In this document: positions 1 to 64,000 of the stretch, in pieces
How the letters are laid out: every line of letters starts with the position of its first letter
How positions within the stretch are numbered: position 1 is the first letter of the stretch
DNA from: Phymorhynchus buccinoides
Lineage: Eukaryota > Mollusca > Gastropoda > Neogastropoda > Raphitomidae
DNA: 64,000 nt
NCBI GenBank assembly: GCA_017654935.2
Contig: CM065690.1
Span: 372,443-436,442, forward strand
Reading direction: 5' to 3'
The notes under the pieces: generated by a model
What the model was told of the DNA's origin: nothing
Databases searched by the model: none
What the model saw: the letters and a program-made list of their open reading frames with translations, nothing else
Translations under genes and position numbers: made by a program

Positions 1-62
1 TCCCTCTCCTCTCTCATCATCATCATCTCTCTCTCGCTTCTCTCTCTCTCTCCTCTCTCTCA

Positions 63-138
<76 letters not shown>

Positions 139-330
139 AGGCACACACACCACCACACAGCACACACACACACACACACACACTTACACACACACAAACA
201 CACACACGACACATACACTACACAGCGCATAGAGACATACGGACACACATACACACACGTACGCACGTACGCACGCACGCACGCTCACACACATACGTAC
301 ACACACATACAGACATGCACACAACTACTG
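1..330. repeat. CT and CA microsatellite block
   Basis: The stretch is almost pure (CT)n followed by (CA)n with short interruptions, ending in acgc and acat variants. Open frames across it only reflect the dinucleotide composition. No gene is supported. Confidence 0.95.
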
Positions 331-381
331 TACAGATTGACCAAATATACCTCTAGGCCTAAGCTAATATATAATTCCTAA

Positions 382-1230
382 TTATTTGGTCTTAGCAGAG
401 ATCTTGTTGAGAAGTTCGACTGACTTAGGGACAAAACTCAGTGAATTTATAATCGTTCTACAACGAATAGCGCGGAACCGTCTATCAGATGGCAATAGTT
501 CATAGCAATGCGACAGAACATGACTTGGAGCATTAGCGATCTCCCTGGCTTTTCGAACTACACGTTTTTCATACAACAAACACAAACTGTCTTGTTTTCT
601 ACCCACGATCTTGCTACCAACATTCACAATCTTATTCAGAACACCCTTGGGTTTTACATTCAAGCCACCGTACCAACACATGAACGAAAATGTTATAATA
701 TAGATTCAAGAAAACAACTATAAAAGCTTTGGAGAAGATCTGTGCTAACATCGAAAGATCTGAGCTTTCTCAGGCAGTACATCCTTGTCTGGCATTTCTT
801 GGAAACATGATCAACATGAGAACTAAAAGTAAACTTATTGTCTATGATTGTTCCCAGATACTTGTATTCATCTACCCTTTCGACTGTCAAACCTTTGATT
901 GTGAGATCTGGCATTGGTACCGGGGATTTCCTAAAGTCGACTACCATTTATTTTGTTTTTGTTACGTTGAGGTCAAGATAGTTTTCCTCACACCAGGACA
1001 CAAACTTTTCAACCTGCTCAAAGTAAGTACTGTCTGAATTACAAAGGTCAACTAAAGCTGTATCATCAGAGTATTTAATGACAGGGGCAGAATCTGTTCC
1101 TTTACAGTCATTTGTGTAAAGGGTGAAGAGAACAGGAGATAAGAGTAAGACAGTGCCTTGGGGACAGCCGGTGGATACAGACATTGTGGAGGACAGAGCA
1201 TTTTGAAATCTGTGATGTGACATGTGTTTT
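382..1230 (-). pseudogene. CR1/L2-like LINE reverse transcriptase remnant
   Basis: Read on the - strand, three consecutive pieces match the second half of a CR1/L2-type non-LTR reverse transcriptase. The order is a GCPQGTVL block, the catalytic box in the form YSDDTAL, a WCEENYLDLN block, DEYKYLGT, CWYGG, then the terminal RR.RA.RCRT region before the 3' end near 382. It is dead. A stop codon interrupts the frame at about 945 between VTKTK and MVVDFRK, and the frame shifts near 690. The endonuclease and the first half of the RT are missing, so this is a 5'-truncated copy. The upstream side ends in a CA repeat (about 1230-1300). The 15.4-19.0 kb element shares the same motifs and is a relative, not an identical copy. 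Confidence 0.85.
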
Positions 1231-1439
1231 GGCATGAACAAGAAGTGTGTGTGCGTTCGTGTGTGTGCGTGTGTGTGTGTGCCTGTGTTGTGCATTCCAA
1301 TTACATTTGTAAACTTTTTCAACTGGGGTATTGCAAGTTTGTGAATTTTGTGTCCATTTTCCCCTACGAACCCTGTATATATAGTGACAAAGGAGTCAAT
1401 GGTGATGTGTCCAAGAACATCTTTAACGTTATTGGTATT
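1231..1439. other. CA/GT repeat and unassigned spacer
   Basis: A short GT-rich tract (about 1240-1285) is followed by 150 bp of unassigned sequence. That spacer leads directly into the 69-bp array. No exon or element could be recognised. Confidence 0.5.
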
Positions 1440-2790
1440 CTGTGCCCAACATACTGCTTCAGAGTGGGTACTGGTGTGCACAGAGGCACAGACCAAGCAC
1501 CGTTATTGATAGTGACAGAGGAGTCAGTGGTCATGGGTACTGGTGTGCACAGAGGCACAGACCAAGCACCGTTATTGATAGTGACAGAGGAGTCAATGGT
1601 CATGGGTACTGGTGTGCACAGAGGCACAGACCAAGCACCATTATTGATAGTGACAGAGGAGTCAATGGTCATGGGTACTGGTGTGCACAGAGGCACAGAC
1701 CAAGCACCGTTATTGATAGTGACAGAGGCACAGACCAAGCACCGATTATTGGATACTGGTGTGCACAGAGGCACAGACCAAGCACTGTTATTGATAGTGA
1801 CAGAGGAGTCAGTGGTCATGGGTACTGGTGTGCACAGAGGCACAGACCAAGCACCGTTATTGATAGTGACAGAGGAGTCAATGGTCATGGGTACTGGTGT
1901 GCACAGAGGCACAGACCAAGCACCGTTATTGATAGTGACAGAGGAGTCAATGGTCATGGGTACTGGTGTGCACAGAGGCACAGACCAAGCACCGTTATTG
2001 ATAGTGACAGAGGCACAGACCAAGCACCGTTATTGATAGTGACAGAGGCACAGACCAAGCACCGTTATTGATAGTGACAGAGGAGTCAATGGTCATGGGT
2101 ACTGGTGTGCACAGAGGCACAGACCAAGCACCGTTATTGATAGTGACAGAGGTACAGACCAAGCACTGTTATTGATAGTGACAGAGGCACAGACCAAGCA
2201 CCGTTATTGATAGTGACAGAGGAGTCAGTGGTCATGGGTACTGGTGTGCACAGAGGCACAGACCAAGCACCGTTATTGATAGTGACAGAGGAGTCAGTGA
2301 TCATGGGTACTGGTGTGCACAGAGGCACAGACCAAGCACCATTATTGATAGTGACAGAGGAGTCAATGGTCATGGGTACTGGTGTGCACAGAGGCACAGA
2401 CCAAGCACCATTATTGATAGTGACAGAGGAGTCAATGGTCATGGGTACTGGTGTGCACAGAGGCACAGACCAAGCACCATTATTGATAGTGACAGAGGAG
2501 TCAATGGTCATGGGTACTGGTGTGCACAGAGGCACAGACCAAGCACCGTTATTGATAGTGACAGAGGCACAGACCAAGCACCGTTATTGATAGTGACAGA
2601 GGCACAGACCAAGCACCATTATTGATAGTGACAGAGGAGTCAATGGTCATGGGTACTGGTGTGCACAGAGGCACAGACCAAGCACCATTATTGATAGTGA
2701 CAGAGGAGTCAATGGTCATGGGTACTGGTGTGCACAGAGGCACAGACCAAGCACCATTATTGATAGTGACAGAGGAGTCAATGGTCATGG
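1440..2790. repeat. 69-bp minisatellite upstream of COPB1 exon 5
   Basis: About 17 units of 69 bp (23 codons) recur, with occasional shortened 33-bp units built from the gacagaggcacagaccaagc piece. The period was measured from the start of gtcagtggtc at 1523 to the matching site at 1592. Because the period is a multiple of three and holds no stop, several frames stay open on both strands, but these have no protein homology. The array runs to within about 12 bp of the acceptor site of the exon at 2802, so it lies at the end of the intron before COPB1 exon 5. Confidence 0.95.
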
Positions 2791-2801
2791 GTGTTTTGCA
2801 G

Positions 2802-2894
2802 GAGAGGGCTCTCAACTATCTGAGCAGCTGTATCGACCAGGTGACCTCCTTTGGAGACATCCTACAACTGGTCATTGTGGAGCTGATTTACAAG
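2802..2894 (+). CDS. COPB1: COPB1 (beta-COP) exon 5
   Basis: This 93-bp exon encodes 31 residues beginning [14 protein letters not shown] and ending VIVELIYK. It matches the segment of coatomer subunit beta that follows the conserved CKRNAFMMLIHADQ stretch. Beta-COP is a HEAT/ARM-repeat adaptor-like subunit of the COPI coat that acts in Golgi vesicle formation. The exon is bounded by a good acceptor (gtgttttgcag, ending at 2801) and a good donor (gtatct at 2895), both in phase 0. The preceding exon piece in this window ends in the codons for DQ, so the junction DQ/ERAL is as expected. The oddity is orientation: this exon is on the + strand while exon 4 in the neighbouring contig is on the - strand. 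Confidence 0.93.
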
Positions 2895-2928
2895 GTATCT
2901 ATCTGTCTGTCTGTCTATATATCTGTCT

Positions 2929-3772
2929 GTCTGTCTGTATGGGCCAGTTGACCTCCTTTGGAGACATCCTTCTGTTAGTCATTGTGGACCTTCTGCATGG
3001 GTGTCTATATGTCTGTCTGTCTGTCTGTCTGTATGGGCCAGTTGACCTCCTTTGGAGACATCCTACTGTTGGTCATTGTGGACCGTATGCATGGGTGTCT
3101 ATATGTCTGTCTGTATGGGCCAGTTGACCTCCTTTGGAGACATCCTACTGTTGGTCATTGTGGACCTTATGCATGGGTGTCTATATGTCTGTCTGTATGG
3201 GCCAGTTGACCTCCTTTGGAGACATCCTACTGTTGGTCATTGTGGACCGTATGCATGGGTGTCTATATGTCTGTCTGTCTGTATGGGCCAGTTGACTTCC
3301 TTTGGAGACATCCTACTGTTAGTCATTGTGGACCTTATGCATGGGTGTCTATATGTCTGTCTGTCTGTATGGGCCAGTTGACCTCCTTTGGAGACATCCT
3401 ACTGTTGGTCATTGTGGACCGTATGCATGGGTGTCTATATGTCTGTCTGTCTGTATGGGCCAGTTGACCTCCTTTGGAGACATCCTACTGTTGGTCATTG
3501 TGGACCGTATGCATGGGTGTCTATATGTCTGTCTGTATGGGCCAGTTGACCTCCTTTGGAGACATCCTACTGTTGGTCATTGTGGACCGTATGCATGGGT
3601 GTCTATATGTCTGTCTGTATGGGCCAGTTGACCTCCTTTGGAGACATCCTACTGTTGGTCATTGTGGACCGTATGCATGGGTGTCTATATGTCTGTCTGT
3701 ATGGGCCAGTTGACCTCCTTTGGAGACATCCTACTGTTGGTCATTGTGGACCGTATGCATGGGTGCAACTTT
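2929..3772 (+). repeat. 82-bp array built from the 3' end of COPB1 exon 5
   Basis: Ten tandem units of about 82-95 bp each contain a copy of the last ~50 bp of the exon at 2802-2894, recognisable as gacctcctttggagacatcc followed by a degraded version of VIVELIYK. Each then carries about 30 bp of the intron start (tgtctgtctgt). Units begin with gggccagttgac at about 2941, 3036, 3117, 3199, 3285 and onward. The donor site is decayed in all copies (tgggtgtctat instead of aaggtatctat). They are therefore probably no longer spliceable, and the short frames across them are not genes. Confidence 0.93.
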
Positions 3773-3994
3773 TCCTGGTATACAAGGATTTCCTGTTTTT
3801 AAGTTTTACCAGAATATTAAGTTCTTTTGTTTTTTATTCATGATTTTATCAAACAACATCTTTGTGTGTCTACTGTATTTTTCAAACACTTTAAGATAAG
3901 CATTTGCAAACTAATAAACCTTCATAAATCAATGTTTGCTTCAGCTGCAAGAGGACATTGCCCCTAGACCCCGGCCTTTCAGATTTGTTTCATT
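3773..3994. other. Unassigned intronic spacer
   Basis: About 220 bp of AT-rich, non-repetitive sequence separates the exon-5 array from the 57-bp array. No exon of COPB1 or element was recognised. Confidence 0.4.
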
Positions 3995-4305
3995 TTGTGT
4001 AGTTGCACCCATGTCACTTATGTATACAGTGTCTCCATGTCTGTCTGTCCCTATGTCTGTATGAACCATGTGACTTATGTCTACAGTGTCTCCATGTCTG
4101 TCTTTCCCTATGTCTGTATGAACCATGTGACTTATGTATACAGTGTCTCCATGTCTGTCTGTCCCTATGTCTGTATGAACCATGTGACTTATGTATACAG
4201 TGTCTCCATGTCTGTCTTTCCCTATGTCTGTATGAACCATGTGACTTAAGTCTACAGTGTCTCCATGTCTGTCTTTCCATATGTGTATCCGTCTGTGTCC
4301 CTCTG
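3995..4305. repeat. 57-bp minisatellite
   Basis: About five units of 57 bp, measured between gaaccatgtg at 4063 and 4120. Each contains ctacagtgtctccatgtctg. Period is a multiple of three, so frames stay open on both strands. It leads directly into the 75-bp array, with which it shares an acagtgt core. Confidence 0.9.
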
Positions 4306-7300
4306 TCGACAGTGTGTATTGTGTCACTAGATGTGTCCTGCACGTTTTATTCCTTGTCTATCTACATCCTGAACATTCTGTTGACAGTGTGTATTGTGTC
4401 ACTAGATGTGTCCTGCACGTTTTATTCCTTGTCTATCTACATCCTGAACATTCTGTTGACAGTGTGTATTGTGTCACTAGATGTGTCCTGCACGTTTTAT
4501 TCCTTGTCTATCTACATCCTGAACATTCTGTTGACAGTGTGTATTGTGTCACTAGATGTGTCCTGCACGTTTTATTCCTTGTCTATCTACATCCTGAACA
4601 TTCTGTTGACAGTGTGTATTGTGTCACTAGATGTGTCCTGCACGTTTTATTCCTTGTCTATCTACATCCTGAACATTCTGTTGACAGTGTGTATTGTGTC
4701 ACTAGATGTGTCCTGCACGTTTTATTCCTTGTCTATCTACATCCTGAACATTCTGTTGACAGTGTGTATTGTGTCACTAGATGTGTCCTGCACGTTTTAT
4801 TCCTTGTCTATCTACATCCTGAACATTCTGTTGACAGTGTGTATTGTGTCACTAGATGTGTCCTGCACGTTTTATTCCTTGTCTATCTGCATCCTGAACA
4901 TTCTGTTGACAGTGTGTATTGTGTCACTAGATGTGTCCTGTCTATCTACATCCTGAACATTCTGTTGACAGTGTGTATTGTGTCACTAGATGTGTCCTGC
5001 ACGTTTTATTCCTTGTCTATCTACATCCTGAACATTCTGTTGACAGTGTGTATTGTGTCACTAGATGTGTCCTGCACGTTTTATTCCTTGTCTATCTACA
5101 TCCTGAACATTCTGTTGACAGTGTGTATTGTGTCACTAGATGTGTCCTGCACGTTTTATTCCTTGTCTATCTACATCCTGAACATTCTGTTGACAGTGTG
5201 TATTGTGTCACTAGATGTGTCCTGCACGTTTTATTCCTTGTCTATCTACATCCTGAACATTCTGTTGACAGTGTGTATTGTGTCACTAGATGTGTCCTGC
5301 ACGTTTTATTCCTTGTCTATCTACATCCTGAACATTCTGTTGACAGTGTGTATTGTGTCACTAGATGTGTCCTGCACGTTTTATTCCTTGTCTATCTACA
5401 TCCTGAACATTCTGTTGACAGTTGTGTATTGTGTCACTAGATGTGTCCTGCACGTTTTATTCCTTGTCTATCTACATCCTGAACATTCTGTTGACAGTGT
5501 GTATTGTGTCACTAGATGTGTCCTGCACGTTTGTTATTCCTTGTCTATCTACATCCTGAACATTCTGTTGACAGTGTGTATTGTGTCACTAGATGTGTCC
5601 TGCACGTTTTATTCCTTGTCTATCTACATCCTGAACATTCTGTTGACAGTGTGTATTGTGTCACTAGATGTGTCCTGCACGTTTTATTCCTTATCTACAT
5701 CCTGAACATTCTGTTGACAGTGTGTATTGTGTCACTAGATGTGTCCTGCACGTTTTATTCCTTGTCTATCTACATCCTGAACATTCTGTTGACAGTGTGT
5801 ATTGTGTCACTAGATGTGTCCTGCACGTTTTATTCCTTGTCTATCTACATCCTGAACATTCTGTTGACAGTGTGTATTGTGTCACTAGATGTGTCCTGCA
5901 CGTTTTATTCCTTGTCTATCTACATCCTGAACATTCTGTTGACAGTGTGTATTGTGTCATTAGATGTGTCCTGCACGTTTTATTCCTTGTCTATCTACAT
6001 CCTGAACATTCTGTTGACAGTGTGTATTGTGTCATTAGATGTGTCCTGCACGTTTTATTCCTTGTCTATCTACATCCTGAACATTCTGTTGACAGTGTGT
6101 ATTGTGTCACTAGATGTGTCCTGCACAGTGTTATTGTGTTATTCCTTATTCCTTGTCTATCTACATCCTGAACATTCTGTTGACAGTGTGTATTGTGTCA
6201 CTAGATGTGTCCTGCACGTTTTATTCCTTGTCTATCTACATCCTGAACATTCTGTTGACAGTGTGTATTGTGTCATTAGATGTGTCCTGCACGTGTTATT
6301 CCTTGTCTATCTACATCCTGAACATTCTGTTGACAGTGTGTATTGTGTCACTAGATGTGTCCTGCACGTTTTATTCCTTGTCTATCTACATCCTGAACAT
6401 TCTGTTGACAGTGTGTATTGTGTCACTAGATGTGTCCTGCACGTTTTATTCCTTGTCTATCTACATCCTGAACATTCTGTTGACAGTGTGTATTGTGTCA
6501 CTAGATGTGTCCTGCACGTTTTATTCCTTGTCTATCTACATCCTGAACATTCTGTTGACAGTGTGTATTGTGTCACTTGTCTAGATGTGTCCTGCACGTT
6601 TTATTCCGTGTTATTCCTTGTCTACATCCTGAACATTCTGTTGACAGTGTGTATTGTGTCACTAGATGTGTCCTGCACGTTTTATTCCTTGTTATCTACA
6701 TCCTGAACATTCTGTTGACAGTGTGTATTGTGTCATTAGATGTGTCCTGCACGTTTTATTCCTTATCTACATCCTGAACATTCTGTTGACAGTGTGTATT
6801 GTGTCACTAGATGTGTCCTGCACGTTTTATTCCTTGTCTCTGTTGTGGTTCAGGGTCACTAGCATTGCACGTTTGAGTCCTGAACAGTGTGTATTGTGTC
6901 ACTAGACATTCTATTCCTTGTCTACATCCTGAACATTCTGTTATTGTGTCACTAGATGTGTCCTGCACGTTTTATTCCTTGTCTATCTACATCCTGAACA
7001 TTCTGTTGACAGTGTGTATTGTGTCATTAGATGTGTCCTGCACGTTTTATTCCTTGTCTATCTACATCCTGAACATTCTGTTGACAGTGTGTATTGTGTC
7101 ACTAGATGTGTCCTGCACGTTTTATTCCTTGTCTACATCCTGAACATTCTGTTGACAGTGTGTATTGTGTCACTAGATGTGTCCTGCACGTTTTATTCCT
7201 TGTCTATCTACATCCTGAACATTCTGTTGACAGTGTGTATTGTGTCACTAGATGTGTCCTGCACGTTTTATTCCTTGTCTATCTACATCCTGAACATTCT

Positions 7301-9010
7301 GTTGACAGTGTGTATTGTGTCACTAGATGTGTCCTGCACGTTTTATTCCTTGTCTATCTACATCCTGAACATTCTGTTGACAGTGTGTATTGTGTCACTA
7401 GATGTGTCCTGCACGTTTTATTCCTTGTCTATCTACATCCTGAACATTCTGTTGACAGTGTGTATTGTGTCACTAGATGTGTCCTGCACGTTTTATTCCT
7501 TGTCTATCTACATCCTGAACATTCTGTTGACAGTGTGTATTGTGTCACTAGATGTGTCCTGCACTGTTTGTTATTCCTTGTTCTATTCCTTGTCTACATC
7601 CTGAACATTCTGTTGACAGTGTGTATTGTGTCACTAGATGTGTCCTGCACGTTTTATTCCTTGTCTATCTACATCCTGAACATTCTGTTGACAGTGTGTA
7701 TTGTGTCACTAGATGTGTCCTGCACGTTTTATTCCTTGTCTATCTACATCCTGAACATTCTGTTGACAGTGTGTATTGTGTCACTAGATACATCCTGAAC
7801 ATTCTGTTGACAGTGTGTATTGTGTCATTAGATGTGTCCTGCACGTTTTATTCCTTGTCTATCTACATCCTGAACATTCTGTTGACAGTGTGTATTGTGT
7901 CATTAGATGTGTCCTGCACGTTTTATTCCTTGTCTATCTACATCCTGAACATTCTGTTGACAGTGTGTATTGTGTCACTAGATGTGTCCTGCACGTTTTA
8001 TTCCTTGTCTATCTACATCCTGAACATTCTGTTGACAGTGTGTATTGTGTCACTAGATGTGTCCTGCACGTGTTATTCCTTGTCTATCTACATCCTGAAC
8101 ATTCTGTTGACAGTGTGTATTGTGTCACTAGATGTGTCCTGCACGTTTTATTCCTTGTCTATCTACATCCTGAACATTCTGTTGACAGTGTGTATTGTGT
8201 CATTAGATGTGTCCTGCACGTTTTATTCCTTGTCTATCTACATCCTGAACATTCTGTTGACAGTGTGTATTGTGTCACTAGATGTGTCCTGCACGTTTTA
8301 TTCCTTGTCTATCTACATCCTGAACATTCTGTTGACAGTGTGTATTGTGTCACTAGATGTGTCCTGCACGTTTTATTCCTTGTCTATCTACATCCTGAAC
8401 ATTCTGTTGACAGTGTGTATTGTGTCACTAGATGTGTCCTGCACGTTGTTATTCCTTGTCTATCTACATCCTGAACATTCTGTTGACAGTGTGTATTGTG
8501 TCACTAGATGTGTCCTGCACGTTTTATTCCTTGTCTATCTACATCCTGAACATTCTGTTGACAGTGTGTATTGTGTCACTAGATGTGTCCTGCACGTTTT
8601 ATTCCTTGTCTATCTACATCCTGAACATTCTGTTGACAGTGTGTATTGTGTCACTAGATGTGTCCTGCACGTTTTATTCCTTGTCTATCTACATCCTGAA
8701 CATTCTGTTGACAGTGTGTATTGTGTCACTAGATGTGTCCTGCACGTTTTATTCCTTGTCTATCTACATCCTGAACATTCTGTTGACAGTGTGTATTGTG
8801 TCACTAGATGTGTCCTGCACGTTTTATTCCTTGTCCTGCACTATCTACATCCTGAACATTCTGTTGACAGTGTGTATTGTGTCACTAGATGTGTCCTGCA
8901 CGTTTTATTCCTTGTCTATCTACATCCTGAACATTCTGTTGACAGTGTGTATTGTGTCACTAGATGTGTCCTGCACGTTTTATTCCTTGTCTATCTACAT
9001 CCTGAACATT
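4306..9010. repeat. 75-bp satellite, about 62 units, cut by the gap
   Basis: A highly homogeneous array with 75-bp period, measured from gtgtcactag at 4321 to 4396. All three + frames are open over long runs. One frame reads as hydrophobic units (LSIYILNILLTVCIVSLDVS) and another as VYLHPEHSVDSVYCV, neither resembling a known protein. Frame changes come from single units with small indels (for example near 5420, 5530, 6128, 6845-6950, 7565, 8445 and 8838). It most likely lies in the COPB1 intron after exon 5. The array ends at the N block, so its true length is unknown. Confidence 0.95.
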
Positions 9011-9510
9011 NNNNNNNNNNNNNNNNNNNNNNNNNNNNNNNNNNNNNNNNNNNNNNNNNNNNNNNNNNNNNNNNNNNNNNNNNNNNNNNNNNNNNNNNNN
9101 NNNNNNNNNNNNNNNNNNNNNNNNNNNNNNNNNNNNNNNNNNNNNNNNNNNNNNNNNNNNNNNNNNNNNNNNNNNNNNNNNNNNNNNNNNNNNNNNNNNN
9201 NNNNNNNNNNNNNNNNNNNNNNNNNNNNNNNNNNNNNNNNNNNNNNNNNNNNNNNNNNNNNNNNNNNNNNNNNNNNNNNNNNNNNNNNNNNNNNNNNNNN
9301 NNNNNNNNNNNNNNNNNNNNNNNNNNNNNNNNNNNNNNNNNNNNNNNNNNNNNNNNNNNNNNNNNNNNNNNNNNNNNNNNNNNNNNNNNNNNNNNNNNNN
9401 NNNNNNNNNNNNNNNNNNNNNNNNNNNNNNNNNNNNNNNNNNNNNNNNNNNNNNNNNNNNNNNNNNNNNNNNNNNNNNNNNNNNNNNNNNNNNNNNNNNN
9501 NNNNNNNNNN
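9011..9510. other. Assembly gap (500 N)
   Basis: Exactly 500 N, a scaffolding placeholder. It interrupts the 75-bp array on the left, and the sequence on its right is unrelated. The join is therefore not sequence supported. Confidence 0.99.
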
Positions 9511-9815
9511 GTTTTTGTTACGTTTTGTCTTTTCCCCAACCTTAGAGGGTTTGTTTGGTGTTTTTATTTTTTCAGGTAGTGAACAAATGAATGCGATAAA
9601 GAATTGGATGCGGAAGAGGCAGTTCTTAAGTTTTGCTAGTCCGCTTGTGTTCCAATTTTGATTTGATTTGGTCATTCCACTTTCCTTAGTTTGTTTCCAT
9701 TTTCATGCATGCAAATGTTGTGTGGCTTTTTTAAAATTGATTGTATTGGCTTGTACGAGACAACACTGTAATTTCACCTAACGTGATAATAAAGTATTTT
9801 TGACTTGATTGACTG
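9511..9815 (+). mobile_element. LINE 3' end fragment
   Basis: A short 3'-terminal fragment that ends in aataaagtatttttgacttg followed by a short TTGA(C) repeat tail at about 9790-9820. That is the typical ending of CR1/L2-type LINEs. No coding part is visible. The tail runs straight into the CA-rich exon-4 array. Confidence 0.55.
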
Positions 9816-10437
9816 ACTTGACACACAGACAGAAGGACACACCGCACACACACACACACAGATGGACACACGCACAAACACAGACAGACAGACACAGACA
9901 CAGGACTGGTCTGATGTATCGAGCATCAAAATTGCGTTCTCCTTGCGGACATGTCATAACAGCAAACGCACACAAAATTACACGCACAGGACACACAACA
10001 TACACGCACAGACACAACATACATTGCACACACAGCCACACACATACAGACACACAGACAAAGACCACACATCACACACAAGACACACCACACCATACAC
10101 ACACACATAAACACCTGGTCGCATGTATGAAGCATCATAAATGCATTCTCTGTGGACATGTCATAACAAAGCCATAACACACCACAAACATACCCGCACA
10201 GCCACACACATACATCACACACACACACACACAGTACACCACACGCACCACACACACACAACTTACAGCACACAGACACACACATAACACACACAGGACA
10301 CACACACACACACCCACACACAAATACACACACCTGGTAGCATGTATGAGCATCATAAATTCGTTTCTCTTGCAGGACTGTCTAACAAGCCATAGCGGCA
10401 CACACAACACACACAACCTGGTCTGCATGTATGAGCA
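9816..10437 (-). repeat. CA-rich array with copies of the 3' end of COPB1 exon 4
   Basis: At least four degraded copies of the last part of exon 4 lie in CA-repeat sequence on the - strand. They are near 9906-9955, 10110-10165, 10336-10385 and a partial one at 10415-10435. The copy near 10360 reads CKRNEFMMLIHA. The partial copy at 10415-10435 has the intact end LIHADQ followed directly by a donor-like gt. Indels break the frame in most copies. These are tandem boundary duplicates of the exon at 11737-11852, not separate exons. Confidence 0.8.
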
Positions 10438-11645
10438 CAGAGTTAAATCTAGGATTTCTGGAAAAGAGGGGCAGTCCCCCCCTCAATATGAAAAAAAGGG
10501 GGGCACTCCGCCCTATCCAACCGTACTTCTTATTGTGCTGTCAAACACAATGTACATTGCATACCTGTCTCAATCTCGTCAGCCATGGCCACTTGTTCAA
10601 CCAGTCATTTGGAACCGAGGTTCCTTGCACTGCAAACTGTTGTCATTCCTTTCGACGTTTTAGAGTAGAAGCCTTTCTTCCAGGTCTTCACACCGCGGAA
10701 AAGGATTTTTTAGTCCCGAGCGAAGGTTCGGGGAGCTATTGTTTTGTCTGGTCCGTCCGTTCCGGCGTAGCCTCCGTAAGTCCGGCTATTCGTCCGTTTT
10801 CTCAAAAAAACTATCAGTCGATTATCATCAAATTTGGCTACACTAGTTTGCCAGATGTGCAAAGCTATCCCGATGTATTTAGTTTAACATTAGGACAAGG
10901 TCGCGCCAGTTACGGGGTTTCAAACTCGAAAAACACATAATCGCTAAATCTCGCGAAGTTTTGCATCTATTTTTAATGCATTTTTTCCAAAACAATTTCT
11001 TGAGAATGGTCGATAACACAGTTGCAATAGACTTTTTTCTGTAGCACGCGTGGCGCATGATCACGCTCGCGCTCAACAAGGGTCCGAAAACCCAAGGCTA
11101 CATATAAAACCTAGTCAGTCATATAGTCTCAAATTTGTATACTTGTGCACAAGATGCAAGTATCCACTATGTACTAGTTTACATTAGTCAAATTTACGCC
11201 ATTCGATTTCGGAGTACCTCAGCGATGCTGCGAGGGGACTTTGCAGTTTTGACCAGCTCGGCGTTTGCACTTGTTTTTTTGCACTTTGCCTCCGAGAAAA
11301 TCAAAATCAAAAGGGTACCTGCCAATTCGATTTTGAAGAGCATCAAGATGGCAGACAAAACTCTCGCAAACTTCCTGTAGGTAGAACGAGAAGAATGCGA
11401 TTGGTTTGATTAACACTAACACTTTGTCCAAGAACCAATGGGATGTCGAGAAATCCTCACTCCTGCCTCAATACTTTCAGTTGTCCAACGGAACTGGGTT
11501 TAGCAGACGACGAAGGTCTTCCCGCCAATCGATAGGTAAAAAACTACGTGCCGTTCTGCAAGTTCGGGACTCGGCCCGCCTCACCGTGCGAATTATCGCG
11601 GGAAGGAACACAATTTGGCGGGGATTTTACCAATCCCGCACTCTA
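10438..11645. mobile_element. Unclassified insertion splitting the exon-4 array
   Basis: The tandem copies of exon 4 stop at about 10437 and resume at about 11646, so this 1.2-kb block appears inserted. Its ends show weak inverted similarity (gttaaatctagg at the left, ctagattaag at the right). It contains the dispersed motif gtcccgagcgaaggttcggg near 10715. It also holds a start in good context at 11349 (MADKTLANFL, then a stop that overlaps a gtaggt donor-like site). No transposase was found. Confidence 0.45.
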
Positions 11646-11736
11646 GATTAAGCTTCTGATGCGCATCATAAAGCATTTCTCTTGCCGGACATGTTAAATA
11701 ACAACCCATAATGCACACACAACACCCACACCACAC
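11646..11736 (-). repeat. Truncated copy of COPB1 exon 4 3' end
   Basis: One more partial copy of the CKRNAFMM region (about 11650-11690) and its intron spacer lies between the inserted block and the exon itself. It belongs to the same downstream array as 9816-10437. Confidence 0.7.
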
Positions 11737-11852
11737 CTGGTCTGATGTATGAGATCATAAAGCGTTTCTCTTGCAGGGGACATGTCCTGCTATCCCTCAG
11801 GAAATAGCAATCAGCTCTTGGGGAGCGTCAGGAATCAGAAAGTCAAAGTTCC
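11737..11852 (-). CDS. COPB1: COPB1 (beta-COP) exon 4, with indels
   Basis: On the - strand an acceptor (gtgtttcag, AG at 11854-11853) is followed by sequence encoding NFDFLIPDAP, then ELIA, then CKRNA and ending in the codons for DQ, directly before a gt donor at 11736-11735. In beta-COP this segment directly follows AIYTIFR (exon 3) and precedes ERALNYL (exon 5), so both junction phases fit. The exon is 116 bp here and carries several 1-2 bp indels (an extra G at the start, an extra CC in the middle, lost bases near FMML) that break the frame. These look like consensus errors or decay. It is flanked on both sides by tandem copies of its own ends. Confidence 0.82.
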
Positions 11853-12180
11853 CTGAAACACACAGCACACTGAAATTAGCAATCAGCTTCTGGAGCGTCA
11901 GGAATCAGAAAGTCAAAGTTCCTGAAACACACAGCACACTGAAATTAGCAATCAGCTCGGAAGCGTCAGGAATCGGAAAGTCAAAGTTCCTGAAACGCAT
12001 AGGACACTGAAATTAGCAATCAGCTCTGGAGCGTCAGGAATCGGAAAATCAAAGTTCCTGAAATGCATAGGACACTGAAATTAGCAATCAGCTCGGAAGC
12101 GTCAGGAATCGGAAAGTCAAAGTTCCTGAAACACAGAGGACACTGAAATTAGTGATCAGCTCTGGAGCGTCAGGAATCAA
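11853..12180 (-). repeat. 68-bp array built from the 5' end of COPB1 exon 4
   Basis: Four to five tandem units of about 65-70 bp each hold, on the - strand, a polypyrimidine/acceptor segment ending gtgtttcag and the first ~45 bp of exon 4 encoding FLIPDAPELI. Then comes a short spacer before the next acceptor. Differences between copies are few. The most distal copies (12060-12180) are slightly more diverged. Confidence 0.88.
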
Positions 12181-13160
12181 AAATTCCCATCCAAGGAAAC
12201 TACAACAAAAAATCTATAAAAAAAACCACCTCCTGCCGTTATTGCGTTTCATCGCACATGATGTCCACTGCAGGCTGACTTGTGAATGCATGCTGACTTG
12301 TGAATGCAAGCTGACTTGTGAATGCATACAATGGAAGCTCCCTACTTTCTAAGCACTGAGAGTGCTAGCTGGGATTGGTTCTCTCTACGACATCTCACGA
12401 TACACACACCTTACAGCGCACATTTTTAACTTGTTCATGGAAAGGGAAGTTAGCAGCAGGAAACAGTTCTCCAAAAGGAAAATGTGGCTTTACACATAAG
12501 AGAGTGTACCGCTTTGTAGACTAAACAACAAGACAGACTCTTTTTATCAGCTGAATTCAGACCTGATTATCCCCATTTTTCTTTGGTGTACAATCAATGT
12601 CCAAAAAGTGTACAGAGTGAAAAAGTGTACAACTGTCACCACAGTCTTTTATTCAAACTACTACATCATTTAGAGAGTGCAAACACTTGTCAGAAAGGGG
12701 AATTTCTGCTTAAGGTAATTTAAAGCACTAATTTAAACTACTACATCATTTAGTACGCACGCGCACACGCACCTTGTCAGGAATTGGGAATTTCGGCTCA
12801 AGGCTCATTTAAAGCCACACTACACGTTCAAACTACTACACTCATTTACGCAACGCAGTTGCAGAACACATGTCAGAATGGGGGAATTCCTGCTCAAGGT
12901 CATATTAAAGCACTAATTTAAACATTGATAATGCACACACTAGCCTTACAAAATTACGACCATAGGAACGCATCTTACACGTAATGAAGACATTTTCCAC
13001 CATGGATCAAAAGGATATTCTGCATTTTTGCTACCAGGTCCCACTGAGTGATCCATGAATGCCTTCCCAGTAGAGGCCTGGGCATGTTTTATGACAAAAG
13101 TCAAGAAGAACAAGATTTACTGTATATAACTGTAAAGTCACCGCACCGTAACAGAACAGT
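12181..13160. repeat. Short tandem repeats in otherwise unassigned sequence
   Basis: An 18-bp unit (gctgacttgtgaatgca) occurs three times at about 12273-12330. A looser ~100-110 bp unit with actactacatcatttag, gtcagaa and ctcaaggt recurs about three times between 12640 and 12930. The remainder shows no gene or recognisable element. Confidence 0.6.
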
Positions 13161-13659
13161 TCACTTGAGAGATGGTGCACAAAATAATCGCTCACACACA
13201 CTGAGAAAACCTTCGTCCAAGTATAGACCCAGTAGAGTGACGAGTTTGTTTTTCAGCGCATGAAATGTATACATCATCGCCTCCTGCCCTTGTGCATCTT
13301 GGTCTGCAGACACACGTCTGTTTTCGTTGACTTTGGCCTCTGACCTCGGCTTAAAACAGGCGGTGATTAGAAGAAGCACCAGCCGAAGCCACGTTATCTT
13401 TGTGGCCTGAGCCTTTCGCATGCTTCGCGATGTCAAAGCTTCCACCATGGCTCACAGACAAATCTTTTCTGCAAACCTTGCAGAAGGCGAAGTGTGGGCC
13501 CTTGATAGATGCAGCGACGAATGGAAAGTCAGTGCAGTAACTCGATTTGAAAACTTGGCTACACTGCTTCTTCTTCAGGTTTTTTTGCTGTACGTCGTCA
13601 TCTTCGGAATCGGTTTTATGGACACGCTTGCCTCCGCTCGCCATCTTGAAACTTTGCAC
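13161..13659 (-). pseudogene. BED-like zinc-finger fragment of a hAT-type gene
   Basis: A - strand frame starts near 13659 (or at the internal MASGG start). It encodes an acidic/basic N-terminal stretch, then a zinc-finger-like segment FCKVCRKDLSVSHGG followed by FDIAKHAKGSGH. The C-x2-C and H-x5-H spacing recalls the BED/C2H2-type fingers at the start of the hAT-transposase-derived proteins common in marine invertebrate genomes. After HRLF the frame shifts by overlap into a second segment (about 13448-13161). It could be exon 1 of such a gene. The matching C-terminal part at 19.3-22.1 kb lies upstream of it on the same strand, so the two are in the wrong order for one gene. Confidence 0.6.
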
Positions 13660-13699
13660 CGTTCTAACACTGCGTCGCCCGTCAGAAATACCAGAAAGG

Positions 13700-14945
13700 A
13701 AAAGCAGAATGCCGACTACTGCGCATGCGCACTGAGCATGGGTGCATGTGGAGCCTCAAACCTCTGCCTGAACAGTTTTCTAACTGGGGTTAACCCTAAC
13801 CCTAACCCTAGAATGCCGACTACTGCGCATGCGCACTGAGCATGGGTGCATGTGGAGCCTCAAACCTCTGCCTGAACAGTTTTCCAACTGGGGTTAACCC
13901 TAACCCTAACCCTAGAACGCCGACTACTGCGCATGCGCACTGAGCATGGGTGCATGTGGAGCCTCAAACCTCTGCCTGAACAGTTTTCCAACTGGGGTTA
14001 ACCCTAACCCTACCCCGAGAACGCTGAACTACTGCGCATGCGCACTGAGCATGGGTGCATGTGGAGCCTCACACCCTCTGCTCTGAACAGTTTTCTAACT
14101 GTTGGTTAACCCTAACCCTAACCCTAGAACGCCGACTACTGCGCATGCGCACTGAGCATGGGTGCATGTGGAGCCTCAAACCTCTGCCTGAACAGTTTTC
14201 CAACTGGGGTTAACCCTAACCCTAACCCTAGAACGCCGACTACTGCGCATGCGCACTGAGCATGGGTGCATGTGGAGCCTCAAACCATTGCCTGAACAGT
14301 TTTTTTTCTAACTGGGGTTAACCCTAACCCTAACCCTAGAATGCCGATACTACTGCGCATTCGCACTGAGCATGGGTGCATGTGGAGCCTCAAAACCTCT
14401 GCCTGCACATTTTTCTAACTGTGGGGTTAACCCTAACCCTAACCCTAGAACGCCGACTACTGCGCATGCGCACTGCGCGGGAGGGGAGCATGGGTGCATG
14501 TGGAGCCTCAAACCTCTGCCTGAACAGTTTTCTAACTGGGGTTAACCCTAACCCTAACCCTAGAACGCCGACTACTGCGCATGCGCACTGAGCATGGGTG
14601 CATGTGGAGCCTCAAACCTCTGCCTGAACAGTTTTCTAACTGGGGTTAACCCTAACCCTAACCCTAGAACGCCGACTACTGCGCATGCGCACTGAGCATG
14701 GGTGCATGTGGAGCCTCAAACCTCTGCCTGAACAGTTTTCTAACTGGGGTTAACCCTAACCCTAACCCTAGAACGCCGCGTCTACTGCGCATGCGCACTG
14801 AGCATGGGTGCATGTGGAGCCTCAAACCTCTGCCTGAACAGTTTTCCAACTGGGGTTAACCCTAACCCTAGAACGCCGACTACTGCGCATGCGCACTGAG
14901 CATGGGTGCATGTGGAGCCTCAAACCTCTGCCTGAACAGTTTTCT
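13700..14945. repeat. 104-bp satellite carrying telomere-like CCCTAA units
   Basis: About twelve units of ~104 bp (measured from 13811 to 13915). Each contains a tgcgcatgcgca palindrome, the segment gtggagcctcaaacctctgc, and two to three CCCTAA hexamers after ggggtt. The last two units have fewer hexamers. Open frames in it (MGACGASNLCLN) are by-products of the repeat. Confidence 0.93.
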
Positions 14946-15420
14946 AACTTATAGAATTGTACCGAACCCTCATTCGCGAGTCAACAAATGGACAGTTATA
15001 CACATACACACTGAACTTAACACTTACACACAGACATACACATCACTATATTGCATGCATAGCTACTCGCGTGTCTGTCATCAACAGGCTTCTGGTGTTA
15101 TATTCTTGGCAGTTCTCAATGATACTGGTAAGTCAACAGTGCACTGCGGTTTCTTATTAGAAGAGTCCAAAGAAACATTCGCATTGTCTCTTTCACTTTG
15201 TTAAAGGGGGGTATCATTTGGACATGCATAGCTAACACCATATACACTTGCTCCATTCTTACTTGTTCAGTTTATACACCACTGGTAAAAGAAAATCACA
15301 ACTGGTGGCGCTTCTCAAGGGGCGACGCTCAGGTGCACTTGTCTCTGTATATTTCATCTTGTTTTATTATCTTTATCTGTTTCCTGAACTTTTAGTTGAA
15401 TGCAGATGAATTATAAGTTG
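14946..15420. other. Unassigned spacer before the LINE
   Basis: About 475 bp with a few CA-rich stretches. It may include the LINE 5' UTR, but nothing specific was recognised. Confidence 0.4.
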
Positions 15421-15481
15421 TAAAGATGGAGACTGTGTCATTTGTAAAGATTCTAATCATCGTCATAGTTGTATTTCGGAC

Positions 15482-16185
15482 ATGTGTGTTTTGACTGTGC
15501 TTGTGACGCCTGGTGAGAGATATTGCGGGCAGCAGGAAGGTAGATCTAGTACCGGTGCTTTGCGCTACGATCGTGAATTTCTACTTCGTCTGCAAACTGC
15601 CCATGACATCTCGACCATTTCTGGACAACTATTCCCTGCTGAAATGATTGGTGAAAGTGAGAGTGAGAGTACGGCTAGAAAGAAGAAAGAACGAAAGAGG
15701 GGACAGAGAGGAGGAGTGAGAAGAAGAATGAGAAGAAACGATCTAAACTGCCCCTACCATCCATGATTCTATCGAACGTCAGATCTATCAACCCGAACAG
15801 AAAGAACTGTAACTTAGACGAAATCCAGGCAAATTGTCAATTTCTAAGTGAATATAGAAACTCATGTGTACTCTGTTTTACGGAAACTTGGTTGACTGAG
15901 AAAGTTTGTGATGAGAATGTTGCAATTGATGGTTTTGGTGTGCCCTACAGAGTTGATAGAGACTGTGAGAAAGTGGGAAAGCAAATGGGTGGTGGTGTTT
16001 GCTTATATGTGAATGAAAGCTGGTGTCATAGTGCGAATGTAACCGTAAAGAAGCGTGTGTGTACACAAGACATTGAACTGCTCTGTGTGTCTCTCAGGCC
16101 GCGTTATCTTCCTCGCGAGTTTGGTGGTGTCCTTTTGACAGTTGTGTATGCCCCTGTGTCTGACAAGACCTCTGCTGTCCGGTAG
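15482..16185 (+). pseudogene. LINE endonuclease domain (ORF2 N-terminus)
   Basis: Two overlapping frames, 15482-15766 and 15763-16185, make up the N-terminus and endonuclease core. The motif order LSNVRSI, FTETWL, GGGVCLYVNE, ELLCVSLRPRYLP, VVYAP is that of CR1/L2 apurinic-like endonucleases, which nick target DNA. A one-base shift near 15760 separates the halves. The catalytic GDFN and SDHD motifs fall downstream of the stop at 16185, in other frames. Confidence 0.8.
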
Positions 16186-17529
16186 AACCACCGTCACCGG
16201 CTCCTGCAACACTGCCCCGACCAGCCGCGCCCCCCCGTCTGAGAATACCGCCAGCCGCATTCCTCTCCCCCTGTTCGCCACTACCTCACATCCCCCCCAC
16301 GGTACCTGCCACGCATCCCGTCACCACCAATACAACCACAACCCGCCTCATACCACTACAGCTGTACCTTGTCCCCCCCCCCCATTCACACCCTCGCTTT
16401 ATCACTCGTCCAACATGCCTCCCCAAACCTACCGTCTCACCCACACCGTTTAAGTACTTCACCTTCTTTCCCCCCCCTTTGCCCCTCCCCTCCCTCTCTC
16501 ACGCACCCACTCATCGTTGGTGACTTTAATCAACGTGGACTTGCGTTAAGACTCTACCCTCTTTTAAAACAGTATGTGTATATTGTTCTTACTCAATCAG
16601 AAGAAGACTATTGACTTATGACTACGGCAATATTCCCAATGCTACAGACACACACACTTACCTCTACACACACATCGCACGGGTGCACTTCCGACCATGA
16701 CACCGTGCAACTTATCCCTGCCTACAGACCCAAAATACAAACCCGAATGTGGTGTGAAAATGAGCGTGAAAGAGTGGACGACCGAAGAGAGTGGATGAAT
16801 GGAGGGGGTTGTTTTGTGAAATGTACTGACTGGAGTTGTGCTGGGATACGCTTCCGTGAACAACACAGTGCATGAAGCGTGCTGATGTTGTTACGTACTT
16901 ACATTAATTTTTGCTGAAGATAAGGGATATTATAAAGATTTTTCCCAACAACAAACCGTGGTTTTCCAAGTCTATTAAATCAGTTTTAAGTGAGAAGAAA
17001 GTAGCCTTTCAAACAAGAGATAGAAGAGAAAGAAAAGTGGTTCAATCTAAACTTAGAGGAGAGTTAAGGAAGGGGCAGAGGGAGTATAAGGATAAAGTAG
17101 AACAGCAGTTTCAGACAGGCAGAATCTTAGATACATGGGATGGGCTTCGAACTCTAACTGGCCAATCAAAGAAAAACGAACAGCAAATTTCCAAATGACA
17201 AGAGAAGAACAGGAGGATTTTTCTAATGAACTAAATGACTTGTGTTGTCGGTTTGAAAGAAATTATCTAGTGGGAGATCTAAACTGAGTCCGTTTCCCCT
17301 GGCGTGGTAACATCACTGTTAAGAGAAACAAATTATCAATGCAAGTGAAGATCATGAATTTTAGGTTCAAGAAAGAGATGTTCAGTCCTTATTTCAGAAC
17401 CTGAATGTGAGGAAATGCTGTGGTACCAGATGATGTGTGTGGAAGATTGTTGAAAGCATGCTGGTCTCAATTGTGTGGTGTGTTTTGCTCTCTATTTAAC
17501 TGGTCTTTACGTGATTGTGTTGTACAATT

Positions 17530-18535
17530 GTATCTTGAAAAATTCTACAGTTACTCCTGTCCCTAAGAAAAATAACCCTGCCACACTGAACGATTACCGC
17601 CCTGTTGCCTTAACGTCTATTGCCATGAAATGTTTTGAAAAAATCGTCCTTCATCGCCTTCTTTCTTTCACTAACCTACTCCTTGACCCCTTTCAATTTG
17701 CCTACACACGGTGTAGAGGAACATATGATGCCTTACTGACCCTTCTTCACAATGCATTTCTTCACTTAAATACCCCCAACTCCTTTGTTCGTATTTTATT
17801 CATCGATTTCTCATCTGCCTTCAATACAATACAGCCCCATTTACTGGCCCAGATACTACAAGACCTGAATGTTAACCCCACGCTCATCCTCTGGATACTT
17901 AAAACCAAAAAAATTTTTTTTCCCCCCCCCTGCGCAACAGAACTCAGTCTGTCCGCTTTCAATCTGCAATCCCCTCATAACGTTCGACTTCTACAGGTGC
18001 CCCCCCAGGGAACAGTTTTGTCCCCATTTCTTTTTACATTTTACACACATGACTGCAGAGGCACTGAAGAAACACCTGTCATTAGATAATCAGATGATTC
18101 TGCCATCGAAGATTTATCAAACTCTGATTCTGTGTACTTCAGCGAAGTCAAAAAGGTTTTGTTCATGGTGCAAAAATAATTATCTGGATTTAAATGTTGT
18201 TAAAACAAAAGAACTGCTTGTAGATTTTCGTAGAAAACCCAGTGCTAGTTCCACATTTGGAAATTGATGGTGAAACTGTTGAAAGACTTGATGAGTACAA
18301 ATATTTAGGCACAGTTTTAGACAAGAAACTTACTTTTGATAAACACATTGAGCATATACATAATAAGAGTCAGTCCAGGATCTTTTGTTTACAGAGGCTA
18401 AGGAATATTGGTGTCTGTTCAGATATTCTTCAAACCTACTACCGATGTTGCATTGAATCTGTTCTTACTGTGTCATTTATCTGTTGGTATGGAACGCTTC
18501 GACGACACGCTACACGTCCGCTTGAGTTGTAAAAA
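17530..18535 (+). pseudogene. LINE reverse transcriptase domain
   Basis: RT fingers and palm are readable from TPVPKK near 17555 to CWYGTLR near 18495. Frames change near 17890 (homopolymer A and C runs), 18090 (at the catalytic box, preceded by a stop) and 18240. RT would copy the element RNA by target-primed reverse transcription. This copy cannot encode an intact enzyme. Confidence 0.85.
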
Positions 18536-19030
18536 AGTTAAGCGTGTGTTGCAGTGATATGGTCTGAATGTGTGCAGTAATGTTGTGGGTGCAAGGCAGA
18601 GTGGTATGCAAGAGTTGTATGACAGACAAGTAGTCAAGAAAGCCAGGAAAATTCTTAAATGATAACAGTCATGTTCTGGCAAAATACTATGAAGTATTAC
18701 CATCGGGCCGTCGATACAGAACTCTAAAACTGAAACTAAGAGCACATAAAAATTCCATACCAAGATCAATTCATCTGTTGAACACATTAATGCACTGCAT
18801 CGACTGATTGTTTCGCTGAGCAGCCTGTCCATCTCCTAGGTATTGAATTTGTATTCGTATTCGTACATTTTGTTAACTACAATATTGCAGTATTATTAGT
18901 TATTAGTTCATATTCTTTAATTGTTGCACAATGTGTTTATTGATGGGTTTTTTGTTCTTATGTGCACTCGAGACTGCAATTCTCCAGTTATGAGTATAAT
19001 AAAGATGATTATGATTTGCATTGAATTTGA

Positions 19031-19274
19031 ACTCAAGCTCAACACTGAGCATGCAAAGTTAAAATACCACTACCCAAAAAAACACAACTAATAACACACT
19101 TCTCCACTATAAACAGTAGGCAATGCTGGTGTACAGCTATGAGGGCTTATATCACCTAAAAAACAAAACTCCGAAACAACACTTTTTTTTTTTTTGTGTT
19201 TTTTTTTTTTTTTTGTTTTTTTTTCCTACACTAGACACACACACGCACAGCAAAAGCTGGTTACAGATGAGGGC
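19031..19274. other. AT-rich spacer with poly-T runs
   Basis: Short spacer with long T homopolymers (19183-19225). Nothing further was recognised. Confidence 0.5.
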
Positions 19275-20714
19275 TTATATTCTATAGACACACACACACA
19301 ATAGAACACACTTTCCAACACTATATACAGTGCCAATGCTGGTTACATCATGAGGGCTTATATCACAAGAATAGATGTCAGTTTGTGCAAAATTTCTTCG
19401 ACACGCTGACACATCTTTAGGAGAAAATGCGCGATACTGCTTTGGATGGTGCTTTGGGATGGATGCTTTGGCTGGCTTGGTACCTGGGCAGCTGGTGTGT
19501 GTTTTGGACTTGGAGGAAGATGGGGTGGAAGCTGGTGCAGTTTTGGACTTGGAGGAAGATGGGGTGGAAGCTGGTGCAGTTTTGGACTTGGAGGAGGAAG
19601 ATGGGGTGGAAGCTGGTGCAGTTTTGGACTTGGAGGAGGAAGAGGGGGTGGAAGCTGGTGCAGGTTTGGACTTGGAGGAAGAAGGGGTGGAAGCTGGTGC
19701 AGTTTTGGACTTGGAGGAAGAAGAGGGGGTGGAAGCTGGTGCAGGTTTGGACTTGGAGGAAGAAGGGCTGGAAGCTGGTGCAGTTTTGGACTTGGAGGAA
19801 GAAGGGGTGGAAGCTGGTGCAGTTTTGGACTTGGAGGAAGAAGGGGTGGAAGCTGGTGCAGTTTTGGACTTGGAGGAAGATGGGGTGGAAGCTGGTGCAG
19901 TTTTGGACTTGGAGGAAGAAGGGCTGGAAGCTGGTGCAGTTTTGGACTTGGAGGAAGAAGGGGTGGAAGCTGGTGCAGTTTTGGACTTGGAGGAAGAAGA
20001 GGGGGTGGAAGCTGGTGCAGTTTTGGACTTGGAGGAAGAAGGGCTGGAAGCTGGTGCAGTTTTGGACTTGGAGGAAGAAGGGGTGGAAGCTGGTGCAGTT
20101 TTGGACTTGGAGGAGGAAGAAGGGGTGGAAGCTGGTGCAGTTTTGGACTTGGAGGAGGAAGATGGGGTGGAAGCTGGTGCAGTTTTGGACTTGGAGGAAG
20201 ATGGGGTGGAAGCTGGTGCAGTTTTGGACTTGGAGGAAGAAGGGCTGGAAGCTGGTGCAGTTTTGGACTTGGAGGAAGAAGGGGTGGAAGCTGGTGCAGT
20301 TTTGGACTTGGAGGAAGAAGGGGTGGAAGCTGGTGCAGTTTTGGACTTGGAGGAAGATGGGGTGGAAGCTGGTGCAGTTTTGGACTTGGAGGAAGAAGGG
20401 GTGGAAGCTGGTGCAGTTTTGGACTTGGAGGAAGATGGGGTGGAAGCTGGTGCAGTTTTGGACTTGGAGGAAGATGGGGTGGAAGCTGGTGCAGTTTTGG
20501 ACTTGGAGGAAGATGGGGTGGAAGCTGGTGCAGTTTTGGACTTGGAGGAAGATGGGGTGGAAGCTGGTGCAGTTTTGGACTTGGAGGAAGATGGGGTGGA
20601 AGCTGGTGCAGTTGACTTGTAGGAAGAAGGGGTGGAAGCTGATGCAGTTTTGGAGGAAGAAGCTTCACAGGCTGTAGCAGTTCTGGACTGAGAAGTAGAG
20701 ACTTCAAGTGACAC
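19275..20714 (-). CDS. Low-complexity SKSKTAPASTPSS repeat frame
   Basis: A 479-codon - strand frame starts MSLEVSTSQSRTATACEASS. It then runs through about 29 copies of a 13-residue unit (SKSKTAPASTPSS, 39 bp, with some 42-bp SSSS variants), and ends in a unique basic tail (KPAKASIPKHHPKQYRAF). The array spans about 19507-20640. The unit period is a multiple of three and the + strand is also open, so the array alone does not prove coding. However, the unique sequence before it continues without a stop from the hAT-like gene upstream (LREACSNA, then the KKAHGLDGEKVSLEVS region). That makes it plausible as the C-terminal tail of that gene. Ser/Thr/Pro/Lys-rich tails of this kind are usually disordered. 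Confidence 0.45.
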   Translation of the reverse strand: MSLEVSTSQSRTATACEASSSKTASASTPSSYKSTAPASTPSSSKSKTAPASTPSSSKSKTAPASTPSSSKSKTAPASTPSSSKSKTAPASTPSSSKSKTAPASTPSSSKSKTAPASTPSSSKSKTAPASTPSSSKSKTAPASTPSSSKSKTAPASSPSSSKSKTAPASTPSSSKSKTAPASTPSSSSKSKTAPASTPSSSSKSKTAPASTPSSSKSKTAPASSPSSSKSKTAPASTPSSSSKSKTAPASTPSSSKSKTAPASSPSSSKSKTAPASTPSSSKSKTAPASTPSSSKSKTAPASTPSSSKSKTAPASSPSSSKSKPAPASTPSSSSKSKTAPASTPSSSKSKPAPASTPSSSSKSKTAPASTPSSSSKSKTAPASTPSSSKSKTAPASTPSSSKSKTHTSCPGTKPAKASIPKHHPKQYRAFSPKDVSACRRNFAQTDIYSCDISPHDVTSIGTVYSVGKCVLLCVCVYRI

Positions 20715-20753
20715 CTTTTCTCCATCAAGTCCATGAGCTTTTTTGTACTCTTT

Positions 20754-21131
20754 CTATGCATTGGAACAGGCTTCTCTCAGTTGTGGAGTAATTGGCAGCT
20801 CAGTGCTCTTTAGCTTTCTGCGTGATAAGTAGGATCGGACATATACAATGCCCTCATAGTTCTCTGTTGTCAAGGTGGATGGGACATATACAATGCCCTC
20901 ATAGTTTTCTGTTGTCAAGGTGGATGGGACATATACAATGCCCTCATAGTTTTCTGTTGTCAAGGTGGATGGGACATATACAATGCCCTCATAGTTCTCT
21001 GTTGTCAAGGTGGATGGGACATATACAATGCCCTCATAGTTTTCTGTTGTCAAGGTGGATGGGACATATACAATGCCCTCATAGTTCTCTGTTGTCAAGG
21101 TGAACGCAGTGATGACAGCAGCTACGGTCAA
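20754..21131 (-). repeat. 45-bp coding-like minisatellite (TLTTENYEGIVYVPS)
   Basis: Six units of 45 bp translate on the - strand as TLTTENYEGIVYVPS. They are followed by unique sequence RSYLSRRKLKSTELPITPQ. The array sits between the hAT-like region (stop at about 21163) and the SKSKTAPASTPSS tail. In the frame of the upstream part the same DNA contains stops, so an intron or a frameshift must separate them if this is one gene. Confidence 0.8.
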
Positions 21132-21162
21132 TCCTAGCTAGCTTCTTCTGCTGGTATGCCTT

Positions 21163-22135
21163 CTACAGTTCATCCAGGTCTTTGTCCTTGGCATACACCT
21201 TCAGTTCCATAGAGAGCTCACCAGCTTCTACTTCAGTCGAGACATTGGGGAGCTTTTCAGCAAGAAGAGTCAGCCCAGCTTCTGTAGTTTCTTCTGTCCT
21301 GTGTTTTGGGTCAAGCCCAGAGAAAGATGCTATGGTGACATTCTTTGTGGGAAGATTTTTCACAAGACACTCTGTGCCTTTCCGATATGCTTCTCTCAAG
21401 TCTGAATAAAATTGTGAGATCCAGTGCTGCTCCTCCTTCTTCCTCCTCAGGGTCTTCATTCTTGTGGTGGCCTTTGCTCCTAATGTCAGCCTTTTGTTGC
21501 CCACTTGATTTTCAAGGTCAGAAAATCTGAACGAGGAGAGATTGTTTGGGGTCTGGACTTTTTCTAAATCAGAATTCTTGATGTAGTATCCCATGAAATC
21601 GGTTGTCAGGTTGAACATCTTTTCATGAAGAAGATGACACATGGGTTTCTCTGCCTGCATACTTTTCGCAAACGTCTGGAAAAGAGGAAGAATTCCTGCA
21701 TACATCTCCATATGAAGAAGGAGCTTTTGCCTGTGCCTCACAAGTTGAGACACCAGGACATCCTTCCTGTGTGCTCCTTCCTTCGTCTTCTGTTTATGGC
21801 ACCTGTAGACTTCTCCCCGAATGCTTTCCACAGCTGTTCCAGCCTCCCCAGAAACATTGTTTGGCAGGCAAAAATACCATCAACTATGTCCATCAACTAA
21901 CCCTAACCCTAACCCTTTCCACAGCTGTTCCAGCCTCCCCAGAAACATTGTTTGCAGCAAACATACCATCAACTATGTCCTGGATCTCTGTTGTGTCTTC
22001 TTCATACGAGAGAAAACTTGAATAATACAGGAATATTGCATCCTGTACTTCCAAGAAGCGTTCACAAACAACCACCATCTGCAAGAATCTTGAAGACACT
22101 GGTCTTATAACCACCTTAGGCCCGACACTCAACAA
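21163..22135 (-). pseudogene. hAT-transposase-derived-like protein, C-terminal half
   Basis: Two - strand frames form one degraded protein region. The first (22135-21893) reads FLQMVVVCERFLEVQDAIF and has an internal copy of the FPQLFQPPQ-coding DNA with CCCTAA units. The second (21831-21163) starts ESIRGEVYRCHKQK and continues HRQKLLLHMEMYAGILPLFQ and EKPMCHLLHEKMFNL. The layout (a vERfLe block, then a long helical block with P..HLLH, then acidic C-terminal) resembles the hAT-like, BED-finger proteins of marine invertebrates. A ~70-bp duplication (about 21824-21870 and 21915-21965) with telomere-like hexamers between its copies breaks the frame. No catalytic residues could be assigned. Confidence 0.5.
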
Positions 22136-22209
22136 TACAGGGTTTTTACAGCTGCTTCATTGAGTCCATTGTAACGTTTTCCTGTGTGTGCTGGTTCGGT
22201 AGTTTGAGC

Positions 22210-23110
22210 GTCAAGAATAAGAATGTATTGAATAAAAATTAAAATAGTAAACGTTTGCAGTAAGATTGTGGGAGTGAAACAGAGCAGTATGAACGCGTTG
22301 TATGAACGACGAGTAAAAGACAAAGGACAAATGATATCGAGTGACTGCAGCCACGGCCTCAGTGGGAGTGAAACAGAGCAGTATGAACGCGTTGTATGAA
22401 CGACGAGTGAAAAACCAAAGGACGAATGATATCCGGGGGGTGGAGTGACTGCAGCCACGGCCTCAGTGGGAGTGAAACAGAGCAATATGAATGCGTTGTA
22501 TGAACGACGAAAGGAAAGACAAAGGACGAATGATATCCAGTGGACTGCAGCCATCGGCCTCAGGGGGAGTGAAACAGAGAAGTATGAATGCGTTGTATGA
22601 GCGATGAGTGAAAGACAAAGTACGAATGATATCCAGTGACTGCAGCCACGGCCTCAGGAAATTTTATGAGCTCTTGCCTTCTGGCAAGTGCTTCCGAACT
22701 CCGAAATTCAAGACTTACTCTTAGAAGTAGAAACAGTTTTTTTACCCGTGTTCATTTCTTTGTTAAATAAATAAGTGCAATATCTGTCTTAATTAGGCTT
22801 CTATATGTTTTAAGGCTTGGTACACATTTTAACAAGCAACAATTTCTTAGCTCCCGCGCGTGTACCGGTATACGTGTGTGTGTGGGGGGTATGTGTGCGC
22901 GGTCAATGCGCGTAGGTAGTAGGCATGGGTGTATGTGTTTGTTCTCTGTCGTTGTTCTTTGTGGATTTGCTATCATTTATGCTGGTTTGCGTGTGGATAT
23001 GTTTGAGTAGGTGCACATGTATCCATTTTTAAATTTATTTATATGACTTATGTAGATATGTTAACTTGTTAATATGATAATATATGACTTTGTTTAAACA
23101 TAAAGTATGC
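22210..23110 (+). mobile_element. LINE 3' fragment with an internal tandem duplication
   Basis: The + strand encodes the end of a CR1/L2-like ORF2: VNVCSKIVGVKQSSMNALYERR, and after a gap KFYELLPSGKCFRTPKFKT near 22656. A 3' UTR runs to about 23110. Between these, a ~100-bp segment starting gtgggagtgaaacagagcag is present about four times (22268, 22364, 22467, 22563), each with small changes. The original LINE needs only one copy, so a coding segment was tandemly duplicated after insertion. Confidence 0.75.
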
Positions 23111-23240
23111 GTGTTTTGTTAAAAAAATAAGTCCCTTGTGTGTGTTGTGCATTTAAAATTATATAATTAAGGTGATTTATCTTAAACGGTAATATTTTCT
23201 GTACTGTTTTAAATTTTTTTTATTTATAATATTGGCAACA
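23111..23240. other. Spacer before 44-bp satellite
   Basis: Short AT-rich spacer without recognisable content. Confidence 0.4.
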
Positions 23241-26200
23241 TTTTGTTTTAACCCTTTCACCCCCAAAGTAGCGTTTTATCACCACAGTGATTTAACCCTT
23301 TCACCCCCAATGTGGCATTTCAGCACCACAGTGAATTTTACCCTTTCACCGCCAATGTTGCATTCATGCACCACGTGAGTTAACCTTCACCCCCCAATGT
23401 GCATTTCAGCACCAAGTGATTTAACCTTACCCCAATGTGGCATGTTCAGCACCCAAAAAAAAAAAAAAAAAACAGTGATTTAACCCTTTCACCCCCATTG
23501 TGGCATTTCAGCACCACAGTGATTTAACCCTTTCACCCCCAATGTGGCATTTCAGCACCACAGTGATTTAAACCTTTCACCGCCAATGTGGCATTTCAGC
23601 AGCACATTGATTTAACACCCATGTCACCCCAATGTGGCATTTTCAGCACCCAATGTTTAACCCTTTCACCGCCAGTGTTTCATTTTAGCACCACAGTGAT
23701 TTAACCGCATTTCAAACCCCCAATGTCTCATTTTAGCATCACAGTGGTTTAACCCTTTCACCGCCATTGTTGCATTTATGCACCACAGTGGTTTAGCCCT
23801 TTCACCGCCAATGTGGCATTTCAGCACCACAGTGATTTTAACCCTTTCACCCCCAATGTGGCATTTCAGTACCACAATGGTTTAACACTTTCACCGACAA
23901 TGTTGCATTTTTGCACCACAGTGATTTAACCCTTTCACCCCCAATGTGGCATTTCAGCACCACAATGATTTAACACCCTTTCACCCGCCAATGTGGCATT
24001 TTTGCACCACAGTGATTTAACCCTTTCACCCCCAATGTGGCATTTCAGCACCAGAGTGAAAAAAAAAAAAAAAAAAATAAAAAAAGAAAAAAAAAAAAAG
24101 CAAAAAAGATCATACAAAAAAAAAAAGGAAAAAAACAAAAAAGTGATTTAACCCTTCACCCCCCAATGTGGCATTTCAGCACCACAGTGATTTCAACCAT
24201 TTTCACCCCCAATCGTGGCCATTCCAGCACCAGTGGAATTGAACCCTATCACCGCCAATGTCGCATTTTATCACCACAGTGATTTAACCCTTTCACCGCC
24301 AAAGTGGAATTTCAGCACCACAGTGATTTAACACTTTCAACCCCCAATGTGGCATTTATGCACCACAATGATTTAAACCTTTCAACGCCAATGTGGCATT
24401 TCAGCACCACAATTGTTTAACCCCTGTGTCACCCCCAAGGTAGCATTATAGCACCACAGTGATTTAACCCATTCACCGCCAAAGTCGCGTTTTATCACCA
24501 CAATGATTTAACCCTTTCACCCCCAATGTTGGCATTTCAGCACCACAGTGGTTTAACCCTTTCACCGCCATTGTTGCATTTATGCACCACAGTGGTTTAG
24601 CCCTTTCACCGCCAATGTCGCATTATAGCACCACAATGATTTAACACCCATTTCACCCCCAATGTGGCATTTCAGCACCACAGTGTTTTAACCCTTTTCA
24701 CCCCAAATGTGGCCATTTCAGCACCACAGTGATTTATACTCCGTTCGCCGCCAATGTTGCATTTCAGCACCACAGTGATTTAACCCTTTCACCCCCAAAG
24801 TCGCATTATAGCACCACAATTATTTAACGCCTTGCACCCCACAATGTGGCATTTTCAGCACCCAACAGTGATTTTAACCCTTTTCACCCCCAATGTGGGC
24901 ATTTTCAGCAACCACAGTGATTTAACCCTTTCATCGCCAATGTCGCATTTTTGTACCACAGTGATTTAACCCTTTCACTGTCAATGTTGCATTTTAGCAC
25001 CACAGTGTTTTAACCCTTTCACCGCCAATGTCGCGTTTCAGCACCACAGTGATTTAAACCTTTCACCGCCAAACTCGCATTTCAGAACCCACAGTAATTT
25101 AACCCTTTCACCGCCCAATGTGGCATTTCAGCACCACAGTGATTTAACACCTTTCACCCCCAATGTGGCATTTCAGCACCACAGTGATTTAACCCATTCA
25201 CCGCCAAAGTCGCATTATTGCACCACAATGATTTAAACCCTTTCACCCCCAATGTGGCGTTTCAGCACCACAGTGATTTAACCCTTTCACCCCCAATGTG
25301 GCTTTGCCAGGCACCACAGTGATTTAACCCTTTCACCCCCAATGTGGCATTTATGCACCACAATGATCTAACACCCTTGTCACCCCCAATGTAGGCATTT
25401 CAGCACCACATTGGGGGGGGGGTGATTAACCCTTTCACCCCCAATGTTGCATTTCAGCTCACAGTGGATTTAACCCTTTCACCCCCAATGTGGCATTTCA
25501 AGCACCACAGTGATTTAACCCTTTCACCGGCAAATGTCGGCATTTCAGCACCACAGTTGAATTTACCCCTTTCACCACCAAAGTAGCGTTTTATCACCAC
25601 AGTGATTTAACCCTTTCACCCCCAATGTGGCATTTCAGCACCACAGTGATTTAACCCTTTCACCCCCAATGTGGCATTTCAGCACCACATTGATTTTTAA
25701 CCCTTTTCACCCCCAATGTGGCATTCAGGCACCACAGTGGATTTAACCCTTTCACCCCCAATGTTGCATTTTCAGCACCACAGTGATTTAACCCTTTCAC
25801 CCCCAATGTGGCATTTCAGCACCACAGTGATTTAACCCTTTCAACGCCAAAGTCGCATTTAAGCACCACCGTGTTTTAACCCTTTCACCGACAAAGTCGC
25901 ATTTTAAGCACCACAGTGATTTAACCCTTTCTCCCCCATGTGGCATTCAGCACACAGTGATTTAACCTTCACTCCCCATGTGGCATTTTCAGCACCAAGT
26001 GATTTAACCCTGTTCCCCCAATGTGCCATTTTCAGCACCACAGTGATTTTAACCCGTTCACCGCCAATGTCGCATTTAGCACCACAGTGATTTAACCCCT
26101 TTCACCCCAATGTGGCATTTCAGCACCCCAGTGATTTAACCTTTTCACCCCCAATTGGATTTTCAGCACCACAGTATTTAACCCTTTCACCCCCTGCAAT

Positions 26201-26740
26201 GTGGCATTTCAGCACCCACAGTGATTTAAAATCCCGTTCATCACCGCCAATGTCGCATTTTAGCACCACAATGATTTAACCCGGATCACCGCCAATGTCG
26301 CATTTTAGCACCACATGGGAGGTAACCCGTATGTTCATGTAACCCTTTCACCGCCAAAGTCGCATTTGTAGCACCACAGTGATTTAACACCCATGTCATT
26401 AACCCTTTTCACCTAGCGCCAAAGTCCGCATTTTAGCACCACAGATGATTGACACCTATGTCATTAACCCGTTACATTTTGTCACCGCCCCAAGTCGCCA
26501 TTTCAGCAGGGCCACAGTGATTTAACACCCATGTCATTAAACCCTTTCCACCGCCTATGTCCCGCATTTTTAGCACCACAGTGAATTTAACACACCCATG
26601 TCATATTAGGCCTCTTGCACCGCCCTGGGTCGCATTTAAACACCACAGTGATTTTTTTTTTAACACCCATGTTAACCCTTTCAACCCCTTTCACCGCCAA
26701 GGTCGCATTTTAGCACCACAGGGTTTAACACCTATGTAAC
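23241..26740. repeat. 44-bp satellite, left-arm copy (noisy)
   Basis: About 75-80 units of 44 bp with the core tttaaccctttcaccccca and gcaccacagtga. It is the reverse complement of the array at 61765-64000. The left copy has many random single-base indels and homopolymer differences, and a few insertions (for example A-runs near 23456 and 24060), while the right copy is very regular. That points to poor consensus here rather than to faster evolution. Confidence 0.95.
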
Positions 26741-27138
26741 TAAAAGCATCAAATGTGGGAGTCTATTATCCAAAGACCCTGGTTGTCTTAGTCTGGGGAA
26801 GTAAGGATAGACCTTATTATATATTATATGCCACAGAAGAATCCCCAAATACTGCAGATGGATTTTGCTCTCTACCCAGGTAAATGTAATGGAATATTTG
26901 GGCTGAAATATGGCTGGCGGTGAAAGCACTGCTGTTTTGCTTTCAAGTGATAATTATCATCATGATTGTGTGTTTTGATTTAATGGTATTGTAATTTATG
27001 TTTTAGAAGCACATCTTGTTTTCAATGTATATTATAAATGTGTCTTGTTTTAACTGTGTCAATCGCAGACATCACCACTCTTAATTTCTCTCTAAGAGAT
27101 AATAAAGTTGTTTGAGTTGAGTTGAGTTGAGTTGAGTT
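26741..27138 (+). mobile_element. LINE 3' UTR with (TTGAG)n tail, left arm
   Basis: Ends in taagagataataaagttg followed by a pentamer TTGAG repeat, a typical LINE 3' terminus. The reverse-complement copy is at 61376-61760. No coding part remains. Confidence 0.6.
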
Positions 27139-27360
27139 TTGAGTTTTTGGTCCACATCTGTCTGTGTCTGCATGTTACTTTTGGTCCACTCTGTCTGTGT
27201 CTGTATGTTACTTTGGGTCCACTCTGTCTGTGTCTGTCACTTACTTTTTGGTCCACTCTGTCTGTGTCTGCATGTTACTTTTGGTCCACTCTGTCTGTGT
27301 CTGTATGTTACTTTGGGTCCACTCTGTCTGTGTCTGTATGTTACTTTACAATACAGTACA
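27139..27360. repeat. 33-bp minisatellite, left arm
   Basis: Six units containing ctgtctgtgtctg and gttactttgggtcc. Mirrors 61170-61375. It lies directly downstream of the COPB1 exon 3 donor when read on the - strand and carries no exon sequence. Confidence 0.9.
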
Positions 27361-27364
27361 CTAC

Positions 27365-27534
27365 CTGAAGATGGTGTAGATAGCGAGGACAGCATTTCTC
27401 CTGACGTAGGAGTGACGATGCTCTAAGCACTGTCTGATGGAAGGCATCAGAGGCTCCAATAGCTCTGGCTCCTTCAGTTTACACAGAAATCGCAGGGTGG
27501 AGCCCCGGATAAACTCATTGGGATGTTGAAGGTC
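27365..27534 (-). CDS. COPB1: COPB1 exon 3, left-arm copy
   Basis: A 170-bp exon on the - strand, with acceptor cccag (AG at 27536-27535) and donor gtagtg starting at 27364. It encodes the segment [16 protein letters not shown] to AVLAIYTIF plus two bases of the next codon. The translation is identical to that of the copy at 60990-61159. This HEAT-repeat region lies near the N-terminus of beta-COP. Whether this is a second allele, a duplicate or an assembly artefact cannot be decided here. Confidence 0.92.
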
Positions 27535-27790
27535 CTGGGACATAGCAGTAATAACAATATAAATAACATAGTCACACACAGATGATTTACACAGAAATCG
27601 CAGGGTGGAGCCCCGGATAAACTCATTGGGATGTTGAAGGTCCTGGGACATAGCACAGTAATATTGTAATAAACAATAGAATAACATAGTCACACACATG
27701 ATGATTTACACAGAAAAAAGCAGGTGGAGCCCCGGATGAACTCATTGGTGATGTTGAAGGTCCTGGACATAGCACAGTAATAACAATATA
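27535..27790 (-). repeat. Array of COPB1 exon 3 5'-end copies, left arm
   Basis: Two extra copies of the last intron bases, acceptor and first ~57 bp of exon 3 (to the codons for FLCK) lie upstream of the exon on the - strand, near 27586-27642 and 27712-27770. The more distal copy has several indels. Mirror of 60741-60989. Confidence 0.9.
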
Positions 27791-27895
27791 AGTGATAACA
27801 TAGTCCACAGAATATAATAACATGTAGTCAACACCAATATAAGAACATAATAACATAGTCACACAATATAAATAACATAGTCACCACAATCATAT
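27791..27895. repeat. 22-bp satellite remnant, left arm
   Basis: Degenerate units of ataacatagtcacacaatat on one side of the nested insertion. Equivalent to 60625-60740. Confidence 0.75.
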
Positions 27896-29299
27896 AGTAG
27901 TGAAAGCCAACTGTCCCGTGTGTGTGTCTGTGTGTTCTGTCTTTCTGAAACACAAAACAGTGTGGCTTATTAAAAACATTGACGCCGTTTTTCGGGGACT
28001 GAAATCGCTTCAACAATTTGTCCTTTGAGCCCTCACAGTGGGCGAGTGGCAACATGTCCGGCAACCGAGGCGGGCCCGTAGGGTCATTTGCGCCGGATTT
28101 TTCCGTAACAAATGGCAGTGAATAACGCGCTTCCGCCAGGCCTCTCGGCGCCCGTATCTTCGGCGTTTATGGGCCGATTGCCTTCGAATTTGGAAGGTAG
28201 GTGACCGGGGACGGTGACTATCGTTGTGCTAAACCGGAAGCGAATCGGTTGAGAAACGCCCGCGCTACATGCCGCTTCGCCTTTTCACAAATAACTCCGC
28301 CGTTTCTTAACCGAATCGCCTGAAAATTTTCTGTCAGGCTTTGCTATGACCCGGGCAAAGCATGGCAGGAAATTTGAACAGCATCTGTTCATAAATGCGC
28401 GCGAAAAGCACCAATTTACAGTTTTGCTCACTAAGGCGACGAAACGACATCTGTCGAAACGTGCTGTTTATTAAGGGGGGGCAGGAGACCATGGTTCACA
28501 CAGTGCTGGGGTGAATCAGTAGGTCACGCCAGCTGGTTATGGGGTGGGGTAGGGGGTGGTGGCGCGTGGATGGGCGGAGAGAAGATGGTGGGGGGGAGGC
28601 CTTCAGTGGAGATTACAAGGGGATGGACACTACACATATCTGTATTGGTTAAAAAAATCGGGACTTCACTGGTTTAGCACTGCCTCCGGGCATTGCCTCC
28701 AGTATTATTCCAACCATATTTGTAATTTACAAATGTCCCCACACATTTTTGTAAGTAACGCCCCAAGGCCGAAACTATGATTATGAAACACTCTTTCTGT
28801 GATAGGTAAAGATGTGCCCCCCCCCCTGAAAAGAAAGACCGGTAAAGGTAAAGATGTGCCACCCCCACCCCCCCCTGCATTTCTCGGTTAATTCTATTTT
28901 TCCGTTTTTGCCTTTCTTACCATACATAAAGCTGTATTTTAGGAACATTTTTAGCTAATAACCTTTTTGGAATACTAATCCTAGCCCTAACCCTAGCCCT
29001 AAACCTAACCCTACCCCCCACTATGTACTGCAGTACACCGCGATTTGTCACAGTTGTGGTTCGTTGCGTTTTTCCGTCTTATAGGGTGGGGGGTAGGGTT
29101 AGGGTTAGGGTTAGGGATAGGGTTAGTATTCCAAAAAGGTTATTAGCTAAAAATGTTCCTAAAATACAGCTTTTATGTATGGTAAGAAAGGCAATAACGG
29201 AAAAATAGAATTAACCGAGATAGGTAGGGGGGGGGCACATCTTGCAGATAAGTCCCCGGAGCAAGTAAATGTGGGGAGGGGGTAGGTGTAGGGAGAGAG

Positions 29300-29331
<32 letters not shown>

Positions 29332-30000
29332 TGTGTGTGTGTGGGTGTGTGTGTGTGTATGTGCGTGTGCGTGCGCGCGCGAGTGAGTGTGTGTGTGTGT
29401 ATATGTATATGTGCGTGCCTGCGTGGGTGGGGGTGGTGTGTGTATGTGTATGCCTATTAGCATGTGTGTGAGCGATTATTTGTTTTTGTTGTTGAATTTC
29501 TTGCTTTTTAATTTTTGTTGTTGTTAAGCGCATAGAGCGAATATAGGGGTGGTAGACCCCCCCCCCCCCCCCCATTGCTTAGGTAACTACCTCTTTCCGC
29601 ACCTTCTGTCATCACTACCTCTTCTTTCATTCTGCCTTTTCCCTTTGCTTGCTGTTATCTACTATCTTTCTGCCTTTCCGGTCCATTCTCCTGCCTTTTT
29701 TCAAGAAATACTTTCAAAAAAGATTTCCTCCAGCCAAAGTCAGACATGCTGGGCCTAATTATTCTTACTTAGGCGCATAACAGCAGCATGATGCATCTAC
29801 GTTCGTAATTGACAGAAATTCTCCTGCCTTTTTTCAAGAAATACTTTCAAAAAGATTTCCTCTAGCCGAAGTCAGACATGCTGGGCCTAATTATTCTTAC
29901 TTAGGCGCATAACAGCAGCATGATGCATCTACGTTCGTAATTGACAGAAACATGCCTGAACGATCCAAGAACAAGAACTTAGAAGACGAAGAAGAAGAAG

Positions 30001-30043
<43 letters not shown>

Positions 30044-30885
30044 GTGCGCGAGGTCAAAGTGAAACCCCCCCTGAAATGAAAGACCTTACACGTTTGTGAT
30101 CCATTTTCTTGGAAGGTGAAATGCTGCCTTCTTCTTAGAAATGTAAAACCGAAAGTTTCACTTTCGTGTGTTTGAGACTGGCTCAAAGAAGGTCCAAGGA
30201 AAGATCTTTCACTGCCATTGACATGCTGGCCTAATTATGCTTACTTAGGCGATAACTGCAGCATGATGCATCTACGTTCATAATTGACAGGAAAATGCCT
30301 GAACGACCGAAGAAGAAGAATAACGAAGAGGAAGAAGAACTACAACTCTCTCTCTATAGCCTGAGTCGAAAAAAAAGTGATGTTAGCCAGGGGGATAGGA
30401 GGGGGTGGGGGGGGTGGGGGGGGGGGGTGCGCGCGCGTGCGCGCGGTCAAAGTTTAAATCATGATGAAACATTTTCTGGTATAGGTCAAGATGTGCCAAC
30501 CCCCTACATTTCTCACGGTCTATATCTCTGTCTCTCTCTCTCTCTGTCTCTGTCTGGTCTGTCTCTCTCTTGTCTATGTGCCTGGCTTCCGCGGGCGGAG
30601 GACGTTAAACAAATGTTCACTCAAAATCACAACACGGAACAGCAGTTGTCCTCTTTGTTTCTTTGTTTCTGTCTTTCTGTCTGTCTGTCTCGCTAGGTAC
30701 TTCTTCTTCGAATTTGGAAGGTAGATGACGATGACGGTGACGATCCCTGTGCCAAACCGGTGGGGGGGATGGGGGGGGGGGCAGTGGCGATTACACCGGG
30801 ATGAGACTACACGTATCTGTATTAATTTAAAAAATCGGGGACTTTACTGGTTTTAGCTATATAGTGAAAAGCCAACTTGTCCGTG

Positions 30886-30916
<31 letters not shown>

Positions 30917-31282
30917 TGTGTGTCTGTGTGTGTGTGTGTGTGTTCTGTCTGAACACACGAAACGGGCCTTATAACTCCGCCGTTTTTCGACCTGATCGCT
31001 TCAAATTTGCTGTGAGCCTTTAACGGGGCGATGGCAACGGCAACACCGAGGCGGCCGTGTCATTTGCGCGGTTCGGCAAATGCGCGAAACGCGCGCTATA
31101 CGCCGCTTCACCTTTTCACGCATTACTCCGCCGTTTCTTAACCGAATTGATTCAATTTTGCTGTCAGGCTTTCTATGGCCCGGACAAAGCCTAGCAGCAA
31201 ATTGGAAGAGAATCGGGAGAGCGCGTCACTCTCAGAGCAGCGCCAACGGGAAACGGGGCCTTATAACTCCGCCGTTTCTTAA
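27896..31282. mobile_element. Nested insertion inside the 22-bp satellite, left arm
   Basis: A ~3.4-kb block splits the 22-bp array. It contains several dispersed-repeat modules: aacggcggagttat-type segments near 28270-28330, 30975 and 31120-31280, the fold-back element at 28870-29225, GT and CT microsatellites, and duplicated ~130-bp segments at 29680-29945. It mirrors 57171-60624 and has no transposase or other gene. Confidence 0.7.
28870..29225. mobile_element. Fold-back element with telomere-like arms, left arm
   Basis: Two arms of roughly 130 bp are inverted copies of each other. The left runs from cggttaattctatttttccg through tagctaataacc to CCCTAA units. The right runs from TTAGGG units back through ggttattagctaaaaatg to aatagaattaaccgag. 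They are separated by a short loop with ctgcagtacaccgcgatttg. This is the form of a hairpin MITE. The arms carry several CCCTAA/CCCTAG hexamers next to the loop. Confidence 0.8.
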
Positions 31283-32110
31283 CAATAACATAGTCACACA
31301 ATATAAATAACTGTCACACAATATAAATAACATAGTCACACAATATAAATAACATAGTCACACAATAAATAACATAGTCACACAATATAAATAACTGTCA
31401 CACAATATAAATAACATAGTCACACAATATAAATAACATACAGTCACACAAAATAAATAACATAGTCACACAATATAAATAACATACAGTCACACAATAT
31501 AAATAACATACAGTCACACAATATAAATAACAGTCACACAATATAAATAACATAGTCACACAATATAAATAACAGTCACACAAAATAAATAACATAGTCA
31601 CACAATATAAATAACATACAGTCACATAAAATAAATAACATAGTCACACAATATAAATAACAGTCACACAATATAAATAACATAGTCACACAATATAAAT
31701 AACATACAGTCACACAAAATAAATAACATAGTCACACAATATAAATAACATACAGTCACACAAAATAAATAACATAGTCACACAATATAAATAACATAGT
31801 CACACAATATAAATAACATAGTCACACAATATAAATAACATAGTCACACAATATAAATAACATAGTCACATAATATAAATAACATAGTCACACAATATAA
31901 ATAACAGTCACACAATATAAATAACATAGTCACACAATATAAATAACATACAGTCACACAAAATAAATAACATAGTCACACAATATAAATAACATAGTCA
32001 CACAATATAAATAACATAGTCACACAATATAAATAACATACAGTCACACAATATAAATAACTGTCACACAATATAAATAACATAGTCACACAATATAAAT
32101 AACAGTCTCA
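31283..32110. repeat. 22-bp satellite, left arm
   Basis: About 37 units of 22 bp (ataacatagtcacacaatat plus two bases) with short variants that have cagtcac or ctgtcac. Mirrors 56466-57170. Confidence 0.95.
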
Positions 32111-32210
32111 CACAGATGATCTGGTTCCTTCAGTTTACACCAGAATATCAACATGAGGTCAGGGATAAACTCATTGGGATGTTGAAAGTTCAAGAATAAT
32201 ATTATAATGC
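32111..32210 (-). repeat. Decayed COPB1 exon 3 copy, left arm
   Basis: Read on the - strand, this piece has ttcaacatcccaatgagttt and later gtgtaaactgaaggaaccag. Both come from exon 3, with a diverged middle. Mirror of 56390-56465. It is an old partial copy of the exon 5' half. Confidence 0.8.
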
Positions 32211-33476
32211 ATCAGTATCAGCACATTTAATACATCATTATCCCATGGTTATCCCATGATTAGATCCCACATATTTATCACAGGATTATCTCACCCTTCC
32301 AGGTAGGCAGTCACACACCAGGAATCATTGCCGGCATCAGCTTGCCGTCAGGGTGGTACTTAGGCACCACCTTATTTCATCATTATCCCAGCATTATCCC
32401 ATGATTATCTCACCTTCCTGTAGGCGTCACACACCAGGATCATTTCCTGCATCAGCTTGCCATCAGGGTGGTACTTAGGCACCACCATATTTCATCATTA
32501 TCCCAGCATTATCCCAGCATTATCTCACCTTCCTGTAGGCGTCACACACCAGGATCATTTCCTGCATCAGCTTGCCGTCAGGGTGGTACTTAGGCACCAC
32601 CATATTTCATCATTATCCCATGATTATCCCATGATTATCTCACCTTCCTGTAGGCGTCACACACCAGGATCATCTCCTGCATCAGCTTGCCGTCAGGGTG
32701 GTACTTAGGCACCACCATATTTCATCATTATCCCATGATTATCCCATGATTATCTCACCTTCCTGTAGGCGTCACACACCAGGATCATCTCCTGCATCAG
32801 CTTGCCGTCAGGGTGGTACTTAGGCACCACCATATTTCATCATTATCCCATGATTATCCCATGATTATCTCACCTTCCTGTAGGCGTCACACACCAGGAT
32901 CATTTCCTGCATCAGCTTGCCGTCAGGGTGGTACTTGGGCACCACCTTATTTCATCATTATCCCAGCATTATCCCAGCATTATCTCACCTTCCTGTAGGC
33001 GTCACACACCAGGATCATCTCCTGCATCAGCTTGCCGTCAGGGTGGTACTTAGGCACCACCATATTTCATCATTATCCCATGATTATCCCATGATTATCT
33101 CACCTTCCTGTAGGCGTCACACACCAGGATCATTTCCTGCATCAGCTTGCCGTCAGGGTGGTACTTAGGCACCACCTTATTTCATCATTATCCCAGCATT
33201 ATCTCATCATTATCCCAGCATTATCTCACCTTCCTGTAGGCGTCACACACCAGGATCATTTCCTGCATCAGCTTGCCATCAGGGTGGTACTTAGGCACCA
33301 CCATATTTCATCATTATCCCAGCATTATCCCATCATTATCCCATGATTATCTCACCTTCCTGTAGGCGTCACACACCAGGATCATTTCCTGCATCAGCTT
33401 GCCGTCAGGGTGGTACTTAGGCACCACCATATTTCATCATTATCCCAGCATTATGATTATCCCATGATTATCTCAC
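32211..33476 (-). repeat. Array of COPB1 exon 2 3'-end copies, left arm
   Basis: About ten units of ~115-125 bp, each with the last ~71 bp of exon 2 (encoding [10 protein letters not shown] or a variant, to CDAYRK) and the donor gtgag plus about 40 bp of intron (repeats of gataatcatg). Mirror of 55125-56330. Open frames on the + strand here are antisense by-products. Confidence 0.92.
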
Positions 33477-33739
33477 CTTTCTCTTTGTTTTTTTATTGTT
33501 GTTGGCTTCCACAACAGCGATCATCTCCTGCATCAGCTATGCCTTCAGGGTGGTACTTGGCCCCACACCTCCCAGAAGACCAGCAGCAGCTTCTTGATGG
33601 TGTGTTCCTGCAGCGGCATGACGAAGCGAATGACCGTCATCAGCAGGGACGTCATCTTCTCTCCGTTCAGCATCATCTGGATCACCTTTAAGTCGAGAGC
33701 ACTTCTCAGAGATGATTCGTTAGTGTGTTCTCCTTTTCT
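33477..33739 (-). pseudogene. COPB1: COPB1 exon 2, left-arm copy, damaged
   Basis: On the - strand the exon starts after an acceptor at 33741-33740 and shows the central part [20 protein letters not shown] intact. Near its start (about 33680-33735) it has inserted and deleted bases that change the frame. At its end the codons for [12 protein letters not shown] are frameshifted, and the terminal CDAYRK segment is replaced by unrelated sequence (about 33485-33515). It is 263 bp against 230 bp for the intact exon at 54895-55124. Either a poor consensus or a non-functional duplicate would explain this. Confidence 0.8.
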
Positions 33740-34770
33740 CTGAACATGAATCGTAGAGAGTGTGACATTTAGCATCAGTGTCAGGCATAAAGACGTCATC
33801 TTCTCTCTGTTCAGCATCATCTGGATCACCTTCTTCAGAGCTTCGATCTTCGTTCGTGTGTCTCCTTTTTCTGAAAGTAGAAAGATGTGGGTGAAAGAGA
33901 CAGAGAGACATAAAGAGGAATGGAGAGACAGACAGAGAGAAACAGGGACGTACAGACCAATGGTTCCCACCCACCAATCTTTTTTTGTTTTTTTCCCCCC
34001 ACCCCCCCCTCTTTTTCCCCCGTTCAGCATCATCTGAATCACCTTCTTCAGTGCCCCAATCTCTGTGCATGTGTCCCCGTTCTCTGAAAATAGAGAGAAT
34101 AAAGAGACAGACAGAGACAGACATGCCATCTTCTCCCTGTTCAGCATCATCTGAATCACCTTCATCAGTGCCCCAATCTCTGTGCATGTGTCCCCGTTCT
34201 CTGAAAATAGAGAGAATAAAGAGACAGACAGAGACAGACATGCCATCTTCTCCCTGTTCAGCATCATCTGAATCACCTTCATCAGTGCCCCAATCTCTGT
34301 GCATGTGTCCCCGTTCTCTGAAAATAGAGAGAATAAAGAGACAGACACAACCGTCTGTTATGTATTACAGACCTCCCATCTTTCTCCACTGCCCCCAAAA
34401 ACCTCAAAAAAAAGAAAAACAACAAGACTTGCTCTGTTCAGCATCACTGATCACCTTCTTCTGCCAATGATGTATGTGTTGCACATGGGACTGGTACCCA
34501 GGTCCTGTGTAACATAGAGAGTATATAAAGAGACCAGAACAGAATGACATAGAGCAGGACATGACATCTGTTCTCCCTGTGTCAGAACATCTCTCTTGAA
34601 TCACCTTCTTCAGTGCCCCAATCTCTGTGCATCAGTTTGTATATACGGCCGTTCTCTGAAAAATTTAGACAACAACACAATAAAGAGACAGACATGCCGT
34701 CTTCTTCCTGTCAAGCCAAATCTGGATCCCTTTCAGTGCTTTGATCTTTGTTTGAGCTTTTCCCTTCTCT
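33740..34770 (-). repeat. Array of COPB1 exon 2 5'-end copies, left arm
   Basis: Units of ~117-125 bp hold, on the - strand, a polypyrimidine tract, the acceptor ttttcag and the first ~75 bp of exon 2 (reading [15 protein letters not shown]). Mirror of 54026-54894. An N-terminal older copy (AQTKIKALKG) is near 34665-34765. The distal copies near 34400-34620 are heavily damaged. Confidence 0.92.
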
Positions 34771-34905
34771 GCAAGAACAGAGAGAAAGTGGGTTAGGAAT
34801 GAGAGAATGTTTTCAAGAAAAAAGAGAGGGTTGGTGTGAGAGAAGAACACAAAAGTGCAACAAAGAAGAAATGAAATATATACTCTGCAGTCAGATCTGT
34901 GTATC
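34771..34905. other. Unassigned spacer
   Basis: AT/AG-rich spacer before the pogo-like terminus. Mirror of about 53895-54020. Confidence 0.4.
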
Positions 34906-35270
34906 TATCTTATACAGTCGAATATGCTTAAGTCGACGTGCCAGCGGCAATAGATTTTATGTCGAGTTATGCGTCAGAGGTCTGCGGACTTTACAACATC
35001 CGTTCAGGTCGGAACGCATCTCGAACTCACAGACGTCTTTTAGGAAAAAAATGTCGTCTGGTCCGTCAGTTGGATATGTCGACTTTATAGACGTTTTTTT
35101 TAAAACATGTCGACTTATCCGTCAGTCGGATATCTCGACTTCACAGACGTTTTCAGGAAAAAAATGTCGACTTATCCGTCAGTTGGACATATCGACTTCA
35201 CAGATACTTTCAAGAAGATAGTGTTGACTTATACTCTCGTTTCGATAGTGAGTGTCGTCTGCACCTAAGT
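34906..35270. mobile_element. Pogo/Tigger-like terminus with gtcgac subrepeats, left arm
   Basis: Begins tacagtcgaatatgcttaag and continues with about four ~57-bp subunits containing gtcgacttatccgtcag and tcggatatctcgacttcac. Such cagtcgaa starts with repeated tcgactta-type subunits are typical of non-autonomous pogo/Tigger elements with TA targets. A related inverted end is at about 39900-40125. Confidence 0.5.
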
Positions 35271-35455
35271 GCATTCGAAATCACGGTCTTTTGCCCCTTT
35301 TTTTTTTTATTAAGCGTGCTGAGTCATTGTGTGTTGTCGGAAAGGTAGGAGTGAGGTAGGGCAGAGACAAAGATCGAAGGTAGGGTCACTTGAGTGTGTG
35401 TGTCCATGTAGACGTGCCTGCCCCCGTAAAAACCAATTTTCCGCTCTTCTAAATA

Positions 35456-35815
35456 TGACCATATGACTCCATTGCTCTGTTATCTCCACTGACTCCCTGT
35501 TCAACCAAGAATATCCTACAAAATTGCCTCTCTCTGCTACAAATATATCGAGTCTTTCTGTCCTGAATACCTCACTGATATGTTACATCTCTACACACCG
35601 TCTCGAGCTCTACGTTCCTCATCTGACACCCGGAAGTCCTATTGTATCCCCACTGTCAGCACCTAAAACCTAAAGAGCATCTGGTCACACGTCCTATTCT
35701 CCTATCAAGCTTCTGTTACTTGGAATCAGGTGCCTCGCTCTCTCAGATACTCATCCACTCTGCCCACACATTCAAACGCCATCTCAAAAACCTATCCGTT
35801 TCCTAAGTAACTACT
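35456..35815 (+). mobile_element. LINE C-terminal fragment, left arm
   Basis: A + strand relic of the end of a LINE ORF2, with many frameshifts. Its cleaner mirror copy at 53114-53512 (-) reads LCSLHWLPVQQRISYK, TPSRALRSSS and WNQLPRSLRYSS. No other part of the element is present. Confidence 0.75.
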
Positions 35816-36585
35816 AATCCCTTTATTCATGACGGTCGTCCTCTCGTGTGCATCCAGTCTGAGGGTGAACGCCTGAACGCTTGGTGAGCGCAATTATCTG
35901 TGACGAATGTGTGCCGCACACCCAGTGTATGACCGGTGTGAATAGTCCAGTGCGCTCACTGCCCGCTTGTATGTGTGTACACAGAGCCGTGTCTGTGACG
36001 ACCGTAAATATGGGGTGGTTTGTGATCATTTTTATTTCCCATTCTTTATGCTATATGTTAAATAATTATTATATCGACCGCACGCATGCAATACAGGACG
36101 TAAATCGAAAGACGTCACTTTTCACAGGAGAAGCAAAACACTGATTTGTTTTGTAATTTCAAGTCAAATTGTTTCAGAATTTTTCATACGGCTTTATTTC
36201 AAGCCATCAAATAATTTTGTCACTTCAGTTTTTTCAAATAAAAAATGACTTATTTAAGTAACAATGAAAAGCCATTAGTTTTCGCTAATAGTCCAGGCGA
36301 AATTAAACTTGACCTTGTTTTGCGATATATATTAGTTTTTTATGTCGATCTAACATGATTCGATGGTGCTGAATCCAAATCCGATGTAGGCCAAGTTGTG
36401 AATGTTGGGTATTTTGAGTTATGACGTAATATTAAAAATGGCCGCCATAGGTATTTAGAGAATTGTAAAAACATGCACTTACCGTAATTATTTCGTATCT
36501 AATGCTTTGTTTGTAAGAAAAAATAGTATAATTTACTGAAATGACTAAAACTATGTGAACTATATCCTATTCTAGTACTTATTAG
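35816..36585. other. Unassigned AT-rich sequence, left arm
   Basis: Mirrors about 52410-53100, although the left copy has an extra non-CA segment at 35880-36010 where the right copy has CA-rich sequence (52950-53090). No gene seen. Confidence 0.4.
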
Positions 36586-36915
36586 CCCCCAACCACTCTG
36601 CGGAGAGGGCTATCACGATCTTTTGTGTCCTTGTGTCCTTTTTCTGGCAATTATCTTAAGAACCATGTCACCGAATCACTTCGAATTTGTGTGCTTCTAT
36701 TTTAATGTCACTGATGTGCCCCTCAGTATGCCTTGTTGACCTTGACCTTTGACCTTGAGTATGTGATTTTATTGTATCAACTACACTTTTTCAACTTTTG
36801 CACTGCTGTCGTAAAATAAGCTATGTGGGGGTTTTTTCTAAGCTAAGGTGCATAGAGGATATTGAATTACTGATACCTATTTCATGTCTAAACCTTTCAT
36901 CTTAAATGCTTGACA
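36586..36915. repeat. Dispersed repeat with gagagggctatcacgatc, left arm
   Basis: Segment beginning ttagcccccaaccactctgc and running through ttatcttaagaaccatgtca and ccttgaccttgag. Its style is that of dispersed repeats in invertebrate genomes. Mirror of about 52070-52395. Confidence 0.5.
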
Positions 36916-37495
36916 TTGATATTGAACTCATCCACAATTCATTTCCTTTTCCTTGAGGGATTCTTTTCAACCTCAGGAATAACATCTATTTCACTATGGT
37001 GGACTCTGTGCTATGTGCAATATTGAACTCATCCACAATTCATTTCCTTTTCCTTGAGGGATTCTTTTCAACCTCAGGAATAACATCTATTTCACTATGG
37101 TGGACTCTGTGCTATGTGCAATATTGAACTCATCCACAATTCATTTCCTTTTCCTTGAGGGATTCTTTTCAACCTCAGGAATAACATCTATTTCACTATG
37201 GTGGACTCTGTGCTATGTGCAATATTGAACTCATCCACAATTCATTTCCTTTTCCTTGAGGGATTCTTTTCAACCTCAGGAATAACATCTATTTCACTAT
37301 GGTGGACTCTGTGCTATGTGCAATATTGAACTCATCCACAATTCATTTCCTTTTCCTTGAGGGATTCTTTTCAACCTCAGGAATAACATCTATTTTACTA
37401 TGGTGGACTCTGTGCTATGTGCAATATTGAACTCATCCACAATTCATTTCCTTTTCCTTGAGGGATTCTTTTCAACCTCAGGAATAATATCTATT
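36916..37495. repeat. 101-bp minisatellite, left arm
   Basis: Nearly six units of 101 bp, measured at 36921, 37022 and 37123 from attgaactcatccacaattc. Units are almost identical. Mirror of 51480-52055. Confidence 0.95.
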
Positions 37496-37799
37496 TTTCT
37501 ATTCAAAACTCAGTGTCTAAAAGAAAAGATCTCTCTTAAGTACGTACGGTAAAATCAGTGTCTAAAAGAAAAGATCTCTTAAGTACGTACGGTAATATAC
37601 AGAGTATTAGCCCATCTAGTAGTATAGGCCCACCCCACATTTGGAGGGTGTGCCTCACTTCGCCTAATTACACTTCGCCTAATTACACTTCGCCTAATCC
37701 TTTGATCGCGACCTTCCGTGCCGGCATTAACTTCCCGATGTCACGAAAAATCCAAGCGTAACATTCCGCCTAAAAATTATTAGCACAACTCGCCTAATC

Positions 37800-38765
37800 A
37801 GCCTGACAGTCTCTCTCTCTCTCTTGTTCATAAGCGAGCCCTTAAAGCAGTCCTCCTATATCACAATACAATTGTTACCTCTTACAGACAAACTTTCAAT
37901 CAACAAAGCTGTCATGATGTTTAGAATAATCAATGGTTTTGCACCTTCAACATTAATTAAAAAGTTTCCAATCGACCAATCTAGATATACTAACAATATT
38001 GTTATTCCAAAAACTAGAACTGATCTTTTCAAAACAAGCCCCCCTTGAATATATTCCCCAGGCTGGTAAACTTCTTTGGAATTCTTTACATAAACCCAAC
38101 TAATTCTTAAAGGCTAAAAAAACAGCATTAACACCTATCCACTTTCCAAAACCCGGCGTAGTCACAAAAATATTTTCCTATTTCAGAGGAATTCAAAAAG
38201 TAAACAACCCATGTTGAATGATATAAAAATATTAAAAATGATTTGGCTGGGTATACATTTTGTTGTGCTAAAAATGTGAATAACATAAATAATGTTGGTT
38301 CAATGATATCTTTGATTGTCATGATAAAGAACTTTGATTTTTTGGTATTATCTCTACTGGTCTCTATCTATTACTGCGATAACTGAATTTGTTTAGGAGT
38401 GTCTATCCTTTTGGCTGTTTTCGGTTGTTTTGGGTTTTTGGTTGTTTTCTTATGTTTTTGGGCCATGTGTGGAACCCTTTTGTCCTTCCTTTTTTTTTTT
38501 TTGAAACCTGTATTTTAAATTACCCAAAATTTTTTCCCCCATTCCCTTTATCAACCCCCCTCTGTGGCTCTTTTCCCCAACATCCCTTCCCTCCTTTTAT
38601 TTCTTCATTTTTTTCTGCATGCAACATCTATTTTATTCGACCTGTTTCTTGTTTTTGATTTTATTTTTGTAATTTTGTCACCCAGGGCTGGTCTGGCAAA
38701 AAAAAGCCATGTTTACCTTTGCCATTTAACCTCCATGGTTCCCTGGGTTAAATAAAATTTTGTTT
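37800..38765 (+). mobile_element. 5'-truncated LINE with C-terminal ORF and UTR, left arm
   Basis: Encodes the last part of a LINE ORF2 (KQSSYITIQLLPLTDKL, NKAVMMFRIINGFAPSTLIK, then TRTDLFKTS), followed by a T-rich 3' UTR. It ends in the tail ggttaaataaaattttgttt. The mirror copy at 50340-51229 (-) has a longer intact frame. The two preceding short repeats of ttcgcctaattaca near 37660 are also mirrored. Confidence 0.75.
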
Positions 38766-39080
38766 TCATTTCGTTTTTTTCTCGTGTTTTTCGGTTTCTC
38801 TCTCTATCTCTCCCCCTCCGTTTCTCTCTCTCCTCTCTCCTCTGTCATCCCTTCCGCCTCTCTCTCTCTCCTCACGGTTTCTCTCGGTATCAAGTTCTCG
38901 TCTCGTCCCACTCTCCAGGATTCTCCATCACTCCCTGTGATTGGTTTCGTCTCTCTCTCTCTCTGTGACTTCTTCTCTCCCTCTCTCTCTCCTCCGGTTT
39001 TTCTCTCTCTTTCTCTCTCTGACTCCCTCTCTCTCTCTCGTCAACTCTGACTCTCTCTCTCCCTTTCTCTCTCGGAAGGC
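38766..39080. repeat. CT-rich minisatellite, left arm
   Basis: Repeats of tctctctctgtgacggtttc with variable CT runs, degenerate in this arm. The cleaner reverse complement at 50030-50335 shows the ~25-30 bp unit gaaaccgtcacagagagag. Confidence 0.85.
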
Positions 39081-39890
39081 CTGATATAGTGATTAAAAAA
39101 TGTGTTGATCAATATGTTGTTGTTGGTCTTCTCTCCTCTCTCTCTCCTAAGGGCTATCAGTGTGTGCTTGCTCCACCTCCTTCCTCTCTCTCTCTCCCCT
39201 CATCCCCTCTCCGTTCTAATTAGGCCAAGTCTCCATCTCCTGAGATCTGAATACACTAGATACGGTAATACGATGTTTAATTAGGCGAAGCGTTAAACAA
39301 GTCATTTAAAGACTGACACTACACACAGGGTGACATACCTTGTACAAGCCACCAATCGGTCTGTGATGCTCGATGTGTGGACACCCGGGGGAAACTGCGT
39401 GCTGCGGTTTACGCACACCAATTTATCTCAGTAATCACAAAGCACACCTGCAAATAAATTTCTTCAGACCTGGGGGTCTTTAACAAAAAAAGTCACAATG
39501 CGTTTTAGATGTCCAAGAATGGATTCAACGGGCATTTGGCAAGATACAGGCTGTGTATCTTTCCTTCTACAATTTTGTTTCGAGCACAAGGGCAAATAAT
39601 CAGTATAAGCCCTTCCAAGAAAAGAAGCCTCAGACCCCCCAAAGGATGGTGTGGGTGGGGGCTTAAACCCGGTATTTTACTGTACGCGAACGTGCCTATT
39701 TTCTCCCACCGGAAATTGTTTGACCGTCACGCGACAGGAAACGTCAGCATAATGACACAAAACCCAACGTCACACACAGGCACACACACACACACACACA
39801 CACACATGTATGCACGCACACACACACATACACGTGCACACATACAAAAAGAGACAGATCAAAATAGAACAAGACTAGTGTGACTTAAGT
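39081..39890. other. Mixed spacer with CA repeat, left arm
   Basis: Includes a CA microsatellite at about 39775-39845. No gene seen. Mirrors about 49260-50030. Confidence 0.4.
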
Positions 39891-40130
39891 CAGGAAGTCA
39901 GGGGAAAAAAACAAAAGAGTCAGGAAGTCAGGAAGTCGACTTATCCGTTTGACGTTTAGAAAAGATCTCGTTGATATAAACGAATGTAGAGTTATATGTT
40001 GTCGAGATATCCGTTGTTATCAAAGTCTTTTAAAGAGCACTTTTGGCTGGGAAATAATAAATCCTTCGACTTACGCAAAAGTCGACTTAAGCATGTGTCG
40101 ACTTAAAAGTATTAAGCTGTAGTCACTAAC
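39891..40130. mobile_element. Second pogo/Tigger-like terminus, left arm
   Basis: Carries ggaagtcgacttatccg, acggatatctcgac-type and gtcgacttaagcatgtgtcg segments and ends near agctgta. It is inverted relative to 34906-35270, so the two may be the ends of one ~5.2-kb element or of two members of one family. Confidence 0.4.
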
Positions 40131-40366
40131 TGTAACCTAGGTCCTGTCTGAGCTGCATTTCCGATGGCGATTCGCTGTCAGAGGGTGTGTTGATCAGTGT
40201 AATGATGAAGACATTTGATATACTTTATAATATCTTATAATTACTGACCTAGATCCTGTCTGAGCTGCATTTCCGATGGCGATTCGCTGTCAGAGGTCGT
40301 ATTGATCAGAGCATGTAATGATGAAGACATTGGATATATACTTTATAATATCTTATAATCACTGAC
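40131..40366 (-). repeat. Copies of COPB1 exon 1 3' end, left arm
   Basis: Two tandem copies of the last ~60 bp of exon 1 (encoding SDSESPSEMQLRQDL) with donor and about 50 bp of intron. Mirror of 48755-48990. Confidence 0.92.
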
Positions 40367-40460
40367 CCAGGTCCTGTCTGAGCTGCATTTCCGATGGCGG
40401 TTCGCTGTCGGAGGGCGTGTTGATCAGGGTGTAGCATGGCTGGTCCACCAGTGAGGCCAT
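40367..40460 (-). CDS. COPB1: COPB1 exon 1 (start codon), left-arm copy
   Basis: On the - strand the start codon at 40460 begins MASLVDQPCYTLINTPSDSE and the exon ends after the codons for RQDL plus one base, before donor gtcagt. Identical in translation to 48661-48754. See that entry for the reasoning on start and junction. Confidence 0.9.
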
Positions 40461-41113
40461 CTTGTCCTGAGGCCACACAACCCAACAAAACAAATCAACC
40501 AACATGATCCACAGGGCGCAGCATGGCTGGTCCACCAGTGAGGCCACACAGTCCTGAGGCCACACAACCCAACAAAACAAATCAACCAACATGATCCACA
40601 GGGCGCAGCATGGCTGGTCCACCAGTGAGGCCACACAGTCCTGAGGCCACACAACCCAACAAAACAAATCAACCAACATGATCCACAGGGTGTAGCATGG
40701 CTGGTCCACCAGTGAGGCCACACAGTCCTGAGGCCACACAACCCAACAAAACAAATCAACCAACATGATCCACAGGGCGCAGCATGGCTGGTCCACCAGT
40801 GAGGCCACACAGTCCTGAGGCCACACAAAACAAATCAACCAACATGATCCACAGGGCGCAGCATGGCTGGTCCACCAGTGAGGTCATCTTGTCCTGAGGC
40901 CACACAGTCCAACAAAACAAATCAACCAACATGATCCACAGGGCGCAGCATGGCTGGTCCACCAGTGAGGCCACACAGTCCTGAGGCCACACAGTCCAAC
41001 AAAACAAATCAACCAACATGATCCACAGGGCGCAGCATGGCTGGTCCACCAGTGAGGCCACACAGTCCTGAGGCCACACAACCCAACAAAACAAATCAAC
41101 CAACATGATCCAC
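40461..41113 (-). repeat. Array of COPB1 exon 1 5'-end copies, left arm
   Basis: Seven units of ~85 bp with the first ~45 bp of exon 1 (LVDQPC coding) and the preceding intron or UTR. Mirror of 48007-48660. Confidence 0.93.
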
Positions 41114-41450
41114 ACTTCAAACAATTTAAGACAAAAAACCCACAAGTCCAGTATAAGTCGAGTATAATAATAATACCATATATTTCTTACTATAAGTATG
41201 AGTTGGTACTTTTTTTCCCCAGACTGAGATCCATACGCCTTATTCATGACTAATAAATAGTAAGAAAATATAATACCAAAATCTGAATTTTGCGTACCAT
41301 TTGGGGGATGAGCCTTATAGGTGTGACTTAAAGTCCAAAAATAGGGTAGTAGTAATCATATACAGTGAGCTAGCACCCACCAGTCATAGTACTGGGTAAA
41401 TTATAGTCGGGTGAAGCCTAGGGCTTGACATTATTTTTTATAGTCACTAC
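41114..41450. other. Unassigned spacer, left arm
   Basis: Promoter or 5' UTR of COPB1 could lie here when read on the - strand, but no core promoter element could be asserted. Mirror of 47670-48006. Confidence 0.35.
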
Positions 41451-41960
41451 ACCAGTGTGTGTTGTTGTGTGTCGGTGTGTGTGTGTGTGTGTGTTTGTGT
41501 GGCGCATGTTTGTGTTGTGTGCGTTCGCGTTGTGATGCGTTCATGTAGGCCCCTATACGTGTATGCATGCATGTGTGTGTGTGCTTGTGCTCGGTGTGTG
41601 TGTGTATGTTGTTGTGAATATATATATATGCTGTTTTTTCATGCTTGCGAATTGTGTGGACAATGCTTACTTGCATTAGGCCTAGTAGTAGTAGTAGTAG
41701 TAGTAGTATGTAGTAGTAATAGTAGCAGCACTAGTAGTAGTAAGAATAGTAGTAGCAGTAGTAGTAGTCACAGTAGTTGTTGATTAATATGTGTATTGTT
41801 TTGTTTGCTGATGTTATTGGATTTTTGTTTCATGTTTTTATTTCATTTCAATTCTGTGTAAAGCGCCCTGTAGCCTACATAGTAGGATGGGCGCTATATA
41901 CATTTTTCTAATTATTATTATTTGTGTGAATTATTTAATTGAAAGAGTGGAGTGAGGGAA
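41451..41960. repeat. GT and TAG microsatellites and (ATT)n-tailed fragment, left arm
   Basis: GT tracts at 41455-41615 and a TAG trinucleotide tract at 41685-41775 are followed by a fragment with gtaaagcgccctgtagcc and gcgctatatacatttttc ending in an ATT tail. The latter is typical of short retroelement 3' ends. Mirror of 47185-47670. Confidence 0.8.
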
Positions 41961-43425
41961 AGAGAATATAGTATTTTTTGTTTCAGACTTAGGGGATGTG
42001 CACATTACATGCAGAAATCTCATGCGCATATTGAACATAAGTAAAGAATGTAAGAAATACTCTAAGATTCAGCGGATGAGTAAAGCAAATGCGGGAAACA
42101 TATCAATTATTCCATCTGCTTATTCTTACTTTCTTTTACTTTTGCTGATGAGCGCATGAAGTTTAGCATGCAATGTGCACATCCCTAAAAGCCATCAAAC
42201 ACAGTGACTTGTACAATAATATATTTGCTAGGCTTCTTTTCTGGATACTGAATGACTGAAAACATACCACCACTATCAACTATAAGCAAGACATCCATTA
42301 TGTGTTCTCAGTCATTCAGTCTATTGTGTGTGTAGTGGGGGGGGGGGGGGGGGGTGCCTTATGTAAATGGGAGGTTTTATAAGGAGGGCTTCACTTTATC
42401 TACCTGGTGATGACTCTTGAGTTTATCATGCTTTGTGAAACTTCACAATCTTTCTGGATGCTTTCAAAATGCAGTAAAGGATTTGTTATTAGAAGGATTA
42501 GTAACAATAATAATAACCAATAATAACAATCATAATGAAAATACATAAGCACAGTATCCACAGTAGCCTCATCACTAAATTATAACCGCTGAAGCGCATA
42601 CAAAATTATAATTAAAAAGTAAAAGTCTCATATAAAAAACAGATTAAAAACATGAAATAAAACATGAACCTGTATAAATTAAAGTAGCATATCACCCAAA
42701 GAATGAGGTTAAAAAAATCACACACACACACAGAAAGAGGGGGCGAAAAAATAAGCGACGCGTAAAAAATGTAGGACCATCGACGTGTATTTGATTACAT
42801 ATAAAAACATTGGAGAACAATATAATTTAGTTAGGTGATTTGTGATGCCAACATGATCTCTTTCATTGGTGTTTTTGAAAAGTGGACTGGCGATCAAGGT
42901 ATTATATGTATGGCTATTGACACAATCACCACTTCTCTACCATCCATACCCTGGATAATGTAGATACTGTATCATTGAAAATCACAAACACATTGACACA
43001 CTCAATGACTGAATGCACACTCACACAAATCAGTCATGTAATTAACATGGAAATTGTTTTGGAGAATGTGGTTGTCACTGTGTGCAATAAATGCTTTGTT
43101 TTCATTACCTCTGCTACTTTTTAGTAATCGTGAACAAGGAGTGCTGATCAGACGAAAAAACAGAATGAAACAAATTTATTGACAATATTATGTACAATGA
43201 TATTAATAAATGACAGGTAAACGACACCTATAACACGGCAAAAAATGAAATTAAGCAAGAAGCTGCAAGTAAAAATTGCCAATATGAGCTAAGTGACAGT
43301 TGGACATAATTATGTGTTGTTGTTTTTACATGTATTGATAAAAGTCTTTGTTTTGTAATGGTGTGGTAGTCGGTGGTGGAATAACAACAAAGTTTGAATT
43401 TGCAGAGGCATGGCCACAATGTTTT
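41961..43425. other. Unassigned sequence with one copy of a 365-bp unit, left arm
   Basis: About 42180-42480 holds one copy of the unit that is present twice in the right arm (46253-47000). A G homopolymer of about 20 lies at 42336-42353. The remainder mirrors 45340-46250 and shows no gene. Confidence 0.6.
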
Positions 43426-43854
43426 GACGTTTGCCTGTTGTTTGACGGTGCGCGTTGATGGCCTGGCACAATGTGTGAGATGCCGTTGTTTGACACTGTG
43501 CATTGAATGGCGTTAGCGATGTTTGACGCTGCCGTTGTTTGACGCTGCGCGTGTATGTGTGGCGCTTGTTGACGCGCCTGTGTTTGACGCTGCACGTTGT
43601 ATGGCGTGGCGCAATGCTTGAACGCTGCCTGTGTTGACGCTGCACGTTGTATGGCGATGGCGCAATGCTTGACGCTGCCTGTTGTTTACCGCTGCACGTT
43701 GTATGGAATGGCGCAATGTTTGACGCTGCCTGTTGTTTGATGCTGCGCGTTGTCATGGCGTGGAGCAATGTTTGACGCTGCCTGTGTTTGACAGCTGCGA
43801 GTTGTATGGTGGCGCAATGTTTCGACGCTGGCCTGTTGTCCCGACCCCGCTGCG
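43426..43854. repeat. 51-bp minisatellite, left arm, cut by gap
   Basis: Units with gcgcaatgtttgacgctgcc and tgttgtttgacgctgc, the reverse complement of 44720-45330. Many indels. The array runs into the N block. Confidence 0.93.
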
Positions 43855-44354
43855 NNNNNNNNNNNNNNNNNNNNNNNNNNNNNNNNNNNNNNNNNNNNNN
43901 NNNNNNNNNNNNNNNNNNNNNNNNNNNNNNNNNNNNNNNNNNNNNNNNNNNNNNNNNNNNNNNNNNNNNNNNNNNNNNNNNNNNNNNNNNNNNNNNNNNN
44001 NNNNNNNNNNNNNNNNNNNNNNNNNNNNNNNNNNNNNNNNNNNNNNNNNNNNNNNNNNNNNNNNNNNNNNNNNNNNNNNNNNNNNNNNNNNNNNNNNNNN
44101 NNNNNNNNNNNNNNNNNNNNNNNNNNNNNNNNNNNNNNNNNNNNNNNNNNNNNNNNNNNNNNNNNNNNNNNNNNNNNNNNNNNNNNNNNNNNNNNNNNNN
44201 NNNNNNNNNNNNNNNNNNNNNNNNNNNNNNNNNNNNNNNNNNNNNNNNNNNNNNNNNNNNNNNNNNNNNNNNNNNNNNNNNNNNNNNNNNNNNNNNNNNN
44301 NNNNNNNNNNNNNNNNNNNNNNNNNNNNNNNNNNNNNNNNNNNNNNNNNNNNNN
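43855..44354. other. Assembly gap (500 N), palindrome centre
   Basis: Exactly 500 N. Sequences on both sides are reverse complements of each other, starting with the 51-bp array. That is what a head-to-head join of duplicate contigs would give. Confidence 0.99.
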
Positions 44355-44719
44355 GACTAATGACTACCACATAAATCTTGATTAGGCCTAGTGTGCATTT
44401 AAGTGTGTACTGTGTTTAACTGTATGTGTCTCTGTATGTGTCTCTGTATCAGTATGTACTGATGCTATCATCAAATTATTGGTCGGGTGGGCCTAAAGAG
44501 AAAGAGAAGAAAGAAGATTTCCTTTATTAGTTTATATTTTCCTTTTTTTTAACCAGCCGCGTGGCGAAAGCTGGTTAATGTTTTCAGCATAGTCTGTTCC
44601 TTCCTGGCTGTGTGTGTGTGTGTGACTATCTGTCTATATGACAGCCTATGGTACTTGGATAACATTTGAACAGACATATGACAAACCTATTACAAAGACT
44701 AATACAAAGCAGTGCCATA
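44355..44719. other. Unassigned sequence at start of contig C
   Basis: 365 bp with gcgaaagctggttaatg, a dispersed-repeat motif, and a short GT tract near 44610. It has no counterpart left of the gap, so contig C extends a little further into the centre than contig B. Confidence 0.45.
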
Positions 44720-45330
44720 CAACGCGCATGCATCAAACAACAGGCAGCGTCAAACATTGCGCCACGACATACAACGCGCAGCGTCAAACAACAGGCAGCG
44801 TCAAACATTGCGCCACGCCATACAACGCGCAGCGTCAAACAGGCAGCCTCAAACATTGCACCACACCATACAACGCGCAGCGTCGAACAACAGGCAGCGT
44901 CAAACATTGCGCCACGCCATACAACGCGCAGCGTCAAACAACAGGCAGCGTCAAACATTGCGCCACGCCATACAACGCGCAGCATCAAACAACAGGCAGC
45001 GTCAAACATTGCGCCATGCCATACAACATGCAGCGTCAAACAACAGGCAGCGTCAAACATTGCGCCACGCCATACAACGTGCAGCGTCAAACAACAGGCA
45101 GCGTCAAACATTGCGCCACTCCATACAACGTGCAGCGTCAAACAACAGGCAGCGTCAAACATTGCGCCACGCCATACAACGCGCAGCGTCAAACAACAGG
45201 CAGCGTCAAACATTGCGCCACGCCATACAATGCGCAGCGTCAAACAACAGGCAGCGTCAAACATTGTGCCAGGCCATACAACGCGCAGCGTCAAACAACA
45301 GGCAACGTCAAACATTGTGCCATGCCTCTC
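44720..45330. repeat. 51-bp minisatellite, right arm
   Basis: About twelve regular units of 51 bp (17 codons) with gcgtcaaacattgcgccacg and acaacgcgcagcgtc. Period measured between tcaaacattg at 44900 and 44951. All + frames are open through it, but the translation (SVKQQAASNIAPRHTTR and its alternatives) has no known homology. Confidence 0.95.
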
Positions 45331-46252
45331 AAATCAAACTTTGTTGTTATTCACACCACCACTACCACCACCATTACAAAACAAAGACTTTTATCAATAC
45401 ATGTAAAAAACAACACCACATAATTATGTCCAACTGTCACTTAGCTCATATTGGCATTTTTACTTGCAGCTTCTTGCTTAATTTCATTTTTTTTGCCGTG
45501 TTATAGGTGTGTTACATGTCATTTATTAACACATTGTACATAAATATATGTCAATAAATTTGTTTTCATTCTGTTTTTTCTGTCTTGATCAGCACTCATT
45601 GTTCACTAATTACTAAAAAGTAGCAGAGGTAATGAAAACAAAGCATTATTGCACACAGTGACAAACCATTCTCCAAAACAATTCCATGTTAATTACATGA
45701 CTGATTGTGTGAGTGTGCATGCAGTCAGTGAGTGTGTCAATGTGTTTGTGATTTCATGATACAGTATCTACTTTATCCAGGGTATGGATGGTAGGAAGTG
45801 GTGAATTGTGTCAATGCCATACATATATTATAATACCTTGATGCCAGTCCACTTTTCAAAAACACCAATGAAAGAAGATCATGTTGGCATCACAAATCAC
45901 CTACAAAATTATATTGTTCTCCAAATGTTTATATGTAATCAAATACACATGTTCCTACATTTACACGTCCGCTTATTTTTTTCCCCTCTTTCTCTGTGTG
46001 TGTGTGTGATTTTTTTAAACTCATTCTTTGGGGTGATATGCTATTTAATTTTTTATACAGGTTCATGTTTTATTTCATGTTTTTAATCTGTTTTTTATAT
46101 GAGACTTTACTTTTTTAAGTATAATTTGTATGCGCCCGCATTAGTAATTAGTCTACTGTGGGATACTGTGCTATATTTATTATTATTGTTATTATATTAT
46201 TGTTATTATTAGTATTACTAATCCGCTTCTAATAACGCAATCCCTTACTGGG
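45331..46252. other. Unassigned AT-rich sequence, right arm
   Basis: No gene or element recognised. Mirrors about 42520-43420. Confidence 0.4.
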
Positions 46253-47000
46253 GGCATTTTTAAAAGCAATCCCGAAAGATTGCTGATAGTTCAACAAAGC
46301 AACAAGATAGTTCAACAAAGCAGATAAACTCAAGATTCAATCACTCAGAGTAGATACAGTGAACCCCCCCTTATAGAAACCTCCATTATAAGACACGCAC
46401 ACACACCCCACTACACACACAAGAGACTGAATGACTGAGAACACACAATGGCTGTCTTGCTGATAGTTGATAGTGTATGGTATGTGTTTTCAGTCATTCA
46501 GTATCCAGAAAAAGAAGATGAGCAAATAATATTATGTGTACAAGTCACTGTGTTTGATGCTTTTAGGGGATGTGCACATTGCATGCCATAAACTTCATGC
46601 GCTCATCGAGTAAAAGTAAAAGAACGTAAGAAATACGCTTTGAAAAGCAATCCAGAAAGATTGCTGATAGTTCGGAACGAAGCAGATAGACTCAGAGTCA
46701 ATCCCTCATAGTAGATACAGTGAACCCCCCCCTTATAAAAGCCTCCCATATAAGAAACCGCCCCCCCCCCCCCACTACCACAGTTCAGGCACACACAAGA
46801 GACTGAATGACTGAGAACACATAATGGCTGTCTTGCTGATAGTTGATAGTGTGTGGTATGTGTTTCAGTCATTCAGTATCCATAAAAAGAAGCTGAGCAA
46901 ATAATATTATGTGTACAAGTCACTGTGTTTGATGCTTTTAGGGGATGTGCACATTGCATGCCTAAGCTTCATGCGCTCATCAGCAAAAGTAAAATACAAG
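46253..47000. repeat. Two tandem copies of a ~365-bp unit
   Basis: Both copies carry gaaagattgctgatagttc, agtagatacagtgaacccc, gagactgaatgactgagaac, tcagtcattcagtatcc and aggggatgtgcacattgcat in order. They start near 46265 and 46635. The left arm has one copy, so the two arms differ structurally. Confidence 0.88.
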
Positions 47001-47376
47001 TAAGAAATAAGCAGATGGAATAAGTGCATATGTTTCCCCATGTGCTTATCTCATCCGCTTAAGCTTAATGTATTTCTTACATTCTTTTACTTATGTTCAG
47101 ATATGCGCATGAGATTTCTGCATGTAATGTGCACATCCCCTAAGTCTGAAACAAAAAATACTATATTCTCTTTCCCTCACTCCACTCTTTCAATTAAATC
47201 ATTCACACAAATAATAATAATTAGGAAAATGTATATAGCGCCCATCCTACTATGTAGGCTACAGGGCGCTTTACACAAAATTGAAATGGAATAAAAACAT
47301 GAAACAAAAATCCAATAACATCAGCAAACAAAACAATACACATATTAATCAACAACTACTGTGACTACTACTACTG

Positions 47377-47411
<35 letters not shown>

Positions 47412-47412
47412 G

Positions 47413-47446
<34 letters not shown>

Positions 47447-47670
47447 GGCCTAATCAAGTATGCATTGTCTACACACAATTCGCAAGCATGAAATAACAAC
47501 ATAATATTCAACAACATACACTCACACACCGAGCACAAGCACACACACCATGCATACATACACGTATAGGGGCCTACATGAACGCATCACACGCGCACAC
47601 ACACACACAAACATGCGCACACAACACACACACACACACACACACCACACACACACACACACACTGGTGT
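47001..47670. repeat. AAT-tailed fragment, (CTA)n and CA microsatellites, right arm
   Basis: Retroelement-like tail at about 47195-47280 (reverse complement of gcgctatatacattttc), CTA trinucleotide tract 47365-47445, CA tracts 47515-47665. Mirror of 41451-42060. Confidence 0.8.
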
Positions 47671-48006
47671 AGTGACTATAAAAAATAATGTCAAGCCCTA
47701 GGCTTCACCCGACTATAATTTACCCAGTACTATGACTGGTGGGTGCTAGCTCACTGTATATGATTACTACTACCCTATTTTTGGACTTTAAGTCACACCT
47801 TATAAGGCTCATCCCCCAAATTGTACGCAAAATTCAGATTTTGTTATTATATTTTTTTACTATTTTATTAGTCACATTATAAGGCGCAGGGGTCTCAGTC
47901 TGAGAAAAAAAGTACCACCTCATACTTATAGTAAGAAATATATGGTATTATTATTATACTCGACTTATACTGGACTTGTGGGTTTTTTGTCTTAAATTGT
48001 TTGAAG
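47671..48006. other. Sequence upstream of COPB1 exon 1 array
   Basis: May contain the end of intron or the 5' region of COPB1. No promoter motif could be asserted. Confidence 0.35.
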
Positions 48007-48660
48007 TGTGGATCATGTTGGTTGATTTGTTTTGTTGGGTTGTGTGGCCTCAGGACTGTGTGGCCTCACTGGTGGACCAGCCATGCTGCGCCCTGTGGAT
48101 CATGTTGGTTGATTTGTTTTGTTGGGTTGTGTGGCCTCAGGACTGTGTGGCCTCACTGGTGGACCAGCCATGCTGCGCCCTGTGGATCATGTTGGTTGAT
48201 TTGTTTTGTTGGACTGTGTGGCCTCAGGACAAGATGACCTCACTGGTGGACCAGCCATGCTGCGCCCTGTGGATCATGTTGGTTGATTTGTTTTGTGTGG
48301 CCTCAGGACTGTGTGGCCTCACTGGTGGACCAGCCATGCTGCGCCCTGTGGATCATGTTGGTTGATTTGTTTTGTTGGGTTGTGTGGCCTCAGGACTGTG
48401 TGGCCTCACTGGTGGACCAGCCATGCTACACCCTGTGGATCATGTTGGTTGATTTGTTTTGTTGGGTTGTGTGGCCTCAGGACTGTGTGGCCTCACTGGT
48501 GGACCAGCCATGCTGCGCCCTGTGGATCATGTTGGTTGATTTGTTTTGTTGGGTTGTGTGGCCTCAGGACTGTGTGGCCTCACTGGTGGACCAGCCATGC
48601 TGCGCCCTGTGGATCATGTTGGTTGATTTGTTTTGTTGGGTTGTGTGGCCTCAGGACAAG
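48007..48660 (+). repeat. Array of COPB1 exon 1 5'-end copies
   Basis: Seven tandem units of ~85 bp. Each has gtggcctcaggactgtgtgg, then ctcactggtggaccagccat (the first coding bases of exon 1), then gtggatcatgttggttgatt of the preceding spacer. Only the unit near 48230 keeps an ATG at the equivalent of the start codon. The others have gtg there. The frames through the array read DCVASLVDQPCCALW and are not independent genes. Confidence 0.94.
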
Positions 48661-48754
48661 ATGGCCTCACTGGTGGACCAGCCATGCTACACCCTGATCA
48701 ACACGCCCTCCGACAGCGAACCGCCATCGGAAATGCAGCTCAGACAGGACCTGG
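48661..48754 (+). CDS. COPB1: COPB1 (beta-COP) exon 1, start codon
   Basis: ATG at 48661 stands in a good context (aagATGG). The 94-bp coding exon encodes 31 residues (MASLVDQPCYTLINTPSDSE to QLRQDL) plus one base. CYTLIN.P.DSEPPSE is the conserved beta-COP N-terminus. The donor is gtcagt at 48755. The leftover G plus AG from exon 2 make the codon for E, giving DLEKGD as in other animals. A possible acceptor tcag eight bases or so before the ATG suggests a preceding non-coding exon. It is flanked by tandem copies of its start (upstream) and of its end (downstream). Reading past the donor gives an immediate stop (GGT CAG TGA). Confidence 0.95.
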
Positions 48755-48990
48755 GTCAGTGATTATAAGATATTATAAAGTATATATCCAATGTCTTCAT
48801 CATTACACGTTCTGATCAATACGACCTCTGACAGCGAATCGCCATCAGAAATGCAGCTCAGACAGGATCTAGGTCAGTAATTATAAGATATTATAAAGTA
48901 TATCAAATGTCTTCATCATTACACTGATCAACACACCCTCTGACAGCGAATCGCCATCGGAAATGCAGCTCAGACAGGACCTAGGTTACA
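48755..48990 (+). repeat. Copies of COPB1 exon 1 3' end
   Basis: Two further copies of the last ~60 bp of exon 1 (each beginning ctgatcaa and encoding SDSESPSEMQLRQDL) lie at about 48810-48873 and 48923-48984. The first is followed by a copy of the donor and of the intron start (attataagatattataaagt). The second ends in ggttacag where the donor is lost. Confidence 0.94.
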
Positions 48991-49215
48991 GTTAGTGACT
49001 ACAGCTTAATACTTTTAAGTCGACACATGCTTAAGTCGACTTTTGCGTAAGTCGACGGATTTATCATTTCCCAGCCAAAAGTGCTCTTTAAAAGACTTTG
49101 ATAACAACGGATATCTCGACAACATATAACTCTACATTCGTTTATATCAACGAGATCTTTTCTAAACGTCAAACGGATAAGTCGACTTCCTGACTTCCTG
49201 ACTTTTGTTTTTTTC
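48991..49215. mobile_element. Pogo/Tigger-like terminus, right arm
   Basis: Begins tacagcttaatacttttaag and has several gtcgac-centred subunits. Inverted relative to the end at 53584-53885. Could be one end of a ~4.9-kb TA-flanked element whose interior is filled with LINE fragments and minisatellites. Confidence 0.4.
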
Positions 49216-50029
49216 CCCTGACTTCCTGACTTAAGTCACACTAGTCTTGTTCTATTTTGATCTGTCTCTTTTTGTATGTGTGCACGTGTATGTGTGTGTG
49301 TGCGCGCATACATGTGTGTGTGTGTGTGTGTGTGTGCCTGTGTGTGACGTTGGTTTTTGTCATTATGCTGACAGTTTCCTTGTCGCGTGACGTCAACAGT
49401 TTCCGGTGGGAGAAAATAAGGACGTTCGCCTACCGTAAAATACCGAGTTTAAGCCCCCACCCCCACCATCCTTTGCACGGTTTGAGGCCCCAAAAAGGGG
49501 GGTGGGCTTATACACGGTATTTGCCCTTGTGGTCGAAACAAAATTGTAAAAGGAAAGATACACAGCCTGTAACATCCCCAATGCCCGGTGAATCCATTCT
49601 GGACATCTAAAAACGCATTTGACTTTTTTTGTTAAAGACCCCCAGATCTGAAGAAATTTCTTTTCAGAAATGTTTTGTGATTACTGAGATACATTGTTTT
49701 GCATAAACCACATCACGCAGTTTCCATTGGGTATCCACACATCGAGCATCACAGACCGAAGGGGGGCTTTTACAAGGTATTTCACCCTTTGTATAGTGTT
49801 TGCCTCCAAATGCGGTGCATCACGCTTCGCCTAATTACACTTCGCCTAACAACATCTCGCCTAATGACATCTCACCTAATTACACTTGGCCTAATCATTA
49901 TCGAGTGTTTATCATATGTAACACTTCGCCTAAAATTTCCAACAAGGTCTTACTGTTAGCCCTTAATACAAATCGATGAAAGTATACAAATATCAGCACA
50001 TTGATCAAAACAATGGTACATCACTATAT
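49216..50029. other. Mixed spacer with GT repeat, right arm
   Basis: Contains a GT tract at 49275-49345, short cttcgcctaattaca repeats near 49825-49890, and no gene. Confidence 0.45.
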
Positions 50030-50173
50030 GAAGGCTAAGAGAGAGAAAGAGAGAGAGACCGTCACAGAGAGAGAGAGAGAGAAACCGTCACAGAGAGAAA
50101 GAGAGAGAAACCGTCACAGAGAGAGAGAGAGAGAAACCGTCACAGAGAGAGAGAGAGAGAGAAACCGTCACAG

Positions 50174-50221
<48 letters not shown>

Positions 50222-50335
50222 AACCGTCACAGAGAGAGAGAGAGAGAAACCGTCACAGAGAGAGAGAGAGAGAGAAACCGTCACAGAGAGAAAGAGAGAG
50301 AAACCGTCACAGAGAGAGAGAGAGAGAGAGAGAGA
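50030..50335. repeat. GA-rich minisatellite, right arm
   Basis: About ten units of gaaaccgtcacagagagag with variable GA runs. It abuts the LINE tail and may be an expansion of it. Confidence 0.93.
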
Positions 50336-51229
50336 AAACGAAAACAAAATTTTATTTAACCAGGGAACATGAGATAAGCAAGTTACATGCTTTTTTCCAC
50401 CCAGCCCTGGGGGAAAATAAAGTAAATCAAACAAGAAAGCTAAATAATATATGTACATGCAGAAATGAGAAGAAAAGGGAGGGAGGATGGGGGGAAGAGG
50501 CACAGAGGGGGATAAGGATGGGGACATTTTGGAATTTAAAGTACAGGAAAAAAACAAAAAAAGTCACATCATGCAAACATAAAATCAGCAAAGGATAACA
50601 CTCCTCATCATTATCATTATCAGTAATAGTATGATAGTAATAAACAAATCAAGTTATATCATACAAAAGTATCAAACAATTATGTTATCACATATTATAT
50701 CAAAATCAGCAATCATAGATATATCATTGAAGTAACTTAATATTTATCCACATCTTCTGATGAAGGCATTGTATACCCAATAATAGAATGGTTATCTGGA
50801 TACAGTTGACATGTTTTCTTTTAATCTCTGAAATAGAATATTTTGATACGCGTTTTTGAAGGAAGTAATGCTGCTTTTCTGCTTAAGATTAGTTGTTAAG
50901 GAATTCCAAAGAGTACCACCTGAGTATGTTAAGCTTGTTTTGAAAAGATCAGTTCTAGGTTTTGGAATAACAATATTGTTAGTATATCTAGATTGGTTGA
51001 TTGGAAACTTTTTAATTAATGTTGGAGGTGCAAAACCATTGATTATTCTAAACATCATGACAGCTTTGTTGTATTGAAGTTTGTCTGTAAGAGGTAACAA
51101 TTGTATTGTGATATAGGAGGACTGCTTTAAGGGCTCGCTTATGAACAAGAGAGAGAGAGAGACTGTCAGGCTGATTAGGCGAGTTGTGCTAATCATTTTT
51201 AGGCGGAATGTTACGCTTGGGTTTTTCAT
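50336..51229 (-). mobile_element. 5'-truncated LINE with C-terminal ORF, right arm
   Basis: On the - strand, a 145-codon frame encodes the ORF2 C-terminus: KQSSYITIQLLPLTDKLQ, NKAVMMFRIINGFAPPTLI, RTDLFKTSLTYSGGTLWNSL, KSSITSFKNAYQ. This order is the usual ending of LINE ORF2 proteins. A 3' UTR and a tail ending aataaaattttgttttc lie at 50336-50800. No endonuclease or RT core is present. Confidence 0.82.
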
Positions 51230-51479
51230 GACATCCAGAAGTTACTGCCGGCACGGAAGGTCGAGATCAAAGGATTAGGCGAAGTGTAATTAGGCGAAGT
51301 GTAATTAGGCGAAGTGAGGCACACCCTCCAAATGTGGGGTGGGCCTATACTACTAGATGGGCTAATACTCTGTATATTACCGTACGTACTTAAGAGATCT
51401 TTTCTTTTAGACACTGATTTTACCGTACGTACTTAAGAGAGATCTTTTCTTTTAGACACTGAGTTTTGAATAGAAAAAT
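51230..51479. other. Spacer with short direct repeats
   Basis: Includes two copies of taccgtacgtacttaagaga (51378 and 51421 area) and aggcgaagtgtaatt repeats. No gene. Confidence 0.5.
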
Positions 51480-52055
51480 AGATATTATTCCTGAGGTTGA
51501 AAAGAATCCCTCAAGGAAAAGGAAATGAATTGTGGATGAGTTCAATATTGCACATAGCACAGAGTCCACCATAGTAAAATAGATGTTATTCCTGAGGTTG
51601 AAAAGAATCCCTCAAGGAAAAGGAAATGAATTGTGGATGAGTTCAATATTGCACATAGCACAGAGTCCACCATAGTGAAATAGATGTTATTCCTGAGGTT
51701 GAAAAGAATCCCTCAAGGAAAAGGAAATGAATTGTGGATGAGTTCAATATTGCACATAGCACAGAGTCCACCATAGTGAAATAGATGTTATTCCTGAGGT
51801 TGAAAAGAATCCCTCAAGGAAAAGGAAATGAATTGTGGATGAGTTCAATATTGCACATAGCACAGAGTCCACCATAGTGAAATAGATGTTATTCCTGAGG
51901 TTGAAAAGAATCCCTCAAGGAAAAGGAAATGAATTGTGGATGAGTTCAATATTGCACATAGCACAGAGTCCACCATAGTGAAATAGATGTTATTCCTGAG
52001 GTTGAAAAGAATCCCTCAAGGAAAAGGAAATGAATTGTGGATGAGTTCAATATCA
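51480..52055. repeat. 101-bp minisatellite, right arm
   Basis: Nearly six near-identical 101-bp units with gaattgtggatgagttcaat. Mirror of 36916-37495. Confidence 0.95.
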
Positions 52056-52400
52056 ATGTCAAGCATTTAAGATGAAAGGTTTAGACATGAAATAGGTATC
52101 AGTAATTCAATATCCTCTATGCACCTTAGCTTAGAAAAAACCACCACATAGCTTATTTTACGACAGCAGTGCAAAAGTTGAAAAAGTGTAGTTGATACAA
52201 TAAAATCACGTACTCAAGGTCAAAGGTCAAGGTCAACAAGGCATACTGAGGGGCACATCAGTGTCATTAAAATAGTAGCACACAAGTTTGAAGTGATCCT
52301 ATGACATGGTTCTTAAGATAATTGCCAGAAAAAGGACACAAGGACACAAAAGATCGTGATATCCCTCTCCGCAGAGTGGCTGGGGGCTAATAAATACTAA
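52056..52400. repeat. Dispersed repeat, right arm
   Basis: Reverse complement of 36586-36915, with aaggtcaaggtcaacaaggc and the end ggctgggggctaata. No coding capacity. Confidence 0.5.
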
Positions 52401-53105
52401 AATAGGATAAAGTTCACATAGTTTGAATCATTTCAGCAAATTATACTATTTTTCTTACAAACAAAAGCATTAGATACGAAATAATTACGGTAAGTGCATG
52501 TTTTTACAGTTCTCTAGAGTCCTTTGGCGGACATTTTGAATATTACGTCATAACTCAAAATGCCCAACATTTACAACTTGGCTTCCAACGGATTTGGATT
52601 CAGCACCCTCAAATCATTTAGATCGACATAAAAACCTAATATATATCAAAACAAGATCAAATTTAATTTCACCTGGACTATTAGCAAAAACTAATGGCTT
52701 TTCAATATTACTGAAATAAGTCGTGATTTATTTGAAAAACTGAAGTGACAAAATTATTTGATGGCTTGAAATAAAGCCGTATGAAAAATTCTGAAGCAAT
52801 TTGACTTGAAATGACCCAACAAATCAGTTTTTTGCTTCTCCTGTGAAGTGACGTCTTTCGAATTACATCTGTATTGCATGCGGGCGGCGATATAATAATA
52901 TTTCACATATAGCATAAAGAATGGGAAATAAAAAATACACAAACACCCAAAGACGGTCAGACAGACACAGAATTACACACATATACGCGCGCGAGCGCGC
53001 ACACACTCACGTACATTCACATGCGGACACACACTCACACATATGTGCTCACCAAGCGCAGACGTTCACTCTCAGACATGCACACACCAAGTCATGAAGG
53101 AAGGG
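52401..53105. other. Unassigned AT-rich sequence with CA tract, right arm
   Basis: A CA-rich tract lies at 52965-53085. No gene. Confidence 0.4.
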
Positions 53106-53512
53106 ATTAGTAGTTATTTAGGAAACGGATGAGTTTTGAGATGGCGTTTGAATGTGGGCAGAGAGGATGAGTATCTGAGAGAGCGAGGCAACTGATTCCA
53201 AGTAACAGAAGCTTGATAGGAGAAAGAGCGTTGACCATAGGTTTTAGTGCGGACAGTGGGGATACAATAGAGACGGGTGTCAGATGAGGAACGCAGAGCT
53301 CGAGACGGTGTGTAGAGATGTAGCAGATCAGTGAGGTATTCAGGACAGGAAGACTCGACAGATTTGTAGCAGAGAGAGGCAATCTTGTAGGATATTCTTT
53401 GCTGAACAGGGAGCCAGTGGAGAGAACAGAGCAATGGAGTTATATGGTCATATTTAGAAGAGCGGAAGATGAGACGGGCAGCACGTATACATGTACACAC
53501 ACACTCACACAC
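53106..53512 (-). mobile_element. LINE C-terminal fragment, right arm
   Basis: A 132-codon - strand frame reads RLIFRSSKYDHITPLLCSLH, then WLPVQQRISYKIASLCYKS, CPEYLTDLLHLYTPSRALRS, TYGQRSFSYQASVTWNQLPR. This is the standard CR1/L2-type ORF2 C-terminus. A parallel frame overlaps but has no homology. Only this end of the element is present. Confidence 0.85.
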
Positions 53513-53583
53513 CTACCTACCTACCTACCTACCTACCCCCTACACACACACTCGCACGCACGCACGAACACACACACACGAAG
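53513..53583. repeat. CTAC and CA microsatellite
   Basis: Short tract of ctac and ca repeats between the LINE fragment and the pogo-like end. Confidence 0.85.
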
Positions 53584-53885
53584 AGTATAAGTCGACATTA
53601 TCTTCTGAAAGTGTCTGTGAAGTCGAGATATCCGACTGACGGATAAGTCGACATTTTTTTCTGAAAACGTCTATAAACTCGAGATATCCGACTGACGGAT
53701 AAGTCGACATTTTTTTTCTGAAAACGTCTATAAAGTCGAGATATCCGACATACCAGTCGACATTTTTTCCTAAAAACGTCTGTGAAGTCGAGATATCCGA
53801 CTGACGGATAAGTCGACTGACGCATAACTCGACATAAAATCCATTGCCGCTGGCACGTCGACTTAAGCATATTCGACTGTATAAG
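53584..53885. mobile_element. Pogo/Tigger-like terminus with gtcgac subrepeats, right arm
   Basis: About four ~57-60 bp subunits containing gtcgacattttt and gtcgagatatccgactgacg. It ends cttaagcatattcgactgta beside a TA. Mirror of 34906-35270. Confidence 0.5.
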
Positions 53886-54025
53886 ATAGATACACAGATC
53901 TGACTGCAGAGTATATATTTCATTTCTTCTTTGTTGCACTTTTGTGTTCTTCTCTCACACCAACCCTCTCTTTTTTCTTGAAAACATTCTCTCATTCCTA
54001 ACCCACTTTCTCTCTGTTCTTGCAG

Positions 54026-54894
54026 AGAAGGGAAAAGCTCAAACAAAGATCAAAGCACTGAAAGGGATCCAGATTTGGCTTGACAGGAAGAAGACGGCAT
54101 GTCTGTCTCTTTATTCTCTCTATTTTCAGAGAACGGGGACACATGCACAGAGATTGGGGCACTGAAGAAGGTGATTCAGATGATGCTGAACAGGGAGAAG
54201 ATGGCATGTCTGTCTCTGTCTCTGTCTGTCTCTTTATTCTCTCTATTTTCAGAGAACGGGGACACATGCACAGAGATTGGGGCACTGAAGAAGGTGATTC
54301 AGATGATGCTGAACAGGGAGAAGATGGCATGTCTGTCTCTGTCTCTGTCTCTTTATTCTCTCTATTTTCAGAGAACGGGGACACATGCACAGAGATTGGG
54401 GCACTGAAGAAGGTGATTCAGATGATGCTGAACAGGGAGAAGATGGCATGTCTGTCTCTGTCTGTCTCTTTATTCTCTCTATTTTCAGAGAACGGGGACA
54501 CATGCACAGAGATTGGGGCACTGATGAAGGTGATTCAGATGATGCTGAACAGGGAGAAGATGGCATGTCTGTCTCTGTCTGTCTCTTTATTCTCTCTATT
54601 TTCAGAGAACGGGGACACATGCACAGAGATTGGGGCACTGAAGAAGGTGATTCAGATGATGCTGAACGGAGAGAAGATGACATGTCTGTACGTCCCTGTT
54701 TCTCTCTGTCTGTCTCTCCATTCCTCTTTATGTCTCTCTGTCTCTTTCACCCACATCTTTCTACTTTCAGAAAAAGGAGACACACGAACGAAGATCGAAG
54801 CTCTGAAGAAGGTGATCCAGATGATGCTGAACAGAGAGAAGATGACGTCTTTATGCCTGACACTGATGCTAAATGTCACACTCTCTACTTTCAG
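54026..54894 (+). repeat. Array of COPB1 exon 2 5'-end copies
   Basis: Seven tandem copies precede the real exon. Each has a polypyrimidine tract and acceptor (ctctctattttcag) followed by the first ~75 bp of exon 2. Exon-copy starts are at 54026, 54130, 54253, 54372, 54489, 54606 and 54771. The first copy is old (KAQTKIKALKG), the next five read [12 protein letters not shown], and the last one (KRRHTNED in the shifted frame, [11 protein letters not shown] in frame) is nearly identical to the exon. Each copy lacks a donor, so none can act as a complete alternative exon. Confidence 0.95.
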
Positions 54895-55124
54895 AGAAAG
54901 GAGACACACGAACGAAGATCGAAGCTCTGAAGAAGGTGATCCAGATGATGCTGAACGGAGAGAAGATGACGTCCCTGCTGATGACGGTCATTCGCTTCGT
55001 CATGCCGCTGCAGGAACACACCATCAAGAAGCTGCTGCTGGTCTTCTGGGAGGTGGTGCCTAAGTACCACCCTGACGGCAAGCTGATGCAGGAGATGATC
55101 CTGGTGTGTGACGCCTACAGGAAG
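54895..55124 (+). CDS. COPB1: COPB1 (beta-COP) exon 2
   Basis: A 230-bp exon with acceptor ctactttcag (ending 54894) and donor gtgaga at 55125. It supplies AG of the split E codon, then 76 codons from [20 protein letters not shown] through [20 protein letters not shown] to [10 protein letters not shown]. This is the first HEAT-repeat region of beta-COP, with the usual [17 protein letters not shown] core. Junction phases to exons 1 and 3 are correct. It is flanked by tandem copies of its start (54026-54894) and of its end (55125-56330). Reading past the donor gives AAG GTG AGA TAA, an immediate stop. Confidence 0.96.
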
Positions 55125-56330
55125 GTGAGATAATCATGGGATAATCATAATGCTGGGATAATGATGAAATATGGTGGTGCCTAAGTACCACCCTGACGGC
55201 AAGCTGATGCAGGAAATGATCCTGGTGTGTGACGCCTACAGGAAGGTGAGATAATCATGGGATAATGATGGGATAATGCTGGGATAATGATGAAATATGG
55301 TGGTGCCTAAGTACCACCCTGACGGCAAGCTGATGCAGGAAATGATCCTGGTGTGTGACGCCTACAGGAAGGTGAGATAATCATGGGATAATGCTGGGAT
55401 AATGATGAAATAAGGTGGTGCCTAAGTACCACCCTGACGGCAAGCTGATGCAGGAAATGATCCTGGTGTGTGACGCCTACAGGAAGGTGAGATAATCATG
55501 GGATAATCATGGGATAATGATGAAATATGGTGGTGCCTAAGTACCACCCTGACGGCAAGCTGATGCAGGAAATGATCCTGGTGTGTGACGCCTACAGGAA
55601 GGTGAGATAATGCTGGGATAATGCTGGGATAATGATGAAATAAGGTGGTGCCCAAGTACCACCCTGACGGCAAGCTGATGCAGGAGATGATCCTGGTGTG
55701 TGACGCCTACAGGAAGGTGAGATAATCATGGGATAATCATGGGATAATGATGAAATATGGTGGTGCCTAAGTACCACCCTGACGGCAAGCTGATGCAGGA
55801 GATGATCCTGGTGTGTGACGCCTACAGGAAGGTGAGATAATCATGGGATAATCATGGGATAATGATGAAATATGGTGGTGCCTAAGTACCACCCTGACGG
55901 CAAGCTGATGCAGGAAATGATCCTGGTGTGTGACGCCTACAGGAAGGTGAGATAATGCTGGGATAATGCTGGGATAATGATGAAATATGGTGGTGCCTAA
56001 GTACCACCCTGACGGCAAGCTGATGCAGGAAATGATCCTGGTGTGTGACGCCTACAGGAAGGTGAGATAATGCTGGGATAATGCTGGGATAATGATGAAA
56101 TATGGTGGTGCCTAAGTACCACCCTGATGGCAAGCTGATGCAGGAAATGATCCTGGTGTGTGACGCCTACAGGAAGGTGAGATAATCATGGGATAATGCT
56201 GGGATAATGATGAAATAAGGTGGTGCCTAAATACCACCCTGACGGCAAGCTGATGCAGGAAATGATCCTGGTGTGTGACGCCTACAGGAAGGTGAGATAA
56301 TCATGGGATAATGATGAGATAATCATGGGA
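55125..56330 (+). repeat. Array of COPB1 exon 2 3'-end copies
   Basis: Ten tandem copies of ~113-126 bp follow the exon. Each carries the last ~71 bp of exon 2 (starting gtggtgcctaagtaccaccc), the intact donor aggaaggtgag and about 40 bp of intron made of gataatcatgg and gataatgctgg pieces. Copies are almost identical (for example aggaaatgat for aggagatgat). Exon-like ends fall near 55245, 55371 and onward to about 56296. Confidence 0.96.
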
Positions 56331-56389
56331 TAACCATGGGATAATGATGTATTAAATGTGCTGATACTGATGCATTATAATATTATTCT

Positions 56390-56465
56390 TGAACTTTCAA
56401 CATCCCAATGAGTTTATCCCTGACCTCATGTTGATATTCTGGTGTAAACTGAAGGAACCAGATCA
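56390..56465 (+). repeat. Decayed copy of COPB1 exon 3 5' half
   Basis: Contains ttcaacatcccaatgagttt and gtgtaaactgaaggaaccag from exon 3, separated by a diverged middle. The acceptor is lost (ttgaac in place of cccaggac). It is an older copy, 4.5 kb upstream of the exon, and continues directly into the 22-bp satellite. Confidence 0.82.
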
Positions 56466-57170
56466 TCTGTGTGAGACTGTTATTTATATTGTGTGACTAT
56501 GTTATTTATATTGTGTGACTATGTTATTTATATTGTGTGACTATGTTATTTATATTGTGTGACTATGTTATTTATATTGTGTGACTGTATGTTATTTATA
56601 TTGTGTGACTATGTTATTTATTTTGTGTGACTGTATGTTATTTATATTGTGTGACTATGTTATTTATATTGTGTGACAACATGTTATTTATATTGTGTGA
56701 CTATGTTATTTATATTGTGTGACTATGTTATTTATATTGTGTGACAGTTATTTATATTGTGTGACTATGTTATTTATATTGTGTGACTATGTTATTTATA
56801 TTGTGTGACTATGTTATTTATATTGTGTGACTATGTTATTTATATTGTGTGACTATGTTATTTATATTGTGTGACTATGTTATTTATATTGTGTGACTAT
56901 GTTATTTATATTGTGTGACTATGTTATTTATATTGTGTGACTATGTTATTTATATTGTGTGACTATGTTATTTATATTGTGTGACTATGTTATTTATATT
57001 GTGTGACTATGTTATTTATATTGTGTGACTATGTTATTTATATTGTGTGACTATGTTATTTATATTGTGTGACTATGTTATTTATATTGTGTGACTATGT
57101 TATTTATATTGTGTGACTATGTTATTTATATTGTGTGACAGTTATTTATATTGTGTGACTATGTTATTTA
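56466..57170. repeat. 22-bp satellite, right arm
   Basis: About 32 units of tatgttatttatattgtgtg plus ac. The same motif is the intronic part of the exon-3 boundary units at 60764-60989, so this satellite appears to be an expansion of that intron segment. Confidence 0.95.
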
Positions 57171-57601
57171 TATGCACCATACTGGTAACACCTAGTAACG
57201 GTAACGGCAAGTACTGTGTAACGCTGAGTACAGCAAATTTGAAGCGATTCGGTTAAGAAACGGCGGAGTTATTATAAGGCCCCGTTTCCCGTTGGCGCTG
57301 CTCTGAGAGTGACGCGCTCTCCCGATTCTCTTCCAATTTGCTGCTAGGCTTTGCCCGGGCCATAGCAAGCCTGACAGCAAATTTGAATCAATTCGGTTAA
57401 GAAACGGCGGAGTTATGCGTGTGAAAAGGTGAAGCGGCGTATAGCGCGCGCGTTTCGCGCATTTGCGAAACCGCGCCAAATGACACGGCCGCACCCCGGT
57501 TGCCGTTGCCATCGCCGCGTTAGGGCTCACAGCAAATTTGAAGCGATTCGGTCGAAAAACGGCGGAGTTATAAGGCCCTTTTCGTGTTTCAGACACACAC
57601 A

Positions 57602-57697
<96 letters not shown>

Positions 57698-58169
57698 GGA
57701 GAGAGTTGGCTTTTTACTATATGACTAAACCAGTAAAGTCCCGATTTTTTAATAATACAGATACGTGTATTATGTAGTCTCATCCCGGTGTAATCGCCAC
57801 TGCCCCCCCCCCCCCAACCCCCCACCAACCCTCCCCCCCCCACACCACCCACCACCCCACCGGTTTGGCACAGGGATCGTCACCGTCCCCCGTCATCTAC
57901 CTTCCAAATTCGAAGAAGAAGTACCTAGCGAGACAGACAGACAGAAAGACAGACAAAGAGCAAAGAGGACAACTGCTGTTCCGGTTGGATGATGTGAACA
58001 TTTGTTTAACGTCCTCCGCCCCGCAGGCAGCAGAGACAGACAGACAGCCAGACAGACAGACAGAGAGAGAGAGAGACAGAGATTAACCGAGAAATGTAGG
58101 GGGGTTGGCACATCTTGACCTATACCAGAAAGTGTTTCATCATGATTTAAACTTTGACCGCGCGCACCG

Positions 58170-58200
<31 letters not shown>

Positions 58201-59268
58201 TATCCCCCTGCCTAACATCACTTTTTTTTCGACTCAGGCTATAGAGAGAGAGTTGTAGTTCTTCTTCTTTCTTCGTTATTCTTCTTCTTCGATCGTTCAG
58301 ACAGTTTCCTGTCAATTATGAGCGTAGATGCGTCATGCTGCTGTTATGCGCCTAAGTAAGCATAATTAGTCCCAGCATGTCTGACTGGCAGTGAAAGATC
58401 TTTCCTTTGACCTTCTTTGAGCCAGTCTCAAACACACGAAAGTGAAACTTTCGGTTTTACATTTCCAAGAAGAAGGCAGCATTTCACCTTCCAAGAAAAT
58501 GGATCACAAACGTGTAAGGTCTTTCATTTCAGGGGGGGTTTCACTTTGACCTCGCGCACGCAGAGAGAGAGAGAAGAGAGAGAGAGAGAGTACACTTCTT
58601 CTTCTTCTTCGTCTTCTAAGTTCTTGTTCTTCGGATCGTTCAGGCATGTTTCTGTCAATTACGAACGTAGATGCATCATGCTGCTGTTATGCGCCTAAGT
58701 AAGAATAATTAGGCCCAGCATGTCTGACTTCGGCTAGAGGAAATCTTTTTGAAAGTATTTCTTGAAAAAAGGCAGGAGAATTTCTGTCAATTACGAACGT
58801 AGATGCATCATGCTGCTGTTATGCACCTAAGTAAGAATAATTAGGCCCAGCATGTCTGACTTTGGCTAGAGGAAATCTTTTTGAAAGTATTTCTTGAAAA
58901 AAGGCAGGAGAATGGACCGGAAAGGCAGAACGATAGTAGATAACAGCATGCAAAGGGAAAAGGCAGAATCAAAGAGACTGACAGATTAGAGGTAGTTATA
59001 AGCACAGAACTTCCAGAAGGTGGGGGAACTATTTGTACGGAAGACATCCCCCCTACCTGTATCCACGGGGGGGGGGGGGGGGGGTGTGTACCACCCCTAT
59101 ATTCACTCTATGCGCTTAACAACAACAAAATTAAAAAGCAAGAAATTCAACAACAAAACAAATAATCGCTCACACACATGCTAATAGGCATACACATACA
59201 CACACCACCCCCACCCACGCAGGCACGCACATATACATATACACACACACACACACTCGCGCAACACA

Positions 59269-59313
<45 letters not shown>

Positions 59314-60624
59314 CTCCTCCCTACACCTACCCCCTCCCCACATTTACTTGCTCTGGGACTTATTTGCAAGATGTGCCCCACCCCCCCTACCTATCTCGGT
59401 TAATTCTATTTTTCCGTTATTGCCTTTCCTACCATACATAAAGCTGTATTTTAGGAACATTTTTAGCTAATAACCTTTTTGGAATACTAACCCTAGCCCT
59501 AGCCCTAAACCTAACCCTACCCCCCACCCTATAAGACGGAAAAAACGCAACGAACCACAACTGTGACAAATCGCGGTGTACTGCAGTACATAGTGGGGGG
59601 TAGGGTTAGGTTTAGGGTTAGGGCTAGGGTTAGTATTCCAAAAAGGTTATTAGCTAAAAATGTTCCTAAAATACAGCTTTATGTATGGTAAGAAAGGCAA
59701 AAACAGAAAAATAGAATTAACCGAGAAATGCAGGGGGGGGTGGGGGGGTGGCACATCTTTACCTTTACTGGTCTTTCTTTTCAGGGGGGGGGGGCACATC
59801 TTTACCTATCACAGAAAGAGTGTTTCATAATCATAGTTCGGCCTTTCGGCATGTGGGGCATTTGTAAATACAAAGATTGTGGGAATAATACTGGAGGCAA
59901 TGCCCGGAGGCAGTGCTAAACCAGTGAAGTCCCGATTTTTTAATAATACAGATATGTGTAGTGTCATCCCCTTGTAATCTCCACTGCCTCCCCCCCACCA
60001 TCCCTCCGCCCATCCACCCACCCCCTACCCCACCCATAACCAGCTGGCTGACCTACTGATCACCCCAGCACTTGTGAACCATGGTCTCCTGCCCCCCCTT
60101 TAATAACAGCACGTTTGGACAGATGTCGTTTGGCCTAGTGAGCAAAACTGTAAATTGGTGCATTTTCGCGCGCATTTATGAACAGATGCTGTTCAACATT
60201 TCCTGCCATGCTTTGCCCGGGTCATAGCAAGCCTGACAGCAAATTTGAGGCGATTCGGTTAAGAAACGGCGGAGTTATTTGTGAAAAGGTGAAGCGGCAT
60301 GTAGCGCGGGCGGTTCTGAACCGATTCACTTCTGGTTTGGCACACGGATCGACCCCAGCCCCGGTCATCTTCCTGCCAAATTGGAAGGCAATCGGCCCAG
60401 AAACGCCGGAGATACGGGCGCCGAGAGGCCGGCGGATGCGCGTTTCGCGCATTTGCGAAACCGCGCAAATGACACGGCCGCCTCGGTTGCCGTTGCCATC
60501 GCCCCGTGAGGGCTCACAGCAAATTTGAAGCGATTCAGTCGAAAAACGGCGGAGTTATAAGGCCCGTTTCGTGTTTCAGACAGACAGACACACAGACACA
60601 CACACGGACAGTTGGCTTTTTACT
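57171..60624. mobile_element. Nested ~3.4-kb insertion inside the 22-bp satellite
   Basis: The satellite stops at 57170 and resumes near 60625. The block is built of repeated modules. One is the gattcggttaagaaacggcg segment (57245, 57390, 60253). Another is caaatttgaagcgattcggt before cggagttataaggccc (57530, 60520). A third is agtcccgattttttaataat (57738, 59930). A fourth is a ~135-bp segment with tttctgtcaattacgaacgt present twice (58650, 58785). It also holds the fold-back element, long C or G runs and CA tracts. No protein-coding gene is present, so it looks like nested non-autonomous elements. Confidence 0.7.
59390..59740. mobile_element. Fold-back element with telomere-like arms, right arm
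   Basis: Same hairpin as at 28870-29225: arms of ~130 bp from cggttaattctatttttccg, loop with ctgcagtacatag, and CCCTAA/TTAGGG hexamers next to the loop. The loop differs in orientation from the left-arm copy by the mirror relation. Confidence 0.8.
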
Positions 60625-60763
60625 ATATGATTGTGTGACTATGTTATTTATATTGTGTGACAGTTATTTATATTGTGTGACTATGTTATTTATATTGTGT
60701 GACTATGTTATTTATATTGTGTGACTATGTTATTTATATTGTTATTACTGTGCTATGTCCCAG
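60625..60763. repeat. 22-bp satellite, resumed
   Basis: A few further 22-bp units lead into the exon-3 boundary array. Confidence 0.9.
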
Positions 60764-60989
60764 GACCTTCAACATCCCAATGAGTTCATCCGGGGCTCCA
60801 CCCTGCTTTTTCTGTGTAAATCATCTGTGTGTGACTATGTTATTTATATTGTTATTACAATATTACTGTGCTATGTCCCAGGACCTTCAACATCCCAATG
60901 AGTTTATCCGGGGCTCCACCCTGCGATTTCTGTGTAAATCATCTGTGTGTGACTATGTTATTTATATTGTTATTACTGCTATGTCCCAG
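60764..60989 (+). repeat. Copies of COPB1 exon 3 5' end
   Basis: Two copies of the first ~57 bp of exon 3, starting at 60764 and 60882. Each is preceded by ctatgtcccag and followed by tcatctgtgtgtgactatg of intron. Both read [14 protein letters not shown] and end after FLCK. Neither has a donor. Confidence 0.95.
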
Positions 60990-61159
60990 GACCTTCAACA
61001 TCCCAATGAGTTTATCCGGGGCTCCACCCTGCGATTTCTGTGTAAACTGAAGGAGCCAGAGCTATTGGAGCCTCTGATGCCTTCCATCAGACAGTGCTTA
61101 GAGCATCGTCACTCCTACGTCAGGAGAAATGCTGTCCTCGCTATCTACACCATCTTCAG
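60990..61159 (+). CDS. COPB1: COPB1 (beta-COP) exon 3
   Basis: A 170-bp exon following acceptor gctatgtcccag and ending before donor gtagtg at 61160. It encodes 56 codons ([20 protein letters not shown], then [20 protein letters not shown] and AVLAIYTIF) plus AG of the codon for R. Exon 4 begins with the missing G and NFDFLIP, as in other animals. The sequence is among the most conserved of beta-COP. Retention of the intron would give TTC AGG TAG, an immediate stop. Exon 4 of this contig would lie beyond 64000. Confidence 0.96.
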
Positions 61160-61164
61160 GTAGT

Positions 61165-61375
61165 GTACTGTATTGTAAAGTAACATACAGACACAGACAG
61201 AGTGGACCCAAAGTAACATACAGACACAGACAGAGTGGACCCAAAGTAACATACAGACACAGACAGAGTGGACCCAAAGTAACATACAGACACAGACAGA
61301 GTGGACCCAAAGTAACATACAGACACAGACAGAGTGGACCAAAAGTAACATGCAGACACAGACAGAGTGGACCAA
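61165..61375. repeat. 33-bp minisatellite, right arm
   Basis: Six units of aagtaacatacagacacagac followed by agagtggaccc, right after the exon 3 donor. It has no exon content. Confidence 0.94.
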
Positions 61376-61764
61376 AACTCAACTCAACTCAACTCAACTC
61401 AAACAACTTTATTATCTCTTAGAGAGAAATTTAGTGTGGTGATGTCTGCGATGGACACAGTTAAAACAAGACACATTATAATATACATTGAAAACAAGAT
61501 GTGCTTCTAAAACATCAATGACAATACCATTACATCAAAACACACATCATGATAATTATCACTTGAAAGCAAAACAGCAGTGCTTTCACCGCCAGCCATA
61601 TTTCAGCCACAAATGTCCATTAAATTAACCTGGTTAGAGAGCAAAATCCATCTGCAGTATTGGGGATTCTTCTGTGGCATATAATATACAATAAGGTCTA
61701 TCCTTACTTCCCAAGACTAAGACAACAGGGTCTTTGGATAATAGACCCCAATTTGATGCCTTTT
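61376..61764 (-). mobile_element. LINE 3' UTR with pentamer tail, right arm
   Basis: Reverse complement of 26741-27138: (CTCAA)n tail, then caactttattatctctta. Non-coding 3' end of a LINE on the - strand. Confidence 0.6.
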
Positions 61765-64000
61765 AGTGACACAGGTGTCAAATCACTGTGGTGCTAAAAT
61801 GCGACATTGGCGGTGAAAGGGTTAATGACATGGGTGTTAAATCACTGTGGTGCTAAAATGCGACTTGGCGGTGAAAGGGTTAATGACATGGGTGTTAAAT
61901 CACTGTGGTGCTAAAATGCGACATAGGCGGTGAAAGGGGTTAATGACATGGGTGTTAAATCACTGTGGTGCTGAAATGCGACTTGGGCGGTGAAACTGAA
62001 AGGGTTAATGACATAGGTGTCAAATCACTGTGGTGCTAAAATGCGACTTTGGCGGTGAAAGGGTTAATGACATGGGTGTTAAATCACTGTGGTGCTAAAA
62101 TGCGACTTTGGCGGTGAAAGGGTTAATGACATAGGTGTTAAATCACTGTGGTGCTAAAATGCGACATTGGCGGTGAACGGGTTAAATCACTGTGGTGCTT
62201 AAATGCGACATTGGCGGTGAAAGGGTTAAATCACTGTGGTGCTGAAATGCCACATTGGGGGTGAAAGGGTTAAATCACTGTGGTGCTGAAATGCCACATT
62301 GGGGGTGAAAGGGTTAAATCACTGTGGTGCTGAAATGCCACATTGGCGGTGAAAAGGGTTAAATCACTGTGGTGCTGAAATGCGACATTGGCGGTGAAAC
62401 GGGTTAAATCACTGTGGTGCTGAAATGCCACATTTGGGGTGAAAGGGTTAAATCACTGTGGTGCTGAAATGCCACATTGGGGGTGAAAGGGTTAAATCAC
62501 TGTGGTGCTGAAATGCCACATTTGGGGGTGAAAGGGTTAAATCACTGTGGTGCTGAAATGCCACATTGGCGGTGAAAGGGTTTAAATCACTGTGGTGCTG
62601 AAATGCCACATTGGGGGTGAAAGGGTTAAATCACTGTGGTGCTGAAATGCCACATTGGGGGTGAAAGGGTTAAATCACTGTGGTGCTGAAATGCCACATT
62701 GGCGGTGAAAGGGTTAAATCACTGTGGTGCTGAAATGCCACATTGGGGGTGAAAGGGTTAAATCACTGTGGTGCTGAAATGCCACATTGGGGGTGAAAGG
62801 GTTAAATCACTGTGGTGCTGAAATGCCACATTGGGGGTGAAAGGGTTAAATCACTGTGGTGCTGAAATGCCACATTGGGGGTGAAAGGGTTAAATCACTG
62901 TGGTGCTGAAATGCCACATTGGCGGTGAAAGGGTTAAATCACTGTGGTGCTGAAATGCCACATTGGGGGTGAAAGGGTTAAATCACTGTGGTGCTGAAAT
63001 GCCACATTGGGGGTGAAAGGGTTAAATCACTGTGGTGCTGAAATGCCACATTGGCGGTGAAAGGGTTAAATCACTGTGGTGCTGAAATGCCACATTGGGG
63101 GTGAAAGGGTTAAATCACTGTGGTGCTGAAATGCCACATTGGCGGTGAAAGGGTTAAATCACTGTGGTGCTGAAATGCCACATTGGCGGTGAAAGGGTTA
63201 AATCACTGTGGTGCTGAAATGCCACATTGGGGGTGAAAGGGTTAAATCACTGTGGTGCTGAAATGCCACATTGGGGGTGAAAGGGTTAAATCACTGTGGT
63301 GCTGAAATGCCACATTGGGGGTGAAAGGGTTAAATCACTGTGGTGCTGAAATGCCACATTGGGGGTGAAAGGGTTAAATCACTGTGGTGCTAAAATGCGA
63401 CTTTGGGGGTGAAAGGGTTAAATCACTGTGGTGCTGAAATGCCACATTGGGGGTGAAAGGGTTAAATCACTGTGGTGCTGAAATGCCACATTGGGGGTGA
63501 AAGGGTTAAATCACTGTGGTGCTGAAATGCCACATTGGGGGTGAAAGGGTTAAATCACTGTGGTGCTGAAATGCCACATTGGGGGTGAAAGGGTTAAATC
63601 ACTGTGGTGCTGAAATGCCACATTGGGGGTGAAAGGGTTAAATCACTGTGGTGCTGAAATGCCACATTGGGGGTGAAAGGGTTAAATCACTGTGGTGCTG
63701 AAATGCCACATTGGGGGTGAAAGGGTTAAATCACTGTGGTGCTGAAATGCCACATTGGGGGTGAAAGGGTTAAATCACTGTGGTGCTGAAATGCCACATT
63801 GGGGGTGAAAGGGTTAAATCACTGTGGTGCTGAAATGCCACATTGGGGGTGAAAGGGTTAAATCACTGTGGTGCTGAAATGCCACATTGGGGGTGAAAGG
63901 GTTAAATCACTGTGGTGCTGAAATGCCACATTGGGGGTGAAAGGGTTAAATCACTGTGGTGCTGAAATGCCACATTGGGGGTGAAAGGGTTAAATCACTG
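61765..64000. repeat. 44-bp satellite, right arm, continues past the window
   Basis: About 50 very regular units of 44 bp with gtgaaagggttaaatcactg and tggtgctgaaatgccacatt. Units near 61765-62170 are more varied and carry an extra gacatgggtgttaaat segment. Homogeneity increases toward the window end. Mirror of 23241-26740. Confidence 0.96.

Follow-up and report, generated by a model that had tools for sequence, protein, structure and literature searches.

The window, a stretch of 64,000 nucleotides, contains a gene that looks, from its sequence, like COPB1 of a marine snail. It is made up of three contigs (a, b and c) with gaps of 500 N between them. Matches of two proteins from the window indicate a caenogastropod mollusc as the likely source. 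Five COPB1 exons could be placed, giving ten readable exon-intron edges; the numbering 1 to 5 is our own and covers the placeable exons. Gene features lie on the forward strand unless the reverse strand is stated. Exon 1 (48655..48754; acceptor before 48655, start codon at 48661, donor after 48754), exon 2 (54895..55124) and exon 3 (60990..61159) are the only COPB1 exons within 48007-61159, and their joins read as uninterrupted COPB1 without an added intron. The Littorina protein P0001 extends upstream of the shared residues DKMAS of exon 1. Exon 4 (11737..11852, reverse strand) and exon 5 (2802..2894) are on other contigs, whereas an earlier sequence-only reading had assigned all five exons to 48007-61159. 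The contig at 9511-43854 is error-rich in places, and the reading frame of exon 4 on it is broken as assembled. The region from approx. 24.1 to 43.8 kb is a reverse-complement copy of approx. 44.7 to 64.0 kb, and the start of COPB1 is present twice, head-to-head, on either side of a 500-N gap (43855..44354) near the centre of this inverted duplication. The intron separating exons 3 and 4 contains a reverse transcriptase of LINE type as well as further transposon-like frames; a Pfam search of three transposon-like pieces detected RVT_1 in one and no family in the other two, and an Rfam search at gathering thresholds gave no matches.

Of the ten splice junctions, eight are embedded in repeat arrays with a unit that combines the end of the intron, the junction and 42-75 bp of exon. 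Four are acceptors (exons 1-4) and four are donors (exons 1, 2, 4 and 5). All eight arrays of the sequence-only reading are present, as revealed by copy alignment and by a blind self-BLAST mask, which flagged the identical junctions. The proposal that every exon is flanked by such arrays holds for at least one edge of each exon and fails at two readable edges, the donor of exon 3 and the acceptor of exon 5, neither of which has a junction copy. Tandem unit lengths determined by TRF are 68, 82, 87, 115, 117 and approx. 118 bp, and the copy number, here always including the functional copy, ranges from 3 to 11 rather than from two to ten as first stated. Identity of the copies to the functional edge is graded from 0.79 to 1.0. 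Among the decoys that could be aligned across the junction, AG is retained in 20/20 and GT in 24/25.

The acceptor array of exon 1 (48007..48696) consists of eight copies of an 87-bp unit comprising up to 47 bp of the intron end with the AG and the first 42 bp of the exon. Its donor array (48694..48986) contains three copies of the exon end in a unit of approx. 118 bp, formed by the last 61 bp or so of the exon, the GT and about 50 bp of intron, the third copy having only some 6 bp of intron. The two arrays meet at 48694-48696. Exon middles, which had been described as unduplicated throughout, are so in exon 2 (approx. bases 80-156) and exon 3 (approx. 72-170) but not in exon 1. At exon 2, eight acceptor copies (54012..54969) span a range of ages: the oldest at 54012 has an identity of 0.79 in its exon part, five copies spaced by 117-123 bp reach 0.81-0.85, and the copy at 54752, with 0.97, precedes the functional one at 54895. 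The exon 2 donor array (55052..56333) comprises 11 copies of a 115-bp unit with the last 73 bp of the exon, the GT and approx. 36-42 bp of intron. The acceptor of exon 3 is present in three copies including the functional one (60718..61051), approx. 108-118 bp apart, and a decayed older copy of the exon start, containing exon sequence only, precedes the exon by some 4.5 kb (56393..56462). More than one round of duplication is thus evident at two junctions, the acceptors of exons 2 and 3. Next to the decayed copy, a 22-bp array of 696 bp (56478..57173) repeats an intron stretch that is also found before the exon 3 acceptor and would represent a secondary amplification.

On the reverse strand, the exon 4 acceptor array (11801..12186) has six copies of a 68-bp unit including the functional one, five of them with AG and aligned across the junction. 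The exon 4 donor is likewise represented by six copies including the functional one (9879..11786, reverse strand; five aligned across the junction), irregularly spaced from about 90 bp to more than 1 kb, with GT-rich stretches between them and approx. 1.2 kb between the second and third. The donor array of exon 5 (2828..3765) consists of 11 copies of an 82-bp unit, ten of which align across the junction. Two intronic arrays without a junction are counter-examples: a 69-bp array (1465..2792) ends 9 bp before exon 5, and a 33-bp array (61177..61377) starts 17 bp after exon 3. A 75-bp array at 4302-9010 and a 57-bp array at 4009-4284 were considered as the edge of the next COPB1 exon but found no support, as the Mytilus COPB1 fragment used, which reaches about 28 residues beyond exon 5, has no match there.

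Tandem copies at exon edges might in principle be spurious products of long-read errors or misplaced reads, and both the partly error-rich contig at 9511-43854 and the head-to-head joining of two locus copies over an N gap would fit this. However, the arrays of exons 1-3 occur in both copies of the locus: those of exon 1 at 40135..41114, 99.5% identical and of equal length, exon 2 with its nearest acceptor copies and donor array at 32275..33909, partly error-rich, and exon 3 with its acceptor copies at 27348..27809, all on the reverse strand. The compared blocks are 98.9-100% identical outside gaps and differ slightly in length (980/980 bp for exon 1, 1148/1129 bp for the exon 2 donor array and 459/462 bp for a further block); the 22-bp array measures 696 bp in one contig and 821 bp in the other, one of the two contigs being error-rich. 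Because the exon 1-3 arrays are found in two contigs, some with small differences in length, an assembly artefact is highly improbable. The graded divergence of the copies and the lower repeat coverage of the error-rich contig (0.35-0.39) compared to contig c (0.48) also speak against it. This confirmation applies to the arrays of exons 1-3, while those of exons 4 and 5 are each contained in one contig.

Wherever copies have diverged, the functional copy is closest to Mytilus COPB1. In exon 2 it shares 78% of 77 residues, whereas the acceptor decoys reach 43-70% over 24-35 residues; the corresponding values are 86% and 58% for exon 3 and its decayed copy, and 82% and 56-63% for exon 5 and its other copies. 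Identity to the functional edge is 0.97-1.0 for the donor decoys of exon 2 and for the closest acceptor decoy of exon 3, so that divergence cannot tell which of them is used. The consequences of decoy use were predicted for exons 1, 2, 3 and 5. An early stop is predicted for all ten decoy donors of exon 2, all ten of exon 5, the one of two tested in exon 1, all seven array acceptors of exon 2 and one of two acceptors of exon 3, and each of the seven acceptor decoys of exon 1 would add upstream ATGs. The exception is the exon 3 acceptor decoy at 60882, which would keep the frame and insert 36 residues, and which may be used in splicing. This decoy and the almost complete retention of AG and GT might point to a splicing device, in which selection retains the extra sites as a source of alternative exon ends or as a buffer against mutations of splice sites. 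We consider such a role very doubtful, given that almost all tested decoys lead to early stops or upstream ATGs and that drift at coding positions is seen in the diverged ones. Conservation of AG and GT as a sign of selection was ruled out, since most decoys were recently amplified and retention is expected after recent amplification.

Tandemly repeated intron-exon boundaries known as mirages are said to have been described by Canestro et al. in 2002 in the amphioxus gene Adh3, where they were reportedly unstable in somatic tissue. The COPB1 arrays have the same make-up, with a unit of intron, junction and exon, tandem organisation at minisatellite size, and presence at acceptor as well as donor edges. 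The comparisons below refer to the excerpted text of the papers cited. In amphioxus, mirages have been found in the globin genes BflGb6 and BflGb9 (PMC3087553) and in troponin C, together with similar repeats of PGBD5 (PMC3902484). They affect 5′ and 3′ boundaries, vary in copy number between haplotypes and, according to the authors, leave regular splicing undisturbed (PMC3087553, PMC3902484). Like the COPB1 arrays, they are minisatellite-like tandem duplications of intron-exon boundaries at either edge, and many of their copies retain AG or GT. Their units measure 10-160 bp, compared to 68-118 bp in seven of the eight COPB1 arrays. Mirages differ between haplotypes; the lengths in the two COPB1 contigs are 696/821 bp for the 22-bp array, 1148/1129 bp for the exon 2 donor array and 980/980 bp for the exon 1 arrays, one contig being error-rich. 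The host is, judging by two protein matches, a mollusc instead of a cephalochordate and, unlike in the excerpted amphioxus reports, eight of ten read edges of a single gene are affected. The view that no named class exists for such arrays can thus be abandoned, as they match the amphioxus mirages (PMC3087553, PMC3902484). Among the matches listed in the open-licence literature there was no report of mirages in a mollusc, and the COPB1 arrays look like the amphioxus phenomenon in another phylum.

Other systems share single features. Human genes in segmental duplications carry internal tandem repeats at exon-intron boundaries, which in young paralogs can alter transcripts and create introns (PMC2812944). 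These are minisatellite units over an exon-intron boundary with variable copy number, as in COPB1, but the COPB1 arrays border the exons of a conserved gene, and their use would in most cases disrupt the reading frame. AG and GT sites inside genes are also copied in intron gain by tandem genomic duplication, in which a duplicated exon-internal AGGT gives rise to a new intron (PMC3443670). In COPB1, by contrast, existing junctions are duplicated outward, and the model was rejected for exons 1-3, whose joins are continuous without a new intron. Minisatellites in invertebrate introns include a length-variable 27-bp array in intron 3 of the abalone TSSK1-like gene (PMC6905558) and one in intron 1 of earthworm metallothionein (PMC12783039); unlike in COPB1, the excerpts describe no exon edge in their units.

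Whether eight of ten junctions exceeds expectation depends on the null model: the number is unremarkable against the span of repeats and enriched against repeat units. Repeats make up 35-80% of the three stretches tested, and a span-based null yields P 0.10-0.12 for eight of ten junctions, 0.25-0.30 for exons 1, 2, 3 and 5 (6/8), 0.09-0.12 for contig c alone (5/6) and 0.82-0.83 for contig a alone (1/2, with 1.6 expected). If each array counts as one unit, P ranges from 1.9e-7 to 0.043 by assumptions. With all intron equally old, 0.9-1.2 junctions are expected (P 1.9e-7 to 1.6e-6), and with only a quarter of the intron old, P is 0.007-0.043; before the exon 4 edges were located, margins of 0 or 10 bp gave P 2.5e-5 to 0.18. 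In this unit-based null, array ends and unit lengths were set by hand and the old fraction of intron is an assumption. Rows demanding 20 bp on both sides were left out because less intron than this is present in the exon 4 acceptor copies and in part of the donor copies of exon 5. All null tests concern one gene, picked after the pattern had been noticed.

The enrichment against units, the multiple duplication ages at the acceptors of exons 2 and 3 and the occurrence of mirages in several amphioxus genes (PMC3087553, PMC3902484) would fit a junction-directed process, in which R-loops, splicing-coupled structures, nucleosome edges or repair raise the birth rate of duplications at exon edges. 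The arrays do follow the exon edges, and to this extent the recurrent junction process suggested by the sequence-only reading is partly supported. The span-based null, however, does not demand it and takes away the argument that random minisatellite birth is ruled out; for a cause linked to transcription or splicing, nothing in the sequence speaks in favour. GC content was discarded as a mark of junction arrays, the seven measured out of eight (0.39-0.54) lying within the range of 13 other arrays (0.23-0.55), although an effect of GC on array birth may exist, as the GC content of exons (0.50-0.60) exceeds that of contigs a and c (0.43). Moreover, the intronic arrays 17 bp from the exon 3 donor and 9 bp from the exon 5 acceptor miss the junction, the gene was chosen post hoc, and re-duplication at a junction would follow from any existing repeat without a target. 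On balance, we regard targeting as unlikely. Its extension to Bilateria, with junctions of transcribed genes in amphioxus and mollusc alike as tandem-duplication hot spots seeded by a splicing- or transcription-linked process, appears unlikely as well. Another explanation is that exons and adjoining intron are the oldest unbroken sequence and that conserved exons expose decayed copies, so that duplications would be both more frequent and more readily recognised at edges than in transposon-bearing introns. The rise of P to 0.007-0.043 with a quarter of the intron old, the recognition of the copies at 54012 and 56393 chiefly via their exon part and the LINE-type and other transposon-like frames of the exon 3-4 intron point in this direction. 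Yet the old fraction is an assumed value and younger copies exist at both junctions concerned, which makes the tally independent of decayed copies. We judge this bias quite improbable as the explanation.

We favour an account that combines random tandem duplication, amplification and tolerance of splice sites outside the exon, and the arrays in COPB1 of this animal, most likely a caenogastropod mollusc, are probably mirages, i.e. minisatellites derived from tandem duplications that by chance spanned exon-intron junctions. Tandem arrays are densely packed in the region, 21 of the 30 listed being without a junction. Slippage, template switching or end joining may generate short tandem duplications throughout the gene. 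A first duplicate would then amplify and re-duplicate by slippage or unequal exchange and therefore leave old and young copies at one junction. In exon definition, the innermost acceptor-donor pair is chosen. Such splicing would explain the tolerance: no copy but the innermost continues into the remainder of the exon, and the spliceosome presumably must use the innermost pair, because almost all tested decoys would lead to early stops or extra start codons. Edge duplications outside the exon would thus be near-neutral whereas exon-internal ones would be purged by selection, so that edges would seem special without any targeting.

The junction arrays are a pitfall for gene prediction and assembly. 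They also put exon definition to a stringent test in nature, as up to ten near-identical sites have to be ignored beside the true one. Mirages at eight of ten edges of a conserved mollusc gene suggest that such structures follow from repeat-prone genomes generally, and the COPB1 arrays allow a concrete test of exon-edge targeting in snail genomes.

Eight of the ten COPB1 splice junctions in the window lie inside repeat arrays. Joining 48661-48754, 54895-55124 and 60990-61159 (exons 1 to 3, plus strand) yields an unbroken protein of 164 residues, with matches to PDB coatomer beta chains (E 7e-85) and to Pfam Adaptin_N (E 1.3e-44). Exon 5 (2802-2894, plus strand) and exon 4 (11852-11737, minus strand), whose reading frame is broken in the assembly, were placed using the Mytilus COPB1 fragment; the exon numbering is our own. 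As the Littorina protein P0001 begins with MPAEDKMAS, exon 1 is probably preceded by a short exon. Among proteins of about 90-287 residues, the size range searched, the best listed match by E-value was Littorina saxatilis (88%), followed by Lingula (84%), and the Mytilus fragment reached 84% over 85% of the query. Amphioxus is absent from the organism names among the best 120 of 987 COPB1 matches, few of which bear names.

Copies were sought by scanning with the sequence of each junction, and the counts include the functional copy. Acceptors occur in eight copies at exon 1, eight at exon 2, three at exon 3 (plus one decayed exon-only copy about 4.5 kb upstream) and six at exon 4 (five aligned across the junction), donors in three at exon 1, eleven at exon 2, six at exon 4 (five aligned across the junction) and eleven at exon 5 (ten aligned). 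The scans found zero junction copies at the exon 3 donor and the exon 5 acceptor; a 33-bp intronic array lies 17 bp from the former and a 69-bp one 9 bp from the latter. The exon portion of the array units measures 42-75 bp. Of the decoys (outer copies) that align across the junction, all 20 acceptors retain AG and 24 of the 25 donors retain GT; a single donor copy at exon 4 has CT instead. With these corrections, the scans confirm the tandem arrays that the sequence-only reading had described at COPB1 exon edges. Its statement that exon middles are unduplicated holds for exon 2 (about bases 80-156) and exon 3 (72-170) but not for exon 1, where the arrays meet within the exon and the middle is duplicated.

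Three contigs make up the window: a (1-9010), b (9511-43854) and c (44355-64000), with 500-N gaps between them at 9011-9510 and 43855-44354. The sequence at about 24142-43839 repeats, in reverse complement, the COPB1 5′ region at about 44714-64000, and the second gap lies near the centre of this inverted duplication. Between its two copies, the longest four distinct BLAST blocks are 89-95% alike; end-to-end comparison of six blocks that carry repeats gives 98.9-100% outside gaps, the lengths being 980/980, 578/578, 1148/1129, 696/821, 459/462 and 265/266 bp. The simplest and most likely reading of the inverted duplication is that a scaffolder placed two haplotypes of a single locus head to head. 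Stretches of contig b, e.g. its exon 2 and exon 4 copies, look like uncorrected errors of poorly polished long reads.

Contigs a and b carry further repeats and elements. At 4302-9010 a 75-bp unit is repeated over 4.7 kb or more, up to an assembly gap. At 13706-14949 there is a 104-bp array, most units of which contain a telomere-like TAACCC run, and a broken LINE-type reverse transcriptase (17454-18089; Pfam RVT_1, E 4.3e-17) lies in a contig b intron. On the minus strand, open repeats of 39 bp and 45 bp (19501-20654 and 20832-21102) encode repeated SKTAPASTPSS and TENYEGIVYVPSTLT peptides. The transposon-like reading frame at 21166-21879 has its sole match at E ≤0.001, among 572 length-limited candidates, in Nucella lapillus (68%), which like Littorina saxatilis belongs to the Caenogastropoda; the two matches suggest a caenogastropod source. 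In the same transposon-like frame, a stretch of about 91 bp is duplicated internally (two copies; 21816-21980, minus strand), with telomere-like GTTAGG repeats after the first copy; this may be another edge-like duplication.

Whether chance could place so many junctions in arrays depends on how repeats are counted. In a self-BLAST, the share of positions flanked on each side by 15 bp or more of repeat was 0.475 for contig c, 0.80 for contig a and 0.35 for the unique part of contig b (9511-24141). A null made by sliding the exons as a set around each stretch predicts 5.0-5.3 junctions, against 8 observed (P 0.10-0.12; 0.25-0.30 for the 6 of 8 junctions tallied before exon 4 was added); this null counts a 30-copy array 30 times. 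With one unit per array, 0.9-1.2 junctions are expected (P 1.9e-7 to 1.6e-6); P rises to 4.1e-5 to 3.1e-4 if half of the intron is old enough for duplication, and to 0.007 to 0.043 if a quarter is. Since the hypothesis was formed on the same gene, these small values are a lead, not proof.

The copies differ in age. Identity to the functional copy is 0.79 for the exon part of the outermost exon 2 acceptor copy, 0.81-0.85 for five others, then 0.97 and 1.0; at the exon 3 acceptor the values are 0.88 for the decayed copy and 0.95 and 1.0 for the others. Such grading points to more than one visible round of duplication at these two acceptors. Decoys range from 0.85-0.93 at the exon 1 acceptor and 0.82-0.91 at the exon 5 donor to 0.97-1.0 at the exon 2 donor. 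Minisatellites, once begun, can go on duplicating through slippage or unequal exchange, for which a special target is unnecessary.

Only the innermost copy of each junction is continuous with the rest of the exon; at the junctions with diverged copies (the acceptors of exons 2 and 3 and the donor of exon 5), it is also the copy nearest to Mytilus COPB1. The consequences of decoy use were predicted for exons 1, 2, 3 and 5. Early stops are predicted for all ten donor decoys of exon 2, all ten of exon 5, the one tested of two at exon 1, all seven array acceptor decoys of exon 2 (five exon-internal TTCAGA sites being left uncounted) and one of two acceptor decoys of exon 3. The other, the nearest upstream copy (60882-60989), is open and in frame, and its use would insert 36 residues into COPB1. 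At exon 1, using any of the seven acceptor decoys would introduce ATGs upstream. As decoy use would thus mostly yield early stops or upstream ATGs, the cell would have to pick the innermost pair, the choice that exon definition predicts for acceptor and donor. Given this choice, outward duplications across an exon edge would be almost harmless, and those within an exon harmful. In a region rich in tandem repeats, this asymmetry could leave edges repeated and middles unrepeated without targeting.

The sequence-only reading knew of no named class for these arrays; one exists in mirages, the minisatellite-like tandem duplications of intron-exon boundaries in amphioxus genes. One study (PMC3902484) likens imperfect 60-bp and 108-bp repeats over splice sites of PGBD5 to mirages, citing troponin C. 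Neighbouring phenomena are the internal repeats at human exon-intron boundaries (PMC2812944) and the gain of introns through tandem duplication (PMC3443670). No mollusc mirage was found among the top matches of the open-licence literature, which omits most subscription papers. The COPB1 junction arrays match this known class and are probably its first case from their phylum.
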